This document shows positions 1 to 50,396 of a stretch of DNA of 50,396 nucleotides, in pieces. The first letter of the stretch is position 1; each line of letters begins with the position of its first letter. The position numbers and the translations under genes are program-made. The stretch is from a virus. The notes under the pieces were generated by a model. That model was not told where the DNA came from and did not search any database. It saw nothing but the letters and a program-made list of their open reading frames with translations. Location: positions 1 through 50,396 of the IMG/VR virus record IMGVR_UViG_3300030060_005680. One strand, written 5' to 3'.

Positions 1-518
1 ATGAATATGATACGACCTTCGAAGTCCCAGGTCCCAGGAATAGTGCCAATCTCATCATCCGCAGCTATCTTGTCATTCGTCATGTAAGAGATTCTACGTC
101 TCTCAGTAGTGTCACAAGCAGCCTTGAGCAGAGAGATACAGTCAAGGTCGAGGAGGATACTATCACAATCATCGAAAACCACCACACAATCCCTGGAACG
201 GTATTTGTATAGTGTGCGTAGCAGACCTATCTTAGTCGCTCCGCCCTTGATGATCTCATAGTTTCCTCCTCTCCGCTCCAGGGCATTCTCTACAGTATAT
301 GACTTACCAAGCCCAGCAGGACCATATACTATCAGGGATCGTGCGGATCCTCGTATGACATGATCAGTAAGAGTATCGAGTACACGAAACCTCTTGTCTA
401 GTTTATTCCAAATCTCTGTGTCAGACTCAAAAGATTCTACATCGTAAGTAGGAAGAAGGGTACGGTTCCCCTGGTAGTTCCTGGTTGTTTTACGGATTGT
501 TCTCGTTTTAGTTCTCAT
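1..518 (-). CDS. AAA-type P-loop ATPase, 3' end cut off by window edge
   Basis: The first 172 codons of a P-loop ATPase are present; the gene runs off the left edge of the window, so its C-terminus is missing. A basic N-terminal tail of about 20 residues precedes a Walker A motif GPAGLGKS (residues 66-73) and a Walker B motif VVVFDDCD (about 112-119), as in AAA-type ATPases. The start is the ATG at 516-518, preceded by a GAGAG Shine-Dalgarno-like sequence. A likely sensor-1 region (SYMTND, about 144-149) follows. It is the last gene of a minus-strand group with 791-1129 and 1218-1409. The role is unknown; an ATPase of DNA metabolism or protein remodelling is likely. Confidence 0.8.
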   Translation of the reverse strand, partial: MRTKTRTIRKTTRNYQGNRTLLPTYDVESFESDTEIWNKLDKRFRVLDTLTDHVIRGSARSLIVYGPAGLGKSYTVENALERRGGNYEIIKGGATKIGLLRTLYKYRSRDCVVVFDDCDSILLDLDCISLLKAACDTTERRRISYMTNDKIAADDEIGTIPGTWDFEGRIIF

Positions 519-703
519 ACTGTTCTCTCTCACGTTCTCAATTTATTCTCTCTAGAAACATGGTTGTGTGTTCTGGTTCATTCTCTATTATCTCTCAAAT
601 GTTCCCCATAGTCAACCACAATCTGTTCTACCCCCAGGATGCTCCAGCGTTCCACTTTCATGGCTCGTCAGTTAATCTAGCATCCTTCTCTCTATTGTTT
701 GAT

Positions 704-736
704 GTGGGGGTCAGGAGAGAGAATACTGACCCCCAC
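704..736. repeat. Perfect 11-bp inverted repeat (hairpin)
   Basis: GTGGGGGTCAG (704-714) and CTGACCCCCAC (726-736) are perfect inverted repeats around an 11-nt purine-rich loop. They lie in the roughly 270-nt gene-free gap between the two minus-strand genes. No U-run follows on either strand, so an RNA processing site or protein-binding hairpin is as likely as a terminator. The rest of the gap (519-790) shows nothing convincing. Confidence 0.6.
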
Positions 737-790
737 TGGCTTATGACCGCTTCAAAGGACCAGGGATCCTGAGCTTGTCATCGCCAATCT

Positions 791-1129
791 CTAGGCTGCT
801 GCCATCTCCCTTTCAGTATCAACACCATACTCCATCATCAGTGGTCGTCCTAGGAACTCTGCGATCGCTGTCTCTAGCTCATCCTGGATCGCATCTTTCT
901 GCGGGCAATTCTTCATTCTTCTCCAATGCCATCCATACCAGCCGTGGTAAGCTACATCGAAGTCAACTGTGAGGTTGCCCTCCATGTCGCGGAAGGTGTG
1001 GACCTTAGCTAGCTGGTCCTTCTTAGTCCGGCCATCGAACCTGAAGTGTCCGCCGACCTTGTGTCCGTACTTGGTGGACTCGTCTTCGAAGATGATTTCC
1101 GTAATATGGCAGAATCCTGCGGTTTCCAT
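791..1129 (-). CDS. Hypothetical early phage protein, 112 aa
   Basis: An acidic and aromatic protein of unknown function, with a notable central HGWYGWHWRR stretch. I chose the ATG at 1129 because GAGGAGAG sits just upstream; an ATG eight codons earlier would place that Shine-Dalgarno sequence inside the gene. A TTGACC-N17-GATGAT promoter lies about 30 nt upstream. Its codons are visibly richer in G and C than those of the next gene upstream (1218-1409). I do not recognise a family. Small early proteins of this kind in T4-like phages often act on the host, but that is not shown here. Confidence 0.7.
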   Translation of the reverse strand: METAGFCHITEIIFEDESTKYGHKVGGHFRFDGRTKKDQLAKVHTFRDMEGNLTVDFDVAYHGWYGWHWRRMKNCPQKDAIQDELETAIAEFLGRPLMMEYGVDTEREMAAA

Positions 1130-1159
1130 TTTTCTCTCCTCTAAATCTCTCATTCTCTT

Positions 1160-1188
1160 ATCATCCCATATAACAACGATAGGGTCAA
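1160..1188 (-). promoter_or_regulatory. Sigma70-like promoter, TTGACC-N17-GATGAT
   Basis: Reading the minus strand, TTGACC (1183-1188) is followed 17 bp later by GATGAT (1160-1165). It precedes the 791-1129 gene and shares its -35 box with the other TTGACC promoters in this window. Confidence 0.6.
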
Positions 1189-1217
1189 CATCTAAATCGA
1201 CCCTATCGCCATTTTTT

Positions 1218-1409
1218 TTAAATTAATTCACTTTTATTTTTACTTACTTCTATTTCTTCAATACTATCATCAATAGTATTATAATACATCATTACAAACC
1301 AATCTTTAAACTCACCTTTACTTACTTTAAATAAATCTTCATTTTCAAATGCTTCAATAAGATCCATTTCAATTTCACTATCACTTACCATTTCAATTAA
1401 TCTATCCAT
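1218..1409 (-). CDS. Small acidic hypothetical protein, 63 aa
   Basis: A very acidic 63-residue protein (many Glu, Asp and Ser) with no recognisable motif. The start ATG is preceded by AAGGAGAG, and its leader matches that of the neighbouring 791-1129 gene, which supports it as a real early gene. The coding DNA is extremely AT-rich compared with that neighbour. Acidic small phage proteins sometimes mimic DNA or inhibit host enzymes; this is only a possibility. Confidence 0.65.
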   Translation of the reverse strand: MDRLIEMVSDSEIEMDLIEAFENEDLFKVSKGEFKDWFVMMYYNTIDDSIEEIEVSKNKSELI

Positions 1410-1437
1410 TTTTCTCTCCTTTTTTTTAACTATCTTT

Positions 1438-1466
1438 ATTATGCTATAGTTTTAAGTAATAGTAAA
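1438..1466 (-). promoter_or_regulatory. Sigma70-like promoter, TTTACT-N17-CATAAT
   Basis: On the minus strand TTTACT (1461-1466) is followed after 17 bp by CATAAT (1438-1443), placed to drive the 1218-1409 gene. Five of six bases match the -10 consensus. Confidence 0.5.
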
Positions 1467-1501
1467 GCATTTTTTTAAACTAAATTTGTAACCCGACAAA
1501 T

Positions 1502-1523
1502 AAAAAACCGCACTATTCTGCGG
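1502..1523 (-). terminator. Possible minus-strand intrinsic terminator
   Basis: On the minus strand a 5-bp stem (CCGCA/TGCGG, 1508-1523) with a 6-nt loop is followed by TTTTTT. No minus-strand gene lies just upstream of it here, so it may instead block antisense transcription into 1218-1409. Confidence 0.35.
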
Positions 1524-1560
1524 GCCGTATATAGGGGGGGCGATATAGGGGGGCGTATAT
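1524..1560 (+). repeat. G-run imperfect direct repeats
   Basis: Imperfect copies of a CG-T-ATATA-GGGGGG unit sit next to each other (GTATATAGGGGGGG, then CGATATAGGGGGG, then CGTATATAAG), directly upstream of the 1567 promoter. The G-runs stand out in an AT-rich genome. They could be a regulator-binding site. Confidence 0.4.
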
Positions 1561-1566
1561 AAGCTG

Positions 1567-1595
1567 TTGACCCAAACACGGATATATGGGACTAT
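1567..1595 (+). promoter_or_regulatory. Early-type promoter TTGACC-N17-GACTAT
   Basis: TTGACC (1567-1572) is followed after 17 bp by GACTAT and then AGGGTAT, resembling the -10 and downstream bases of the promoters at 7429 and 39245. It precedes the 1616 gene. Confidence 0.5.
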
Positions 1596-1615
1596 AGGGT
1601 ATAAGGAGAGATAAT

Positions 1616-1903
1616 ATGTTGAAATATGAAAATACCGCAGAAATAGGTGATGTAATCAAGGCTTTCGATTTTCAGCCAATGCCAGGTAGAGGCAACTGCT
1701 ATATCACAGGTAAGGTCCTAGAGAAGGGTATCTTCAACCAGTATGCAGCATACAAGATTGAAGTAACCGGTCAGATGTGGGATGGCAAGCCTACAGACAG
1801 ACAAGTAGGTGAGATCATGTTTGTGCCATTTGAGACATCAATGGAAGATAGGTTTCCAGGATATGACAACAGAGTAACTAAGGTACAGGGAGCAGCAGCA
1901 TGA
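1616..1903 (+). CDS. Hypothetical phage protein, 95 aa
   Basis: A 95-residue soluble protein, unrecognised. It has a GRGNCYITGKV segment and a C-terminal half rich in aromatic residues, which looks like a small beta-rich fold. The start is firm: AAGGAGAG lies 6 nt before the ATG and an early-type promoter precedes it. Its stop codon overlaps the ATG of the next tiny membrane protein (ATGA). Confidence 0.7.
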   Translation: MLKYENTAEIGDVIKAFDFQPMPGRGNCYITGKVLEKGIFNQYAAYKIEVTGQMWDGKPTDRQVGEIMFVPFETSMEDRFPGYDNRVTKVQGAAA

Positions 1904-1983
1904 TTAAGAGCATAGTAGAGTTCGTTGGGCTAGTAGGGATGCTAGCCGTGATCCTAGGGTTTGGTGTTGCATTTGGGATGTAG
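1900..1983 (+). CDS. Tiny membrane protein, 27 aa
   Basis: An ATGA overlap with the previous gene starts a 27-residue ORF that is almost wholly one hydrophobic segment (VGLVGMLAVILGFGVAFGM after MIKSIVEF). Translational coupling and the clear membrane character support it. The function is unknown. Confidence 0.5.
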   Translation: MIKSIVEFVGLVGMLAVILGFGVAFGM

Positions 1984-1987
1984 CACC

Positions 1988-2020
1988 ACCCATGGGGGGG
2001 GTAGCTGGGTCTTGTTTTTT
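1988..2020 (+). terminator. Probable intrinsic terminator
   Basis: ACCCA (1988-1992) can pair with TGGGT (2006-2010) around a G-rich loop, and CTTGTTTTTT follows. It lies directly after the tiny membrane gene, a sensible place for a terminator. The stem is short. Confidence 0.45.
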
Positions 2021-2061
2021 AGTTAAATATAATACACTTTAGATTGGTTTGAGATAAAACG

Positions 2062-2352
2062 ATGTCAAAAAATTTTCCTGAGCAAAAATTACTCGAATAT
2101 GGGTTCCGCAAAGTTCTGTGCTCTGTAGGGGGATATCCTGCAAAAGAGGTATACCGGTATGAGTCTTCTGACTATATTGTCTCTCCTCTATCTGATGGAA
2201 CTTGGACTATGTCTTCTAAGAGGCTCGGATATACATTTGCTAGAATAAAAGATGAAAAAGAATTAGATTCACTGTTGACTCTTTATGGCAATGGTGATAT
2301 AATGCATGACAGTAACAATTACGTTGCTGGCCAACTTAGCCAAATGGGCTAG
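2062..2352 (+). CDS. Hypothetical phage protein, 96 aa
   Basis: A 96-residue unrecognised protein, rich in Tyr and Ser (YRYESSDYIVSPLSDGTW). The segment looks like a compact beta sheet with a flexible C-terminus. A TATAAT-like sequence about 30 nt upstream (2028) has no good -35 partner. The 3' part of the gene contains the promoter (2275-2303) of the next gene. Confidence 0.55.
   Translation: MSKNFPEQKLLEYGFRKVLCSVGGYPAKEVYRYESSDYIVSPLSDGTWTMSSKRLGYTFARIKDEKELDSLLTLYGNGDIMHDSNNYVAGQLSQMG
2275..2303 (+). promoter_or_regulatory. Strong sigma70 promoter TTGACT-N17-TATAAT
   Basis: TTGACT (2275-2280) and a perfect TATAAT (2298-2303) are 17 bp apart, inside the end of the preceding gene. A transcript would start near 2310, upstream of the 2375 start. 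Confidence 0.75.
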
Positions 2353-2374
2353 ATCTGACAAAGGAGTCAAAGTA

Positions 2375-2632
2375 ATGAACTATGTAAATGCAATGGAAAA
2401 AGGTTGGGATGATGTGCAGTTCAGGGTTGAGGCTTATGATTGGAAGAACTCTTCCTTTGATGATGCCCAACAAGCTGCTCTTAGGGTTGTAGATGCGTAT
2501 GACTTTAAGAAGAAGCAAGTACTTCATCGCAATACTATATTGTACGTTTGCAAAAATGTAAGAGAGATAGAGCGGTTCGTTCGTAACATAGCTTGGTCTG
2601 GTGCAAAGATTAAATATGCAGCTGGACTGTAA
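2375..2632 (+). CDS. Hypothetical phage protein, 85 aa
   Basis: An 85-residue unrecognised protein of mixed helix and sheet. I use the ATG at 2375 because AAGGAG lies 9 nt upstream and the promoter at 2275 would start RNA close to the upstream ATG at 2306; using 2306 would also overlap the previous gene by 47 nt. The sequence has a WDDVQFRVEAYDW start and a basic C-terminus. Confidence 0.6.
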   Translation: MNYVNAMEKGWDDVQFRVEAYDWKNSSFDDAQQAALRVVDAYDFKKKQVLHRNTILYVCKNVREIERFVRNIAWSGAKIKYAAGL

Positions 2633-2666
2633 GTGCTACTGTATCTCTTAATAGGTTTCTTCATAT

Positions 2667-2698
2667 GGGGAGTCTTCGGGCTCCCCTTCCTTTCTTTG
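2667..2698 (+). terminator. UUCG-tetraloop intrinsic terminator
   Basis: An 8-bp stem (GGGGAGTC/GGCTCCCC, one G-T pair) closes a TTCG tetraloop and is followed by a pyrimidine-rich TTCCTTTCTTT. This is the classic T4-like terminator shape. A 26-codon hydrophobic ORF starting GTG at 2633 runs through it and may be only a by-product. Confidence 0.65.
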
Positions 2699-2716
2699 AT
2701 CGGTGCTATATAATAG

Positions 2717-2848
2717 ATGAAGAAAGACTGGAAAGAAATCTGGCAAGAAGCAGAGAAAGCGAGTAGACAATACGGGTCGCTCGAAGGAACTGACTATTTT
2801 GTTTTAGGACTCGTAGCAACATTCTTATTAGTATTGGTACTACTATGA
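2717..2848 (+). CDS. Small membrane protein, 43 aa
   Basis: An amphipathic, charged N-terminus (MKKDWKEIWQEAEKA) is followed by one C-terminal transmembrane segment (VLGLVATFLLVLVLL). It has no clear Shine-Dalgarno sequence; a TATAAT lies just before the ATG but too close to serve it normally. It overlaps the next ORF by ATGA. Function unknown. Confidence 0.45.
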   Translation: MKKDWKEIWQEAEKASRQYGSLEGTDYFVLGLVATFLLVLVLL

Positions 2849-2907
2849 CATATCTTATCATCTGGTTTTGCATTAGTCTGATCTTGATTGACACTATCCC
2901 TCTATGA
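2845..2907 (+). CDS. Possible 20-aa membrane peptide
   Basis: A 20-residue hydrophobic ORF joined by ATGA overlaps to both neighbours. Such tight packing suggests translation through the region, but its size makes it uncertain; it may act only as a bridge for coupling to the DUF1289 gene, which has no Shine-Dalgarno sequence of its own. Confidence 0.3.
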   Translation: MTYLIIWFCISLILIDTIPL

Positions 2908-3074
2908 AGAGTATCCCAGGGTACATTGCGTCTCCTTGCGTATCTCTTTGTAATCTCGAAGATGGGTACTGTACGGGATGCGGAAGAAGTAGGAGGCAGA
3001 TTGCTCATTGGAGAAGGTACAGTGATCAGGAGCGTGAGGATATAATGAACGAGCTAAAGACCCAAGTGCGGTAG
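2904..3074 (+). CDS. DUF1289 family cysteine-rich protein, 56 aa
   Basis: The pattern SPCVSLC-x(6)-YCTGCGR-x(7)-W matches DUF1289, small bacterial proteins with four conserved cysteines often predicted to bind Fe-S or zinc. The four cysteines here are at residues 12, 16, 23 and 26. A W-x(3)-S-x-QER tail is also typical of the family. The gene sits directly before a DUF59-type Fe-S assembly protein, so a role in metal or cluster handling is plausible. The function of DUF1289 itself is not established. Confidence 0.8.
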   Translation: MKSIPGYIASPCVSLCNLEDGYCTGCGRSRRQIAHWRRYSDQEREDIMNELKTQVR

Positions 3075-3383
3075 GTGCATGTGATTAGACAACAAATAAT
3101 TGAAAACTTGAAGCAATGCTATGATCCAGAGATCAGCATAAATATATACGATCTCGGATTGATATATGATATAGACACTGACCATCTACCTAAGGTAACA
3201 ATAACCCATACTCTTACGTCAGCATTCTGTCCTGCGGCAGATGACATCATAAGTGATATAGAGGCAGCTGCTGGGATGGTAGATGGAGTCGATGGTGTTG
3301 ATGTGGTGACAACATTTGAGCCACCTTTTGGTCCAGAGATGATGAGCGAAGAGGCTAAACTAATGCTGGGGATAGATTGGTGA
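3075..3383 (+). CDS. DUF59/MIP18 family Fe-S assembly protein (SufT/PaaD-like)
   Basis: The start LKQCYDPEISINIYDLGLIYDID follows the DUF59 pattern (DPE-x-NIxDLGLI), and later CPA and the FEPPFGPEMMSEEAK region also match. Family members (SufT, PaaD, human CIAO2) help deliver [4Fe-4S] clusters to target enzymes. At 102 residues it is the usual length. It starts with GTG immediately after the DUF1289 stop, with a second GTG two codons later possible. Next to eight radical SAM genes in the same window, a role in maturing phage Fe-S enzymes is a good inference. Confidence 0.8.
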   Translation: MHVIRQQIIENLKQCYDPEISINIYDLGLIYDIDTDHLPKVTITHTLTSAFCPAADDIISDIEAAAGMVDGVDGVDVVTTFEPPFGPEMMSEEAKLMLGIDW

Positions 3384-4273
3384 AGATAGGATTTTTTGGA
3401 GACAGTTTTTGTGAGGCATATGAGTACTGGGGGCAGATTGCACTTCCATGGCAAGAGCTTGATGTAACAGGAAAGAAGAAAGACCGCAAGTTCAAAGGAA
3501 TGCGTATCAATCAAATGCGGAGTAATGATGGGGATGCTGATACATGGCTCAAGAAAGTATGCGATCACTTTGATGGTGAATGTGTCCACACAGGACTTGC
3601 AGGAGCTAGCGTATGGGACACTATCATACTACAGTTCCAAGAATACATGCTGACAAAAGGACTTCCAGATATTGCAGTATTCTGTTGGACTGATCATACA
3701 AGAATATACCATAAAGAATACAGAGGGATGAATTTCAACTCTGTAATGAATGCTAAGAATACACAAGTTCCAAAGAGAGTAATGACAGCAATGAGAATGT
3801 ATTATGAAGAGCTGTTTGATCCTCAGAAAGCAAAGCATGAATATTATGGTGCGCTGCACTACTTTGATAGTCTACTTGAAAACTTAGAAGGATCTGGCCA
3901 CGGTCAAATGAAAGTCGTTCATTGCCATAACTATGGACTGGTCAATGACTTTCATATAGGAGATCGTCATGAGTGGCGTAATCTACTATCGTATCCTTAT
4001 GAGTGGAAGCATGGAATGATGATCAAGCCATCTTTGGTCAATCTCACAGTTGAAGGTCATAAGTTTCAGGAATATAGTACTGAGGTGATTGAATCATACA
4101 GCGCAAACCATCTCCACGGAGATAATAAGAACCAAAGACTTGCAGAAGCTGTTATCAAAGCTATAGAAGATTATGAAAGTAAGAAGAGAAAAAGCTACAA
4201 ATACAAAGTAAGAAAACTTAGAATGACAAAAGAAATTATAGAAAATGGCAGAATACCGTTGACTTCTATTTAA
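3380..4273 (+). CDS. SGNH/GDSL-like hydrolase-fold protein
   Basis: The N-terminus KIGFFGDSFCEAY is a block I GDS motif of SGNH hydrolases, and a later NHLHGDNKNQRLAEAV segment could hold the block V histidine. SGNH proteins remove acyl groups from sugars or lipids, or transfer them. The 298-297 residue length fits. I start at the GTG at 3380, which overlaps the previous stop. A second SGNH-like gene lies at 28520. Whether the catalytic triad is complete cannot be judged by eye. It may modify virion or host glycans. Confidence 0.65.
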   Translation: MKIGFFGDSFCEAYEYWGQIALPWQELDVTGKKKDRKFKGMRINQMRSNDGDADTWLKKVCDHFDGECVHTGLAGASVWDTIILQFQEYMLTKGLPDIAVFCWTDHTRIYHKEYRGMNFNSVMNAKNTQVPKRVMTAMRMYYEELFDPQKAKHEYYGALHYFDSLLENLEGSGHGQMKVVHCHNYGLVNDFHIGDRHEWRNLLSYPYEWKHGMMIKPSLVNLTVEGHKFQEYSTEVIESYSANHLHGDNKNQRLAEAVIKAIEDYESKKRKSYKYKVRKLRMTKEIIENGRIPLTSI

Positions 4274-4286
4274 AAAGGTATATAAT
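4259..4286 (+). promoter_or_regulatory. Sigma70 promoter TTGACT-N16-TATAAT
   Basis: TTGACT (4259-4264) and a perfect TATAAT (4281-4286) lie 16 bp apart at the end of the SGNH gene, just before the MazG-like gene. Confidence 0.7.
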
Positions 4287-4311
4287 AAACTTTGTGTCCC
4301 GGAGAAATAGT

Positions 4312-4608
4312 ATGAGCACTTTAGATACCCAACAACGATTTGATGTTTTAGATACACAACAACAGCTGTTTGCAATAACCGCAGAGGAGTGTGGTGAACT
4401 AACACAGGTTTGTATGAAGATACTCCGCAAAGCCAACGTTGATGCTACATGGAATAATAAACTACTGGAAGAAGTAGGAGACGTATACTGTATGTTGGAT
4501 TTGATAGTTCAACATGGTTACCTTAACTGGGATGATATTATCGATAGAAGTAGTGTGAAAAAACAAAAACTCAGTAAGTGGAGTAATTTATTAAATGGTA
4601 TTAAATAG
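4312..4608 (+). CDS. MazG-like nucleotide pyrophosphohydrolase
   Basis: The motif EECGELTQ followed by LEEVGDVYCMLDLI is the EExxE...ExxD signature of the MazG/all-alpha NTP pyrophosphatase family, which hydrolyses NTPs or dNTPs to the monophosphates. T4-like marine phages often carry MazG, thought to tune nucleotide or alarmone pools. I choose the ATG at 4312, with GGAG 10 nt upstream; a GTG six codons earlier is also open. A strong promoter lies just before it. Confidence 0.8.
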   Translation: MSTLDTQQRFDVLDTQQQLFAITAEECGELTQVCMKILRKANVDATWNNKLLEEVGDVYCMLDLIVQHGYLNWDDIIDRSSVKKQKLSKWSNLLNGIK

Positions 4609-4741
4609 AAAAGATGATCGCCCAGATTGGGAACGTATGTCAGATGATGGAATGAACAAGATCCTTAAACTTTGTATATGTGGTATCTTTGCATATGGTG
4701 GTTATCATGTTATAATAGCACTATACGATAGGTTTGTTTAA
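4595..4741 (+). CDS. Small membrane protein, 48 aa
   Basis: A charged N-terminal half (NRKDDRPDWERMSDDGMN) precedes one transmembrane segment (ILKLCICGIFAYGGYHVIIAL). It overlaps the MazG-like gene end by 14 nt and joins the next gene as TAATG. Unrecognised. Confidence 0.5.
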   Translation: MVLNRKDDRPDWERMSDDGMNKILKLCICGIFAYGGYHVIIALYDRFV

Positions 4742-4953
4742 TGAATCTATATCCAGAAGAGAGACAAAAAGAGATAATTGATAACTTCATGAAGCTATTA
4801 ATGGAAGCGGATAACTTCCCAAGAGAAAACAAACCTAATGCTTATAAGCAATTCTGGACTGGGCTGAGGTTAGAAGGATCCAACTTACTTGGATTGACTA
4901 ATCACCTATATGATCAACTAAGGAGACAAGATGGCAACCAAGAGATTGAATGA
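4741..4953 (+). CDS. Hypothetical protein, 70 aa
   Basis: A soluble, mostly helical 70-residue protein without recognised motifs. It starts inside the previous stop codon (TAATG) and overlaps the next gene by 23 nt, so it is translated within a coupled string of small genes. Confidence 0.55.
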   Translation: MNLYPEERQKEIIDNFMKLLMEADNFPRENKPNAYKQFWTGLRLEGSNLLGLTNHLYDQLRRQDGNQEIE

Positions 4954-5086
4954 ACGTGGTATTGGTATTCCTGGTACTGCACATAAGTTTAAACATAAGA
5001 CCTCTATAGGTAAGAGTGTATTCTCAAGACCAAGTAATAAGAATCAGAAGAGGTCATGGAAGAAGTACAGAGGGCAGGGTGCTTGA
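4931..5086 (+). CDS. Basic small protein, 51 aa
   Basis: A strongly basic protein (many Lys and Arg) ending QKRSWKKYRGQGA; an ending of this type is familiar from small conserved proteins of marine T4-like phages. AAGGAG precedes the ATG. A nucleic-acid-binding role is possible from its charge. It overlaps genes on both sides. Confidence 0.6.
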   Translation: MATKRLNERGIGIPGTAHKFKHKTSIGKSVFSRPSNKNQKRSWKKYRGQGA

Positions 5087-5315
5087 CAAAGTAGTTATAT
5101 TAGCATTCCTTATCAACCCTATTGATGACAATAATGCATTTGTTGTAGTAGAGCCATGGTTCCATAATAAGATAGAATGTGGATACCATGTACAAAAGAA
5201 CTATCTTGGACTCAGACATAGAATTTTAGAGTTGACTAAGGCCGAGTCTTTGGATAAAATGGTATGTATACGTGAACGTGATTTACTTAATGGACTAGGG
5301 ATGGAAAATACATGA
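5079..5315 (+). CDS. Hypothetical protein, 78 aa
   Basis: A beta-rich soluble protein (VVILAFLINPIDDNNAFVVV). I choose the GTG at 5079, preceded by GAGGG; the frame is open further upstream to 5016, but that part overlaps the basic small gene in another frame. Unrecognised. Confidence 0.5.
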   Translation: MLDKVVILAFLINPIDDNNAFVVVEPWFHNKIECGYHVQKNYLGLRHRILELTKAESLDKMVCIRERDLLNGLGMENT

Positions 5316-5713
5316 CTATGCACTTACTTCCTGCTTATGTGACTACTACTAAGTTTAAACACAATAAGAAAAAGAAGTCCGCTTCTGCTATCAAAGCTGA
5401 CATAGAACATGATAAGTTTCTAAAGAAGATGGGCGTACACCCAGATCAGCTGAAAGCTAAGAAGAGCTCGAATAAGGCTAAGTATAGTAGAAGGCCTAAC
5501 ATGCAAGTTGGTATGAAGCCACAGACTACTGTAAGCCAGAATTGGAAACGTGACACAGATCAAATCCCTGTTGGTGTTGCTGTAAAAAAAGATGCTAATA
5601 TATATAGTGGCGAGAGAAAGCTGCTAGGTATCTCTGCCATGCATAAGTCGAGTCTAGTACCTGTCTTCTCATCTGATCAAGCAAAAGAGATAGCCAACAT
5701 GAGAAGGGGATAA
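5312..5713 (+). CDS. Basic hypothetical phage protein, 133 aa
   Basis: A basic, probably partly disordered protein beginning MTMHLLPAYVTTTKFKHNKKKK, with a MGVHPDQLK segment. Proteins of this make-up are common in marine T4-like phages without assigned function. It overlaps the previous gene by ATGA. The C-terminal KEIANMRRG is short and helical. Confidence 0.6.
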   Translation: MTMHLLPAYVTTTKFKHNKKKKSASAIKADIEHDKFLKKMGVHPDQLKAKKSSNKAKYSRRPNMQVGMKPQTTVSQNWKRDTDQIPVGVAVKKDANIYSGERKLLGISAMHKSSLVPVFSSDQAKEIANMRRG

Positions 5714-5716
5714 CTG

Positions 5717-5956
5717 ATGGCGGTAATGAGTACGTTCTATGGTCAAGATAAATACCAAGACAGAAAAGCAAATGTTGTTTGGGACGGTCGCTGGTATTAT
5801 GTTGAAATGTATGTCAATGACAAGTTATGGGAATCAAGACTCATAAAAAACCATACTGAACAGTATTGTGAAGATACCGCAGAGAACTTTGTGATGGGAA
5901 TATTCGATGCCAACACCCACTATGAGCCGCAGATCTCCAGATCAGCAGAAGGCTAA
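5717..5956 (+). CDS. Hypothetical protein, 79 aa
   Basis: A small protein with a beta-hairpin-like core (NVVWDGRWYYVEMYVNDKLWESRLI) and an acidic C-terminal half. No family recognised. The GGGG at the end of the previous gene may serve as its ribosome binding site. Confidence 0.6.
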   Translation: MAVMSTFYGQDKYQDRKANVVWDGRWYYVEMYVNDKLWESRLIKNHTEQYCEDTAENFVMGIFDANTHYEPQISRSAEG

Positions 5957-6722
5957 ACCAACAGATATAAAGAAGAAGGTCATGACTGAGGGCGTGATCT
6001 TAGAATTTGTTGTTGATAACAAACAAGGTGTGATGCCTGATATCCCTCAATCGGATTATGGTTCATGTATAATGAACATGCCACTAATCCAACACCAGTT
6101 GATGACAACTGATGAAGATCGTGCACAGATACAACAGATAAACCAACGTATCAAGAATGACATTGATATGGCTCGGTGCACTGATGATACTAAGAATGTT
6201 AATGCACATCAGACAGACTTCTTATTCTATAAGCAGAGTCAAGGAGTCAATTGGGTGCGTCAGGTTGCATTCAGTTTTGTAGAAAGAATCATAGATCTCA
6301 ATAGATGGAAGTTGTATCCAGTAGATGGTTGGGGAATTAGATATGAAAAGGGTGACAGAACTAAGAAACACGCTCATTGGCCACATAGTTGGGCTTTCGT
6401 GTACTTTGTTGACTGTGGTGATGATTGTAGTCCTCTCGAAATATATAGTGAACCTGATCCAGCTATACAGCAAACATTAGACTTAGCTAGAGAGCATGAT
6501 AAGTCTGGTCAAGCTATTCCAGCATCTATTTCATATCAAAGACATTCAATTACACCAGAGCCTGGTAAGTTATGCATCTTTCCAGGTTGGGTACCTCATG
6601 AAGTGAAAGAACAACAAAGCGATCGCGCAAGGTATGTTGTTGCTGGTAACATTGCTCAGATAGCAATTAAGCCTCAAGGCATCGAAGTGAACGTAGACGG
6701 TTATATAAGTGGGAAATCATAA
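5907..6722 (+). CDS. 2OG-Fe(II) oxygenase-like protein
   Basis: The C-terminal half has the spacing of phage 2-oxoglutarate/Fe(II) oxygenases: KKHAHWPHSWAFVYFVD, then GKLCIFPGWVPHEV and RYVVAGN, giving a likely His-x-His/Asp ... His iron site and an Arg for 2-oxoglutarate. These enzymes hydroxylate proteins, sugars or bases. The start is uncertain: ATG 5907 overlaps the previous gene by 50 nt, while ATG 5982 (with AAGAAGG before it) would avoid that. It is followed at once by a second oxygenase. The substrate is unknown. Confidence 0.7.
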   Translation: MPTPTMSRRSPDQQKAKPTDIKKKVMTEGVILEFVVDNKQGVMPDIPQSDYGSCIMNMPLIQHQLMTTDEDRAQIQQINQRIKNDIDMARCTDDTKNVNAHQTDFLFYKQSQGVNWVRQVAFSFVERIIDLNRWKLYPVDGWGIRYEKGDRTKKHAHWPHSWAFVYFVDCGDDCSPLEIYSEPDPAIQQTLDLAREHDKSGQAIPASISYQRHSITPEPGKLCIFPGWVPHEVKEQQSDRARYVVAGNIAQIAIKPQGIEVNVDGYISGKS

Positions 6723-7426
6723 TGCAACAGACAGAGGTAGACGCGTCATTTCAGCCATTAGGCGCATTCAATATTCTCCTAGTGAATATGCCAGCAGAAT
6801 TGGTGAATCAGTTCAACGATTACATAGACGACAACTCAGAGGGGTTGAGTTCCCTGTCAGAGAGACTAGTGGGGCAAATACGTCAAAATCCTAAATCTTC
6901 ACAGTTAGACATTCCAATTGATGATGGATTTGGTGCTATCATGAAGAATTTCCTCAATGGAATGGGTACTTCATACGTGAGACAGGGATATGATGGTGGA
7001 GCAATTGCAGAATGTTACGAGTTATGGTCAAATGATTCGTACGAAGGCGACTATCAACCGCTTCATATGCATGGATCACGCACTCCAGCAGGGCTTTCTG
7101 GCTTTGCTTACCTCGAAGTTCCACCTCAAATTGCTGCTGGACCGCCAGGTCACAGTGTAAATCACAAAAATGCAGCCGGTGAGAGCGATGGTTACACGCA
7201 GTTAGTGTGGGGAACCACCAATGCTCAGGACATAATGATGATGAAACCGCAGACTTCTACGTTCATCAAGCCTACAAAAGGGCTGTTAGTGATGTTTCCT
7301 AACTGGTTATACCACCAAGTCCACCCATTTTTCGGTGAAGGATGCCGAAGGACGTTTGCATTTAACTGCAAAGTCAATAATTCTCGAGAATTTTTAGAAA
7401 AATTTGGTGCTGTAGACATAATTTAG
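6722..7426 (+). CDS. 2OG-Fe(II) oxygenase (PF13759-type)
   Basis: The LHMHGSRTPAGLSGFAYLEVP and LVMFPNWLYHQVHPF segments and the RRTFAFN end match the phage 2OG-Fe(II) oxygenase family (putative 2OG-Fe(II) oxygenase, TIGR02466-like): His at LHMHG, His in LYHQV and the Arg of RRTF. The family is frequent in T4-like marine phages, with unknown substrates. It starts one base into the previous stop (ATAATG) and forms a pair with that oxygenase. Confidence 0.8.
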   Translation: MQQTEVDASFQPLGAFNILLVNMPAELVNQFNDYIDDNSEGLSSLSERLVGQIRQNPKSSQLDIPIDDGFGAIMKNFLNGMGTSYVRQGYDGGAIAECYELWSNDSYEGDYQPLHMHGSRTPAGLSGFAYLEVPPQIAAGPPGHSVNHKNAAGESDGYTQLVWGTTNAQDIMMMKPQTSTFIKPTKGLLVMFPNWLYHQVHPFFGEGCRRTFAFNCKVNNSREFLEKFGAVDII

Positions 7427-7428
7427 TG

Positions 7429-7457
7429 TTGACCCTGTTTCAATTATGATGTATACT
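7429..7457 (+). promoter_or_regulatory. Early promoter TTGACC-N17-TATACT
   Basis: TTGACC (7429-7434) and TATACT (7452-7457) are 17 bp apart and followed by AAGGTAT. Apart from five bases of the spacer it is identical to the promoter at 39245. Confidence 0.8.
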
Positions 7458-7485
7458 AAGGTATAAACATTGAGAGAGGAAATAC

Positions 7486-7722
7486 ATGATGTTAGGTATG
7501 CACTTTATTGAGAAAGATGGCGATTTCATTTCTACTAATGCATTTGAGACAGTCTATATCCTAGAAGATTTGTTTGGAGATTACTCAGTTCAGTGCCCTT
7601 CGAAGGGTATTGATGAGATTGGTTTTGTAGGCTTTGAAAGTGCAAAGAGATTTGCTGAGCAGCATGTACCTCATAGCTGGAATCCTTCTGAATGGTTGCA
7701 CAGCAACCGAGAGCTTTCTTAA
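7486..7722 (+). CDS. Hypothetical protein, 78 aa
   Basis: A small soluble protein (HFIEKDGDFISTNAFETVYILED...). GAGAGAGG lies before the ATG and an early promoter precedes it. The next gene begins in its stop codon (TAATG). Unrecognised. Confidence 0.65.
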   Translation: MMLGMHFIEKDGDFISTNAFETVYILEDLFGDYSVQCPSKGIDEIGFVGFESAKRFAEQHVPHSWNPSEWLHSNRELS

Positions 7723-8891
7723 TGAAAGCTCTAGGCACTTCCATATCTACTTGGCATAAGTGGGATATGGATACTGATGACCAAGGAGCGCAAGCTCCTC
7801 ATTGGTATGCTGACTGGGATACACAGTTTCCTGAAGTTATAGAGCGTATTGCACAGGATGGATCTAACTCTGTATTGATTCATGTTAACTATACGTTGGA
7901 TAAAGAAGAGTCAACGCTCTCTGAAACTGAGATAACACCAGATCAAGAGAACATTGAAGATGGATTGCAGGCATCTATCAATGCTGGACTGCAACCTATC
8001 TTGTATCCTACGGTTACATTGCCTGATTGGGGTGGATCTCAGCTGTGGGACAATGCAGCTGGTGGCCGAGTTACCATAAAAGACCCAGATCAATGGTTCA
8101 ATGACTACACTGACATCATTTTGAGTCATGCAGTGCTTGCTGATAAGTACGATTTACCGTATTTGAGCATTGGATGCGAGCTTGGAACGATCACAGAGAG
8201 TCATGCTGACCAGTGGAACGAGCTAATCAACAATGTCAAGACGATATATGATGGTCCTCTGATGTATTCTAGTCACGTAGATCCACGTTGGAACTCATTT
8301 GAGCCTAAGGACTTAGTCTTTTATGACAAAATTGACGTTATAGGTTTCAATTTATATCTTGAAACTAACTCTGCGGGTAATGATCTTACTCATATCGTTG
8401 AAGCAGCAGGTAAACCTGTGATGTTCACAGAATATGGGTTTGCTGGTCCAAACCAAGATATTGCATTCAACGAGTTTCTTGCTCAATGGAAGGATGAGGA
8501 TCTTGAAGGGATGTTTGCCTGGGATCTGGCTCCAGCCTTTGATGAGAATGTTGGCAGTCTGCATTACAACATCTGGGAAACGCAAGCTATGGATATTGTA
8601 GCTGATGCATACCAAGAAATCAATGAGGATGAAGGTATGTCTCCTGTGTATAAGTTTGAAAACACTGTAACTGGGACAGATTTCTTCACTATCAGCGAGG
8701 TAGAAGCACAAATTGTGGCAGATATGGACCAATTTGAGTCACAAGGCATAGGATTCTATGCTCATGAGAGTGAAGGAACCGCAGTTTACCGCCATTTTGA
8801 CCCAACTACAGGCATTCACAGCTATGAATCTGAGATAAAAAACGATTTTTATGAAGGAATTGCATATTATTCTGTTGACCTGTTTGCATAA
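7722..8891 (+). CDS. Glycoside hydrolase (TIM barrel) with C-terminal DUF5648-like repeat domain
   Basis: Residues 1 to about 310 look like a clan GH-A glycoside hydrolase (GH113-like): LSIGCELGTITE could hold the acid/base Glu, MFTEYGFAG the nucleophile Glu. The last 80 residues (VYKFENTVTGTDFFTISEVEAQ ... GTAVYRHFDPTTGIHSYESE) match the DUF5648 pattern VYRFYNxxTGxHFYTxSexE, a domain often found on extracellular proteins and possibly carbohydrate-binding. The ATG at 7722 forms TAATG with the previous stop. No signal peptide is visible, so it may be virion-borne or released by lysis. Confidence 0.75.
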   Translation: MKALGTSISTWHKWDMDTDDQGAQAPHWYADWDTQFPEVIERIAQDGSNSVLIHVNYTLDKEESTLSETEITPDQENIEDGLQASINAGLQPILYPTVTLPDWGGSQLWDNAAGGRVTIKDPDQWFNDYTDIILSHAVLADKYDLPYLSIGCELGTITESHADQWNELINNVKTIYDGPLMYSSHVDPRWNSFEPKDLVFYDKIDVIGFNLYLETNSAGNDLTHIVEAAGKPVMFTEYGFAGPNQDIAFNEFLAQWKDEDLEGMFAWDLAPAFDENVGSLHYNIWETQAMDIVADAYQEINEDEGMSPVYKFENTVTGTDFFTISEVEAQIVADMDQFESQGIGFYAHESEGTAVYRHFDPTTGIHSYESEIKNDFYEGIAYYSVDLFA

Positions 8892-8903
8892 TTGTCGTAT
8901 AAT
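8875..8903 (+). promoter_or_regulatory. Early promoter TTGACC-N17-TATAAT
   Basis: TTGACC (8875-8880), spacer 17, perfect TATAAT (8898-8903), then AGGGTT. It overlaps the end of the glycoside hydrolase gene and serves the 8929 gene. Confidence 0.8.
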
Positions 8904-8928
8904 AGGGTTAATGATAGAGGAGATAGCA

Positions 8929-9108
8929 ATGAGCAAGATGAAAAGCTGGATGATGGATATGGAAGAAGCTGTTGTAGATTGTATCGAGAATGGCGCGTCT
9001 TCAATGAGTGATGTTTTAGCTGGAGTGCGAACTGCTGTACCAACCTGTGATGACAAATTTGTAATGGAATATGTTAACACTATCATGGGCCCCGATGAAG
9101 CTGACTAG
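8929..9108 (+). CDS. Small acidic hypothetical protein, 59 aa
   Basis: AGAGGAGA precedes the ATG at 8929; upstream in-frame ATGs lie before the likely transcription start. The protein is acidic and helical, with two cysteines (VVDCIENG, PTCDDK). Unrecognised early protein. Confidence 0.6.
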   Translation: MSKMKSWMMDMEEAVVDCIENGASSMSDVLAGVRTAVPTCDDKFVMEYVNTIMGPDEAD

Positions 9109-9213
9109 CTAGATTCGCAGCCCCAGTCGAGCGAGCAGCATGACGATGCAAAACGCGGTTAAGCCAGTAACGACTATAAACTCAAGTTCTGGTGGGAACG
9201 GAGATGCCCTCAC
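9109..9213 (-). CDS. Possible 34-aa membrane protein
   Basis: On the minus strand GGAGG lies 7 nt before a GTG that opens a 34-residue ORF with one transmembrane segment (FIVVTGLTAFCIVMLLARLGL). Its GC content is higher than its surroundings. It is alone on this strand and has no clear promoter, so it may not be real. The rest of 9214-9265 shows nothing else. Confidence 0.3.
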   Translation of the reverse strand: MRASPFPPELEFIVVTGLTAFCIVMLLARLGLRI

Positions 9214-9265
9214 AAGAAAGACCTCCACCACTTTAATTATTTTTGTATTTTTTCCGTTTTTGATG

Positions 9266-9294
9266 TTGACCGTAACGCAAATATGTAGGATACT
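9266..9294 (+). promoter_or_regulatory. Early promoter TTGACC-N17-GATACT
   Basis: TTGACC (9266-9271), 17-bp spacer, GATACT (9289-9294) followed by ATAATA. It drives the ligase-like gene at 9322. Confidence 0.7.
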
Positions 9295-9321
9295 ATAATA
9301 ATGATGAGAGAGAACACACAT

Positions 9322-10371
9322 ATGGAACATTTCGAGGACTTGTTATTCGAGTCCTGGGGATTTGAGCTGCTTGAGAAATTCAAGTCTAATGAGGTTGAGT
9401 ATACCCGTAAGTGGGATGGTGCTCCTAGTATCTTCTTCGGTAAGGACGAAGATGGATATTGGATTGCTCGGAAGGGTATCTTCAACAAGAACCCTCTGAA
9501 GTACTATCAGAGATCAGACTTTGATGCTGATCCTAAGTTTCCTGAAGAACTAAAAGATCCAATGTGGAACACTCTTGTGTATCTACAGAATGCATATATT
9601 GGACCATCCAACATTATGGTTCAAGGTGATCTGATGTTCTATGGTGGCAATGATACATGGGCTGCATCTGAAACGATCGGTGGACCAATCAGAGTGTTCC
9701 ATCCTAATACTATCCGATATGAAACTACTGTTGTTCCTAGAGCTGCTATCGTTGGCATTGTATGGCATACTGCATACATTGATGATGAAGTGACATACGG
9801 TGCTATGGTCAAAGAGATGTTCAGGATTACTGATGAGCTTTGGATGATCAATGCTCATGATGAAGTATCTGAACCTAAGGATATTGATCTTGCACTTCGT
9901 ATTGTCAAGTCTGTTGTCGGTCGTTATTCTGATCTGTCTGATGAAACAAAATCTCTATATAAGATGTGGAGGAATGCTCAGATCAAAGGTACGATTACAA
10001 AAGATGATAACATAACAGACTTTATGTTTGATCGTATGTTGAAAGAAGTAAATTCTGTTAAGGATGCAGATAAGAAAGCTGAGAAGATTGAGAAGTATCG
10101 TTCGATTACAAACGAGCTAACTAATGTTATAACTCGTCTCAACAATGACTATGAGTTGATGATTGATGCGAAAGAAATGTTGTTAATGGAACTGAACAGA
10201 CAGCCTACGTCTTTCAAGACGACAGTTGTATGTGCTGGTGGTATTTACAGACCAGTTGACCATGAGGGCTATGCAATGTATACTGATGGATATGCTGCAA
10301 AGCTAGTGAACCGAGAAGAGTTTTCTAAGAATAACTTCTCCGATGACATCTTGAAAGGATGGCAAAAATGA
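9322..10371 (+). CDS. Ligase-like covalent nucleotidyltransferase (DUF6267-type)
   Basis: EYTRKWDGAPS contains the KxDG motif of DNA/RNA ligases and mRNA-capping enzymes (Lys around residue 31 would be adenylated). The ARKGIF, QGDLMFY and GIVWHTAY segments stand where motifs Ia/III/IV are expected. Phage proteins of this make-up are usually listed as DUF6267. It may seal or cap RNA or DNA. The C-terminal 150 residues are helical, with no clear OB fold by eye. The start at 9322 is chosen because GAGAGAG precedes it and the promoter ends just before 9300. Confidence 0.6.
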   Translation: MEHFEDLLFESWGFELLEKFKSNEVEYTRKWDGAPSIFFGKDEDGYWIARKGIFNKNPLKYYQRSDFDADPKFPEELKDPMWNTLVYLQNAYIGPSNIMVQGDLMFYGGNDTWAASETIGGPIRVFHPNTIRYETTVVPRAAIVGIVWHTAYIDDEVTYGAMVKEMFRITDELWMINAHDEVSEPKDIDLALRIVKSVVGRYSDLSDETKSLYKMWRNAQIKGTITKDDNITDFMFDRMLKEVNSVKDADKKAEKIEKYRSITNELTNVITRLNNDYELMIDAKEMLLMELNRQPTSFKTTVVCAGGIYRPVDHEGYAMYTDGYAAKLVNREEFSKNNFSDDILKGWQK

Positions 10372-11045
10372 AAGCAATGTTGATAGTCGCGTTAATGGGA
10401 ATGGCACAGCCACATCAGGTCGTGTATGACTCAATGGAGCAATGTATCGCTTCTAAAGCAGTTGTTGAAAAACAACAAATGGTGGAAGGTGCAGCTTGTG
10501 TACCACATCAGGATATAGCAAAACAACTAGAAGATCCAATGAAGATAATTCTAGGATTCATGAAACATGTCAAGCAACGACATAAGTGTGAAGATATGCA
10601 ACAAATGATTCTGTTGGAAGAATGCTTAAAGAAGCCAATTAAGTTACCACAAGCCAAAGAGGATCCATTGGAATTACCTTGGCCCGAAGGCAAAAAGGTT
10701 CCTTGTCGTTGTGATATTCTAGCAATGCCATATGACTTATGCTTGAAAGGTATTGGTAGAGAAGAGTGCTTTAAAAAAGAAGGACAAAAGCAATCATCTG
10801 AGGCACCTAAGGTTACACTTCCAGAAGTTGTAGATCCTAAGAACTTTCAATTCAAACGTGTAACAGAGGCACCTAAGACGGTTCCATTTGTAGATCCAGA
10901 TAAGAAGGTTGAATTGAAGCCTGAAACAAATAGGTTTGAAAAGAAATGGAACTTAACTGAATCACCTAAACAAGCTGCTCGAGCATATCCTCAGCCGCAG
11001 TCTAGGTGGAGTGATTATTCCGAAACGAAAAAGTGGAAATGGTAG
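10368..11045 (+). CDS. Putative exported cysteine-containing protein
   Basis: A hydrophobic start (MKAMLIVALMGMAQP) looks like a signal peptide or anchor. The rest is hydrophilic, with several cysteines (HKCEDM, LEECLKKP, PCRCDI, EECFKKE) and a proline-rich C-terminal half with VTEAPKT-type repeats. It overlaps the ligase-like gene by ATGA. Unrecognised; a periplasmic or envelope role fits. Confidence 0.55.
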   Translation: MKAMLIVALMGMAQPHQVVYDSMEQCIASKAVVEKQQMVEGAACVPHQDIAKQLEDPMKIILGFMKHVKQRHKCEDMQQMILLEECLKKPIKLPQAKEDPLELPWPEGKKVPCRCDILAMPYDLCLKGIGREECFKKEGQKQSSEAPKVTLPEVVDPKNFQFKRVTEAPKTVPFVDPDKKVELKPETNRFEKKWNLTESPKQAARAYPQPQSRWSDYSETKKWKW

Positions 11046-11500
11046 AATACCGACCGCTAAATGAAGACCTAATAACCTCCGAGGTCTGCACCCAATGTGG
11101 AAGATGTTGTAAGACTACATGGCTGCAGCCTCGGTGGAATAATGCTCAACGTAATGGTCATCGTGTTGATAAGATACCATACTTGAAAGAAATGTTTAGC
11201 CAGAGTACAACTACATTTGTTGAAGAGAGAGGTGACCAAGCTGCTGTTGTGACTTGGTGTCCTAATTTGAAGCAGTCTGGTTTTTGCCCATCGAAAGATT
11301 GGGATGGACACAACACATATAAGTGTGGTATATACAAAAATAGACCTGATGTGTGTAGTGCATATAATTGTTTTACAGCAGCTAATGGTCAAAAGAGAAA
11401 CCCAGAATATTTTGATTTCATAAAAGGATTGATTGAGAGGGTACATGGTACAGATCCATATCAAAGGCGGACGGAAAAGCCAAAGAAAGAAGATAAGTGA
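11039..11500 (+). CDS. YkgJ-type cysteine cluster protein
   Basis: CTQCGRCCK near the N-terminus and C-x-IYKNRPDVCSAYNC near residue 110 match the YkgJ/CxxCxxCC family, predicted to bind zinc or iron. In the window it joins a set of cysteine-rich metal-binding proteins. It overlaps the previous gene by 7 nt; GTG 11033 is an alternative start. The function of the family is not established. Confidence 0.7.
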   Translation: MVEYRPLNEDLITSEVCTQCGRCCKTTWLQPRWNNAQRNGHRVDKIPYLKEMFSQSTTTFVEERGDQAAVVTWCPNLKQSGFCPSKDWDGHNTYKCGIYKNRPDVCSAYNCFTAANGQKRNPEYFDFIKGLIERVHGTDPYQRRTEKPKKEDK

Positions 11501-11888
11501 TGCTATCATATTTGCTGCTTACGAGTTATGTCATTGGCGTATGGCTGATAACCTAGAGATCAATGTTGAACTAAAAAAGATTCATGGTACACCAGTAGGA
11601 TTCTGTATGTGGGCAGATGACAATATCAGACCAAGAGAGTTTGATATTGAGTTAGACAAAACACAAAATGATGAAGAGCTTCTTGTTACTGTAATGCATG
11701 AGATGGTACATGCAAGTCAGTATGCAAAAGGTCATCTACGTGAAAGGTTCATGCCTAGTCACAGAGTTGTTTGGATGGATGGCAATAAGGTTTACGACAA
11801 TACTAAATACAAGGACTTGCCTTGGGAGCAGGAGGCTTACCAATTGCAAGAAGTATTGTATGAAAATTTTATTGAGAGGAGATGCTAA
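11445..11888 (+). CDS. SprT-like zinc metallopeptidase
   Basis: VMHEMVHASQYAKG is an HExxH zinc site, with a helical C-terminus and WEQEAYQLQE as likely third-ligand region. SprT/Spartan-like domains act as DNA-protein crosslink proteases in cells, and T4-like phages often carry small versions. The gene is 147 residues. It overlaps the previous gene by 56 nt in another frame. Confidence in the family is good; the substrate is unknown. Confidence 0.7.
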   Translation: MVQIHIKGGRKSQRKKISDAIIFAAYELCHWRMADNLEINVELKKIHGTPVGFCMWADDNIRPREFDIELDKTQNDEELLVTVMHEMVHASQYAKGHLRERFMPSHRVVWMDGNKVYDNTKYKDLPWEQEAYQLQEVLYENFIERRC

Positions 11889-12689
11889 TTGAACGTACCA
11901 TCTGCTGCCCCTGAAGGAGCATCCAAACGAAGTGCCAAGGATGTAATGAAGAAGGCATCCACAAAGAATTTATTTAGACATTTTACAAACAAAACTCCAA
12001 TACTAGAAGAAGCTAGAGAGTATCTAGATTCAATTACTGGACCAGAAGGTGATTGGTTTGAGACTGAGCACTGGGATCCAACAAACAAATATGCATTCCA
12101 TCACGCATACTTTCCTAAAGAGATCATGTTCAAATGTCCTCTCTGCACATTCATATATGAAAGGTTTGGTAACATCCAACCTTGGATCTTAGGTGTTGGT
12201 CCTGGTGTTCAATTTGAACAGCATGTAGATCAATCTAAGGGTGCATCTATGAACATTGCTATCAGACCTCGTGGTCAAGTTATTACAACATTCAGACACT
12301 CTAATTATCATCGTAGATTCCAACAACAGATAGGTGGTATGGAATATTGTGATGAAGGTGGAGTTGTTCTACTCAACAATATGAAACCTCATAGTGTAAT
12401 TAACTGGAGCAGTGAACCATCATTTACATTTACAATACCATGCGTATTGAAAAGACCAGACTTTGATGATCTGTTTGAGGATGGAGTATATGAGTATCTT
12501 GCCAATGTACAAGATGATGGTACATACAGACCTGGCCAAGATCTCAAGATGCCTTCAAATGATTCGTTGACTCCACAACATTTAGAGATTATAATATTTA
12601 ACAAAGTCTTGAAAATCTTAGTAGAGGAAGGTGGGTTTGAAATAGATGAACATTTTCGTGGTGGACAAAAATCCAAGAATAGCAGCTAG
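11889..12689 (+). CDS. Putative 2OG-Fe(II) oxygenase/cupin-like protein
   Basis: FEQHVDQSKGASMNIA followed by LLNNMKPHSVIN gives an HxD ... H spacing typical of 2OG-Fe(II) oxygenases of the aspartyl-hydroxylase type, preceded by a GVGPGVQ turn. The start is a TTG with GAGGAGA 8 nt upstream; the first ATG in frame is 19 codons later. The CPLCTF segment carries two cysteines. Substrate unknown; one of several oxygenases in this window. Confidence 0.55.
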   Translation: MNVPSAAPEGASKRSAKDVMKKASTKNLFRHFTNKTPILEEAREYLDSITGPEGDWFETEHWDPTNKYAFHHAYFPKEIMFKCPLCTFIYERFGNIQPWILGVGPGVQFEQHVDQSKGASMNIAIRPRGQVITTFRHSNYHRRFQQQIGGMEYCDEGGVVLLNNMKPHSVINWSSEPSFTFTIPCVLKRPDFDDLFEDGVYEYLANVQDDGTYRPGQDLKMPSNDSLTPQHLEIIIFNKVLKILVEEGGFEIDEHFRGGQKSKNSS

Positions 12690-13164
12690 GTCATTATGTG
12701 ATCAGCATGTTGTCAAAATGCTTATTGAAAATTGTCAAATGTTGTCAGCAGTATTGGATGTTACTTATTCTGATAAGTATCGTGGTGGTGATGGGGATCC
12801 TCACGTCACTCTCGGGTTGGCTAATTATCCAAAGTCTGTTAGGAAGCACCCTTGCACTTTGTGGCTGATGGAATCTATCAACAATGTTAAGTGGTTGATA
12901 GCACATCATAGAGAAATGCTTATGGAGTATACAAGGCGATACAAAAAGAATCATAAGTATGAAGGTACTCCAATGATCTACGAAGCTCAATTGAAGTATA
13001 CTGATTTACCTGCTGTGAAAGGTACGCCATTTGTTAATGCTAACACTAACTTCAAACATATTGAAGATACTGTAGAGGCATATAGAACTTGTTACAATAT
13101 TGAAAAGTCTAGGTTTGCAAGGTACAAATATTGTGAGCCACCTAAGTGGTACCAGCCAGCTTAG
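12646..13164 (+). CDS. Conserved phage protein with CDQHVVKM motif
   Basis: The opening MNIFVVDKNPRIAARSLCDQHVVKM and the later KHPCTLWLMES ... NVKWLIAHH are typical of a family common in marine phages. A distant likeness to T4 endonuclease V (DQH near the start, WY at the end) is suggestive but not safe. At 172 residues it is normal for this family. It overlaps the previous gene by 44 nt. Function not established. Confidence 0.6.
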   Translation: MNIFVVDKNPRIAARSLCDQHVVKMLIENCQMLSAVLDVTYSDKYRGGDGDPHVTLGLANYPKSVRKHPCTLWLMESINNVKWLIAHHREMLMEYTRRYKKNHKYEGTPMIYEAQLKYTDLPAVKGTPFVNANTNFKHIEDTVEAYRTCYNIEKSRFARYKYCEPPKWYQPA

Positions 13165-13175
13165 CGGAGAAAAGA

Positions 13176-13934
13176 TTGAAGAAAATAGACGAAGATGAAG
13201 AGGCATGGGTTGCCTTCCCACACCATAGATGGGTATTTAATAAATTAGATGTAGCATTGAAGTTGGGTTATGCAGCTGGTCCTGCCTGCGTTCCTGTTCA
13301 ACATGATGGGATGTATATTGTAAGACCGATATACAACTTATATGGTATGAGTGTTGGAGCTAAGAAGCAATGGCTTCGAATACAAGATGCTGATGATATA
13401 AGAATACATAAGTTCATACCAGCAGGACATTTCTGGTGTGAGTATTTTGAAGGTACTCATTACTCTATTGACTATCGTTGGGTTGAAGATGGCAAAGGTG
13501 GTATACATAGTCACTGGGAACCATTCTGTACAACAATAGGAAAGAACCATCCAGACCAGATGTGGAAGTTTACACATTGGCAAACTATAGAGAGCTTTCC
13601 TCATATTTTACCTAGCTGGTTAGATGAGTTTAGCGACTGTGGTGTTATAAATATTGAATGGAAGAGAGATGGATCACCAGACAACCATGGTGGCTCTGCT
13701 CTAGATAATAAGATACTTGAGATTCATCTACGAACTGGTAATGATGTTGTACACGAAGGTCCTGTTGGAACTGAAATGATACCTGTCTGGCAAACTGATG
13801 GTATACGTCTTATAAAGAAGTATGAAGCACAAGGATGGGTCTACCATAACAACTATATCAATGGAGAGATATATCACGCAGATGGCCAGATCTCAGACCC
13901 AAGAGTTGGTTACTTAACGAGATGCAAATTGTAA
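13176..13934 (+). CDS. Conserved phage protein of unknown function, 252 aa
   Basis: I recognise the style (HRWVFNKLDVALKLGYAAGP ... YIVRPIYNLYGMSVGA) as a marine T4-like phage family with no known role. The RPIYN segment and a later GGIHSHWEPF region are rich in aromatic and acidic residues, which could be an ATP-grasp-like fold, but I cannot confirm that. The start is TTG 13176 with CGGAG upstream; GTG 13146 would overlap the previous gene. It overlaps the radical SAM gene after it by 13 nt. Confidence 0.5.
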   Translation: MKKIDEDEEAWVAFPHHRWVFNKLDVALKLGYAAGPACVPVQHDGMYIVRPIYNLYGMSVGAKKQWLRIQDADDIRIHKFIPAGHFWCEYFEGTHYSIDYRWVEDGKGGIHSHWEPFCTTIGKNHPDQMWKFTHWQTIESFPHILPSWLDEFSDCGVINIEWKRDGSPDNHGGSALDNKILEIHLRTGNDVVHEGPVGTEMIPVWQTDGIRLIKKYEAQGWVYHNNYINGEIYHADGQISDPRVGYLTRCKL

Positions 13935-15493
13935 TCTTTACAGAGGTTAGTTACCCAGGTTTTGGTAGATATGCAGGAACATACAGAGTAGCCACAGAAC
14001 TTAGAGACTCAGGATACACAGTCCAAGTCATTGAGTTCTTTACTCGTATGGATAAAGAACAACTACTCAAAGTCATTGATAAGTTTATTACAAAGGAAAC
14101 CAAGCTAGTTGGTTTTTCTTGTACATTCTTTTTGCCTAAAGCTATGGGCTGGGGTGGTAGATCAAAGATTAGAAAACTTATCAGAACAAAAGATGTAGAG
14201 GACGCATTAGACGAATCTACTCCAGAACCAGGTAGTAGAATATTGACTGATCGTCATGTTGGTACTGAAGCCAGAGAAACAAGTACCGCAGTTGGTATAT
14301 CTAATCTGTTGTTTGGTAGAGATGATATGTTTGAGATATTTGATCGTATCAAACAAAGAGGCAATCCTAGTATGATGGTTGGAGGTGCCAGAGCTTATCT
14401 TGCTGAAGATCCTCCATTCAACTCTGAGATAGACTATGTCATAAGAGGCCAAGCTGATGTATCAGTTGTTGCATTAGCAGATCATATATTCTACGGTGCT
14501 GATCTCAAGGTAGGATATCAAAAAGGTAAATGTAAGATCATTGAAGAAAAAGATTATCCAGTAGAAGATTTTACTATATCAAGAATAAGATACAGCGATA
14601 GTGATATCATTATGCCAAAAGAAGTGTTGCCTTTAGAACTTGCTAGAGGTTGTATATTCAAATGTGCATTCTGCTCATACAATCTTATTGGTAAGAAAGT
14701 TTGGGAGTTCAATAGAAACCCAGACTTGGTTGCAAGAGATCTACAAGAGATGTATGATAAGTATGGATCTACAGGCTTCATGGTGTGTGACGACACGTAT
14801 AACGACTCTATAGACAAGGTAGAGAGGTTCCATAAGGCATTCACTAGCCTGAACTTCCAACCCACCTTCTCAACGTATGCCCGGGCGGATATGATGGTGT
14901 CTAAGCCAGAGACAATGCCTTTATTATATGAGAGTGGTATGCGTAGTGTGTTCTTTGGTATTGAGACATTGAACCACCAAGCTGGTAAAGCTATTGGTAA
15001 AGGTATGGATCCTGAAAAGATAAAGGATGGGTTATATAAAGCTAAAGCTACTCCTGGTTGGAATGAAATAGTAACAACATCTGGATTCATTATTGGATTG
15101 CCTTATGAGACAGAAGAGTCTGTACATGAAACATACCAATGGTTATTGAGAGATGATTGTCCACTAGATTCATTTAGTCCTACAGCTCTGACAATCAGTC
15201 CAACTTCTTCCATGGGATTGAATATGGCTAAATATGGATATCAATGGGATGAAGAAGGTAGCTGGTATAGTGATTGGATGACAGAGCAACAAGCAAAAGA
15301 TCTGGCATTATATTATTCAAAACAATTAGTAAAGAAGAAAAGAGCTAGGTTCCAGTTTACATTCTTTGGTAGGATGCAAAATATTGGATGGACATTACAA
15401 GACTTTGATAATGAAAGATTCACTAATGATGAAAGTGATAGACGTAAAGATGTTGTTCAATATAACTACTTAGAACGATTAATGAACTTGTGA
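13922..15493 (+). CDS. B12-binding-type radical SAM protein
   Basis: The radical SAM cluster motif C-x3-C-x2-C is at Cys244, Cys248 and Cys251 (CIFKCAFCSYN). The first 200 residues have the layout of a B12-binding domain (MMVGGARAY, DYVIRGQAD). Later segments (FGIETLN, FIIGLPYETEES) are typical of this class, as in methyltransferases and oxidases. It would cleave S-adenosylmethionine with a [4Fe-4S] cluster. It lies 900 nt before the riboswitch and upstream of the seven-gene radical SAM array, which suggests one pathway. Substrate unknown. Confidence 0.85.
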   Translation: MQIVIFTEVSYPGFGRYAGTYRVATELRDSGYTVQVIEFFTRMDKEQLLKVIDKFITKETKLVGFSCTFFLPKAMGWGGRSKIRKLIRTKDVEDALDESTPEPGSRILTDRHVGTEARETSTAVGISNLLFGRDDMFEIFDRIKQRGNPSMMVGGARAYLAEDPPFNSEIDYVIRGQADVSVVALADHIFYGADLKVGYQKGKCKIIEEKDYPVEDFTISRIRYSDSDIIMPKEVLPLELARGCIFKCAFCSYNLIGKKVWEFNRNPDLVARDLQEMYDKYGSTGFMVCDDTYNDSIDKVERFHKAFTSLNFQPTFSTYARADMMVSKPETMPLLYESGMRSVFFGIETLNHQAGKAIGKGMDPEKIKDGLYKAKATPGWNEIVTTSGFIIGLPYETEESVHETYQWLLRDDCPLDSFSPTALTISPTSSMGLNMAKYGYQWDEEGSWYSDWMTEQQAKDLALYYSKQLVKKKRARFQFTFFGRMQNIGWTLQDFDNERFTNDESDRRKDVVQYNYLERLMNL

Positions 15494-15499
15494 GGTTAC

Positions 15500-16375
15500 A
15501 TGAAAGTAGATCAGTGGGAAGTGTGTATGAATGCAGCTCAAGAAATTGTACTTAGCAGCTCAAATGGTATACTACAAGATCAAGTAGATCAATGGCACGA
15601 TAAGGGATACTTTGTAGTTAAGAGTGTCAATCTACCAGGAGAGGTTGACTCATTGAGATATGCCTCAAGACAAGCTGAGGATATTGACGACGATAGATTC
15701 TTTGGTGAATATGATGGACGTGCAAGGACAGTATGGTCACCTCATTGGGAAGACTGGGGTAAGTGGTTAGAAAGCTATGCAAGGAATAATCCAGTACTTC
15801 CTGTAGTTAAGTATTTGATGGGTGGCCAAGTTTACATAAACCAATTGCACTTCAACTACAAGTTAGCTAATGGCGGTGGAGCATTTGGATGGCATTCTGA
15901 TTATACTGTATTCAAGTATCATGATAAGTGGCAGAACATGAATGGATTGAGTGTGTTCTACTTACTAGATGATATGAATGAGACTAACGGACAGTTTCAT
16001 TTTGCACCAGGTAGTCACAAAGTTGATCTTCAGTTGCAGGAGGGATTTGATTTACCAGATAGCTTTACTCATGCAGAATATGGTGACAATCCTAGCCATG
16101 ATAGAGGAAGCTCGTCTTCCGATACATTCACTGCACCCAGTTATGTTGGAGGACCTGCAGATGGTCCTACATACCCAATTGAAAGAATAGAAGCCAAAGC
16201 TGGCGATGCTTTAGTCTTTCATTCCAATGTGTGGCATATGAGTCCTAAGAATCTTTCGACGAAGGATCGACGTACTTTCTGCGTATGTTATAACCACATA
16301 GATAATAAAACACAATGGCCTATCACAAATGACCGTAAGAAATGGATGACTCTTAAAGACTTCACTCCTATTTGA
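15500..16375 (+). CDS. PhyH-family 2OG-Fe(II) dioxygenase
   Basis: The sequence GWHSDYTVFKY ... MNGLSVFYLLDD ... FAPGSHK ... ALVFHSNVWHMSPKN ... RRTFCVCYN is that of the phytanoyl-CoA/ectoine hydroxylase family: HxD and a distal His bind iron, Arg binds 2-oxoglutarate. It is about 290 residues, the usual size. GAGG precedes the ATG. It is the last gene before the late-type promoter and riboswitch. Substrate unknown; small metabolites or sugars are typical for the family. Confidence 0.8.
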   Translation: MKVDQWEVCMNAAQEIVLSSSNGILQDQVDQWHDKGYFVVKSVNLPGEVDSLRYASRQAEDIDDDRFFGEYDGRARTVWSPHWEDWGKWLESYARNNPVLPVVKYLMGGQVYINQLHFNYKLANGGGAFGWHSDYTVFKYHDKWQNMNGLSVFYLLDDMNETNGQFHFAPGSHKVDLQLQEGFDLPDSFTHAEYGDNPSHDRGSSSSDTFTAPSYVGGPADGPTYPIERIEAKAGDALVFHSNVWHMSPKNLSTKDRRTFCVCYNHIDNKTQWPITNDRKKWMTLKDFTPI

Positions 16376-16383
16376 TATAAATA
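16376..16383 (+). promoter_or_regulatory. T4-type late promoter TATAAATA
   Basis: TATAAATA starts right after the stop codon of the PhyH-like gene. In T4 late promoters RNA starts about 6-7 nt beyond this box, which here would be 16389-16391, exactly the 5' strand of the riboswitch P1 helix. That fit makes the box more credible than a chance match. Confidence 0.65.
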
Positions 16384-16388
16384 CATAT

Positions 16389-16432
16389 ACGTTCACCCAT
16401 ATAGGGCGGAAGTAGCGAAAGCGAAGGAACGC
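16389..16432 (+). ncRNA. Glutamine riboswitch (glnA / Downstream-peptide RNA class)
   Basis: The sequence follows the glutamine-aptamer consensus: CGTTC (16390-16394) pairs with GAACG (16427-16431) as P1; CCC/GGG around ATATA forms P2; GGAAGTAG, a GAAA-capped short P3 and GCGAAGGAACGC complete it. These RNAs are known from cyanobacteria, marine phages and metagenomes and bind L-glutamine. It lies directly downstream of a TATAAATA box and upstream of a GTG ORF with AGGAGG, so it probably controls translation there and of the PP-loop genes after it. Confidence 0.85.
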
Positions 16433-16459
16433 ATCTTACTTTTAACAAAGGAGGGTGCT

Positions 16460-16663
16460 GTGAGATATGCAATCAACCAATATCTAAAAAAAGAACGTAC
16501 AAAAAAAAGCCACATAGCTTTATTGAAAACTCGAGGTAATATATTATGTCATCAGAACAGCAAGGTGGGATCAAACCTGAAATATTTCCTGACCACGTTG
16601 AGCTTGAATTTACCTTTACTGAAAACGAGCTATCGTTCAGGGATGCTTTTCTCGAGACGTTAA
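16460..16663 (+). CDS. Short ORF behind the glutamine riboswitch (downstream-peptide type), 67 aa
   Basis: AGGAGG (16449-16454) is spaced 5 nt before a GTG. The encoded peptide begins MRYAINQYLKKERTKK and is very basic at its N-terminus. Glutamine riboswitches of the Downstream-peptide type are defined by such a short ORF. Its 3' half overlaps the start of the PP-loop gene (16546) in another frame, so only the first 30 or so codons are free of that overlap. It may be a real peptide or a leader coupling riboswitch state to the next gene. Confidence 0.5.
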   Translation: MRYAINQYLKKERTKKSHIALLKTRGNILCHQNSKVGSNLKYFLTTLSLNLPLLKTSYRSGMLFSRR

Positions 16664-17505
16664 TTGACATTGCTGGCAAGACCACAAAAGAGTTAGTAAT
16701 TTGCTTTAGTGGTGGAGCAGACTCACAATTAGTAAAGTGGGGTTTCGATTATCTCGAAATCCCACACAGAGTCATGCATCAAAGATATCTACTAGATGGT
16801 GCTTATCTAAACTGGGAAGAAGCTGGTATAGTTCCACCAGAGACAGAGTTTGTAGATATAGATGTAAAGAAGTATCAAAAATCAAAATACTTTCAAGATA
16901 GATTTGTAAAAGAGTTTCCAACTAGTGTGCACTCATCTATTCAGTGTGATCTAGACAATAAGTTTGATCCTAATGAAGTATTCTTAGTTAGTTGTTCATC
17001 ACCATACAACATATACAAATTTGGTTGGAGAGAAGACAAGAGATGGTCTTTTGCTCCATCTAATCTATGGAAGACAATTGGATTCAGAGAGTATGATTAC
17101 ACTGGTGTATTCTATGATAATCCATCAGTGTGTTATGCATTGTTTGACGATCTATACAAACAACAAGTAAGAGAGTTGGAAACAGGTAAGTGGGAATATT
17201 GGTATAAGCATACCTTCTTTGAACACCACTTTCCGGAAGTAGCTGACAAGATCAAGCAGAAACTTAACAACGACAGATTTCCATATTTTTCAGATCTAGT
17301 ATATGATAGAACAAGAGGTATATATCAATATGATATAAATGATAAGAGGCACCTATATGATTGTTATCCTCAAAGGTCATTCATTGGTGTTGAGATGGAA
17401 GAGTTTTTTGAACGTATTGAAAAGGGAACTACAGTTATGAAGTTCAGTAGAGAATGGTGTAGGCTGGGAGATGAAATAGTTGTTGACACTCCAATCATCG
17501 AATGA
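16546..17505 (+). CDS. PP-loop ATP pyrophosphatase (asparagine-synthase-like)
   Basis: CFSGGADS (about residues 53-60) is the PP-loop of N-type ATP pyrophosphatases, which adenylate a carboxyl or carbonyl group before attack by a nitrogen or sulphur nucleophile. No glutaminase domain is present, so ammonia or another donor would be used. The remaining 240 residues are rich in aromatics and unlike standard asparagine synthases. It is the first long gene behind the glutamine riboswitch and is followed by a second PP-loop gene. Substrate unknown. Confidence 0.7.
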   Translation: MSSEQQGGIKPEIFPDHVELEFTFTENELSFRDAFLETLIDIAGKTTKELVICFSGGADSQLVKWGFDYLEIPHRVMHQRYLLDGAYLNWEEAGIVPPETEFVDIDVKKYQKSKYFQDRFVKEFPTSVHSSIQCDLDNKFDPNEVFLVSCSSPYNIYKFGWREDKRWSFAPSNLWKTIGFREYDYTGVFYDNPSVCYALFDDLYKQQVRELETGKWEYWYKHTFFEHHFPEVADKIKQKLNNDRFPYFSDLVYDRTRGIYQYDINDKRHLYDCYPQRSFIGVEMEEFFERIEKGTTVMKFSREWCRLGDEIVVDTPIIE

Positions 17506-18133
17506 TAATACTATTCAAATACCCTATAGGAAAAAACAGAGGGTTGGAATACTCTTATCAGGGGGTATGGACTCGGGGCTTTTACTTAACTTGCTTGATA
17601 TTGCTTGCGACGATTGCACTTTTGTAATCTTTACAATGGACAAGCCTGATGGCAGTCTAAAGTACTCTGCAGATATCATACAAAAGAGCAACTTGAGAAA
17701 CAAATGGGAACAACACATAGTCAAAGGCGGGAAGGAAAATGAAATTGCTTCACTGGGTATTACAGGTAAAACTGCTTTTAGACACATACTTGATGACTAC
17801 ATCGACGGCTTGGATGTATTGTACAGCGGCAATACTTCTAATCCTCCTCAGCCTCTTATGTCAACTACAGCAGCCCCAGATAGGTCAGTAGCTAACAAAG
17901 CAGTAGAAAAGTATGACAAGTTTGAGATACCATTTATTGAATTGAACAAAGCTGAAACCATTGATATGGTAAGGAGACTTGACATTGAGTGGTTATTTGA
18001 AGCCTCTCATACGTGTACAGAGTTTGATGAAGGTAGATGTTACCTACAAACAGAAACAATACATTGCTGGCAGTGTATGGAAAGACAATGGGGCTTCACA
18101 GAGAACAATATGGTAGATCCCAGTACAAATTAG
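17480..18133 (+). CDS. PP-loop ATPase, QueC-like
   Basis: LLSGGMDSGLL near residue 25 is a PP-loop, and the C-terminal CTEFDEGRC ... HCWQCMERQWGF recalls the zinc-binding CxxC-x2-R tail of QueC (7-cyano-7-deazaguanine synthase). At 217 residues it is close to QueC size. No QueD, QueE or folE gene lies in the window, so a different nitrile- or amide-forming reaction is possible. The start is TTG 17480 with GGGAG upstream; it overlaps the previous gene by 26 nt. Confidence 0.65.
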   Translation: MLTLQSSNDNTIQIPYRKKQRVGILLSGGMDSGLLLNLLDIACDDCTFVIFTMDKPDGSLKYSADIIQKSNLRNKWEQHIVKGGKENEIASLGITGKTAFRHILDDYIDGLDVLYSGNTSNPPQPLMSTTAAPDRSVANKAVEKYDKFEIPFIELNKAETIDMVRRLDIEWLFEASHTCTEFDEGRCYLQTETIHCWQCMERQWGFTENNMVDPSTN

Positions 18134-18162
18134 TTGACTAAATAACACGTTAGTAGTATTAT
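18134..18162 (+). promoter_or_regulatory. Sigma70 promoter TTGACT-N17-TATTAT
   Basis: TTGACT (18134-18139) and TATTAT (18157-18162) are 17 bp apart, just after the QueC-like gene. It gives the carbamoyltransferase/radical SAM genes a promoter of their own, besides any read-through from the riboswitch. Confidence 0.6.
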
Positions 18163-18190
18163 ACAATTATAATTGCTTGATAAGGAGTAT

Positions 18191-18448
18191 ATGATGGCAA
18201 AAGACGATACAGATATGAGTCATATCGATCAGAAGCTATTTAAGATGGCTGCAATGATTGATACAACAATCAGATATAACTGCGATGGTATTGATCTCGA
18301 TGAGTTTGAGCAAAACTATCTAAATGTTTGGTTGAAGAAAGAACGAGATCCTTTGATTGTCGTTATTCTAGCAACACTTACTGGTGCTAGAGATCCTAAT
18401 GCAGACGTTGATGGCGAAGGCGAGGTACAAGAAGCAGATGCAGCATGA
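18191..18448 (+). CDS. Hypothetical protein, 85 aa
   Basis: A helical 85-residue protein with an acidic, alanine-rich C-terminal tail (VDGEGEVQEADAA). AAGGAG is placed before the ATG at 18191. Its stop overlaps the carbamoyltransferase start (ATGA), so the two are translated together. Unrecognised. Confidence 0.6.
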   Translation: MMAKDDTDMSHIDQKLFKMAAMIDTTIRYNCDGIDLDEFEQNYLNVWLKKERDPLIVVILATLTGARDPNADVDGEGEVQEADAA

Positions 18449-19866
18449 GAGTCCTAGGCTTCAGTGAAGGATTTCACGATGCCGCTGTAACTGTTTTAGA
18501 TGGAAGCGAGATACTTTTTGCTGGTCACAGTGAAAGGTTCTCCAAAGTGAAGAATGACAAATACGTTTGTCAGGAGTTGAAAGATTATGTCGAAAAGTAC
18601 AATGCTGATACAATTGCTTTCTACGAACGGCCATTTATCAAACGGACCCGTCAAGCGTATGCGGGGCAATGGAAGTCAGCTTTTAAAGCACGTCATCTTA
18701 ACTATAAGTACGATCATTGCTTTAATCATCATTTGTCTCATGCTGCTGCCGCATTCCAATGTTCTGGATTCAGTAATGCAAATGCGCTTGTAGTAGATGC
18801 TATAGGTGAGTGGGATACTGTTAGTGTATGGTATTGTGAATACATCAATGAGAAAGCCGTATACAAAAAGATAAAATCTATGAGGTATCCCACTTCTATA
18901 GGTTTGTTTTATTCTGCTGTGACCGCTAGAGTAGGTCTCAAGCCTATGGAGGATGAATACATTACCATGGGCATGGCAGCATATGGTAACTTTAATAAAG
19001 TACTGTATGAAGAACTCAGACAGCTAATGTTGAAGAAGAATCTTCACAGAGGAATGAATGGTCTTCTATCACAATATGATGATGTTGATATAGCATTCAA
19101 TGCACAAAAGCTGGTAGAGAATATACTAAAAACATTTGTAAACAAATTAGATCCTAACCTTCCTATGGTATATGGTGGAGGTGTTGCTCTTAATAGTGTT
19201 GCAAATGGATTGGTATTGAGAAACAAGCAACACTATGTGTTTCCTAATCCTGGTGATGCTGGTTCTTCATTAGGTGCAGCTGCATTGGTTCATAGAAAGA
19301 AGATAAATTATCCTCATTCATTTCTTGGTTATGAATTAAAAATGTTGAAGCTCGATCAAATACAACATGTTGTTGATGTGTTAGAGAAAGGTGAGCCAGT
19401 TGGTATTGCAGCAGGCAAAGCAGAATTTGGACCTAGAGCTCTAGGTAATAGAAGTTTGTTATGTGATCCAAGAACAGCAGAGAATAAAGATAGAGTTAAT
19501 GATATTAAGAAACGTCAAAAGTTTAGGCCGTTTGCTCCATCTATATTATCTGAACATGCATCACAATATTTTAAAACATTCAGACAACATGATTACAGCT
19601 ATATGCAGAATGTTATAAAAGCAAGAGACTCATCATTTCTAGCTACTATGCATAAGGATGGTTCTGCTAGAGTACATACTGTAGACAGATCTACTTGGTC
19701 TCATTCACCATTGAGACATATACTTGAATTATGGTATGAAAGAACTGGGTGTCCTACATTATTGAACACAAGTTTAAACATCAAGGGTCAACCTATGGTC
19801 AATGATAGTGCTGATGCAAAAGCATTTGCAGACGAATATGGAGTAGAAGTAGTTTGCAATGGATGA
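18445..19866 (+). CDS. Carbamoyltransferase (NodU/CmcH/TobZ family)
   Basis: The N-terminal ASKHA-like domain begins MRVLGFSEGFHDAAV and contains NHHLSHAAAAF (His95-99), the metal/ATP site of the family; GGGVALNSVANG and GPRALGNRSLLCDPR belong to the conserved core and C-terminal domain. These enzymes make carbamoyl-adenylate from carbamoyl phosphate and ATP and transfer the carbamoyl group to a sugar or antibiotic hydroxyl. At 473 residues it is complete. It opens the operon of radical SAM genes and overlaps the next gene by 8 nt. The acceptor is unknown. Confidence 0.9.
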   Translation: MRVLGFSEGFHDAAVTVLDGSEILFAGHSERFSKVKNDKYVCQELKDYVEKYNADTIAFYERPFIKRTRQAYAGQWKSAFKARHLNYKYDHCFNHHLSHAAAAFQCSGFSNANALVVDAIGEWDTVSVWYCEYINEKAVYKKIKSMRYPTSIGLFYSAVTARVGLKPMEDEYITMGMAAYGNFNKVLYEELRQLMLKKNLHRGMNGLLSQYDDVDIAFNAQKLVENILKTFVNKLDPNLPMVYGGGVALNSVANGLVLRNKQHYVFPNPGDAGSSLGAAALVHRKKINYPHSFLGYELKMLKLDQIQHVVDVLEKGEPVGIAAGKAEFGPRALGNRSLLCDPRTAENKDRVNDIKKRQKFRPFAPSILSEHASQYFKTFRQHDYSYMQNVIKARDSSFLATMHKDGSARVHTVDRSTWSHSPLRHILELWYERTGCPTLLNTSLNIKGQPMVNDSADAKAFADEYGVEVVCNG

Positions 19867-21262
19867 ACGTATTGGACTTATCAGAGATAAGTTAGCTGAT
19901 CAAGTTAGTCCAACATTTTGTTTGGCTAAGTTTCATCACGTAACAATATATCTACAAACTGGTGAGACTCACAGTTGTTATCATCCACCACCACATCACA
20001 TCCCGCTTAAAGAACTTGAGCGGGATGCTTCAGCTCTGCATAATACTGAACAAAAGAAACAAGAACGTAAATTGATGCTCGAAGGTAAGAAACCTAAGGG
20101 CTGTCAGTATTGTTGGAATGTTGAAGCTCTAGGTAAAGAGTATGTCAGTGATAGACATGAACGTAATGCATCTATCCATAGAGATGAGAGAGTAGATGAA
20201 ATAGTCAAACATGGCTACGATCATCATATAAATCCAGAGTACATTGAGATAAGTTTTGGTAATGAATGTCAGTTCAAATGTGGATACTGTCATCCAAAAG
20301 CAAGTAGTAGTTACTGGAAAGAGATAGAGAAGTTTGGTCCGTATGATATGGTTGAAAACCATAGACTGGATATAGATTGGATCAAACTATTCAAACGAGA
20401 AGAAGAGAACCCATATGTTGATGCATGGTGGGAGTGGTGGCCTGAGGTAAGAAAGACTCTTAGTATATTGAGGATAACTGGTGGCGAGCCATTACTTCAA
20501 CAAAGTACTTGGAAGTTATTTGAAAACATTTCTAAATATCCACTACCAGATCTTGAGATCAATACAAATAGTAATCTTGGTATGACTAATAGAATAGTCA
20601 AGAGATTATCCAAGTTTGTAAGAGAGTTTGAAGATGAGAATAAGATTAAAAGATTCAAACTATTCACTTCATTAGATACGTGGGGCTCAAGAGCTGAGTA
20701 TATAAGAACTGGTCTTGATCTAAAAGTATGGGAAGAAAATTTTCATACATATCTAACGGAGACCAATGCCAACATTACATTTATGATGACGTTTAACATA
20801 TTGACCGTCACCACATTCAAGAGTTTGTTAAAGAAAATATTAGAGTGGAGAGAACAGTACCCTGATGTGACAAATGGGGCAGGACAACTACACCGTGTTC
20901 GTTTTGATACGCCATATCTCAAAGAACCGTTACAGTATGATATGAACCTGTTACCCAAGAATCAGTTTATGCATTATATGAATGACTCTTTACAATTTAT
21001 GAAAGATAATGTTAAAGAAGGCGATCCAAAAAAGTTTAGTGATCTTGAGTACTGGAAGTTTAAGAGAGTTGTTGATTACATGCAACTAACAAACTATTCC
21101 AACGAAAGAGTATTAGAAGGTCGTATTGATTTTTACAATTGGTTTAATGAACTTGACAGAAGACGGAATACAAATTTTTACAACACGTTCCCTGAAATGA
21201 AGGAGTTCATGGATCAATGTCAGTCGTTATCAGAAGCCCAGAGCAAAAACAAGAACTCTTAA
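19859..21262 (+). CDS. Twitch/SPASM-type radical SAM protein 1
   Basis: The radical SAM cysteines are C137, C141 and C144 (CQFKCGYC), followed by ITGGEPLL. An N-terminal cysteine region (C21, C40, C82, C85) would bind a further Fe-S cluster, but it lacks the CC pair of its neighbours. It is 467 residues long. It is the most divergent member of the tandem array and begins 8 nt before the carbamoyltransferase ends. It probably opens a tailoring pathway on a small molecule, peptide or sugar; the substrate is unknown. Confidence 0.85.
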   Translation: MDERIGLIRDKLADQVSPTFCLAKFHHVTIYLQTGETHSCYHPPPHHIPLKELERDASALHNTEQKKQERKLMLEGKKPKGCQYCWNVEALGKEYVSDRHERNASIHRDERVDEIVKHGYDHHINPEYIEISFGNECQFKCGYCHPKASSSYWKEIEKFGPYDMVENHRLDIDWIKLFKREEENPYVDAWWEWWPEVRKTLSILRITGGEPLLQQSTWKLFENISKYPLPDLEINTNSNLGMTNRIVKRLSKFVREFEDENKIKRFKLFTSLDTWGSRAEYIRTGLDLKVWEENFHTYLTETNANITFMMTFNILTVTTFKSLLKKILEWREQYPDVTNGAGQLHRVRFDTPYLKEPLQYDMNLLPKNQFMHYMNDSLQFMKDNVKEGDPKKFSDLEYWKFKRVVDYMQLTNYSNERVLEGRIDFYNWFNELDRRRNTNFYNTFPEMKEFMDQCQSLSEAQSKNKNS

Positions 21263-22578
21263 ACGAACGTAAGAGCTTTTGCATATTGCCATGGGTTCAC
21301 TTATATGCAGAACCAGATGGAACAGTGTTTCCATGTTGTACAGCAACACCATTATGGGATGGTGAAATGGGCGAGCCTGGGACTAGGACTGATCCTTACT
21401 TTGCACAATCTAATATAAAAGACAAGTCTATACTAGAGGCTTTGAACACTCCAAACTTCAACAAACTTAGACTAGAAATGTTGAATGGAGAAGAGTTACC
21501 AAGTACTTGTACAAGATGTAAGAGGTTTGAAGATGTTGGTAATGATAGTTACAGACATTATGGTAGACGGCACTTTGGTCAGTTTATAGATGCTATTGAC
21601 AATACAAATGAAGATGGAAGTTTAAAAAAGCTCGATCTAAAGTTCTTGAATGTTAGATTTAGCAATCATTGTAACATGGCATGTCTTACTTGTAATGCTC
21701 AATGGAGCACTTCTTGGTATGATAAGTCTCCTTGGTTATGGAAAGATAAAACAAGAACAAAACTTTTGGATCTTAACGATAACTCTAAGTATCCAATCTG
21801 GGATGAGATAGAACCTTATTTGCACACTGTAGAAAAGATATACTTCACTGGTGGTGAACCATTAATGATGCCAGTGCATTGGAAGATACTCAAGTACTTG
21901 GTTGATAATAATCTTGAAGAGAAAGTAGAGTTACAATACAATACTAATTTAAGTAAATTGAAATTTGGTAAACAACATGCAATGGATTACTGGCCAAAGT
22001 TCAAAGAGATTGATCTTGGACTTAGTATAGATGGAGTTGAAAAAGATATAGAGATAATAAGATGGAATACAAAGTGGAATGATGTTATGGCTAACATTAG
22101 AGAGATAAAAAAGCATGAAAATATACGTTATTCAATAGATACAGTTGTCAGTATCTTCAACATATACCACTTACCAAAAATGGTAAGATACTTTGATAAT
22201 GAAGACTTATTGAAGTACAATACCAATACAGTTGCTAACATTGCTCATGAACCTGAGCCTTTGAGTCTAACATCTATACCTGCAGATATGAAACCAACTA
22301 TAGAAACATTCTTGAAAACAGAATGGGAAAAGTTGCCTATGAAAATCAAAGCCAGATATATCAATGCAAACTGGCAGACGTGTATAGATTATATGTATGC
22401 TCGTGATACATATAACCCTGGAAGACTATCTGAGCATCTTAATAGTACTCTAAAGTTTGCAAAAGATGCTATACTAGACCATATACCATTGTTGAAAATG
22501 ATATACGAACGTGATGCTCCATTTGATAGATGGAACAAGGATATAGGAGAATCTGGTGGCTATAAAGAACCCATCTGA
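21217..22578 (+). CDS. Twitch/SPASM-type radical SAM protein 2
   Basis: An N-terminal SPASM-like cluster region (C22, C40, C41, C98, C101; FCILPWVHLYAEPDG ... FPCC ... CTRC) precedes the radical SAM motif C152-x3-C156-x2-C159 (CNMACLTC) and YFTGGEPLMMP. It is closely related to the next gene over its whole length, which suggests tandem duplication. The start at 21217 overlaps the previous gene by 46 nt. Such proteins bind at least two [4Fe-4S] clusters. Substrate unknown. Confidence 0.85.
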   Translation: MSVVIRSPEQKQELLNERKSFCILPWVHLYAEPDGTVFPCCTATPLWDGEMGEPGTRTDPYFAQSNIKDKSILEALNTPNFNKLRLEMLNGEELPSTCTRCKRFEDVGNDSYRHYGRRHFGQFIDAIDNTNEDGSLKKLDLKFLNVRFSNHCNMACLTCNAQWSTSWYDKSPWLWKDKTRTKLLDLNDNSKYPIWDEIEPYLHTVEKIYFTGGEPLMMPVHWKILKYLVDNNLEEKVELQYNTNLSKLKFGKQHAMDYWPKFKEIDLGLSIDGVEKDIEIIRWNTKWNDVMANIREIKKHENIRYSIDTVVSIFNIYHLPKMVRYFDNEDLLKYNTNTVANIAHEPEPLSLTSIPADMKPTIETFLKTEWEKLPMKIKARYINANWQTCIDYMYARDTYNPGRLSEHLNSTLKFAKDAILDHIPLLKMIYERDAPFDRWNKDIGESGGYKEPI

Positions 22579-23770
22579 TAACGAAAACTTTTGCATACTT
22601 CCATGGATGCATCTGTACGCAGAACCAAACGGTGATGTGTTTCCATGCTGTACGGCTGTACCATATCCAGGAATAGAAGAACTAAAAGGTAGTCTTAAAG
22701 ATAACACATTAGCAGAGATATATCATTCTGATAAGTGGAATAAGCTCAGAAAAGATATGATGGAAGGCAAGAGAAATGATGCTTGTACCAGATGTTGGCA
22801 GTTTGATGATGCAGGAGGATCTTCATACAGAAAACATAACAATAATCTATTTAAGAAGCATTACAATCTTGTAGATCTGACAGATGAAGATGGTAGCATA
22901 GAAGAGTTTCATTTTAAGTCTATAAACATAAGGTTTAGTATAGAATGTAACTTTGCATGTCTTACTTGTGGTCCTTCTTGGAGCACAGGTTGGAACAAAT
23001 ATATTATTGGACCAAAAGGTCCAAACCTCAAAATAGAAGACAACTCAAAAGAGTCTGTATGGGAACAGATCAAAGAACACTTACCAACTGTTGATGAGAT
23101 ATACTTTACTGGTGGTGAGCCATTAATGATGCCTGAACATTATAAGATTCTTGACTATCTAATACAACACGGTCTAACAGATATGACTCTTAGATACAAC
23201 ACCAATATGAGCAATCTAAACTTCTACAAATACAACGTAGTTGATAAGTGGAAGATGTTTAAGAAGGTTGAAGTAGGAGCAAGTATTGATGCATATGGTG
23301 AAAGAGCAGAGCTGATAAGACTTGGTACTAAGTGGCAACAAGTTGAGGATAATTTATTATCTCTCAAAGGTATTGATAACATTAACTTAGGTATTGATAG
23401 TGTTATAAGTATACTGAATGTTGATCATATTCCTAAGTTTCATATCTATCTTGAACACAGAGGAATTGTTGACGAAACAAGTATAATGTCGTACAATATA
23501 GCATTCAGCCCACCAGAATTCAATATACAAGCTATGCCAAGAAGTATAAAAGGGGAGATTGAACAATACCTAGACATACACCTAGAGAACTACTCTGGAC
23601 GGATGACCCATCCCAGATGGGGATTCCCTCAAATCATATCTTTTATGAAGGAGAAGGATACGTGGGATCGATCCAAGTTAGTTCACAATCTTCATTCAAG
23701 ATTCAGACATGTATACAAGGAGATGACGGAGAACATTCCTATTATCAAACAGTGTCTACGACATGACTAA
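22556..23770 (+). CDS. Twitch/SPASM-type radical SAM protein 3
   Basis: Same plan as the preceding gene: C13, C31, C32, C77, C80 in the N-terminal cluster region, then C131-x3-C135-x2-C138 (CNFACLTC) and YFTGGEPLMMP. It starts with GTG, preceded by AGGAG, within the end of the previous gene. At 404 residues it lacks the longer linker found in the 21217 protein. Substrate unknown. Confidence 0.85.
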   Translation: MAIKNPSDNENFCILPWMHLYAEPNGDVFPCCTAVPYPGIEELKGSLKDNTLAEIYHSDKWNKLRKDMMEGKRNDACTRCWQFDDAGGSSYRKHNNNLFKKHYNLVDLTDEDGSIEEFHFKSINIRFSIECNFACLTCGPSWSTGWNKYIIGPKGPNLKIEDNSKESVWEQIKEHLPTVDEIYFTGGEPLMMPEHYKILDYLIQHGLTDMTLRYNTNMSNLNFYKYNVVDKWKMFKKVEVGASIDAYGERAELIRLGTKWQQVEDNLLSLKGIDNINLGIDSVISILNVDHIPKFHIYLEHRGIVDETSIMSYNIAFSPPEFNIQAMPRSIKGEIEQYLDIHLENYSGRMTHPRWGFPQIISFMKEKDTWDRSKLVHNLHSRFRHVYKEMTENIPIIKQCLRHD

Positions 23771-25019
23771 AGAGGCTTATCTAAACAACAAAACATTTTG
23801 TATGTTGCCATGGACTCATTTGCATATGTGGCCCAATGGTGAAACCTATCCTTGTTGTTTAGCAGATTCAAGAATGCCAATTGGAAGCTCTCATGATAAT
23901 ACCATACAAGAGTTGTGGAACAATGATAAGATGAGAGCTATTAGAAATAACATGCTTGAAGGAAGAGAGAGTCTTGAATGTAGAAGATGTTATGAGCAAG
24001 AAAAATCAGGTATACAAACACTAAGAATGTCCAGCAATAAAGAGTTTGCTGATCACTGGTGGAAGGTAGAAGAAACAGAACAAGATGGAAGTGCAGGTAT
24101 GGTGAATATGGCATACCTTGATATCCGTTTCTCAAACCTATGTAATCTAAGATGTCGTACTTGTGGACCTAACTTTAGTACAAGCTGGTATGATGATCAT
24201 GTTAAGATGCATGGTGATCCAGGTATACCTCAACTACTCAAAGTTGGCAAAGATATGGATACATTCTTCAAGGAACTTGAACCTATGTTACTTGATGTCG
24301 AGAAAGTATACTTTGCAGGCGGTGAAGCAATCATAACAGAAGAACATTATAGAGTATTAGACTATTGGTTGCATCACAAAATGACTGATGTTAAGTTAAG
24401 CTATACTACTAACTTTACTAACATGAGATTCAAGAAGAAGACTATCTTTGAATATTGGAATTCATTTGATACTGTAGAAGTGGCTGCTAGTTTAGATGGT
24501 AATCATGAACGAGGTGAGTATCTTAGAAAGAATCTAAAGTGGGATAGAGTTGTACAAAATAGAAAAGACATGATGGAACAATGTCCTAATGTTAGCTTTT
24601 GGATAACACCTACAGTTAGTATATTCAATGTATTCAATGTAGCTGAGTTTCATAAAGAGTGGGTTGATCTAGGATTGTTAGAACCAGAGAACTTTAGAAT
24701 CAATCCGTTGTTAGATCCTGAGTTTTATAGAACACAATGCCTACCAAGAAAATGTAAAAGGATGGTAGAAGAAAAGTATCTTGAATGGATCAAAGAGCTT
24801 AAACAATATGGTAGCAGAGTCGATAAAGTTATTAGTGACTATGAAAGTCTGATTCATTTTATGTGGGAAGAAGATAAGACTCATCATTTGACAGTATTCT
24901 TTGATAAGGTAATCCAGTTGGATAAACTGAGAGGTGAATCCTTTTTTGATACGTATACTGAGTTTGCCAAGTTGAAAGAATATTATTTTACAAATGATTT
25001 TTGGAAGAATCGTGGCTGA
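23763..25019 (+). CDS. Twitch/SPASM-type radical SAM protein 4 (GGEA variant)
   Basis: N-terminal cluster cysteines are C13, C31, C32, C73 and C76; radical SAM cysteines are C127, C131 and C134 (CNLRCRTC). The usual GGEP motif, which contacts the methionine amine of SAM, reads YFAGGEAII here, an unusual Pro-to-Ala change. The ATG overlaps the previous stop by 8 nt. Otherwise it keeps the array architecture. Substrate unknown. Confidence 0.85.
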   Translation: MTKEAYLNNKTFCMLPWTHLHMWPNGETYPCCLADSRMPIGSSHDNTIQELWNNDKMRAIRNNMLEGRESLECRRCYEQEKSGIQTLRMSSNKEFADHWWKVEETEQDGSAGMVNMAYLDIRFSNLCNLRCRTCGPNFSTSWYDDHVKMHGDPGIPQLLKVGKDMDTFFKELEPMLLDVEKVYFAGGEAIITEEHYRVLDYWLHHKMTDVKLSYTTNFTNMRFKKKTIFEYWNSFDTVEVAASLDGNHERGEYLRKNLKWDRVVQNRKDMMEQCPNVSFWITPTVSIFNVFNVAEFHKEWVDLGLLEPENFRINPLLDPEFYRTQCLPRKCKRMVEEKYLEWIKELKQYGSRVDKVISDYESLIHFMWEEDKTHHLTVFFDKVIQLDKLRGESFFDTYTEFAKLKEYYFTNDFWKNRG

Positions 25020-26223
25020 AACATTTTGCATATATCCATGGACAAATATTCATACAAATACTGATGGTAGATGTAAGCTATGTTGTAACATCTATACAGA
25101 AGATTATATAACAATTGATGATAAGTATGCTATTCTAGGTCATCAAGAGTTTGATGAAATATGGCATGGTAAGTATATGACAGATGTTAGAAAGGCAATG
25201 TTACGAGGTGAGCGTATTGATGCGTGCCACAGATGTTACGAGCATGAAGAAAAAGGATTAGAAAGTTCAAGGCAATGGGCAAATGCAAACTTCTTTACTG
25301 AGAGTTTAGATCCAGTATTTGATCCAAATTTACTTGAACTAAGACTTGGTAATGTATGTAACTTAAAGTGTAGTGGATGCTGGGCTGTAAGTTCTGATCA
25401 ATTGTACAATGAAAGAAAAAGGATACTTGATAATGAGAAGGTTCCTCAATGGTTACAGAATGTATGGCGACATGAGTTGGACAGTGTTGATCAGTTTGAT
25501 TATGATTGGTTCAATACACCAATGTTTGACAAATTCATTGATAGAGTGGCGCCTAATCTCAAAAGATTGTATCTTACGGGAGGAGAACCAACGCTCATCC
25601 AAAAAAACAGAGAGATCCTAGACAAGTTAGTAGAAGTTGGTAACAATGAGTGTTATGTATGTTGGACTACTAATCTTACTAATTTTCCAGATGAGTTTTA
25701 TGACAAATTAGAATTCTTTGATGAGTCAGAGATCCAGATGAGTATTGATGGATATGAAATGACTAACTCATATGTAAGATATCCAACCAATTGGAAATCA
25801 GTAGAAAAGAACTTTGCAAAGGCTCAGCAGTTAACTGAGAAGTGTATACTAAAAGTATACTTTGTATATCAAGCATGGAATGTATATGATGTAACAAAAG
25901 TAATAAGATGGATAGAACGTAATCAAAAACGTAGAGTAGACTTTGTTCCTATCTTTCTTGAAAGCCCAGATTACATTCACAGCTGTGTGTGGCCAGAAGA
26001 AATGAGAATAGATGTAGTAAAGAAACTACAAGCATTTGATACACAATATGAAGGTGCAATACGCAACATAATAAACTATACAAAAAATACAGATAAGTAT
26101 AAAGGCGAGCTTATCAATAAAATGAGAACGTATATACACTTCCTTGATAAGTATAGGAAGTATAAATTTGAAGATGTATTTCCAGATATGGTTAAAGTGA
26201 TATCTCATGCCCACCCTGACTAA
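25012..26223 (+). CDS. Twitch/SPASM-type radical SAM protein 5
   Basis: From the GTG at 25012 the N-terminal cluster cysteines are C6, C21, C24, C25, C72 and C75, and the radical SAM motif CNLKCSGC is at C116, C120 and C123; YLTGGEPTL follows. I prefer this GTG, with GGAAG before it, over the ATG at 24994, which has no Shine-Dalgarno sequence. The cluster is followed by WAVSSDQLYNERKR, different from the WSTSW of its neighbours, so the substrate pocket probably differs. Confidence 0.8.
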   Translation: MAETFCIYPWTNIHTNTDGRCKLCCNIYTEDYITIDDKYAILGHQEFDEIWHGKYMTDVRKAMLRGERIDACHRCYEHEEKGLESSRQWANANFFTESLDPVFDPNLLELRLGNVCNLKCSGCWAVSSDQLYNERKRILDNEKVPQWLQNVWRHELDSVDQFDYDWFNTPMFDKFIDRVAPNLKRLYLTGGEPTLIQKNREILDKLVEVGNNECYVCWTTNLTNFPDEFYDKLEFFDESEIQMSIDGYEMTNSYVRYPTNWKSVEKNFAKAQQLTEKCILKVYFVYQAWNVYDVTKVIRWIERNQKRRVDFVPIFLESPDYIHSCVWPEEMRIDVVKKLQAFDTQYEGAIRNIINYTKNTDKYKGELINKMRTYIHFLDKYRKYKFEDVFPDMVKVISHAHPD

Positions 26224-27169
26224 AATTGTACCAGCCAAAGAAAAATGGTTGAGTATTGTTTGGCAAGTAAATGACTTTTGTAACTTTCGTTGCACATATT
26301 GCAATGAAGGAAACTGGGGTGGTAGGTTTAAACATGAGGATGATATTGATAAGATCCTCACAACATTAGACTACATCATAGATCTGTATCAGGATCGTGG
26401 TTATCGCTACTTTAAACTGTTTCTAAGTGGTGGTGAGCCTACTCTATGGCCAGGACTCATACCAACCATAGAACTGTTTAGAGAGCGTGTAGAGTTCCCT
26501 GGAAGCTGTGTTGGTATCAACACAAACCTATCAAGAGGTCTGAAATGGTGGCAAGAAAACTACACTTTGTTTGATGACATAGTAGCAAGCTATCATGCAG
26601 AATTTACAAAAGATGACAGATACTTTGAGAACTATAATTGGTTATGTACAAGAATAGCATATATGTGTGCCAGAGTAATGATGCATAAAGATAAGTGGGA
26701 CCAATGTATTGCTATGACAGAGAGACTCAAAGAGTGTACAAACCACATTATTGACTATGTGCCAGTGTTAGATTCTCTTAGACCAGACACAGAAGAATAT
26801 CATTATGATGAGGACTATCAGATTGAGTTTTTCAAATCTAATCCAGATGTAAAGACAACCAATTTTACTATATTCAAAGATCCAAATTATGCTTATGCAA
26901 ATATGGTTGTTGATGGTGAAGAAATGCCAATAGAATCAAATATGATAATGCAAAATGGTTGGAACTTCTGGAAGGGTTGGGAATGTAACATACAAGACAG
27001 TCTCCACATATATCCAGATGGAAGAATAAGGCAAGCCAGTTGTGGTGTAGGACCAATAGTAGGTAATATAGCTGGCAAGTTTGACTCAAGTAATATCAAA
27101 CCAATAATTTGTCCAAAGCATCATTGCCATTGTGCTGCTGATTTCAATATTGCAAAAGGTCCAATATAA
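26207..27169 (+). CDS. Radical SAM protein 6, reversed domain order (C-terminal SPASM)
   Basis: Here the radical SAM motif CNFRCTYC is at the N-terminus (C25, C29, C32) with FLSGGEPTL, while the SPASM-like cysteines come at the end (WECNIQDS ... ASCGVGPIVGN ... ICPKHHCHC). This is the classical SPASM layout and the reverse of the other array members. At 320 residues it is shorter. It overlaps the neighbours by 17 nt and 1 nt. Substrate unknown. Confidence 0.85.
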   Translation: MPTLTKIVPAKEKWLSIVWQVNDFCNFRCTYCNEGNWGGRFKHEDDIDKILTTLDYIIDLYQDRGYRYFKLFLSGGEPTLWPGLIPTIELFRERVEFPGSCVGINTNLSRGLKWWQENYTLFDDIVASYHAEFTKDDRYFENYNWLCTRIAYMCARVMMHKDKWDQCIAMTERLKECTNHIIDYVPVLDSLRPDTEEYHYDEDYQIEFFKSNPDVKTTNFTIFKDPNYAYANMVVDGEEMPIESNMIMQNGWNFWKGWECNIQDSLHIYPDGRIRQASCGVGPIVGNIAGKFDSSNIKPIICPKHHCHCAADFNIAKGPI

Positions 27170-28527
27170 TGCATTGTTATTATGCTATGAACGGTTTGAG
27201 TATAAACTACGATGGTAGAGTAAGGCCGTGTTGTGTTGCAAAAAAATTAAAGACTATAACAGGAACTCCTGGTGTAGTCAACTCTCATGACTTAGAATGG
27301 ATCAATACTTGGCCAATAAAAATGGACAATGGTAAGTATGGATTCCAACCACAGATACAAGCAGTGAATCATATTAAAGAACTTCTTAATGATCCTGTGC
27401 TGTGTCATCTAAGAGAGAAACTAAAGAAGAATAGAAGACCTGCAGAATGCGAGAGATGTTTCTATGTTGAGGATCAAGGTGGATTCTCATATAGAATGGA
27501 TGCAAACGAAACACATAAACATCTTATCCATGAAGATTCTATCCAAGAAGAAGATGGGATACTAAGTGACATGGAGCACATTTCATACTTAGATATCACT
27601 CTTGGTAATGTGTGTAACTTACAATGTAAGACGTGTAATCCGTGGAGTAGTCATAACTGGTTAGAAGAAGCTCAAGCCATACCTCATCAAGAATACAAAC
27701 CAGAATACATTCATTACTTGAAGAAAGGTAGAGAAGACCCTTGGTTTGTTAGAGCATTCAGAGAAAGATTTTTTGATCCCATACTTGGTCAATTAAGAAC
27801 AATTAACTTCCTTGGTGGTGAGCCATTGGTTGTTAAAGAACACTATGAGTGGTTGAAGTATATCATTAACAAAGGATGGGCAAAGAATAAAACACTACAA
27901 TACACATCTAATGGAACTACGATACCTAATGCATTGATTGATATTTGGTCACACTTTGAACATGTAAATCTTGGTATAAGTGTAGATGCAGTTGGTGACA
28001 AAGCATACTATATAAGGCATCCTAGTAAATGGTCAGTGATTGAGAAGAACTTCGACAAACTAAGACATAGGTGTAAAGAGGTTAAGCATATCAATGTGCA
28101 GCTGCATACAACAGTCAGTATGCTTAACATCTTAGACATCGGCGAAGTGTATGAGTTTTCGAGGAATCAATATAAGAAATTTCACTATATCAATAGAGAA
28201 ACCAAGCATCCTCACGGTTATATTAACATACTTCCTCATATCAATATTGTTGACTTCCCTAGGTATTACCATATCCGCCATCTACCTACTGAGTTGAAAC
28301 ACCAAGCAGTTAAACATATAGAGTTGACTTATGATCGAGTAAAGGGTACAATAGAAAATGATTGGGAACAAGATAATCTCAACAACCTAAATAACTTAGC
28401 AAAAATTATTATGGAAGACCGTGACCCTCATATGTGGGACCAATTCTTAGATGTGCAAAGAGCATCAGATAAATTTAGAAAGTTAAAAGGAAGCGATTAC
28501 ATACCATGGATGAGACAGTATGTCTGA
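27169..28527 (+). CDS. Twitch/SPASM-type radical SAM protein 7
   Basis: The N-terminal cluster region (C3, C21, C22, C94, C97; GLSINYDGRVRPCC ... CERC) precedes C149-x3-C153-x2-C156 (CNLQCKTC) and FLGGEPLVV. Its start shares a base with the stop of the previous gene. The TCNPWSSHNWLEEA segment after the cluster is conserved with the Trp-Ser motif of other array members. Last radical SAM gene of the array; the SGNH-like gene follows by overlap. Substrate unknown. Confidence 0.85.
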   Translation: MHCYYAMNGLSINYDGRVRPCCVAKKLKTITGTPGVVNSHDLEWINTWPIKMDNGKYGFQPQIQAVNHIKELLNDPVLCHLREKLKKNRRPAECERCFYVEDQGGFSYRMDANETHKHLIHEDSIQEEDGILSDMEHISYLDITLGNVCNLQCKTCNPWSSHNWLEEAQAIPHQEYKPEYIHYLKKGREDPWFVRAFRERFFDPILGQLRTINFLGGEPLVVKEHYEWLKYIINKGWAKNKTLQYTSNGTTIPNALIDIWSHFEHVNLGISVDAVGDKAYYIRHPSKWSVIEKNFDKLRHRCKEVKHINVQLHTTVSMLNILDIGEVYEFSRNQYKKFHYINRETKHPHGYINILPHINIVDFPRYYHIRHLPTELKHQAVKHIELTYDRVKGTIENDWEQDNLNNLNNLAKIIMEDRDPHMWDQFLDVQRASDKFRKLKGSDYIPWMRQYV

Positions 28528-29413
28528 AGTAGAATATGATCACATATACGAAGCTAACAAATCTAGTTGGAACGGATATGATAGTTACAATGGTGTGCTT
28601 ATATCTCTTGGTTGCAGTCACACAGCTGGTAGTGAGACACTAGGTGTTGGTGATAGTGATGAGCAAAGACAGTTATCTTACGGTGCTAAGATTGCAGAGA
28701 AATGGAACTACCAGCACTTAAACTATGCACAGTGTGGTGGTAGCAATCATAGAATATTTGATCAGTTCTGTACAATTATGAATGATATAGAAACTGGATA
28801 TGGTTACTATGCTCCTATAAGAGAAGACTACAATTACTTCTTTCTGATAGGATGGACTAGTCTGAATAGACTTGATTTAAGATATAAACAAGAAGATGAT
28901 AATGAGTGGAAACAAGCTGGTGATTATGGTCTAAGAGCAGACAATAAATACATTCCAGCAACTGTTGGTACTAATCCACTTATGCTTAAAGACAAAGAGA
29001 TACGTAAGGCATTTGATATGGCATATGTTTGGGCAGATGATGTAATTGCTGCTAACAGACTTGCATCGTACATCTATGCTATACAAGGTATGATGATTAC
29101 ATCTCCATACAAATATTATATGTTCAATGCAATAGAAAACTTTTATGATACACATACATCAAACCCTCCTAAGCCACATCGAGACATTACGTTCCCTCCT
29201 TTTGTAGGCAATCAAAAGATTTACTATAACATTGATGAGAGATTTTATTACAAGCCCATGGACAAACATTTTAACTATTATAGATGGTGCACTGAGGTTA
29301 AAGGTCATTCACCAAAAAGCCAAACATATTGGCATCTTGGAGAACAAGCTCATATAGATTGGGCAGAACATATTTACCCGGAGATAATTAATGCTTATCC
29401 AGATTTGGCATAG
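28520..29413 (+). CDS. SGNH-like hydrolase-fold protein
   Basis: LISLGCSHTAGSET at about residues 27-40 is a Gly-Cys/Asp-Ser block I variant, and IGWTSLNRLDL sits where block III/IV residues are expected. The C-terminal HLGEQAHIDWAEHI may hold the catalytic His. The Asp of the classical GDS motif is replaced by Cys (GCS), seen also in other phage SGNH-like proteins. It ends the radical SAM operon by overlap, so it may act on the same product, for instance as an acyltransferase or esterase. Confidence 0.65.
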   Translation: MSEVEYDHIYEANKSSWNGYDSYNGVLISLGCSHTAGSETLGVGDSDEQRQLSYGAKIAEKWNYQHLNYAQCGGSNHRIFDQFCTIMNDIETGYGYYAPIREDYNYFFLIGWTSLNRLDLRYKQEDDNEWKQAGDYGLRADNKYIPATVGTNPLMLKDKEIRKAFDMAYVWADDVIAANRLASYIYAIQGMMITSPYKYYMFNAIENFYDTHTSNPPKPHRDITFPPFVGNQKIYYNIDERFYYKPMDKHFNYYRWCTEVKGHSPKSQTYWHLGEQAHIDWAEHIYPEIINAYPDLA

Positions 29414-29510
29414 TTTTATTGATTGGATAACATATCCATACATAAGATACAAAAGAAGAAAGAGACTTGCAGAGATCCGTAAACACGATCCATTTATCTA
29501 TGAGGAATGA
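29391..29510 (+). CDS. Small conserved phage protein ending DPFIYEE, 39 aa
   Basis: GGAG lies 8 nt before an ATG inside the end of the SGNH-like gene. The peptide has an amphipathic start (MLIQIWHSFIDWITYPYIRY), a basic stretch and the ending RKHDPFIYEE. A basic stretch closing with DPFIY is a pattern I associate with small marine T4-like phage proteins of unknown role. It probably lies at the membrane. Confidence 0.6.
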   Translation: MLIQIWHSFIDWITYPYIRYKRRKRLAEIRKHDPFIYEE

Positions 29511-29513
29511 GTG

Positions 29514-29765
29514 ATGGCACTATATACTATCTACACCAGAGATCTATGTGGCTTTTGTGATGCAGCAAAGGCACTTATGGATTCATTGAGTCTTCCATAC
29601 GAAGAACTTAATCTTGAATCACATCCACACCACAGAGATGAGTTACTTTCAAAAGTACCTCCTGGAACTACTACTGTTCCACAAATATTTGTTGGTGACC
29701 TACACATTGGTGGCTTTGATGACTTCAAAGTATATGTAGAGGAATCAGTACAGAGCGGAAGATAA
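29514..29765 (+). CDS. grx: Glutaredoxin
   Basis: An 83-residue thioredoxin-fold protein with the dithiol CGFC active site (residues 12-15 of MALYTIYTRDLCGFC), a TTVPQIFVGD cis-Pro segment and GGFDDF. It reduces disulphides with glutathione and in T4-like phages can serve ribonucleotide reductase. Dithiol glutaredoxins can also carry or protect Fe-S sites, relevant to the neighbouring radical SAM genes. ATG 29514 is preferred, with GAGGAA before it. Confidence 0.9.
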   Translation: MALYTIYTRDLCGFCDAAKALMDSLSLPYEELNLESHPHHRDELLSKVPPGTTTVPQIFVGDLHIGGFDDFKVYVEESVQSGR

Positions 29766-29771
29766 TTTATT

Positions 29772-30743
29772 ATGGTAAAATTGACAATAATGGACAGTGG
29801 TCCAGAAAAAAATGAGTTGAATAAAAATGCTTGGGGTGGTACTGAGCTTATGCAAAATAGATTGTATAAGGAGATGCCAAAAGATCTGATTGATCAATTC
29901 CAAATTATTTGTTCAAGACCTCGTAAGCTAAAAGAAGATAAGAAGAAGATACTTTGGTGTCATGATCTTGCACAAGATCCTGAAGTAGAACATTTGAAAG
30001 ATGGTGGTCATGAGAAGTATGACAGACTTGTGTTTGTATCTCATTGGCAATTTCAAGACTATATGTATCATCTTGGTATACCTCATTCATCAGGTTATGT
30101 TCTTCAAAATGCTATTGATCCAATAGATGAACATGAAAAGCCAACAGATGAGATCAATCTCGTATACTTTTCAACACCACATAGAGGGTTGGATATATTG
30201 GTTCCAGTGTTTGAGGAGATGAGAAACAATCACTTTAAGAGTATAAAGAAACCAGTCAATCTACATGTATACTCTAGTTTCAAATTGTATGGATGGCCCG
30301 AGAGGGATAAAGAACACAAAGCTCTAATTGATAAGTGTAAGAATACAGAAGGTATTCATTATCATGGAGCTGTACCAAATGCAGAGATGAGAGAAAACCT
30401 AAAGAGAATGCATATCCTTGCATACCCATGTGTGTGGCCTGAGACAAGTTGTATAGTTCTTATGGAAGCTATGTCAGCAAAGTTATTATGTGTTCACAGT
30501 TCATTTGCTGGGTTACCAGAGACAGCTGCTAACTGGACTATGATGTATCCAGTACATGAAGTAGCTAATGATCATGCTCAGATCTTTGCACAGAACTTGT
30601 TCAATGCTGTATCATTAGTAGATGACAGTGCATTACAAGATAGGTTACATATGCAAAAACAATATACTGATGCATTTTACAATTGGGATGTGAGAGCTAT
30701 GCAGTGGAAAATATTTTTGGAAGGCTTAGCAAATGGGGGTTGA
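29772..30743 (+). CDS. Glycosyltransferase (GT-B, GT4-like)
   Basis: A 323-residue GT-B protein: NAWGGTELM near the N-terminus could bind the donor, and the C-terminal HGAVPNAEMRENL ... AYPCVWPETSCIVLMEAMSAKLLCVHSSFAGLPE is the GT4-type E-x7-E nucleotide-sugar region. It transfers a sugar to an unknown acceptor, perhaps the product of the preceding gene cluster or a phage structure. It follows glutaredoxin by 6 nt. Confidence 0.8.
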   Translation: MVKLTIMDSGPEKNELNKNAWGGTELMQNRLYKEMPKDLIDQFQIICSRPRKLKEDKKKILWCHDLAQDPEVEHLKDGGHEKYDRLVFVSHWQFQDYMYHLGIPHSSGYVLQNAIDPIDEHEKPTDEINLVYFSTPHRGLDILVPVFEEMRNNHFKSIKKPVNLHVYSSFKLYGWPERDKEHKALIDKCKNTEGIHYHGAVPNAEMRENLKRMHILAYPCVWPETSCIVLMEAMSAKLLCVHSSFAGLPETAANWTMMYPVHEVANDHAQIFAQNLFNAVSLVDDSALQDRLHMQKQYTDAFYNWDVRAMQWKIFLEGLANGG

Positions 30744-30744
30744 T

Positions 30745-30966
30745 ATGTCACCAGAAGAATTCATGGAAAGAAAAAAAATAGAGTCCGGTGCCAATCTGGT
30801 ATGGGATAGGATATCAGACCAAGGTAGATATAATGTATACAAAACTGTAACAGAACTTCAAGAGCTGCTTATAACTGTAGATGATGAGTTTGCTTTAACA
30901 AAGAAACAAAGAGAGTATGTGAGAAGAGTGAGGTTATCCTGTGACAAAGTATTCGGTTCCTACTAG
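30745..30966 (+). CDS. Hypothetical protein, 73 aa
   Basis: A charged helical protein (SPEEFMERKKIESGANLVWDRIS...). I choose the ATG at 30745, next to the previous stop, with GGGGG upstream; an in-frame ATG at 30733 is possible. It overlaps the next gene by 26 nt. Unrecognised. Confidence 0.55.
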   Translation: MSPEEFMERKKIESGANLVWDRISDQGRYNVYKTVTELQELLITVDDEFALTKKQREYVRRVRLSCDKVFGSY

Positions 30967-31591
30967 TGAAAAACTAACACCAGACAATCAAGAAGAGTTC
31001 AGAGAGTTCCTAATTGAACAAAGAGAGTTAGGAATGGCCGATCGTAATGCTGATTGGTTTGATTATCTACTTGATAAAGACTTCTGGAAAACATATCCTA
31101 TGTGGACATTCTCAAAGATAGATGGTGAGATATGGTGCTGTGCAGCTGTACAAAAGCATAACTTTCCTGTTGGTATCTATAGAGTTATGTCAAGACTTTA
31201 TGTAGCACCTAAGTTCCGTAAGAGGACCAGTGAGCTACTTGGACCGGTTCAGAGAGGCGTATACAAGGCTGATTGGCCGGCTAAATCAGCTTATTTGTTT
31301 CCTACACAAAGAGCAATGGCATCATCTGGTAGAAACTCTATGATCATGACAATGGAACATGTCCAAAGAATAAGACCATTGAATGTTATATGTAAGTTTT
31401 TCAATAAGCAATACAATACGAGCTTCAATGTAGTCAAGGACAAAATGTTCAAGACATTCCCAGATGAAGACAATTGGAAAGCATGGCAAGTACTTGCATG
31501 GGAAGGGAATCACACCCCACCCATTGAGCATATTAGTGTAGATGAATGGAAAGAAAGATTTCCAGAAGCTACTCTTTCGATTTCCAAGTAA
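30941..31591 (+). CDS. Possible GNAT-like acyltransferase
   Basis: A 216-residue protein with IYRVMSRLYVAPKFRKR, which resembles the strand and A/Q-box region of GNAT acetyltransferases; an initial amphipathic helix precedes it. It begins with GTG inside the previous gene. The 3' end overlaps the convergent minus-strand gene by 23 nt. The family assignment is tentative. Confidence 0.4.
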   Translation: MTKYSVPTSEKLTPDNQEEFREFLIEQRELGMADRNADWFDYLLDKDFWKTYPMWTFSKIDGEIWCCAAVQKHNFPVGIYRVMSRLYVAPKFRKRTSELLGPVQRGVYKADWPAKSAYLFPTQRAMASSGRNSMIMTMEHVQRIRPLNVICKFFNKQYNTSFNVVKDKMFKTFPDEDNWKAWQVLAWEGNHTPPIEHISVDEWKERFPEATLSISK

Positions 31592-31892
31592 TAGCTTTTA
31601 CGTCTTTACCAAATACAATCACACAAGCATTGATACCTCCATTAGCTGGAGCAAGCTCAACAGCATGGACTACTTCTAATACTGGATTGTAGAATATCAT
31701 TCCTATTGTATTGTGTATTGGATCATTGTACTTAAAGACAACTTGTTCGTTTTTATCATCAGTAAACTTTTTTAACATTGCATTTGTTTCCATACATGCT
31801 GCTGGTTTACTGCTCATGTATCCACGATCTTTAGAAAATGCCGCTGTACTAATAAACAATGAGATTAGCACACCAACTAATATTTTATACAC
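31569..31892 (-). CDS. Exported hypothetical protein, 107 aa
   Basis: AAGGAGAA lies before a GTG at 31892 giving a clear signal peptide (MYKILVGVLISLFISTAAFS, cleavage likely after AFS). The mature part has ACMETNAMLKKF and a beta-rich C-terminus. It overlaps the preceding exonuclease gene by 8 nt. The role is unknown; periplasm is expected. Confidence 0.65.
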   Translation of the reverse strand: MYKILVGVLISLFISTAAFSKDRGYMSSKPAACMETNAMLKKFTDDKNEQVVFKYNDPIHNTIGMIFYNPVLEVVHAVELAPANGGINACVIVFGKDVKAITWKSKE

Positions 31893-32544
31893 TGTACTTC
31901 TCCTTATAAAGAGATCTATATTGTTGAAAGAGATTGATATAGTCATCTCTCTTTTCAATAAACAATTGAGGTTCATCTTGTTCTACAGCAATAACAGTTA
32001 CTATTCTTGAGATAGGTATCTTAGTACGTTCTTCAAACATAACTGCATATGCTGCTTCTTGCATAAAGTAATTGTGAATCCAAGACCGCTGCTTTCTTTT
32101 GTTAGCTGTCTTGAAGTCAATGATGGCAGGCTTACCTTTGAATGTACCAATACAATCAACACGACCTGCAGTCTCAAGGTAGTCACTATACAATGGACAT
32201 TCTATTGCATAGACATTTTCTAGGTAAGTATCTAATATAGGCTTGATCTGTTTGAACATAAACAGATTAACTGGTAATACATTCTCAAAGTCTAGTTCTT
32301 TGTTGTTAACATAGTCTTCAACCAACTTATGCACCTTAGTACCTCGTGATGAGGCCTTAGATGATATCTTATTGGCTTGTTCGTTACCAACTCTCTTACG
32401 CCACTTCTTGATACTATCAATAGTGGCTAGACTACACACAGTAGTTACAGAAGGATACTTATTGCCTTCTGGTGTAAGATAAAATCTTTTCTTATCTTCT
32501 GTTATAGTTTCAAGTTCATCAAATTCAACTAATGTGTGCTTAAA
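31885..32544 (-). CDS. PD-(D/E)xK exonuclease (RecB/Cas4/MGME1-like)
   Basis: The YPSVTTV start, GTKVHKLVEDYV, AGRVDCIGTFKGKPAIIDFKTANKRK and MQEAAYAVMFEE segments follow the RecB-type nuclease pattern: H, D, DFK catalytic set with the Q-x3-Y helix. Homologues are common in marine T4-like phages as single-strand exonucleases. It starts at ATG 32544 within the PhoH stop region. It is 219 residues and sits next to PhoH and RNase H in a DNA/RNA-processing group. Confidence 0.8.
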   Translation of the reverse strand, partial: FKHTLVEFDELETITEDKKRFYLTPEGNKYPSVTTVCSLATIDSIKKWRKRVGNEQANKISSKASSRGTKVHKLVEDYVNNKELDFENVLPVNLFMFKQIKPILDTYLENVYAIECPLYSDYLETAGRVDCIGTFKGKPAIIDFKTANKRKQRSWIHNYFMQEAAYAVMFEERTKIPISRIVTVIAVEQDEPQLFIEKRDDYINLFQQYRSLYKEKYSV

Positions 32545-33295
32545 CATACCCAAGGTTGCTCTTTTCAATAATATAGTCCCGGACTATACCGGATCTCACT
32601 ATGTCATCTACTCCAAATTCAAAACTTGCAAATGACTCAATGTTATTTAGTATCTTTTGAAACTGCTTCAAACCATTTTTATCTTGTTCAAGAGTTAAGT
32701 CTGTTTGTCTGTAATCACCGCAGAATATTATCCTACAGTTCTCACCTACTCTGGTAATAAGACTGTCAAGTTCATGGAAGTTCATATTGTTCATTTCATC
32801 CACAACAATAACACAGTTGCGGAATGTTGTACCTCTTACAAAACTAGTAGTGATAAACTCTACCATGTTCTTGTTAGATAGTATATCATATGCATCACCA
32901 CGTCCGTATAACTCACTGGCTATCTGTCTATATGGCTCTGAATAAACTGCAGATTTCTGCTGCCAATTGCCAGGCAAAAACCCCATGTCTCTTGTGGGGA
33001 CTACTGATCTGACTATGAATACTTTCTGAGGTCCATCACCAACAGGATTGTTCTGTATCTCATTCAATGCAAGAAACATTGAAAGGAAGGTCTTTCCTGT
33101 GCCTGCCATACCATGCAACACTAGGTGCTTACCAGACTCATATGCATCCATAACTTGTTCTTGAGTATTAGTTAGATCAAATGCACCTTCAATATCAATA
33201 AGATTGAACTTACCTTGTCGCACTTCATTGTGTTCATCTAATAAGCCATCTTGACGCAGCATACGCTTCTGACGCTTGGTTAATCTACGAGCCAT
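32540..33295 (-). CDS. phoH: PhoH-like ATPase
   Basis: HGMAGTGKTFLSMFLAL is the Walker A of the PhoH domain and VIVVDEMNNMN the Walker B; FCGDYRQTDL is also typical. PhoH-like proteins are common in marine phages as predicted RNA helicase/ATPases, with a role in phosphate stress that is debated. It is 251 residues from ATG 33295. The basic N-terminus (ARRLTKRQKRML) is usual in phage versions. Confidence 0.85.
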   Translation of the reverse strand: MARRLTKRQKRMLRQDGLLDEHNEVRQGKFNLIDIEGAFDLTNTQEQVMDAYESGKHLVLHGMAGTGKTFLSMFLALNEIQNNPVGDGPQKVFIVRSVVPTRDMGFLPGNWQQKSAVYSEPYRQIASELYGRGDAYDILSNKNMVEFITTSFVRGTTFRNCVIVVDEMNNMNFHELDSLITRVGENCRIIFCGDYRQTDLTLEQDKNGLKQFQKILNNIESFASFEFGVDDIVRSGIVRDYIIEKSNLGYV

Positions 33296-33296
33296 A

Positions 33297-33524
33297 TCAG
33301 ATATCAATCGTATTACCGGCGCCAGATCCTTTTTTAACAGTCTTCAGAAGGTCTTTCCATCCTGAGTCTGTCTTGAAGCCTCCAACACCACCAACAATGT
33401 TAGGAGCTGTTATTACTTTTCTTAGATGGGGATGTCGTACTAAGAGCTCTTGGAGCTCTTCCCACTTTACATTCACATCATATGTTTTGTTTGTCTTGGT
33501 GTCTTCAATTGTATAAATGGGCAC
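33297..33524 (-). CDS. Conserved phage protein of FmdB-like start, 75 aa
   Basis: A GTG-started protein reading MPIYTIEDTKTNKTYDVNVKW...; the opening resembles the N-terminal strands of FmdB-type zinc ribbon proteins but there are no cysteines. Related to short phage proteins with ITAPNIVGGVGGFKTDSGWKDLLK. It begins one base into the previous stop (TAGTG). Function unknown. Confidence 0.6.
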   Translation of the reverse strand: MPIYTIEDTKTNKTYDVNVKWEELQELLVRHPHLRKVITAPNIVGGVGGFKTDSGWKDLLKTVKKGSGAGNTIDI

Positions 33525-33694
33525 TAGATTTCGTCTTCCATATCCATAATATATTGCACATCTTTTGTACGAAGAGCTGCATTCACTTTGTTTTTCTTTT
33601 TACGAGCATTGATAGCTTTTTTGAACTTCATAGACTTCTTCTCTTCTCCTTCATCATACTCATACATGAAAGGGGATGATTTGACGGGACTCAT
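33524..33694 (-). CDS. Small basic/acidic hypothetical protein, 56 aa
   Basis: AGGAGG precedes the ATG at 33694. The 56-residue product has a basic centre (FKKAINARKKKNK) flanked by acidic segments (YDEGEEKK, MDMEDEI). It sits between two well-supported minus-strand genes and is joined to the next by TAGTG. Unrecognised. Confidence 0.6.
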   Translation of the reverse strand: MSPVKSSPFMYEYDEGEEKKSMKFKKAINARKKKNKVNAALRTKDVQYIMDMEDEI

Positions 33695-33703
33695 ATTAGC
33701 CTC

Positions 33704-34150
33704 CTATTTTGTTTGGATCTGGGGGAAAGCCTTTTCTACCACACCAGTGGAAACACCTTTGATTGCTCCACTTTTCATTTCTAAAACTAACTTAGCATCC
33801 TTGGGGGCTACAGTTTCAAGGAGCTGTATAAACACTACCTCTCTTTTTGCTGGTTTGATATTTTCTAGTACATTACCATCAACTGAAATGAAGTACTTCA
33901 TCATTCTCATCTTGCCTATCAAGGCACCTTCGAGATCTGTTCCTTCACCATCTTCATTCACACCTTCAGCTGGTTTATATGGAGGCTCACCTTCTGGGAG
34001 CAACCATTTGATACCAGGATTGTATGTCAGTTGTAGTAAGTCGATTAGTGCTGTAGATTCATTTTCTTTTAGAATCTCAGCTTTTATTTTAACGTTTTTA
34101 GATTTCCTAACTTCGTCAATTATCTCATACAGAGCTTTAGTATAAGCCAT
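33704..34150 (-). CDS. DUF6433-type phage protein
   Basis: The sequence (AYTKALYEIIDEVRKSKN ... NPGIKWLLPEGEPPYKP) follows a family of unknown role found in T4-like phages. It begins as TAATG at the end of the RNase H gene, with GGTGA before it. At 148 residues it is complete. The family name is from memory and should be treated as tentative. Confidence 0.5.
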   Translation of the reverse strand: MAYTKALYEIIDEVRKSKNVKIKAEILKENESTALIDLLQLTYNPGIKWLLPEGEPPYKPAEGVNEDGEGTDLEGALIGKMRMMKYFISVDGNVLENIKPAKREVVFIQLLETVAPKDAKLVLEMKSGAIKGVSTGVVEKAFPQIQTK

Positions 34151-35025
34151 TAAAAATCACCTATGTTTTCCATTAATCCTTTAAGTTTCTTGTTGAGGAA
34201 ATATGTATAGAGCTGATCTCGTTTTGGTTCAAATTCCTCATTGTATTGTTTCTTCACTTCATCTTTAATATAGTCTGGAACAAGAGACAAGTCAACGAGT
34301 CGTCTATTCCTGTTCCAATTAGTTAAATGATCAGTATGATAGTTCTCTATTTCTTCAATATTTCTCATATCAATAAAAGTATTTAGTACTTTTGAACGCA
34401 ATGGCTTTTGTCTACCATTGATAAAGCAATCGTCCTTAGATAAGATGTTTGGTATACCATCACCTCGGTCACCCTTGGCAATATGTTCAATCAAATACTT
34501 CTCAGGGTTATCATGCTTGATCCAACGCTTACGTACTGGGTCATACTGACTCACATTACTGTACTTGTGAAGCTGTATAAAGTCTTTGTCACCAGACATA
34601 ATCAACACTGGCTTAGAATGACCATTCATAAGATGAGAACCCTCAATGTCATGAATGATTGTAGCTATGAGATCATCTGCCTCAGCAGACTCAACTTGTA
34701 TGACTTTATATGGAAAGTACTCTCTTATCTCTTCTCTGATAGCATTCAAACACGAGAATAGATTGCTCCAATCAAGATCAGATTCGTTTCTTGCTTTCTT
34801 ACGATTGGCTTTGTAATATGGGTATACCTTCTTACGCCAGAAGTTTTTATCATCGCAGCATATTACCAACTCACCATATTGTTCTGTGAATTTGTTTCTG
34901 TATCCTCTGAGAGAATTCAGAACCATATGTCTAACTAGGTCTTCATTAAGTTCCACGTTATGGTGACTTCCTATCTGTGCCATCAGATTAGAAATCATCA
35001 CTTGGTTCATATCAACTAAAATCAT
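34150..35025 (-). CDS. rnh: RNase H (T4 Rnh-like 5'-3' exonuclease)
   Basis: The FEN-fold acidic residues are clear: MILVDMNQVM at the N-terminus, ESAEADDLIAT about halfway and MSGDKDFIQL thereafter, with KGDRGDGIPN (helix-hairpin-helix region) near the C-terminal third. T4 Rnh removes RNA primers from lagging-strand fragments and works with gp32, which is also in this window. At 291 residues it is close to T4's 305. AAGGAA lies before the ATG. Confidence 0.85.
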   Translation of the reverse strand: MILVDMNQVMISNLMAQIGSHHNVELNEDLVRHMVLNSLRGYRNKFTEQYGELVICCDDKNFWRKKVYPYYKANRKKARNESDLDWSNLFSCLNAIREEIREYFPYKVIQVESAEADDLIATIIHDIEGSHLMNGHSKPVLIMSGDKDFIQLHKYSNVSQYDPVRKRWIKHDNPEKYLIEHIAKGDRGDGIPNILSKDDCFINGRQKPLRSKVLNTFIDMRNIEEIENYHTDHLTNWNRNRRLVDLSLVPDYIKDEVKKQYNEEFEPKRDQLYTYFLNKKLKGLMENIGDF

Positions 35026-35040
35026 AACTATTCCTTTGTG

Positions 35041-35382
35041 TTAGCCATCCTCTTCATCAAAATCTTCAAAGCTGATATCAGCATCTTTTAAGTTAATGAT
35101 GTTTTGAGCAAACTCTTGTAGAGGATGTTTTTGCTCAAGAGATCTGCACATTGCAGACTTAATAGCTTCACTGATTAATACAAGATCATATTTTATATCA
35201 GTGCTGCTTCGAAGGTCAAACCCATGCGTTTCTAGTGATCTGAATACATCAAAAGCAAAGTCAGTAGCATGGTCTTGTATAAACTTAGTTCTTATAGCTT
35301 CCGCATGAGCCTTGAGTTCTGCTTCATTTTGCGGAGGACGTAAACCAACTTTGTGTGTGGGAAACGCAATTACATTCGACAT
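35041..35382 (-). CDS. Hypothetical T4-like protein, 113 aa
   Basis: A helical acidic protein starting MSNVIAFPTHKVGLRPP; the IAFP opening and an EED tail recall small marine T4-like phage proteins of unknown function. It precedes RNase H in the same operon. A weak GGG lies before the ATG. Confidence 0.6.
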   Translation of the reverse strand: MSNVIAFPTHKVGLRPPQNEAELKAHAEAIRTKFIQDHATDFAFDVFRSLETHGFDLRSSTDIKYDLVLISEAIKSAMCRSLEQKHPLQEFAQNIINLKDADISFEDFDEEDG

Positions 35383-35409
35383 ATATAGCCCTCTAACATT
35401 GTTTACTTG

Positions 35410-36036
35410 TTATTTAGGCTTCTTTCGTGCCTTAGTTTTTCTCTTTACCTTTGTTTTTGTTTTAGGCTTTACGTCATCAAACTCAGGTATACCATAGTAC
35501 TCATCATTCATTTCTTGTGTCCATAGACCAATGTCTTGATACCATGTACCTACTTGACGTTTAACCATACCAATAAATGGATCAGCAGGATGCCAATGAT
35601 ATGCATTTACTCTTACAATACTATTGATTCTGCCTTCCATATTCTCACCCCACCTATAGTCCAACCATACTCCAGTACGGAGATATGATTGCATATTGTG
35701 GACATAGGTTTCGAGAATATTAACCTCATTGTTTAGCTCTCTGTTCTTTTCATTGAGCTTGAGGCTTGCTTTTGCAGCTGCTAGTCTTTCTTGATTAGAT
35801 CTGATCCACTTTCTGACAGTAGTTACATTAACTGGATCTTTATCGTCTCTGCTTACAGAGGGATGTACAGATTTATGTTCAGAAGGACCTTTAGCTGCTC
35901 TAGCCTTAGCTAAACGCTCAACACGTTCAGCTTTTTGCTCAGGAGTTAGTGGCTTCCTGATCTTGCGAATCTTCTTCTTGGGTGCCCCATCCTTTGGCAA
36001 TGCTCGTGTCGATCTCTTTGCTAGTCGCATCTTCAT
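35410..36036 (-). CDS. Basic conserved phage protein, 208 aa
   Basis: The N-terminal RKPLTPEQKAERVERLAKARAAKGPSE segment is a pattern I associate with T4-like phage proteins, followed by a helical core with W residues (RTGVWLDYRWGENMEGR) and a Lys-rich tail. It overlaps the upstream gene by 98 nt, an unusually long overlap, but the conserved segment lies just past the overlap so the start must be near here. Possibly a nucleic-acid-associated protein. Confidence 0.6.
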   Translation of the reverse strand: MKMRLAKRSTRALPKDGAPKKKIRKIRKPLTPEQKAERVERLAKARAAKGPSEHKSVHPSVSRDDKDPVNVTTVRKWIRSNQERLAAAKASLKLNEKNRELNNEVNILETYVHNMQSYLRTGVWLDYRWGENMEGRINSIVRVNAYHWHPADPFIGMVKRQVGTWYQDIGLWTQEMNDEYYGIPEFDDVKPKTKTKVKRKTKARKKPK

Positions 36037-36196
36037 CTCGCTGTAAATGTTGTGTCCATTGGAAGAAGTCCATCTTGGCTTCTTCTGGGGTCATGTCAAA
36101 TCTATGTTCTAAGTGCTTAGGCGCTTCAAACATATTTACCTTCCCGGATGCTCTTAACTGATCCAGGAAGACAAATACTTCATTTCTTGATACCAT
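35939..36196 (-). CDS. Hypothetical protein, 85 aa
   Basis: GGAG 8 nt before the ATG supports the start. The protein is helical and acidic at its C-terminus (EEDSQDQEATNS), and the last 32 codons overlap the next gene in another frame. Unrecognised. Confidence 0.6.
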   Translation of the reverse strand: MVSRNEVFVFLDQLRASGKVNMFEAPKHLEHRFDMTPEEAKMDFFQWTQHLQRDEDATSKEIDTSIAKGWGTQEEDSQDQEATNS

Positions 36197-36205
36197 TATG
36201 TACTC

Positions 36206-36352
36206 CTAAGTGAAAGGGAATGTTACTATATTTATAACACCTTCCATAGCGAATTGAGCCAAGTCAACTGTGGTACCTATGATACCATATGCTGCCATGA
36301 ATGCTAAAGGAAGTGCAAACATCACTCCACTAACTACTAATACAGTTTCCAT
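36206..36352 (-). CDS. Small membrane protein, 48 aa
   Basis: A TAATG junction with the gene before it starts a 48-residue hydrophobic protein (VLVVSGVMFALPLAFMAAYGIIG ...), with one or two membrane segments. The coupling and membrane character support it. Function unknown. Confidence 0.55.
   Translation of the reverse strand: METVLVVSGVMFALPLAFMAAYGIIGTTVDLAQFAMEGVINIVTFPFT
36229..36236 (-). promoter_or_regulatory. Possible late promoter TATAAATA (minus strand)
   Basis: On the minus strand TATAAATA lies 33 nt before the 36196 gene, inside the small membrane gene. Such 8-mers are expected several times by chance in 50 kb of AT-rich DNA, so this is weak. Confidence 0.3.
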
Positions 36353-36669
36353 TATTTCATACTCCATTTTCCATTTTCATAACACATTGCACCCTCAGTA
36401 TCAGGAATAGACCTGCAAAACTTCTCATCAAAGTTTAGTTTTAATCCATTCTTTCTGATATCCTCGAAGCGCGCTTGTTGATGTTGCCTAGTCTTATAAA
36501 GATCAATCAATTCCGTCTTATTGACAACGGTCTTGCATGATATCATTTTACAAAAGATAGATCCACCAACTACACTAGCGGCAATAGAGATCGGCTCAAT
36601 GGCTTGAGCCGGACTCACCATAATACTACTGGCCAGTATAAGACTTAATGATAGTTTGTTGTTCATCAT
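36352..36669 (-). CDS. Exported hypothetical protein, 105 aa
   Basis: AAGGAGAAGA before the ATG at 36669 gives a clear signal peptide (MMNNKLSLSLILASSIMVSPAQA). The mature part has CKMISCK and CRSIPDTEGAMC, four cysteines that could form two disulphides. It overlaps the LPP20-like gene by 44 nt. Periplasmic, role unknown. Confidence 0.65.
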   Translation of the reverse strand: MMNNKLSLSLILASSIMVSPAQAIEPISIAASVVGGSIFCKMISCKTVVNKTELIDLYKTRQHQQARFEDIRKNGLKLNFDEKFCRSIPDTEGAMCYENGKWSMK

Positions 36670-37291
36670 TCTTCTCCTTCTTGGATGCAGCAACATTGTT
36701 ATCTAACTCTTTAAATGCAGAGTTTGATCGTAGCTTAGCCATAAGCATCCTATCTTTCTTGAGACGATTCATGAGAACTTTACTAGCTTCCTCATTATTA
36801 TACCTCAGTAGTACATAAGATCGGAATTGATTACCAGCAGACTGTACAACATTCTCAACTACATTGTAGCCAGAGACATCAGTATCAGCAACTAGATTCT
36901 TAGTCACTCTTTCAAGCTCATTTATCACTGAGGTGTCTACAGCTGTAGAACCAACCTTAGCAATAAAGTTTTTAGTCTGAGATCTCAACTGACTCTGAAA
37001 CCTATCAGCCAGAGTAGTCTTAGCCATTAGTATAGCCATATCAACAGACAATTGTAGATCTGGTGTAGCAGAAGTACCTACAGCATATATACTATCTTCA
37101 GACTTAGGCATTTTTAGATACCAATCAGGAATCTTATCAACCTGTTCCTTATTAGCTTTCACATTATATGCATACAGAGCTTTAGCTCCATAAGGCGGTG
37201 TATCTTCCAAACTAGATATGTTTGTAGATCCACAAGCAGTTAAGCCTAACAGACCCAACCCAGTTACACCAATCTTAATCGACCTATTCAT
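36626..37291 (-). CDS. LPP20-like lipoprotein
   Basis: The N-terminus ends in a lipobox (LGLLGLTACG), so lipid attachment at Cys20 is predicted. IPDWYLKMPKSEDSIYAVGTS is the LPP20-type domain, a fold also found in envelope and curli-linked proteins. It stands in a group of four exported or membrane proteins, an unusual amount of envelope-directed coding in a phage. Function here unknown. Confidence 0.75.
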   Translation of the reverse strand: MNRSIKIGVTGLGLLGLTACGSTNISSLEDTPPYGAKALYAYNVKANKEQVDKIPDWYLKMPKSEDSIYAVGTSATPDLQLSVDMAILMAKTTLADRFQSQLRSQTKNFIAKVGSTAVDTSVINELERVTKNLVADTDVSGYNVVENVVQSAGNQFRSYVLLRYNNEEASKVLMNRLKKDRMLMAKLRSNSAFKELDNNVAASKKEKNDEQQTIIKSYTGQ

Positions 37292-37728
37292 TATGAACTC
37301 CCTTCACGCAGGCCTTTGAAAAATCCTCTAAAGAACGCCTTAGTGTTCCATCGAGGTACTCGCTTACCTTTATAGTCTATCAAAAGCGGATCTTTGTCAA
37401 CAGGTCCTAATAATACTACTTTCTGTACTGGTTCCACAGGAGCAGCCTTAGGTACCTTAGCAACTACAACAGGCTTTTGACGTTCTTCAATGTAGTCGAG
37501 TCTATTTTGGACTTCTCGCAATGTTGATTCTAGCTTTCTTGTTCTTTCAAGAGCATTAGCATCAAAACCACAGTCCGCAGTGATCTTGCTAGTGAGAATC
37601 TCCTTACCATTCTTGTCTGTTGTGACAGTGGTAGTTTTTCTCACATTACAAGGATCAGGTCCAGCAGCCATTGCTCCAGTGCTCATCAGAGCAACTGAAG
37701 CGGCTACTAGAACAATTTTAGGAAGCAT
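37291..37728 (-). CDS. Exported coiled-coil protein, 145 aa
   Basis: A signal peptide (MLPKIVLVAASVALMSTGAMA) is followed by a cysteine pair (DPCNVRK, TADCGF), a likely coiled coil (TRKLESTLREVQNRLDYIEER) and a proline/valine linker (PVVVAKVPKAAPVEP). It starts at ATG 37728, 11 nt inside the DUF932 gene. Probably a periplasmic partner of the neighbouring lipoprotein. Confidence 0.65.
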   Translation of the reverse strand: MLPKIVLVAASVALMSTGAMAAGPDPCNVRKTTTVTTDKNGKEILTSKITADCGFDANALERTRKLESTLREVQNRLDYIEERQKPVVVAKVPKAAPVEPVQKVVLLGPVDKDPLLIDYKGKRVPRWNTKAFFRGFFKGLREGSS

Positions 37729-38668
37729 ATTCAAGAGCTTTCTCTAAAGCACGAGTCTTTAGCTGCTTGTTAGATCCGTAGAAGTTAGAGATCAAACGAG
37801 ACTCTTGAGACTTACCAATCTCATGATCGACTAAGTAAGTAGCAGCATTAAGAGCCTGCCACCATGTACCTTTAGCATATTCTGCTCCAGGCTGTGTCTC
37901 AAGTACTTCAAAAGCTCTCAAAGCATTCTTAGAAGACTTCTTATCTTCTGTCTTCTTAGAGTAGCCAGGGAACACTTCATCGAAGTAGTCTGCTACAATT
38001 TCATCCTTGTAAGACTTGGTTCCTAAGAACTGAGCCATTTCTTTGAAGGACTGCATCTTATCAGCAGCTAGACCAAGAAGTTCTTTAGCTAGATCAGGAT
38101 CAAAAGCACGACGATGATTGAATCGAACCTTATTCTTAGAAGGACCTTGTAGTGCAACATTGATAGTATTGTTACATACAACCCTTGTAAGAGTCTGTTG
38201 GATATCAATTCCACGACCATAAATGTGTGGGTTAGAGAATAGTAGATATCCTTCGACGGAATCACCACCGAACAACTCAAAGGTATCAGTCATCTTAGCC
38301 AAAGCCCAGACCCACTGTCCACCTTTCAATGAACCAGCAGTTTCCATTCTCATGGCTCCAACTTCACAGAACTCATTGAAGAACTCGAAAGCCTCAGAAT
38401 TCTGTACTGGATTCCAATCACCAGTGATGATCGTAAGAGGCTTTCCATCAGTCTCACGAATCAACATATTATGACCAGAAAAGATTTTCTCGCCGTTGAA
38501 CTCAGCTGACACTGGACGCTCAACAACATCCCAATCAAGACCAGCAGCTTTTTGGAACTCTGCAGGACTAAGATTCTCTTCAACCTTAACACCTAGACCA
38601 TGCCATGGAACTTCTCCAGTGTAGGCCATTTGTGCTTCGCCATTTACTACTTCTAAATTATGTGACAT
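37718..38668 (-). CDS. DUF932 family protein
   Basis: Segments PWHGLG, NPVQNSEAFEFF and ITGDW match the phage/plasmid DUF932 (TIGR03299) family; homologues are widespread in phages with unknown function, possibly nucleic-acid linked. At 316 residues it is the expected size. TAGGAG precedes the ATG, with a TTGACC promoter further upstream (38700-38727). It is the first gene of the minus-strand operon. Confidence 0.8.
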   Translation of the reverse strand: MSHNLEVVNGEAQMAYTGEVPWHGLGVKVEENLSPAEFQKAAGLDWDVVERPVSAEFNGEKIFSGHNMLIRETDGKPLTIITGDWNPVQNSEAFEFFNEFCEVGAMRMETAGSLKGGQWVWALAKMTDTFELFGGDSVEGYLLFSNPHIYGRGIDIQQTLTRVVCNNTINVALQGPSKNKVRFNHRRAFDPDLAKELLGLAADKMQSFKEMAQFLGTKSYKDEIVADYFDEVFPGYSKKTEDKKSSKNALRAFEVLETQPGAEYAKGTWWQALNAATYLVDHEIGKSQESRLISNFYGSNKQLKTRALEKALEYAS

Positions 38669-38699
38669 TTAAGTCTCCTATCTGTGTTTTCATTCTCTT

Positions 38700-38727
38700 A
38701 TTATACACGTTATTCACTTTCGGTCAA
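38700..38727 (-). promoter_or_regulatory. Promoter TTGACC-N16-TATAAT (minus strand)
   Basis: On the minus strand TTGACC (38722-38727) and TATAAT (38700-38705) are 16 bp apart, upstream of the DUF932 operon. Confidence 0.7.
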
Positions 38728-38736
38728 CAGCTAAAT

Positions 38737-39147
38737 CTACTCCCTCCATTCTTTTTCAAATACTTCAAGAAGAGCAGCATTGCACTCCTTACCATAATCG
38801 GTAAAGAGAACACCGTGCTCCCAGAAGAAGTGCTCGATGTCTTGTGAATGGTCGATTTGACGACCATCCTGAATCAACCACCTAAGAGCGGTGATCTCAT
38901 CACCAGCACCATTCTCAATGGTGCGAGCAATAAGCCGCTTGAACTCAACAAGCTGCTGAGCTTCATGGTCAGCAGCAGCTTGGTCTGCCTCTTCCATCTC
39001 AGCAATGAGACCATCCCAGATGGCTTGCTTGCCATCATTGTCGGCATTGTCCCACTTATCGCAGAACCAGTTACCAGGACGAGGACGAAATCCTCGTGCT
39101 TCTTTGTGAAGGTCTGAAATAATGGTCTCATCAAATGTATATGTCAT
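38737..39147 (-). CDS. Hypothetical early protein, 136 aa
   Basis: An acidic protein with several Trp, helical (ADQAAADHEAQQLVEFKRLI). The ATG at 39147 has GAGGAGAG before it and a TTGACC promoter upstream. Its codons are G+C-rich like those of 791-1129. Unrecognised; host-directed early function is possible. Confidence 0.65.
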   Translation of the reverse strand: MTYTFDETIISDLHKEARGFRPRPGNWFCDKWDNADNDGKQAIWDGLIAEMEEADQAAADHEAQQLVEFKRLIARTIENGAGDEITALRWLIQDGRQIDHSQDIEHFFWEHGVLFTDYGKECNAALLEVFEKEWRE

Positions 39148-39171
39148 ATCTGCTCTCCTCATTATTAATAT

Positions 39172-39200
39172 AGTATACTACCGTTTATCAAAAAGGTCAA
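39172..39200 (-). promoter_or_regulatory. Divergent early promoter, TTGACC-N17-TATACT (minus)
   Basis: On the minus strand TTGACC (39195-39200) is 17 bp from TATACT (39172-39177). It is back to back with the plus-strand promoter at 39245, separated by about 45 bp of A/T tracts. Confidence 0.75.
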
Positions 39201-39244
39201 CACTAAAAAACAATTATTTTAAAAAAAGTTTTTGAAAAAAGTTG

Positions 39245-39273
39245 TTGACCCTGTTTCGTTTTTGATGTATACT
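39245..39273 (+). promoter_or_regulatory. Divergent early promoter, TTGACC-N17-TATACT (plus)
   Basis: TTGACC (39245-39250), spacer 17, TATACT (39268-39273), then AAGGTAT; nearly identical to the promoter at 7429. Confidence 0.8.
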
Positions 39274-39293
39274 AAGGTATGAGAGGAAAACAA

Positions 39294-39443
39294 ATGAAAT
39301 ACAACTTCGAAGATCACTATGAAATTCCACATACTTTAGCTAGTTACGTAGTAATGTGTGCGGATGCGCATTCTATTCATCAGATTCCACTAGATGATAT
39401 CAATGAGTTCTTAAATGAGATGGAGGAGCATTTCTATGAGTAA
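39294..39443 (+). CDS. Small acidic hypothetical protein, 49 aa
   Basis: GAGAGG precedes the ATG. The 49-residue product is acidic and contains several His, ending NEMEEHFYE. It is the first gene behind the divergent early promoter and overlaps the next one. Unrecognised. Confidence 0.6.
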   Translation: MKYNFEDHYEIPHTLASYVVMCADAHSIHQIPLDDINEFLNEMEEHFYE

Positions 39444-39678
39444 ACGACCTTTAGAGTTCAAAATCACCGTTCTTGCAATGTATGAGAACAACTATATCAC
39501 TGCAAAGCAGGCTTTCAGAATTGCTTGTACAAAGTTCAATCAGAAGCCGTCTGGATGCATGACTAAATACGCTGGAAGCTATATTAGAGACTACCAGAAC
39601 GAGATCAAAGCAAAATTGTTCGATAAAGATGGCCGAACAATGCTGCTATGTAAAGAGAATGGATTATATGGGTTTTAA
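39436..39678 (+). CDS. Hypothetical protein, 80 aa
   Basis: GGAGG precedes the ATG at 39436. A basic helical protein (KRPLEFKITVLAMYENNYITAKQAFRIACTKF), perhaps helix-turn-helix-like; not recognised. Overlaps both neighbours by a few bases. Confidence 0.6.
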   Translation: MSKRPLEFKITVLAMYENNYITAKQAFRIACTKFNQKPSGCMTKYAGSYIRDYQNEIKAKLFDKDGRTMLLCKENGLYGF

Positions 39679-40705
39679 GTTTTATAAAAAGGATATCCCA
39701 GACTGTGATACAGTTGACTCTTTCCTCAGACGAGAGACTGATATTGAAGAAAGAGTCAACAACGTAAAAAGAGCCTGGGCATGGCCACACAAGATATACA
39801 GACTGGAAATGAATCTTCCAGTCAGTAACTTACAAGCTGCTGTTGAAGCAGCTTTCAGTATGTTTGGGTGGCATGGATTTTTGATAGCAAACTTTGGTGA
39901 GGGATACGGAGCATCAGATCTCCGTAGCCAAAGACTTGGTGGTCTATCTATTACATACAATCCAGACTTCAGACAATCAGATATCAATATAAACTGTCAA
40001 ACACTAGGTAACAGGAAGTTCAATCTTCCACCAGAGATGTATGCTGGTAAAAGAGGCAATGAGATATTTGAACAGGTTAATATAAAAGACTTGCGTGTTG
40101 AGTTCTTTGATCAAGTAAACAATCATGGAGCTGGCCACGCATGGGACTTCTTATACAGTAAAGATATTATCACTCATGAAGTATGGTCAAAAGAGAGATC
40201 GTATTATCATCAGTGGAAGTATAATCCAGCCGCAAAGAACCAAACCGGTAAGAACACCTATAGCGATGCTCTCGGATTTAATCGATTGACACCGGCTTGT
40301 GAATCTGGCTACCTTGGGGAAGTGTTCAGTCAGATACCTAGAACAATAGTTCGTGGTCGCATTGTGGAGATGAAGTCTGGTGATTTGCATTGGCATCGTG
40401 ACGAATCCTTCTATATGAACTTTCGTATTAACATTCCTTTGTATTTGGATAAAACAGCATACATAGCAACTGAAGATGAACAAATGCTTATGCATCCTGG
40501 CTATATGTATCATTTTGATACGGGACAACCGCATGCTGTTATAAGAAAAAAAGGAGAAATATCCAAAAGAATTAATATTATTTTGGGTGTCAGTCCTTGG
40601 TTCGATTGGAATGATGAAGACCAATCATGGGAACAGAATGAGTTCTATGGAAAGATGCATCCGGTAGAAATGTTTCATGAAGGATTGCTTGTTGACTTTG
40701 TATAG
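39668..40705 (+). CDS. Putative 2OG-Fe(II) hydroxylase (aspartyl-hydroxylase-like)
   Basis: LHWHRDESFYMNFRINIPLYLD, HPGYMYHFDTGQPHAVI and KRINIILGV show an HxD...H iron site and a closing Arg of aspartyl/asparaginyl-hydroxylase type near residues 240-310. The first 200 residues are not recognised. ATG 39668 is close to the previous stop; ATG 39659 is an alternative. It lies directly before the tmRNA. Substrate unknown; one of five such oxygenases in the window. Confidence 0.6.
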   Translation: MGFKFYKKDIPDCDTVDSFLRRETDIEERVNNVKRAWAWPHKIYRLEMNLPVSNLQAAVEAAFSMFGWHGFLIANFGEGYGASDLRSQRLGGLSITYNPDFRQSDININCQTLGNRKFNLPPEMYAGKRGNEIFEQVNIKDLRVEFFDQVNNHGAGHAWDFLYSKDIITHEVWSKERSYYHQWKYNPAAKNQTGKNTYSDALGFNRLTPACESGYLGEVFSQIPRTIVRGRIVEMKSGDLHWHRDESFYMNFRINIPLYLDKTAYIATEDEQMLMHPGYMYHFDTGQPHAVIRKKGEISKRINIILGVSPWFDWNDEDQSWEQNEFYGKMHPVEMFHEGLLVDFV

Positions 40706-40722
40706 TGTTTGAAGTATAAATA
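40692..40722 (+). promoter_or_regulatory. Overlapping sigma70-like and late promoters for the tmRNA
   Basis: TTGACT (40692-40697) and TATAAA (40715-40720) are 17 bp apart, and TATAAATA (40715-40722) at the same place is a T4-type late box. RNA would start near 40729, at the beginning of the acceptor piece. The upstream hydroxylase gene ends inside this region. Confidence 0.6.
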
Positions 40723-40727
40723 TAATG

Positions 40728-40980
40728 TGATGTTGAGGTGAACTCAAAACAATTCTGGACACCGGGGCAGTACCGGTCGGGTCCACCACAAGTACATTAA
40801 GGTGTATTTCTGATGGGCTCGAAATAGGATCGACAGGTTGACAATAGGAACACGGAGTCACAAGGCTGACCGCTTAATAGGTCAAAATAGTAAATGCAAA
40901 CGATAATTTTGCATCTGATGATTTAGCTCTTGCAGCTTAATTGATCGGGGTCCGGAGGTACCTGGCAACAGAAACCTCCA
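40728..40980 (+). ncRNA. ssrA: Circularly permuted two-piece tmRNA, alphaproteobacterial type
   Basis: The acceptor piece comes first: GGAC, T stem ACCGG/CCGGT with loop GGCAGTA (40761-40777), 3' acceptor strand CGGGTCC and ACCA (40778-40788). After a 26-nt spacer (40789-40814) the coding piece opens with GGGCTCG (40815-40821), which pairs with that acceptor strand over 7 bp including G3-U70, the alanine identity pair. The D-like region GGATCGACAGG follows. The tag starts at GCA 40896: ANDNFASDDLALAA, stop 40938-40940. A pseudoknot-like GGTCCGG...ACCTGGCAACAG...CCTCC ends it. It would rescue stalled ribosomes and tag proteins for proteolysis; ends are approximate. Confidence 0.9.
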
Positions 40981-40999
40981 CTTTATTAGGAGGAGAGGC

Positions 41000-41350
41000 A
41001 TGGTAGCAAGTCCAATAGAACTAACAGACAGTGCTAAAAACTATCTTCAAAACGCAGCTATAAATAGTGGCAAACAGTATGTCTGGTTTGGTGTTGAAGG
41101 TGGAGGATGTAGTGGATTTCAATATGCTTGGAAGTTTATCGATGATCCTGATCCATCAGATTACAAGATGAGTATTGGTAACGATCCATCTGACTTCAGA
41201 GAACTGTTTTTTGTAATAGATGTAGTTAGTGAGATGCATGTACTTGGTTCTACAATAGATTATGTTCAAGAGCTTGGTGGTTCATTTCTCAAAGTAAACA
41301 ATCCTTTGGCAACAGCAGGTTGTGGATGTGGAGAGAGCTTTAGTGTATGA
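41000..41350 (+). CDS. A-type Fe-S carrier (IscA/ErpA/HesB family)
   Basis: The three family cysteines are present: GGGCSGFQY and the C-terminal CGCG. It is 116 residues, the usual length, with the FxxD/DVVS stretch between. A-type carriers pass [4Fe-4S] clusters to target proteins. AGGAGG precedes the ATG, and the gene overlaps the next by ATGA. Homologues are known in marine phages. With eight radical SAM proteins in this window, a role in maturing them is plausible. Confidence 0.9.
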   Translation: MVASPIELTDSAKNYLQNAAINSGKQYVWFGVEGGGCSGFQYAWKFIDDPDPSDYKMSIGNDPSDFRELFFVIDVVSEMHVLGSTIDYVQELGGSFLKVNNPLATAGCGCGESFSV

Positions 41351-42150
41351 TAACAATTAATTGGAAGGGCAAGATAGGTTATGGTGACATAATCTCGCCT
41401 CTTTGTTATGCTCATAATATGGCACAGAAAAATTGTGATGACGTCACCTTACATATGCACTGGATGCACAAACGAGGTGAAAAGTTCAAACCAGAAGATG
41501 CAGATACATTAGACGTTAAGTTCAAATATTTGTGGTCTATATGTAAACCCATCAACTATCATCAAGTTTATCTCAAACAATCTTTTGGTAAAGAGATAAG
41601 TTACAATCACGACAATTATGATGACGAATCAAATTTTCATAACTTGTGGTGGTCAAGAATAAAGAATCTATCTATCAATAAACCATATGTTGTACTTAAC
41701 ACTACAGCATCACACAAACAACAGTTCGAGGAATATGATCCGGGGAAACAATGGAAGGATCCAGTTGGACTAGACAAATGGAGACAAATTGAAAACCTTA
41801 TTACAACGAAGTGGGGCATGGATGTGGTCCATTGTGACTACACCGATGCCATTGCAGATGCGGTTGATAAATATAAGAAGGCATTTTTGGCTGTAGGTTA
41901 TCACGGATCTACTGCATGGGTGGCAAGATATACTCGTACACCTATGCTATTGTATTCAACAAAGAAGATTACTAAGAAAGCGTTTCCTTGGGCATTAGTA
42001 AAGTCCAAGTATGAGCACGGTGACTTCGAATCTATAAACCCTTATGAAATCAGAGAGAAGGGTATAGAACGGATTAGAGAATTGGAGAAACAACTTGAAA
42101 TATACCTCAACACTCCCAATATTCATAGGTTACGAGGAAAGAGAACATGA
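41347..42150 (+). CDS. GT-B-like glycosyltransferase
   Basis: GKIGYGDIISPLCYAHNMA near the start and FLAVGYHGSTAWVARYTRTPMLLYS near the end look like the N- and C-terminal Rossmann domains of a GT9-like heptosyl/ADP-sugar transferase. No exact catalytic residue can be named. It overlaps the A-type carrier by 4 nt and the next transferase by 56 nt. It may decorate phage or host glycans. Confidence 0.5.
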   Translation: MITINWKGKIGYGDIISPLCYAHNMAQKNCDDVTLHMHWMHKRGEKFKPEDADTLDVKFKYLWSICKPINYHQVYLKQSFGKEISYNHDNYDDESNFHNLWWSRIKNLSINKPYVVLNTTASHKQQFEEYDPGKQWKDPVGLDKWRQIENLITTKWGMDVVHCDYTDAIADAVDKYKKAFLAVGYHGSTAWVARYTRTPMLLYSTKKITKKAFPWALVKSKYEHGDFESINPYEIREKGIERIRELEKQLEIYLNTPNIHRLRGKRT

Positions 42151-42862
42151 TGCATACGAGGTATGCAAGTTCTCAATAGAATATCAAAACCGACGAAGAA
42201 AAGAAACAGGAACTTGGGCATGGGATGATCATCCAGATATTGTCCAGCTAAGATCAAAAAGCATACCTGAATACAATCGTAATCATGGTGAGCCTCAATC
42301 TACTGACTTTACATTTACTAGATTTTGGGTTCCATATATGTGTGACTTCAAAGGATTCAGTATGTTTGTTGATTGTGATTTCTTGTTCCTATCATCTCCA
42401 TATGAACTTGTCAATGAGATTGATACAAGTAAAGCTGTCAGTGTAGTTAAACATCCAGAGTATATACCTCTTGGTGATATCAAGATGGATGGTATTGCTC
42501 AGCATAGATCGTTTAGAAAGAACTGGGCTTCATTAATGATTTTCAACAACGAACACCCAAAGAATCAAATACTGAAACCTGACTATCTCAATGATCATTT
42601 ACCTGGTTTGGACTTTCATCATCTTAAATGGTTAGATGATGATGACATTGGTTCACTACCTATGGAGTGGAATTGTTTAGATCAATACTACCATCTGGCT
42701 GATCCAAAAGCAATACATTATACAGAAGGTGGTCCTTGGTTTGTTGATATGACAGCAGAAAAGACACATCCGTTTCACAATACAAGATATGGACTAGAAT
42801 GGGTAAGATTTAAAGCTAGGTTTGATGATGCTATGTGTAACGATCACACTACAGATGTATAA
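42095..42862 (+). CDS. GT-A glycosyltransferase with DxD (GT8-like)
   Basis: SMFVDCDFLFL carries a DxD motif for the metal-bound nucleotide sugar, with LPIFIGYEEREHDAYEV near the N-terminus. The start is TTG 42095 with GGAG 8 nt before it. It is 255 residues. Together with its neighbours it forms a cassette of three glycosyltransferases. The acceptor is unknown; capsule-like virion or host O-antigen sugars are possible. Confidence 0.65.
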   Translation: MKYTSTLPIFIGYEEREHDAYEVCKFSIEYQNRRRKETGTWAWDDHPDIVQLRSKSIPEYNRNHGEPQSTDFTFTRFWVPYMCDFKGFSMFVDCDFLFLSSPYELVNEIDTSKAVSVVKHPEYIPLGDIKMDGIAQHRSFRKNWASLMIFNNEHPKNQILKPDYLNDHLPGLDFHHLKWLDDDDIGSLPMEWNCLDQYYHLADPKAIHYTEGGPWFVDMTAEKTHPFHNTRYGLEWVRFKARFDDAMCNDHTTDV

Positions 42863-42864
42863 TC

Positions 42865-43689
42865 ATGGATGAGCCTGATGAGTGGTTTGATGATATATCA
42901 TGGAACTTCAATGATACAAATGACATCACCATATCACTAACATATTATGGTCAAGTAGATAAGCTAATACATCATTGCGAGTTCTTTTCTGGTATGACCG
43001 ACTGGTTAAAGAACCACATTACAGTACAGTTTATTAATGATGCTGCTCCAGATCAAGGTATATTTGAAGACATATGTCATGCATATAAACACAGATTTAA
43101 GCTGAAATCTTACACTATAAAACAAGACATTGGATTCAATAATCATGGTTGTAGGAATCTTGCAATGCTACAATCAGAGACTCATTGGAATTGGTTGATT
43201 GATATTGATGTATTCTTTACCGAAGAATTGCTACAAGCAATGACCAGTACTCATCTAGAGAACAATCAATTTTATGTGTTCAAAGTACGGTTTGACCACT
43301 ATGATAACCCAGAAGACTATGAGTTATTTGATGAAAAGAAGCTGTTAAAATGGGTTGCACATCCTAATGTTTGGCTTATAAACAAGCCATGTTTCTGGTC
43401 TACCGGTGGATATGATATGGAATTTGCTGGTATGAGACATGGTGATAAAGAGTTTTTTCAGGCTATTGATAAGAAGAAATACGAACATTTTCTCTTTCAT
43501 CCATTGCTTGAAGAGGAGTATGATATCCATGTTCAGATGCCAAATAGGACAAAGTCTTATTTGAACCAGATAACTGAGCATGTAGGTCATTTACAAAAAT
43601 GTGTTGACTTTGTCAAGAAAAGGAACGATAATAAAGAACGTAAGCACAAGAAGCGCTTACTTTGTTTTGATTGGCAAAGGAATGTATAA
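42865..43689 (+). CDS. GT2-like glycosyltransferase
   Basis: LIDIDVFF has a DxD-like motif and STGGYDMEFAGMRHGDKEFF is a C-terminal G-D-x-E/D-F region typical of GT2/GT27-like enzymes. The basic C-terminus ends CFDWQRNV. It is 274 residues and starts shortly after the previous stop. Substrate unknown. Confidence 0.65.
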   Translation: MDEPDEWFDDISWNFNDTNDITISLTYYGQVDKLIHHCEFFSGMTDWLKNHITVQFINDAAPDQGIFEDICHAYKHRFKLKSYTIKQDIGFNNHGCRNLAMLQSETHWNWLIDIDVFFTEELLQAMTSTHLENNQFYVFKVRFDHYDNPEDYELFDEKKLLKWVAHPNVWLINKPCFWSTGGYDMEFAGMRHGDKEFFQAIDKKKYEHFLFHPLLEEEYDIHVQMPNRTKSYLNQITEHVGHLQKCVDFVKKRNDNKERKHKKRLLCFDWQRNV

Positions 43690-44228
43690 TGTTGAAGAGA
43701 GTGACAATCGTGACTGCATTAGGTGTTACTTTGTGGTCTGGAGCATTAGTATCAGCTAGTGAGCCGATTACAGATGCAGAACACAAACAAAGATTCTGTA
43801 TGGCAGAAGCTCTATTCTTTGAAGCTGGTAACCAGCCTATGATAGGAATATTAGGTGCTGCTGAAGTTATATTGAATAGAGTTAAGAGTGATAGATGGCC
43901 AGACACTGTATGTGATGTGGTACATCAAGGTCCACTGAATAAGTGGTGGCAGAAGAGAGGTAAAACAGTTCCTGTCAAATGGAAGTGTCAGTTTACATAT
44001 TGGTGTGATGGCAAAAGCGATGATGTATCCAACATTGTTGGTACCAAGACTTGGGCTAAGGTTATCAAAGCTGTGAACTTTATTTACAGTCAGTTTGGAA
44101 AATTACAACGTGATGGCATATCAATTACTAATGGTGCTACTCACTATCATACAACAAAAGTCAATCCAAGATGGGGACAACTATTGGAACATACAATTAC
44201 AATTCAAGATCATAAGTTTTTTCGATGA
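43689..44228 (+). CDS. SleB-type cell wall hydrolase with signal peptide
   Basis: A signal peptide (MLKRVTIVTALGVTLWSGALVSA) is followed by FCMAEALFFEAGNQPMIGILGAAEVILNRVKS, the catalytic Glu region of SleB/CwlJ-type (Hydrolase_2) enzymes that cut peptidoglycan. The start is ATG 43689, with AAAGGA before it, in the previous stop (TAATG). Exported form suggests a role in lysis or in reshaping the cell wall, or an exolysin-like activity. Confidence 0.8.
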   Translation: MLKRVTIVTALGVTLWSGALVSASEPITDAEHKQRFCMAEALFFEAGNQPMIGILGAAEVILNRVKSDRWPDTVCDVVHQGPLNKWWQKRGKTVPVKWKCQFTYWCDGKSDDVSNIVGTKTWAKVIKAVNFIYSQFGKLQRDGISITNGATHYHTTKVNPRWGQLLEHTITIQDHKFFR

Positions 44229-44461
44229 TAGAGTTAAAGATAAATACTCCATCTCAGTTCGCTATGGAAATTGAAAAGATAGTCAAAGATAAATCTATTG
44301 AATATCTTGATGCTGTAATGTACTACGTTGAGAAGAATGGTATAGAGGTTGAGACTGCTGCTTCATTAATCAAGAGTAGTCAAATTCTAAAAGCTAAGAT
44401 TGCAACAGAAGCTGAAGACCTTCGGCTTCTAAAAACAAAAGGAGCTCGCTTACCATTATGA
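44225..44461 (+). CDS. 33: Late transcription co-activator gp33
   Basis: The 78-residue product matches marine T4-like gp33 (MIELKINTPSQFAMEIEKIV...YLDAVMYYVEKNGIEVETAASLI). In T4, gp33 bridges RNA polymerase and the sliding clamp to activate late promoters with gp55; this agrees with TATAAATA boxes found in the window. It overlaps SleB-type and gp59 genes by 4 nt each. The order 33-59-32 is that of T4 relatives. Confidence 0.85.
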   Translation: MIELKINTPSQFAMEIEKIVKDKSIEYLDAVMYYVEKNGIEVETAASLIKSSQILKAKIATEAEDLRLLKTKGARLPL

Positions 44462-45036
44462 ATGCTCATGAAACATATCAGAAATATATGGCACTGAAAA
44501 GACACTTCACGTCAGATTATGATATTTTCAAGTACAATGGCAAAGTAAAAAATACAGAACACTCTAGGTTTGAAGTTAGAAGAGATAAGATGTTCTTTCA
44601 TAAGTTATCTAAGTTGAAGAACCCAGATGACTTTATGTTAGCTAATATGTTGCAGAACATTAACTTCTGGCCTGGTGATATAAACAATATGGAGACTCAT
44701 GCTGTCTATGCTAACTGGCAAAAAAGACAACAGAGTATGTCATATATGTTCAAACAAGACCTCATGAAGTTGAAAGAATCATATGATGAGAATATTTTAA
44801 CTAAGGGTGATACACATCCTTATCTTATGAGGTTAGTTATTAGAGAAGATGTTGGTGTCGAGACTATGATAGTCATGAATGAACTAACACCCTTCTTTGA
44901 TTACTGGACCAAAAAACTTGGTCTGGATATGGTCTGGCAAGACCTACACAAGAAAGCTGAGAAATATAAGCCTTTCTTTATAAATACTGTTGACTTATCA
45001 AAGTATAAGTCGTATATTATGGAACGCTTTGAATAA
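44458..45036 (+). CDS. 59: Helicase loader gp59
   Basis: A 192-residue basic helical protein with the marine T4-like gp59 pattern (ETYQKYMALKRHFTSDYDIFKYNGKVK ... NFWPGDINN). T4 gp59 loads the gp41 helicase on gp32-coated forks. It is shorter than T4's 217. It overlaps gp33 by 4 nt and carries promoter-like boxes for gp32 near its end. Confidence 0.85.
   Translation: MNAHETYQKYMALKRHFTSDYDIFKYNGKVKNTEHSRFEVRRDKMFFHKLSKLKNPDDFMLANMLQNINFWPGDINNMETHAVYANWQKRQQSMSYMFKQDLMKLKESYDENILTKGDTHPYLMRLVIREDVGVETMIVMNELTPFFDYWTKKLGLDMVWQDLHKKAEKYKPFFINTVDLSKYKSYIMERFE
44979..45018 (+). promoter_or_regulatory. Nested late box and TTGACT-N17-TATATT promoter before gp32
   Basis: TATAAATA (44979-44986) and, just after it, TTGACT (44990-44995) 17 bp before TATATT (45013-45018) lie within gp59. 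Both would drive gp32. A late box inside gp59 recalls T4 gene 32 regulation, but chance cannot be excluded. Confidence 0.5.
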
Positions 45037-45075
45037 AACGTATACATCGCATATATCGCACATAAGGAGAAACAT

Positions 45076-45981
45076 ATGTCGCTTGCACAATGGAAGAAGA
45101 AGAACTCTACGTCTAATATAGATAAATTGACTGAAGAGTTAAGTAAACTCACTGATAAAGGTCCACGTCGTGATGACGATGGGTTCTGGAAACCTGAAGT
45201 AGATAAGTCTGGTAATGGCTCTGCTATTATTAGATTCTTACCATCTCCAGATTCAGATGTACCCTTTGTACGTATCTGGGATCATGGATTCCAAGGTCCT
45301 GGTGGATGGTTCATTGAGAAATCACTAACCACTATCAATCAAGCCTGTCCTATTTCTGAGTATAACTCTATGCTGTGGAACTCTGGTACAGAAGCTGATA
45401 AGACGTTTGTTCGTACTAAGACTAAACGTCGACTATCCTTTATCTCTAACATAGTTGTGATTAAGGATCCTTCACGACCTGAGAATGAAGGGCAAGTATT
45501 CTTGTATAAGTTTGGCAAGAAAATCTTTGATAAGATCAATGATGCTGCTATGCCTGAGTTTGATGATGAGGAAAAGGTTGATGCATTCTCTCTTGGAGAA
45601 GGTGCTAACTTTAGACTCAAGATTCGTAATGTAGAAGGATATCGTAACTATGATAAGTCTGAGTTTGACTCACCTTCTGAGATTCCAGAAGACGACTTAG
45701 AAGGTATCTACAATCAATTGAAGCCTTTACAGGAACTTGTAGATCCTAAGAACTTTAAGTCTTACGATGAACTTAAAACAAAGCTCTATAGAGTTCTTGC
45801 TTTAGGTGGCGGTGAGACTGCTAATACAATAACTGCTGATGAGTTGTCTGAAGTTAAACAGGCTCCTGCACCAGCAGCAGCACCATCACAACCAGCTGCT
45901 GCGTCAGCTCCATGGGATGAACAATCCAATGATGATGACGACGATGGTCTATCTTTCTTTAAGAAGCTGGCAGACGAATAG
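45076..45981 (+). CDS. 32: Single-stranded DNA-binding protein gp32
   Basis: The 301-residue product shows the gp32 layout: an N-terminal cooperativity region (LAQWKKKNSTSNIDKLTEEL), the OB core (IIRFLPSPDSDVPFVRIWDHGF), and an acidic Asp-rich C-terminal tail (NDDDDDGLSFF). It coats single strands in replication and works with gp59 and Rnh. Oddity: the zinc-site CPxC of T4-like gp32 reads CPIS (second Cys replaced), so the zinc ribbon is probably lost. AAGGAG precedes the ATG. Confidence 0.9.
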   Translation: MSLAQWKKKNSTSNIDKLTEELSKLTDKGPRRDDDGFWKPEVDKSGNGSAIIRFLPSPDSDVPFVRIWDHGFQGPGGWFIEKSLTTINQACPISEYNSMLWNSGTEADKTFVRTKTKRRLSFISNIVVIKDPSRPENEGQVFLYKFGKKIFDKINDAAMPEFDDEEKVDAFSLGEGANFRLKIRNVEGYRNYDKSEFDSPSEIPEDDLEGIYNQLKPLQELVDPKNFKSYDELKTKLYRVLALGGGETANTITADELSEVKQAPAPAAAPSQPAAASAPWDEQSNDDDDDGLSFFKKLADE

Positions 45982-45991
45982 TCAACTGAAT

Positions 45992-46016
45992 GGTATGGGG
46001 CTTATAGTCCCATACC
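45992..46016. terminator. Bidirectional hairpin between convergent gp32 and tail genes
   Basis: GGTATGGGGC (45992-46001) pairs with GTCCCATACC (46007-46016) around TTATA: a 10-bp stem. It overlaps the stop region of the minus-strand gene. No long U-run follows, so termination may be weak or factor-dependent. Confidence 0.5.
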
Positions 46017-47960
46017 ATAGGCTATCTTAGCGCCTATCTTAGGCATATCCCCATCAGACTTAACAACAACTACCTGGCTTGATCCGCCACCACCTTCACC
46101 AGAAATATTATTCTGCGTATCGCCTTCTTTGTTGATTGTAATGTTGTTAGTACCACTAGCTGCTGCTTGTTGTCTTGCAGCTTGGTTAACCATTGCAGCC
46201 TTTTGAGATGTAGCAGCTGCTGCTATTCTTTGACCTTGTGCAGCTGGACCAGGAGCTGATACAGATGGTGTGTTTAGTGCTTCACGAGCTTCAGGACTCA
46301 TTGTAGCGCTCATTGGACCAGGTTTAGCTTGACCAGGTCCACCAGCACTTCTTCCTGATGGTGTACCAGGAGCACCAGCTCTACCAGGCGTTCCGGCTGC
46401 ACCAGTACCAGCAGCACCAGCTGTACCAGGCGCTGCAGTTGCACCAGCACCAGCAGCATAACCTCCACCAGGAGATGGCTTAGCACCTTCCATTGGTGCC
46501 GACATAGCATCAACTCCTGGAGCTCCAGACATTGGTTTACTACCTGGAGCTACATTACCTGATTTTTTTGCAAGTTCAGCTTTAGCTTTCTCACCTTGCT
46601 CACCTCCCATGAAGCCTTCTAATATATTTAAGATACCATTCTTATCAACTGGTTTTCCATCAAATAAGTAGTCGGCAAGTTGTGGACCAATAAGACCTCT
46701 GCCAATGGCATCGCCACCAACATAAGCTACAGCACCACCTATCAATCCACCAACAAATGTTCCAGCCAATGGAATAACTGATAGAAGTGATGCACCTATT
46801 ATTGCTCCAAAAATAGCTGCAACCGTTCCAGTTACAAGACCTGCAATGATATTAGTTATTTCTTGTCTTTTTTGCTCATCTGTTTTTGAAGGATCTCCAA
46901 GTACCTCAGCGCTCTCAATTGCTGCAAAGACAGGACCTAATAGTGCTCCTATAACTGGTATAGCTTTTGTAATTGCTTTCAATGCTTTTACTTTAGCCAA
47001 CATCTTAACTATCATTTGGCTCTTTTTTGCTACTTGTTTGATAGCAGAAGGCTTTGACATGGGTGTAGATGATGGGCGTGCTTGGCCAGGTCCACCACCA
47101 CCAGAAGGACTAGGAAAAAGATTAGGCACTCTAGAAGGTGCCGGTGTCTTTTGAGTAGCTTGCGCTAGTTTTTTATTGGTAGCTTGTGTTTTTGTTGCTT
47201 TATCTGTATAACCACCACCTTTAGCTGGTTCTAATCCAGCTCTTGTTAGTTGTTTTGGTGATAGCTTTGAAGTTTCTTTTATTAATGATTGTCTTGTGTT
47301 TGGTTTAGCTGTTTTCTTTGGTGTTTTATCAAGATCGTCCGCATCAACTTTTGGTGTACCCGGTAAAAGTTTGGTAATACCTGCCATAGATTTGGAAATA
47401 AAATTTCTAGTACCTGTAACAGATTTGGTAATAAAATTTTTAGTGCCTTCAAAAATACTCTTTGTAGAAGCCTGTAGCCTTTTAAATGTCATTGCAACAC
47501 CAATTCCAGCACCAGATACAAGAGATGTTATGTTCTCATCTATGAACTCTGAAGTTGCATTTTTGAATGCTTCAATTTCTTTTTTAAATGCTTCTTGTAG
47601 ACCACCTAAGAATCCTTTGAGGAAGTCTGCAATCTCTTTGGTAAATGCTAGACCCAATGCTGCTAGTGCACCATAGTCTAATAATTTATTTCCTGTTGTT
47701 ACTGGTAAGTTTGGAGCTTTGTCAACTAGACCACCTACACCAGTACCAGTTGGTTTTGCACCAGCTCTTTCTTTGAGACCTTCTCTTGCTGCTTCAGCTG
47801 AAGTTGTACCTGCTTTCTCGCGACTAGTCAAATCCTTTGGGCCAGAAGGCATAGGTTTAGCGCGTTCGGGATTAAGTTTATTTCCCAATACAGCTGTATT
47901 TCTTGCAACCCTTCCAGAAATTTCTACAAGGGTTTCGTTTACTTCAGCAAGAGTTGACAT
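46002..47960 (-). CDS. Probable tail tape measure / structural protein with Gly-Pro-rich region
   Basis: A 652-residue protein with an Ala/Lys-rich N-terminal half, strongly hydrophobic segments (GALAALGLAFTKEIADFL; VTGTVAAIFGAIIGASLL; GTFVGGLIGGAVAYVGG), and a C-terminal third rich in Gly, Ala and Pro (collagen-like GTAGAAG, GAPGTPSG). Large hydrophobic Gly-rich proteins downstream of gp26-like chaperones are usually tape measure proteins (T4 gp29 type). It follows the small EF-hand membrane gene. It could instead be a tail fibre or internal protein. Confidence 0.45.
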   Translation of the reverse strand: MSTLAEVNETLVEISGRVARNTAVLGNKLNPERAKPMPSGPKDLTSREKAGTTSAEAAREGLKERAGAKPTGTGVGGLVDKAPNLPVTTGNKLLDYGALAALGLAFTKEIADFLKGFLGGLQEAFKKEIEAFKNATSEFIDENITSLVSGAGIGVAMTFKRLQASTKSIFEGTKNFITKSVTGTRNFISKSMAGITKLLPGTPKVDADDLDKTPKKTAKPNTRQSLIKETSKLSPKQLTRAGLEPAKGGGYTDKATKTQATNKKLAQATQKTPAPSRVPNLFPSPSGGGGPGQARPSSTPMSKPSAIKQVAKKSQMIVKMLAKVKALKAITKAIPVIGALLGPVFAAIESAEVLGDPSKTDEQKRQEITNIIAGLVTGTVAAIFGAIIGASLLSVIPLAGTFVGGLIGGAVAYVGGDAIGRGLIGPQLADYLFDGKPVDKNGILNILEGFMGGEQGEKAKAELAKKSGNVAPGSKPMSGAPGVDAMSAPMEGAKPSPGGGYAAGAGATAAPGTAGAAGTGAAGTPGRAGAPGTPSGRSAGGPGQAKPGPMSATMSPEAREALNTPSVSAPGPAAQGQRIAAAATSQKAAMVNQAARQQAAASGTNNITINKEGDTQNNISGEGGGGSSQVVVVKSDGDMPKIGAKIAYGMGL

Positions 47961-48292
47961 TACTTCTTACTCATATATGCTGTCATACCCATATAAGCAC
48001 CGACCACACCGGCCATACCAATATAGAATAGAGCAGACAAGTCTCCAAGTAATTTAAGTCTAGTTTCTGGAATAAATCCAGGAATCATTGCAAGTACTGT
48101 AAAGATGATCATTGCTGCCATAGCAATCCATGCCATGCGTCTTTGAGCATCCGCTTTCTCTTCTTGCATTTCTATTTCTTCAATTTTAGCTATAGCAGCC
48201 ATTTCCTCATCTGTCACAATGCCATCTCCATCTAGATCATACTTATTGTATTCTGAATTTGTTTGTAACTTTTTCTGTACTTTCTTAGCCAT
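47960..48292 (-). CDS. EF-hand membrane protein, 110 aa
   Basis: YDLDGDGIVTDEEM is a perfect 12-residue EF-hand loop (D-x-D-x-D-G-x5-E) and implies calcium binding. Two transmembrane segments follow (WIAMAAMIIFTVLAMI and LSALFYIGMAGVVGAYMGM). It sits between the frameshift gene and the tape-measure-like gene, the position of a tail or lysis-linked membrane protein in T4-like tails. AGAATAAC lies before the ATG; it is 1 nt from the previous ORF end. Confidence 0.7.
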   Translation of the reverse strand: MAKKVQKKLQTNSEYNKYDLDGDGIVTDEEMAAIAKIEEIEMQEEKADAQRRMAWIAMAAMIIFTVLAMIPGFIPETRLKLLGDLSALFYIGMAGVVGAYMGMTAYMSKK

Positions 48293-48293
48293 G

Positions 48294-48455
48294 TTATTCT
48301 TCTTTCTGTGACTCTAAGTATTCTAATAACATATCAACATACAAATCACGTTCAAAGGGATAACAATTCTCTAGTTCCTTTATACTGTATTTATGGTGCT
48401 GAACCATACTGAACAAAGTCTGGTAGTAATTAGCCAGATTAGTATGGGACAGCAC
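48294..48455 (-). CDS. Second ORF of the gp26-family frameshift pair
   Basis: A 53-codon ORF (GTG at 48455) is in the -1 frame relative to the gp26-family gene. It reads LSHTNLANYYQTLFSMVQHHKYSIKEL... and ends ...ESQKEE; PFERDLYVDMLLEYL is the conserved core. It has no Shine-Dalgarno sequence. It continues without a stop from the slippery heptamer, so it is probably made as a C-terminal extension of the gp26-like protein. Confidence 0.65.
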   Translation of the reverse strand: MLSHTNLANYYQTLFSMVQHHKYSIKELENCYPFERDLYVDMLLEYLESQKEE

Positions 48456-48457
48456 TA

Positions 48458-49159
48458 TTAGAAAAAATCATTTAGACCTTTCAATACAGTCTTCTTATTC
48501 TTATTCTTACCATTCAATTTTATCTTGTATGGTACTTCCATTGATACAGCTGGTAGTCCTTTTAGAAAATCTTGTATCTGTTGGAAGGTATCAGCTGGTA
48601 GTGAGTTAATAAATTCAATTTGTTCTTCTTCTGAGAAGTCTTTAAGTTCATAAACTTCTTCACCTTGGTAAATTTTAGTGATAACTCTAGTGACCATATC
48701 TATAGAGTCACTCATTTGATCATTATCATCTAAAACTAAGAGATCAGTAAATGAAGGTGGTCTAAGTTCTAACTTAATATCCTCACTAACTTCAACTACA
48801 TTATTTGGTATTTCTCCTTCACATACTACCTTATCAAGATCAACTTCTACTTCTTGATAGTCTTCTAAATCTGTATCCCAAACTTGTAACTTTGCAAGAG
48901 TAGATACACTATTAGCTCTGAGTTTGAGAAATATATACTCAATATCAAAGCTGGCCAGCTTATCAACATTACTATAATCAACAACGCAATTGCTAATGAC
49001 CTGTAACATTGCCTTGATAAACTCATCTGGTTGTCCTGTTTGCTGTGCAACCAAAAGTATCTTTTCTTCTTTGACCAAGAATGGTCTGTATCTAATTTCT
49101 TCTTTCGTCGACGGTATTGTCAATCCAAAAGTAGGGTGTTGAATAATTGGTAACCCCAT
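48458..49159 (-). CDS. 26: gp26-family baseplate hub protein / chaperone
   Basis: A 233-residue protein of the T4 baseplate hub family (PF12322-type): GLTIPSTKEEIRYRPFLVKEEKILLVA at the N-terminus matches T4 gp26/gp51. These proteins help build the central hub. It ends ...LNDFF at a TTTTTTC slippery site and can be extended by the next ORF. It is 16 nt downstream of the gp54-like gene. The start ATG is 49159, with GGAGGAT-like sequence nearby. Confidence 0.7.
   Translation of the reverse strand: MGLPIIQHPTFGLTIPSTKEEIRYRPFLVKEEKILLVAQQTGQPDEFIKAMLQVISNCVVDYSNVDKLASFDIEYIFLKLRANSVSTLAKLQVWDTDLEDYQEVEVDLDKVVCEGEIPNNVVEVSEDIKLELRPPSFTDLLVLDDNDQMSDSIDMVTRVITKIYQGEEVYELKDFSEEEQIEFINSLPADTFQQIQDFLKGLPAVSMEVPYKIKLNGKNKNKKTVLKGLNDFF
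48461..48467 (-). promoter_or_regulatory. Canonical -1 ribosomal frameshift heptamer TTTTTTC
   Basis: On the minus strand the reading frame is GAT TTT TTC TAA, so the heptamer T-TTT-TTC is in X-XXY-YYZ phase directly before the stop codon. A -1 slip continues CTA ATA GTG CTG into the ORF 48294-48455 with no stop, making a product of about 288 residues. This is the G/GT arrangement of many tail assembly chaperones. Confidence 0.7.
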
Positions 49160-49174
49160 AGTGTATCCTCCATA

Positions 49175-50020
49175 TTAAAATAACTTGAACGTGCTGTTCA
49201 CAGCTCCTAATGCTAGTCCAACTCGAGAAGCATTACTCAAGTTTGGATTCAGTAGATCGTTGATTCCAAATCCTTGAAACCTACTATTGTTTAATCTTGA
49301 TACTACTCCTAAACCATTCTTCAAAAGCCCCAAGAAACCTCTACCACTACCTGGTACTGCTGTCTCAATAGTGTTTAGTGTATAATATCTATATGTAAAG
49401 TTAACTGCTACCGATGCAAACGAGTCATTCTCAGCCCAAGCTAGTGATACATCACCTATTTGCATTGGAAAGCATTCGTGTAATGTATATTCTAAGAATC
49501 GTTGTTGTGCATCATCAAACCAAGCAATTGTAACTGTAGAAATGTATTCAGACCTAAAACGTATGTTGAATGTAGGAGTTCCTTGTGGGCTACTTCCTTC
49601 AGCACCATTTCTTGCATCAGTGTAAAATATATTATCAAGCCACGAGTTGAAGTATGTTAATGGCTCTCCATTTGTTCCAACAAAGAATGTTAAGCTGACA
49701 TCTGGATTAACTGCACCAGATACCCTTCTATCTAACGTACCATATCCTAATCTTTTATGATCAACAGGTATGATTTGCTTACCTGGTAGTGTTGCTGAGC
49801 TACAAAGTAGTGGCTGTGGTCCTGCTCCTACTAATGCTCTAGGTGGATTGACTGTAGCAAGGAATAGAGGAGGTCTAGCTAGACCACCTAATGAGTTTAT
49901 ATCTGAACGTATCTTGCCTACGTTGAATTGTTGTTGGCCACCATCAGCACCAATGCCAAGAAAGCCTTCAAACTGACTTATGCCAGTTCCTATCCTGTTA
50001 ATTAAATCTGTTATTGCCAT
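49175..50020 (-). CDS. Tail-tube-fold baseplate protein (gp54/gp48-like)
   Basis: A 281-residue protein: LPGKQIIPVDHKRLGYG, PDVSLTFFVG and the end VAVNFTYRYYTLNTI follow the tail-tube fold of T4 gp19/gp48/gp54; its size fits gp54 (the tail tube initiator on the baseplate) better than gp48. It lies between a partial T4-like gene and the gp26-family gene, an arrangement seen in marine T4-like phages. The exact T4 equivalent is not certain. Confidence 0.65.
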   Translation of the reverse strand: MAITDLINRIGTGISQFEGFLGIGADGGQQQFNVGKIRSDINSLGGLARPPLFLATVNPPRALVGAGPQPLLCSSATLPGKQIIPVDHKRLGYGTLDRRVSGAVNPDVSLTFFVGTNGEPLTYFNSWLDNIFYTDARNGAEGSSPQGTPTFNIRFRSEYISTVTIAWFDDAQQRFLEYTLHECFPMQIGDVSLAWAENDSFASVAVNFTYRYYTLNTIETAVPGSGRGFLGLLKNGLGVVSRLNNSRFQGFGINDLLNPNLSNASRVGLALGAVNSTFKLF

Positions 50021-50396
50021 TTAGTACTTACCAATTGAATCTGCGTATACTGAAGCTTTGCTTGCTTTTGCAAACCGTTCTGTTGGTAAAAACACAGCAA
50101 TATTCCATTCTTCAGGGTATACCGTTACAAAACGAGACTTTACATGATTATTTAGATACCTTTTCACACAAGGCTTGAAGTATCTTAAACGTGATGCTCT
50201 TTTGAGTGTTTGGTAACTTATTTTCAATCTACTGCCAGGAGTCATGTTTTCATTGTCAATAAGTGGCCACAAACCATCCATTAACTTAGCTCTAGCTAGA
50301 GGAGGAAGATAATGTAGATTCAATCCCATGAATCCTCCTGGAGCACTATCAAATGGAAAGACTAATGGAAATCTATCGTAGTATGGTAGTTTATCT
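50021..50396 (-). CDS. Conserved T4-like protein, 5' end beyond window edge
   Basis: The reading frame is open from the right edge to 50021; the ATG at 50329 is internal, because codons upstream of it in the same frame (KLPYYDRFPLVFPF...GGF) are clearly part of the protein. NLHYLPPLARAKLMDGLWPL and VYPEEWNIAVFLPTERF are conserved in marine T4-like phages. I do not assign a function; a structural or tail role is likely from position. At least 125 residues are present. Confidence 0.6.
   Translation of the reverse strand, partial: DKLPYYDRFPLVFPFDSAPGGFMGLNLHYLPPLARAKLMDGLWPLIDNENMTPGSRLKISYQTLKRASRLRYFKPCVKRYLNNHVKSRFVTVYPEEWNIAVFLPTERFAKASKASVYADSIGKY

Follow-up and report, generated by a model that had tools for sequence, protein, structure and literature searches.

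Trans-translation is usually regarded as a host housekeeping function, and a phage that carries a tmRNA gene raises the question of where this gene belongs, when it would be expressed and what it would do for a phage whose hosts have an ssrA of their own, a point that we count against the functional reading given below. We address it here for the window, i.e., the whole stretch of DNA analysed (50,396 nucleotides, IMG/VR virus record IMGVR_UViG_3300030060_005680).

Anatomy of the tmRNA gene

ARAGORN found a single tmRNA in the whole window, in the permuted form, at 40696-41031 on the + strand, with the tag ANDNFASDDLALAA. A cmscan of the window gave matches above the curated gathering cut-offs to both RF01849 alpha_tmRNA (40688-40982, + strand, 141.1 bits, E 1.3e-38, cut-off 50 bits) and RF04321 tmRNA_permuted (40726-40940, + strand, 123.7 bits, E 8.2e-24, cut-off 47 bits). 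The three results agree with the claim of a preliminary description of this DNA, which had seen a permuted two-piece tmRNA of the alphaproteobacterial type in a phage and had named the Infernal search with RF01849 as a check. The details given there are also correct in the window. The acceptor piece lies 5' of the coding piece, and the acceptor stem is formed between the pieces by seven pairs (GGGCTCG at 40815-40821 with CGGGTCC at 40778-40784, the third being G-U and the fifth U-G). The alanine identity pair G3-U70 is present, the T-loop is GGCAGTA, the acceptor end is ACCA, and the tag frame runs from an alanine resume codon to an AA end (the tag closes with LALAA) and the stop codon TAA. 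As for the extent that had been proposed, 40692-40980, the gene is there, but the RNA is better bounded at about 40727-40982, with the promoter elements starting at 40692. The 5' end of the acceptor piece was placed from the promoter spacing and the outer P2 helix, and the 26-nt spacer hairpin would presumably be excised. When both pieces were folded jointly by minimum energy, the tmRNA fold was not recovered with any reliability, and folding was left out of the evidence. Judged from its sequence, the window carries a genuine-looking and functional-looking permuted two-piece tmRNA gene (Table 1).

Table 1. Coordinates of the tmRNA gene, its promoter elements and its neighbours in the window
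Feature	Position	Strand	Basis or remark
-35 element TTGACT, sigma70-like	40692-40697	+	17 nt before TATAAATA
TATAAATA, T4-type late promoter box, possibly also -10 (TATAAA)	40715-40722	+	Position and relatives
Acceptor piece	40727-40788	+	RF01849/RF04321; predicted mature length ~62 nt, CCA end
Outer P2 helix, 5' strand	40727-40731	+	Partner 40857-40861
T arm, T-loop GGCAGTA	40761-40777	+	Pairing in relatives
Acceptor stem 3' strand, discriminator A and CCA	40778-40788	+	
Spacer hairpin between the pieces, 26 nt	40789-40814	+	
Coding piece (5' acceptor strand, P2 strands, PK1, tag, 3' hairpin)	40815 to ~40982	+	ARAGORN, cmscan, pair comparison
PK1 first stem TGACC/GGTCA	40867-40884	+	
Tag frame ANDNFASDDLALAA, then stop TAA	40896-40937, stop to 40940	+	ARAGORN
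3' hairpin GGAGGT...ACCTCC	40954-40979	+	
A-type Fe-S carrier gene (IscA-like)	41000-41350	+	PF01521, 45.4 bits; ribosome-binding site 40988
gp33 late-transcription coactivator, gp59 helicase loader, gp32 ssDNA-binding protein	44225-45981	+	PF16805, 68.3 bits; phrog_269, phrog_224

Conservation and lineage of the phage tmRNAs

As close relatives we took the loci whose gp59 or gp32 most resembles that of the window. The stretch between the ORF at 39629-40705 and IscA was present in 11 such loci (nine contigs), all 11 with the tmRNA gene. MAFFT put the 5' acceptor strand wrongly in one clade, so pairs were counted by a script from fixed anchors. Between the window and seven relatives (L186-L190, L192 and L193), 10 of the 29 base pairs had two-sided changes that kept the pairing, with few events behind them because some of the seven are identical in all stems, and a single cell in 232 was unpaired. 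The outer P2, for instance, is GUGAU/GUCAC in the window and GUAAU/GUUAC in L187, L188, L192 and L193, while the fourth PK1 pair is C-G in the window and L186 and T-A in L187-L190, L192 and L193. The spacer hairpin varies in sequence and length among the close relatives; the segment with the 3' hairpin (40941-40985) shows 91-98% identity in L186, L188, L189 and L193, the four relatives compared for it. ARAGORN gave the tag ANDNFASDNLALAA for L186, ANDNIASDNFALAA for L189, L190 and L196, and the tag of the window for L193 and L194.

One sub-group (L187, L188, L192-L195 and L197) has another acceptor stem, T arm and P2 than the window, with the T-loop TGCAAAT in the members checked, yet its IscA protein shares 97% identity with that of the window. 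For L188 and L193, the acceptor piece has an identity of 0.60-0.61 with that of the window, and the 3' hairpin segment one of 0.96-0.98. Phages that are almost the same on either side thus have different tRNA-like domains (40727-40860 in the window). This pattern suggests that the domain has been swapped between phages; several of the two-sided changes would then have arrived as one block and would not be independent events.

A wider sample was drawn from IMG/VR with the 17-base pattern GAAATAGGATCGACAGG, which is present in at least 120 stretches. With the window and three named phages added, the set comprised 124 loci, and ARAGORN called a permuted tmRNA in 78 of them, i.e., in 74 of the 120 IMG/VR matches listed. 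The preliminary description had held a permuted form in a phage to be notable; this count speaks against it, as do the tmRNAs that Buchholz et al. reported in 2022 from 402 phages, with 133 unique structures of which 53 are two-piece (PMC9004378). With that publication, the two-piece tmRNA of marine phages is already known in kind. Another source, which also describes RF04321, puts the number of bacteriophage tmRNA sequences at 79 (PMC11915505).

The acceptor piece was searched for by a T-loop motif and CCA, pairing not being required. From 121 core-bearing loci (window included) we thus came to 101 with an acceptor piece and, after removal of near-copies, to 56; the 20 without one, cut by the contig end or with another T-loop, were left out of the counts. 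Among the 56 distinct loci listed, pairing was 100% in the acceptor stem, 100% in the T stem and 85% in the inner P2, against 85, 76 and 73%, respectively, when partners were swapped between loci; the 17-base search pattern itself partly fixes the final pair of the acceptor stem and the initial ones of P2. G3-U70 and ACCA were invariant (56/56), and the spacer between the pieces ranged from 5 to 352 nt. In the outer P2, measured in 94 loci, the longest Watson-Crick helix averaged 5.21 with the locus's own partner vs. 4.39 (sd 0.08) with swapped ones. On the stems kept paired through two-sided change in the close relatives, and on the pairing in the 56 loci, we rejected a chance resemblance or a pseudogene. 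It should be noted that PF16805 (gp33) was matched in 12 of 50 long records, 11 of them above the cut-off, so that a T4-like nature is established for only some of the pattern-selected phages.

The Rhodobacter phages RcSimone-Hastad and RcRudolph have a permuted tmRNA with the tag ANDNVRMDAQALAA behind a HIRAN gene. It is unannotated in both records and in RcRudolph is overlapped by a hypothetical protein. Eight permuted tmRNA matches fell in the Rhodobacteraceae bin G047 (L125, L137 and L143-L149), at least one of them with the phage-type TATAAATA promoter (L125/L144); these loci are probably phage contigs binned with the bacterium.

The 78 ARAGORN calls among the matches listed contain 63 distinct tags. 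Such variety might be expected if the phage tmRNA targeted selected proteins, its tag sending host proteins to proteolysis for amino acids or directing them to some other fate. We hold this to be very unlikely. tmRNA is known to act on stalled ribosomes rather than on chosen proteins, and all 63 distinct tags listed end in AA (49 of them in LAA), as in an ordinary degradation tag, even if proteolysis of host proteins for amino acids has been proposed for the phage Melnitz (PMC9004378).

The phage tmRNAs were compared with those of bacteria, taken from the class of one alphaproteobacterial genome plus four named alphaproteobacterial loci; these rows were mostly the best-scoring or most similar matches, and some genomes were present twice. 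In a tree of 60 phage and 51 distinct bacterial tmRNAs, which is unrooted, one branch parts the two sets with a support of 100/98, and a smaller tree with 56 phage and 22 bacterial rows has the same split (99/93); the bootstrap was unsettled in both. The two sets also differ in structure. In the bacteria inspected, the acceptor piece opens with an extra 5' hairpin, e.g., GTCGGGAAACCGAC before TATGGCGATAAACG, that is missing from the phage acceptor pieces inspected, where the TATAAATA box stands in its place. As far as sequence comparison goes, the phage tmRNAs appear to be a lineage apart from the bacterial ones sampled.

This bears on whether the gene might be a passively captured host gene, or the remnant of an integration site, with no role. 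Host ssrA genes do serve as prophage integration sites (PMC9004378), but no tyrosine integrase was found in the window or in eight other long records of tmRNA phages, the phage rows are split from the 51 bacterial ones by the single branch mentioned, the pairing has been kept through change, and a dedicated promoter motif stands before the gene. We give a gene with no role barely any credence, and the remnant of an integration was rejected on the tree split and the nine long records.

Locus and promoter

A second sample consisted of 37 contigs picked by gp59/gp32 similarity and having at least 4.5 kb of upstream sequence (39 loci, two of them dropped as second copies; several, such as L193-L195, are near-copies). 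RF04321 was above the cut-off in 25 of the 37. In 22 of these 25 contigs the tmRNA precedes gp33 or gp59 by 0.5-5 kb on the same strand; in L263 it lies 9 kb upstream, and in L230 and L271 far away. ARAGORN misses members, since together with the motif it recovered 17 of the 39 loci, vs. 25 of 37 contigs for RF04321. The tmRNA beside gp33-gp59-gp32 is thus a recurring locus in this sample. In the window, the ribosome-binding site of the IscA-like gene is directly 3' of the tmRNA.

Four bases separate the TATAAATA box from the outer P2 helix of the acceptor piece, and the RNA would start at about this helix (40727). Its significance was assessed in 95 distinct phage loci with 7/7 acceptor pairs, at least 4/5 T pairs and 110 nt of upstream sequence. 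An exact TATAAATA was found 37-58 nt before the T stem in 57 of them, where shuffled sequences gave a mean of 0.39 and at most 5, and 19 more had it with one mismatch; RcSimone-Hastad is among those lacking it (four mismatches). At bacterial tmRNA genes it was absent from all 60 loci (51 distinct), even with one mismatch allowed. TTGACA with at most one mismatch lay 16-18 nt upstream of the exact TATAAATA in 48 of the 57 loci (36 of them perfect); the same loci contain 117 other TATAAATA sites, of which 7 have such an element. Among the loci selected by gp59/gp32, TATAAATA was exact in 9/22 and within one mismatch in 20/22, while a -35 element within one mismatch was present in 10/22, eight of these being close kin of the window; five had the late-type box with no -35, and two (L233 and L273) had neither.

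Over the whole window TATAAATA is not enriched (6 sites vs. 4.6 expected), so the promoter claim rests on its position and on the relatives. Association of T4 markers with NATAAATA in the locus was not found (21 yes and 8 no with markers, 43 and 23 without, p 0.64), a test weakened by short loci. In Melnitz, 19 of the 25 TATAAATA sites are 10-80 nt before an annotated start, including those of capsid, sheath and prohead genes; a perfect TTGACA accompanies the tmRNA site and no other of the 25, with a single mismatch at one more. The promoter of the window, TTGACT-N17-TATAAA, has 10 of the 12 sigma70 consensus positions, and its -10 lacks the final T, which is why a standard sigma70 scan did not list it. 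Its GTTGACT resembles the other sigma70-type promoters of the window. Motifs of the form GTTGAC[TC]-N16/17-TATAAT-like are found at 2298, 4281, 5255, 8898, 18157 and 39268 on the + strand and at 38705 and 39177 on the - strand, and are probably early promoters of this phage.

The preliminary description had taken the box as a sign of late expression. A late-type box is indeed present, but with TTGACT 17 nt upstream it is at most half of the picture, and from these motifs the promoter looks early plus late rather than simply late. A reading in which the RNA is the right one, expressed only late from TATAAATA, with TTGACT a chance neighbour or contacting something else, strikes us as unlikely. 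It would suit the gp59/gp32-selected loci that have the box with no -35, the poor -10 that TATAAA makes, the late-box appearance of TATAAATA in Melnitz and its report as a late box in cyanophages and T4 (PMC2984593), but it leaves unexplained the TTGACA-like element at fixed spacing in 48/57 loci vs. 7/117 elsewhere and the match of GTTGACT to other promoters of the window. The early-plus-late promoter is well supported for the group of the window, for Melnitz and for many pattern-selected loci; given the -35 counts and the poor -10, it is not general. In the search listings and passages of freely available literature that were covered, we met with no phage tmRNA described as having a promoter for both early and late use.

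Another TATAAATA box, with no -35, lies at 16376 in the window, starting 12 nt before a glutamine riboswitch (RF01739, 50.4 bits, 16388-16435) directly behind it; the ORFs that follow start at 16460 and 16546. This riboswitch was present in 5 of 50 records searched, those of the window and Melnitz included.

Proposed role and known systems

We consider it probable that the gene is a functional permuted ssrA from a lineage that resides in marine T4-like phages, with a dual promoter, processing and charging by the host, and a role in ribosome rescue and tagging. The gene, its structure, conservation, locus and promoter motifs, and the lack of a detectable SmpB gene, are what is observed; from them we infer the timing and start of transcription, the processing, charging, rescue and tagging, as follows. 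Host sigma70 RNA polymerase would transcribe the gene early, and the phage late sigma with gp33 late, from the same start, where the acceptor piece begins. The spacer hairpin would be cut out by tRNA-processing enzymes of the host, leaving the two pieces held together by the acceptor stem and P2, and host AlaRS would charge the RNA via G3-U70. Host SmpB and EF-Tu would then deliver it to ribosomes stalled on broken mRNA, which are expected to be frequent during the destruction of host mRNA, and the tag ending in LALAA would direct the product to host proteases. For the phage, the pay-off would be a steady supply of free ribosomes. During T4 infection, host SsrA has been reported to stay stable while host tRNAs are degraded (PMC9697503).

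No SmpB gene was found in the 50 and 37 phage records searched, many of them fragments, while the same search matched 10 of 14 control genomes, and the host SmpB is presumably used. The lack of SmpB would also fit a decoy that ties up the SmpB of the host and so blocks its trans-translation, in the manner of the DS6A RNA, which has the tRNA-like domain only; inhibition of tmRNA by DS6A-like RNA has been described (PMC4131195, PMC11915505). Against this, the tag frame, PK1 and the 3' hairpin are all kept in the window and its close relatives, which makes a decoy highly improbable, and a decoy with no tag (DS6A type) was rejected on the presence of the tag frame. Ribosome rescue seems the best reading of the role of the window tmRNA.

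More tentatively, and with doubts on our side, the wider picture may be that of an old tmRNA lineage of marine T4-like phages at gp33-gp59-gp32, in which the acceptor piece is trimmed and the transcription start sets its 5' end, in many cases with a single promoter element that host sigma70 would read before the phage late sigma does, providing rescue throughout infection independently of the host gene. What the analysis adds is that the phage tmRNAs form a lineage apart, that their acceptor piece is trimmed, that the locus recurs and that the promoter is probably both early and late. If true, the dual promoter would let the phage rescue stalled ribosomes at all stages of infection, and the keeping by phages of the RNA half of trans-translation under such a promoter would mean that stalled ribosomes limit marine T4-like phages. 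The locus lets the timing of the tmRNA and the tagged proteins be addressed in cultured phages such as Melnitz.

Melnitz (MZ577095-MZ577098) is T4-like, and its two-piece tmRNA is described as following an early promoter and directly preceding the gene for the coactivator, with a permuted tmRNA in 17 of 47 Melnitz-like contigs (PMC9004378). Like the window, it has a permuted alpha-type tmRNA upstream of gp33-gp59-gp32, preceded by TTGACA-N17-TATAAATA (TTGACT in the window), and both fall in the same 13-row group of the tree (support 95/76). In contrast, its tag is ANDNYVPVDYALAA, and an IscA-like gene follows the tmRNA in the window. The glutamine riboswitch of Melnitz (45146-45194) overlaps the annotated 3' end of the tmRNA, whereas that of the window is 24 kb away, and a riboswitch-coupled tmRNA as in Melnitz was rejected for the window.

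The RF01849 tmRNAs of Alphaproteobacteria share with the phage ones the permuted order, the GGCAGTA/GGCGGTA T-loop, G3-U70, tags that mostly begin ANDN and the 3' hairpin, but have the extra 5' hairpin where the phages inspected have the promoter box, and they are on the other side of the tree. Overlapping early and late promoters are reported for RB49, S-PM2 and Syn9, where one gene is preceded by an early motif of the sigma70 type as well as by a late NATAAATA motif (PMC2984593); in the window, unlike in that report, a single element seems to act as the -10 and as the late box, and what is transcribed is an RNA gene. Elsewhere in the window, the region 15500-30743 carries genes for a PhyH dioxygenase, a QueC-like protein, a Nol-like carbamoyltransferase and several radical SAM/SPASM proteins and glycosyltransferases, perhaps a surface-sugar or modification cluster.
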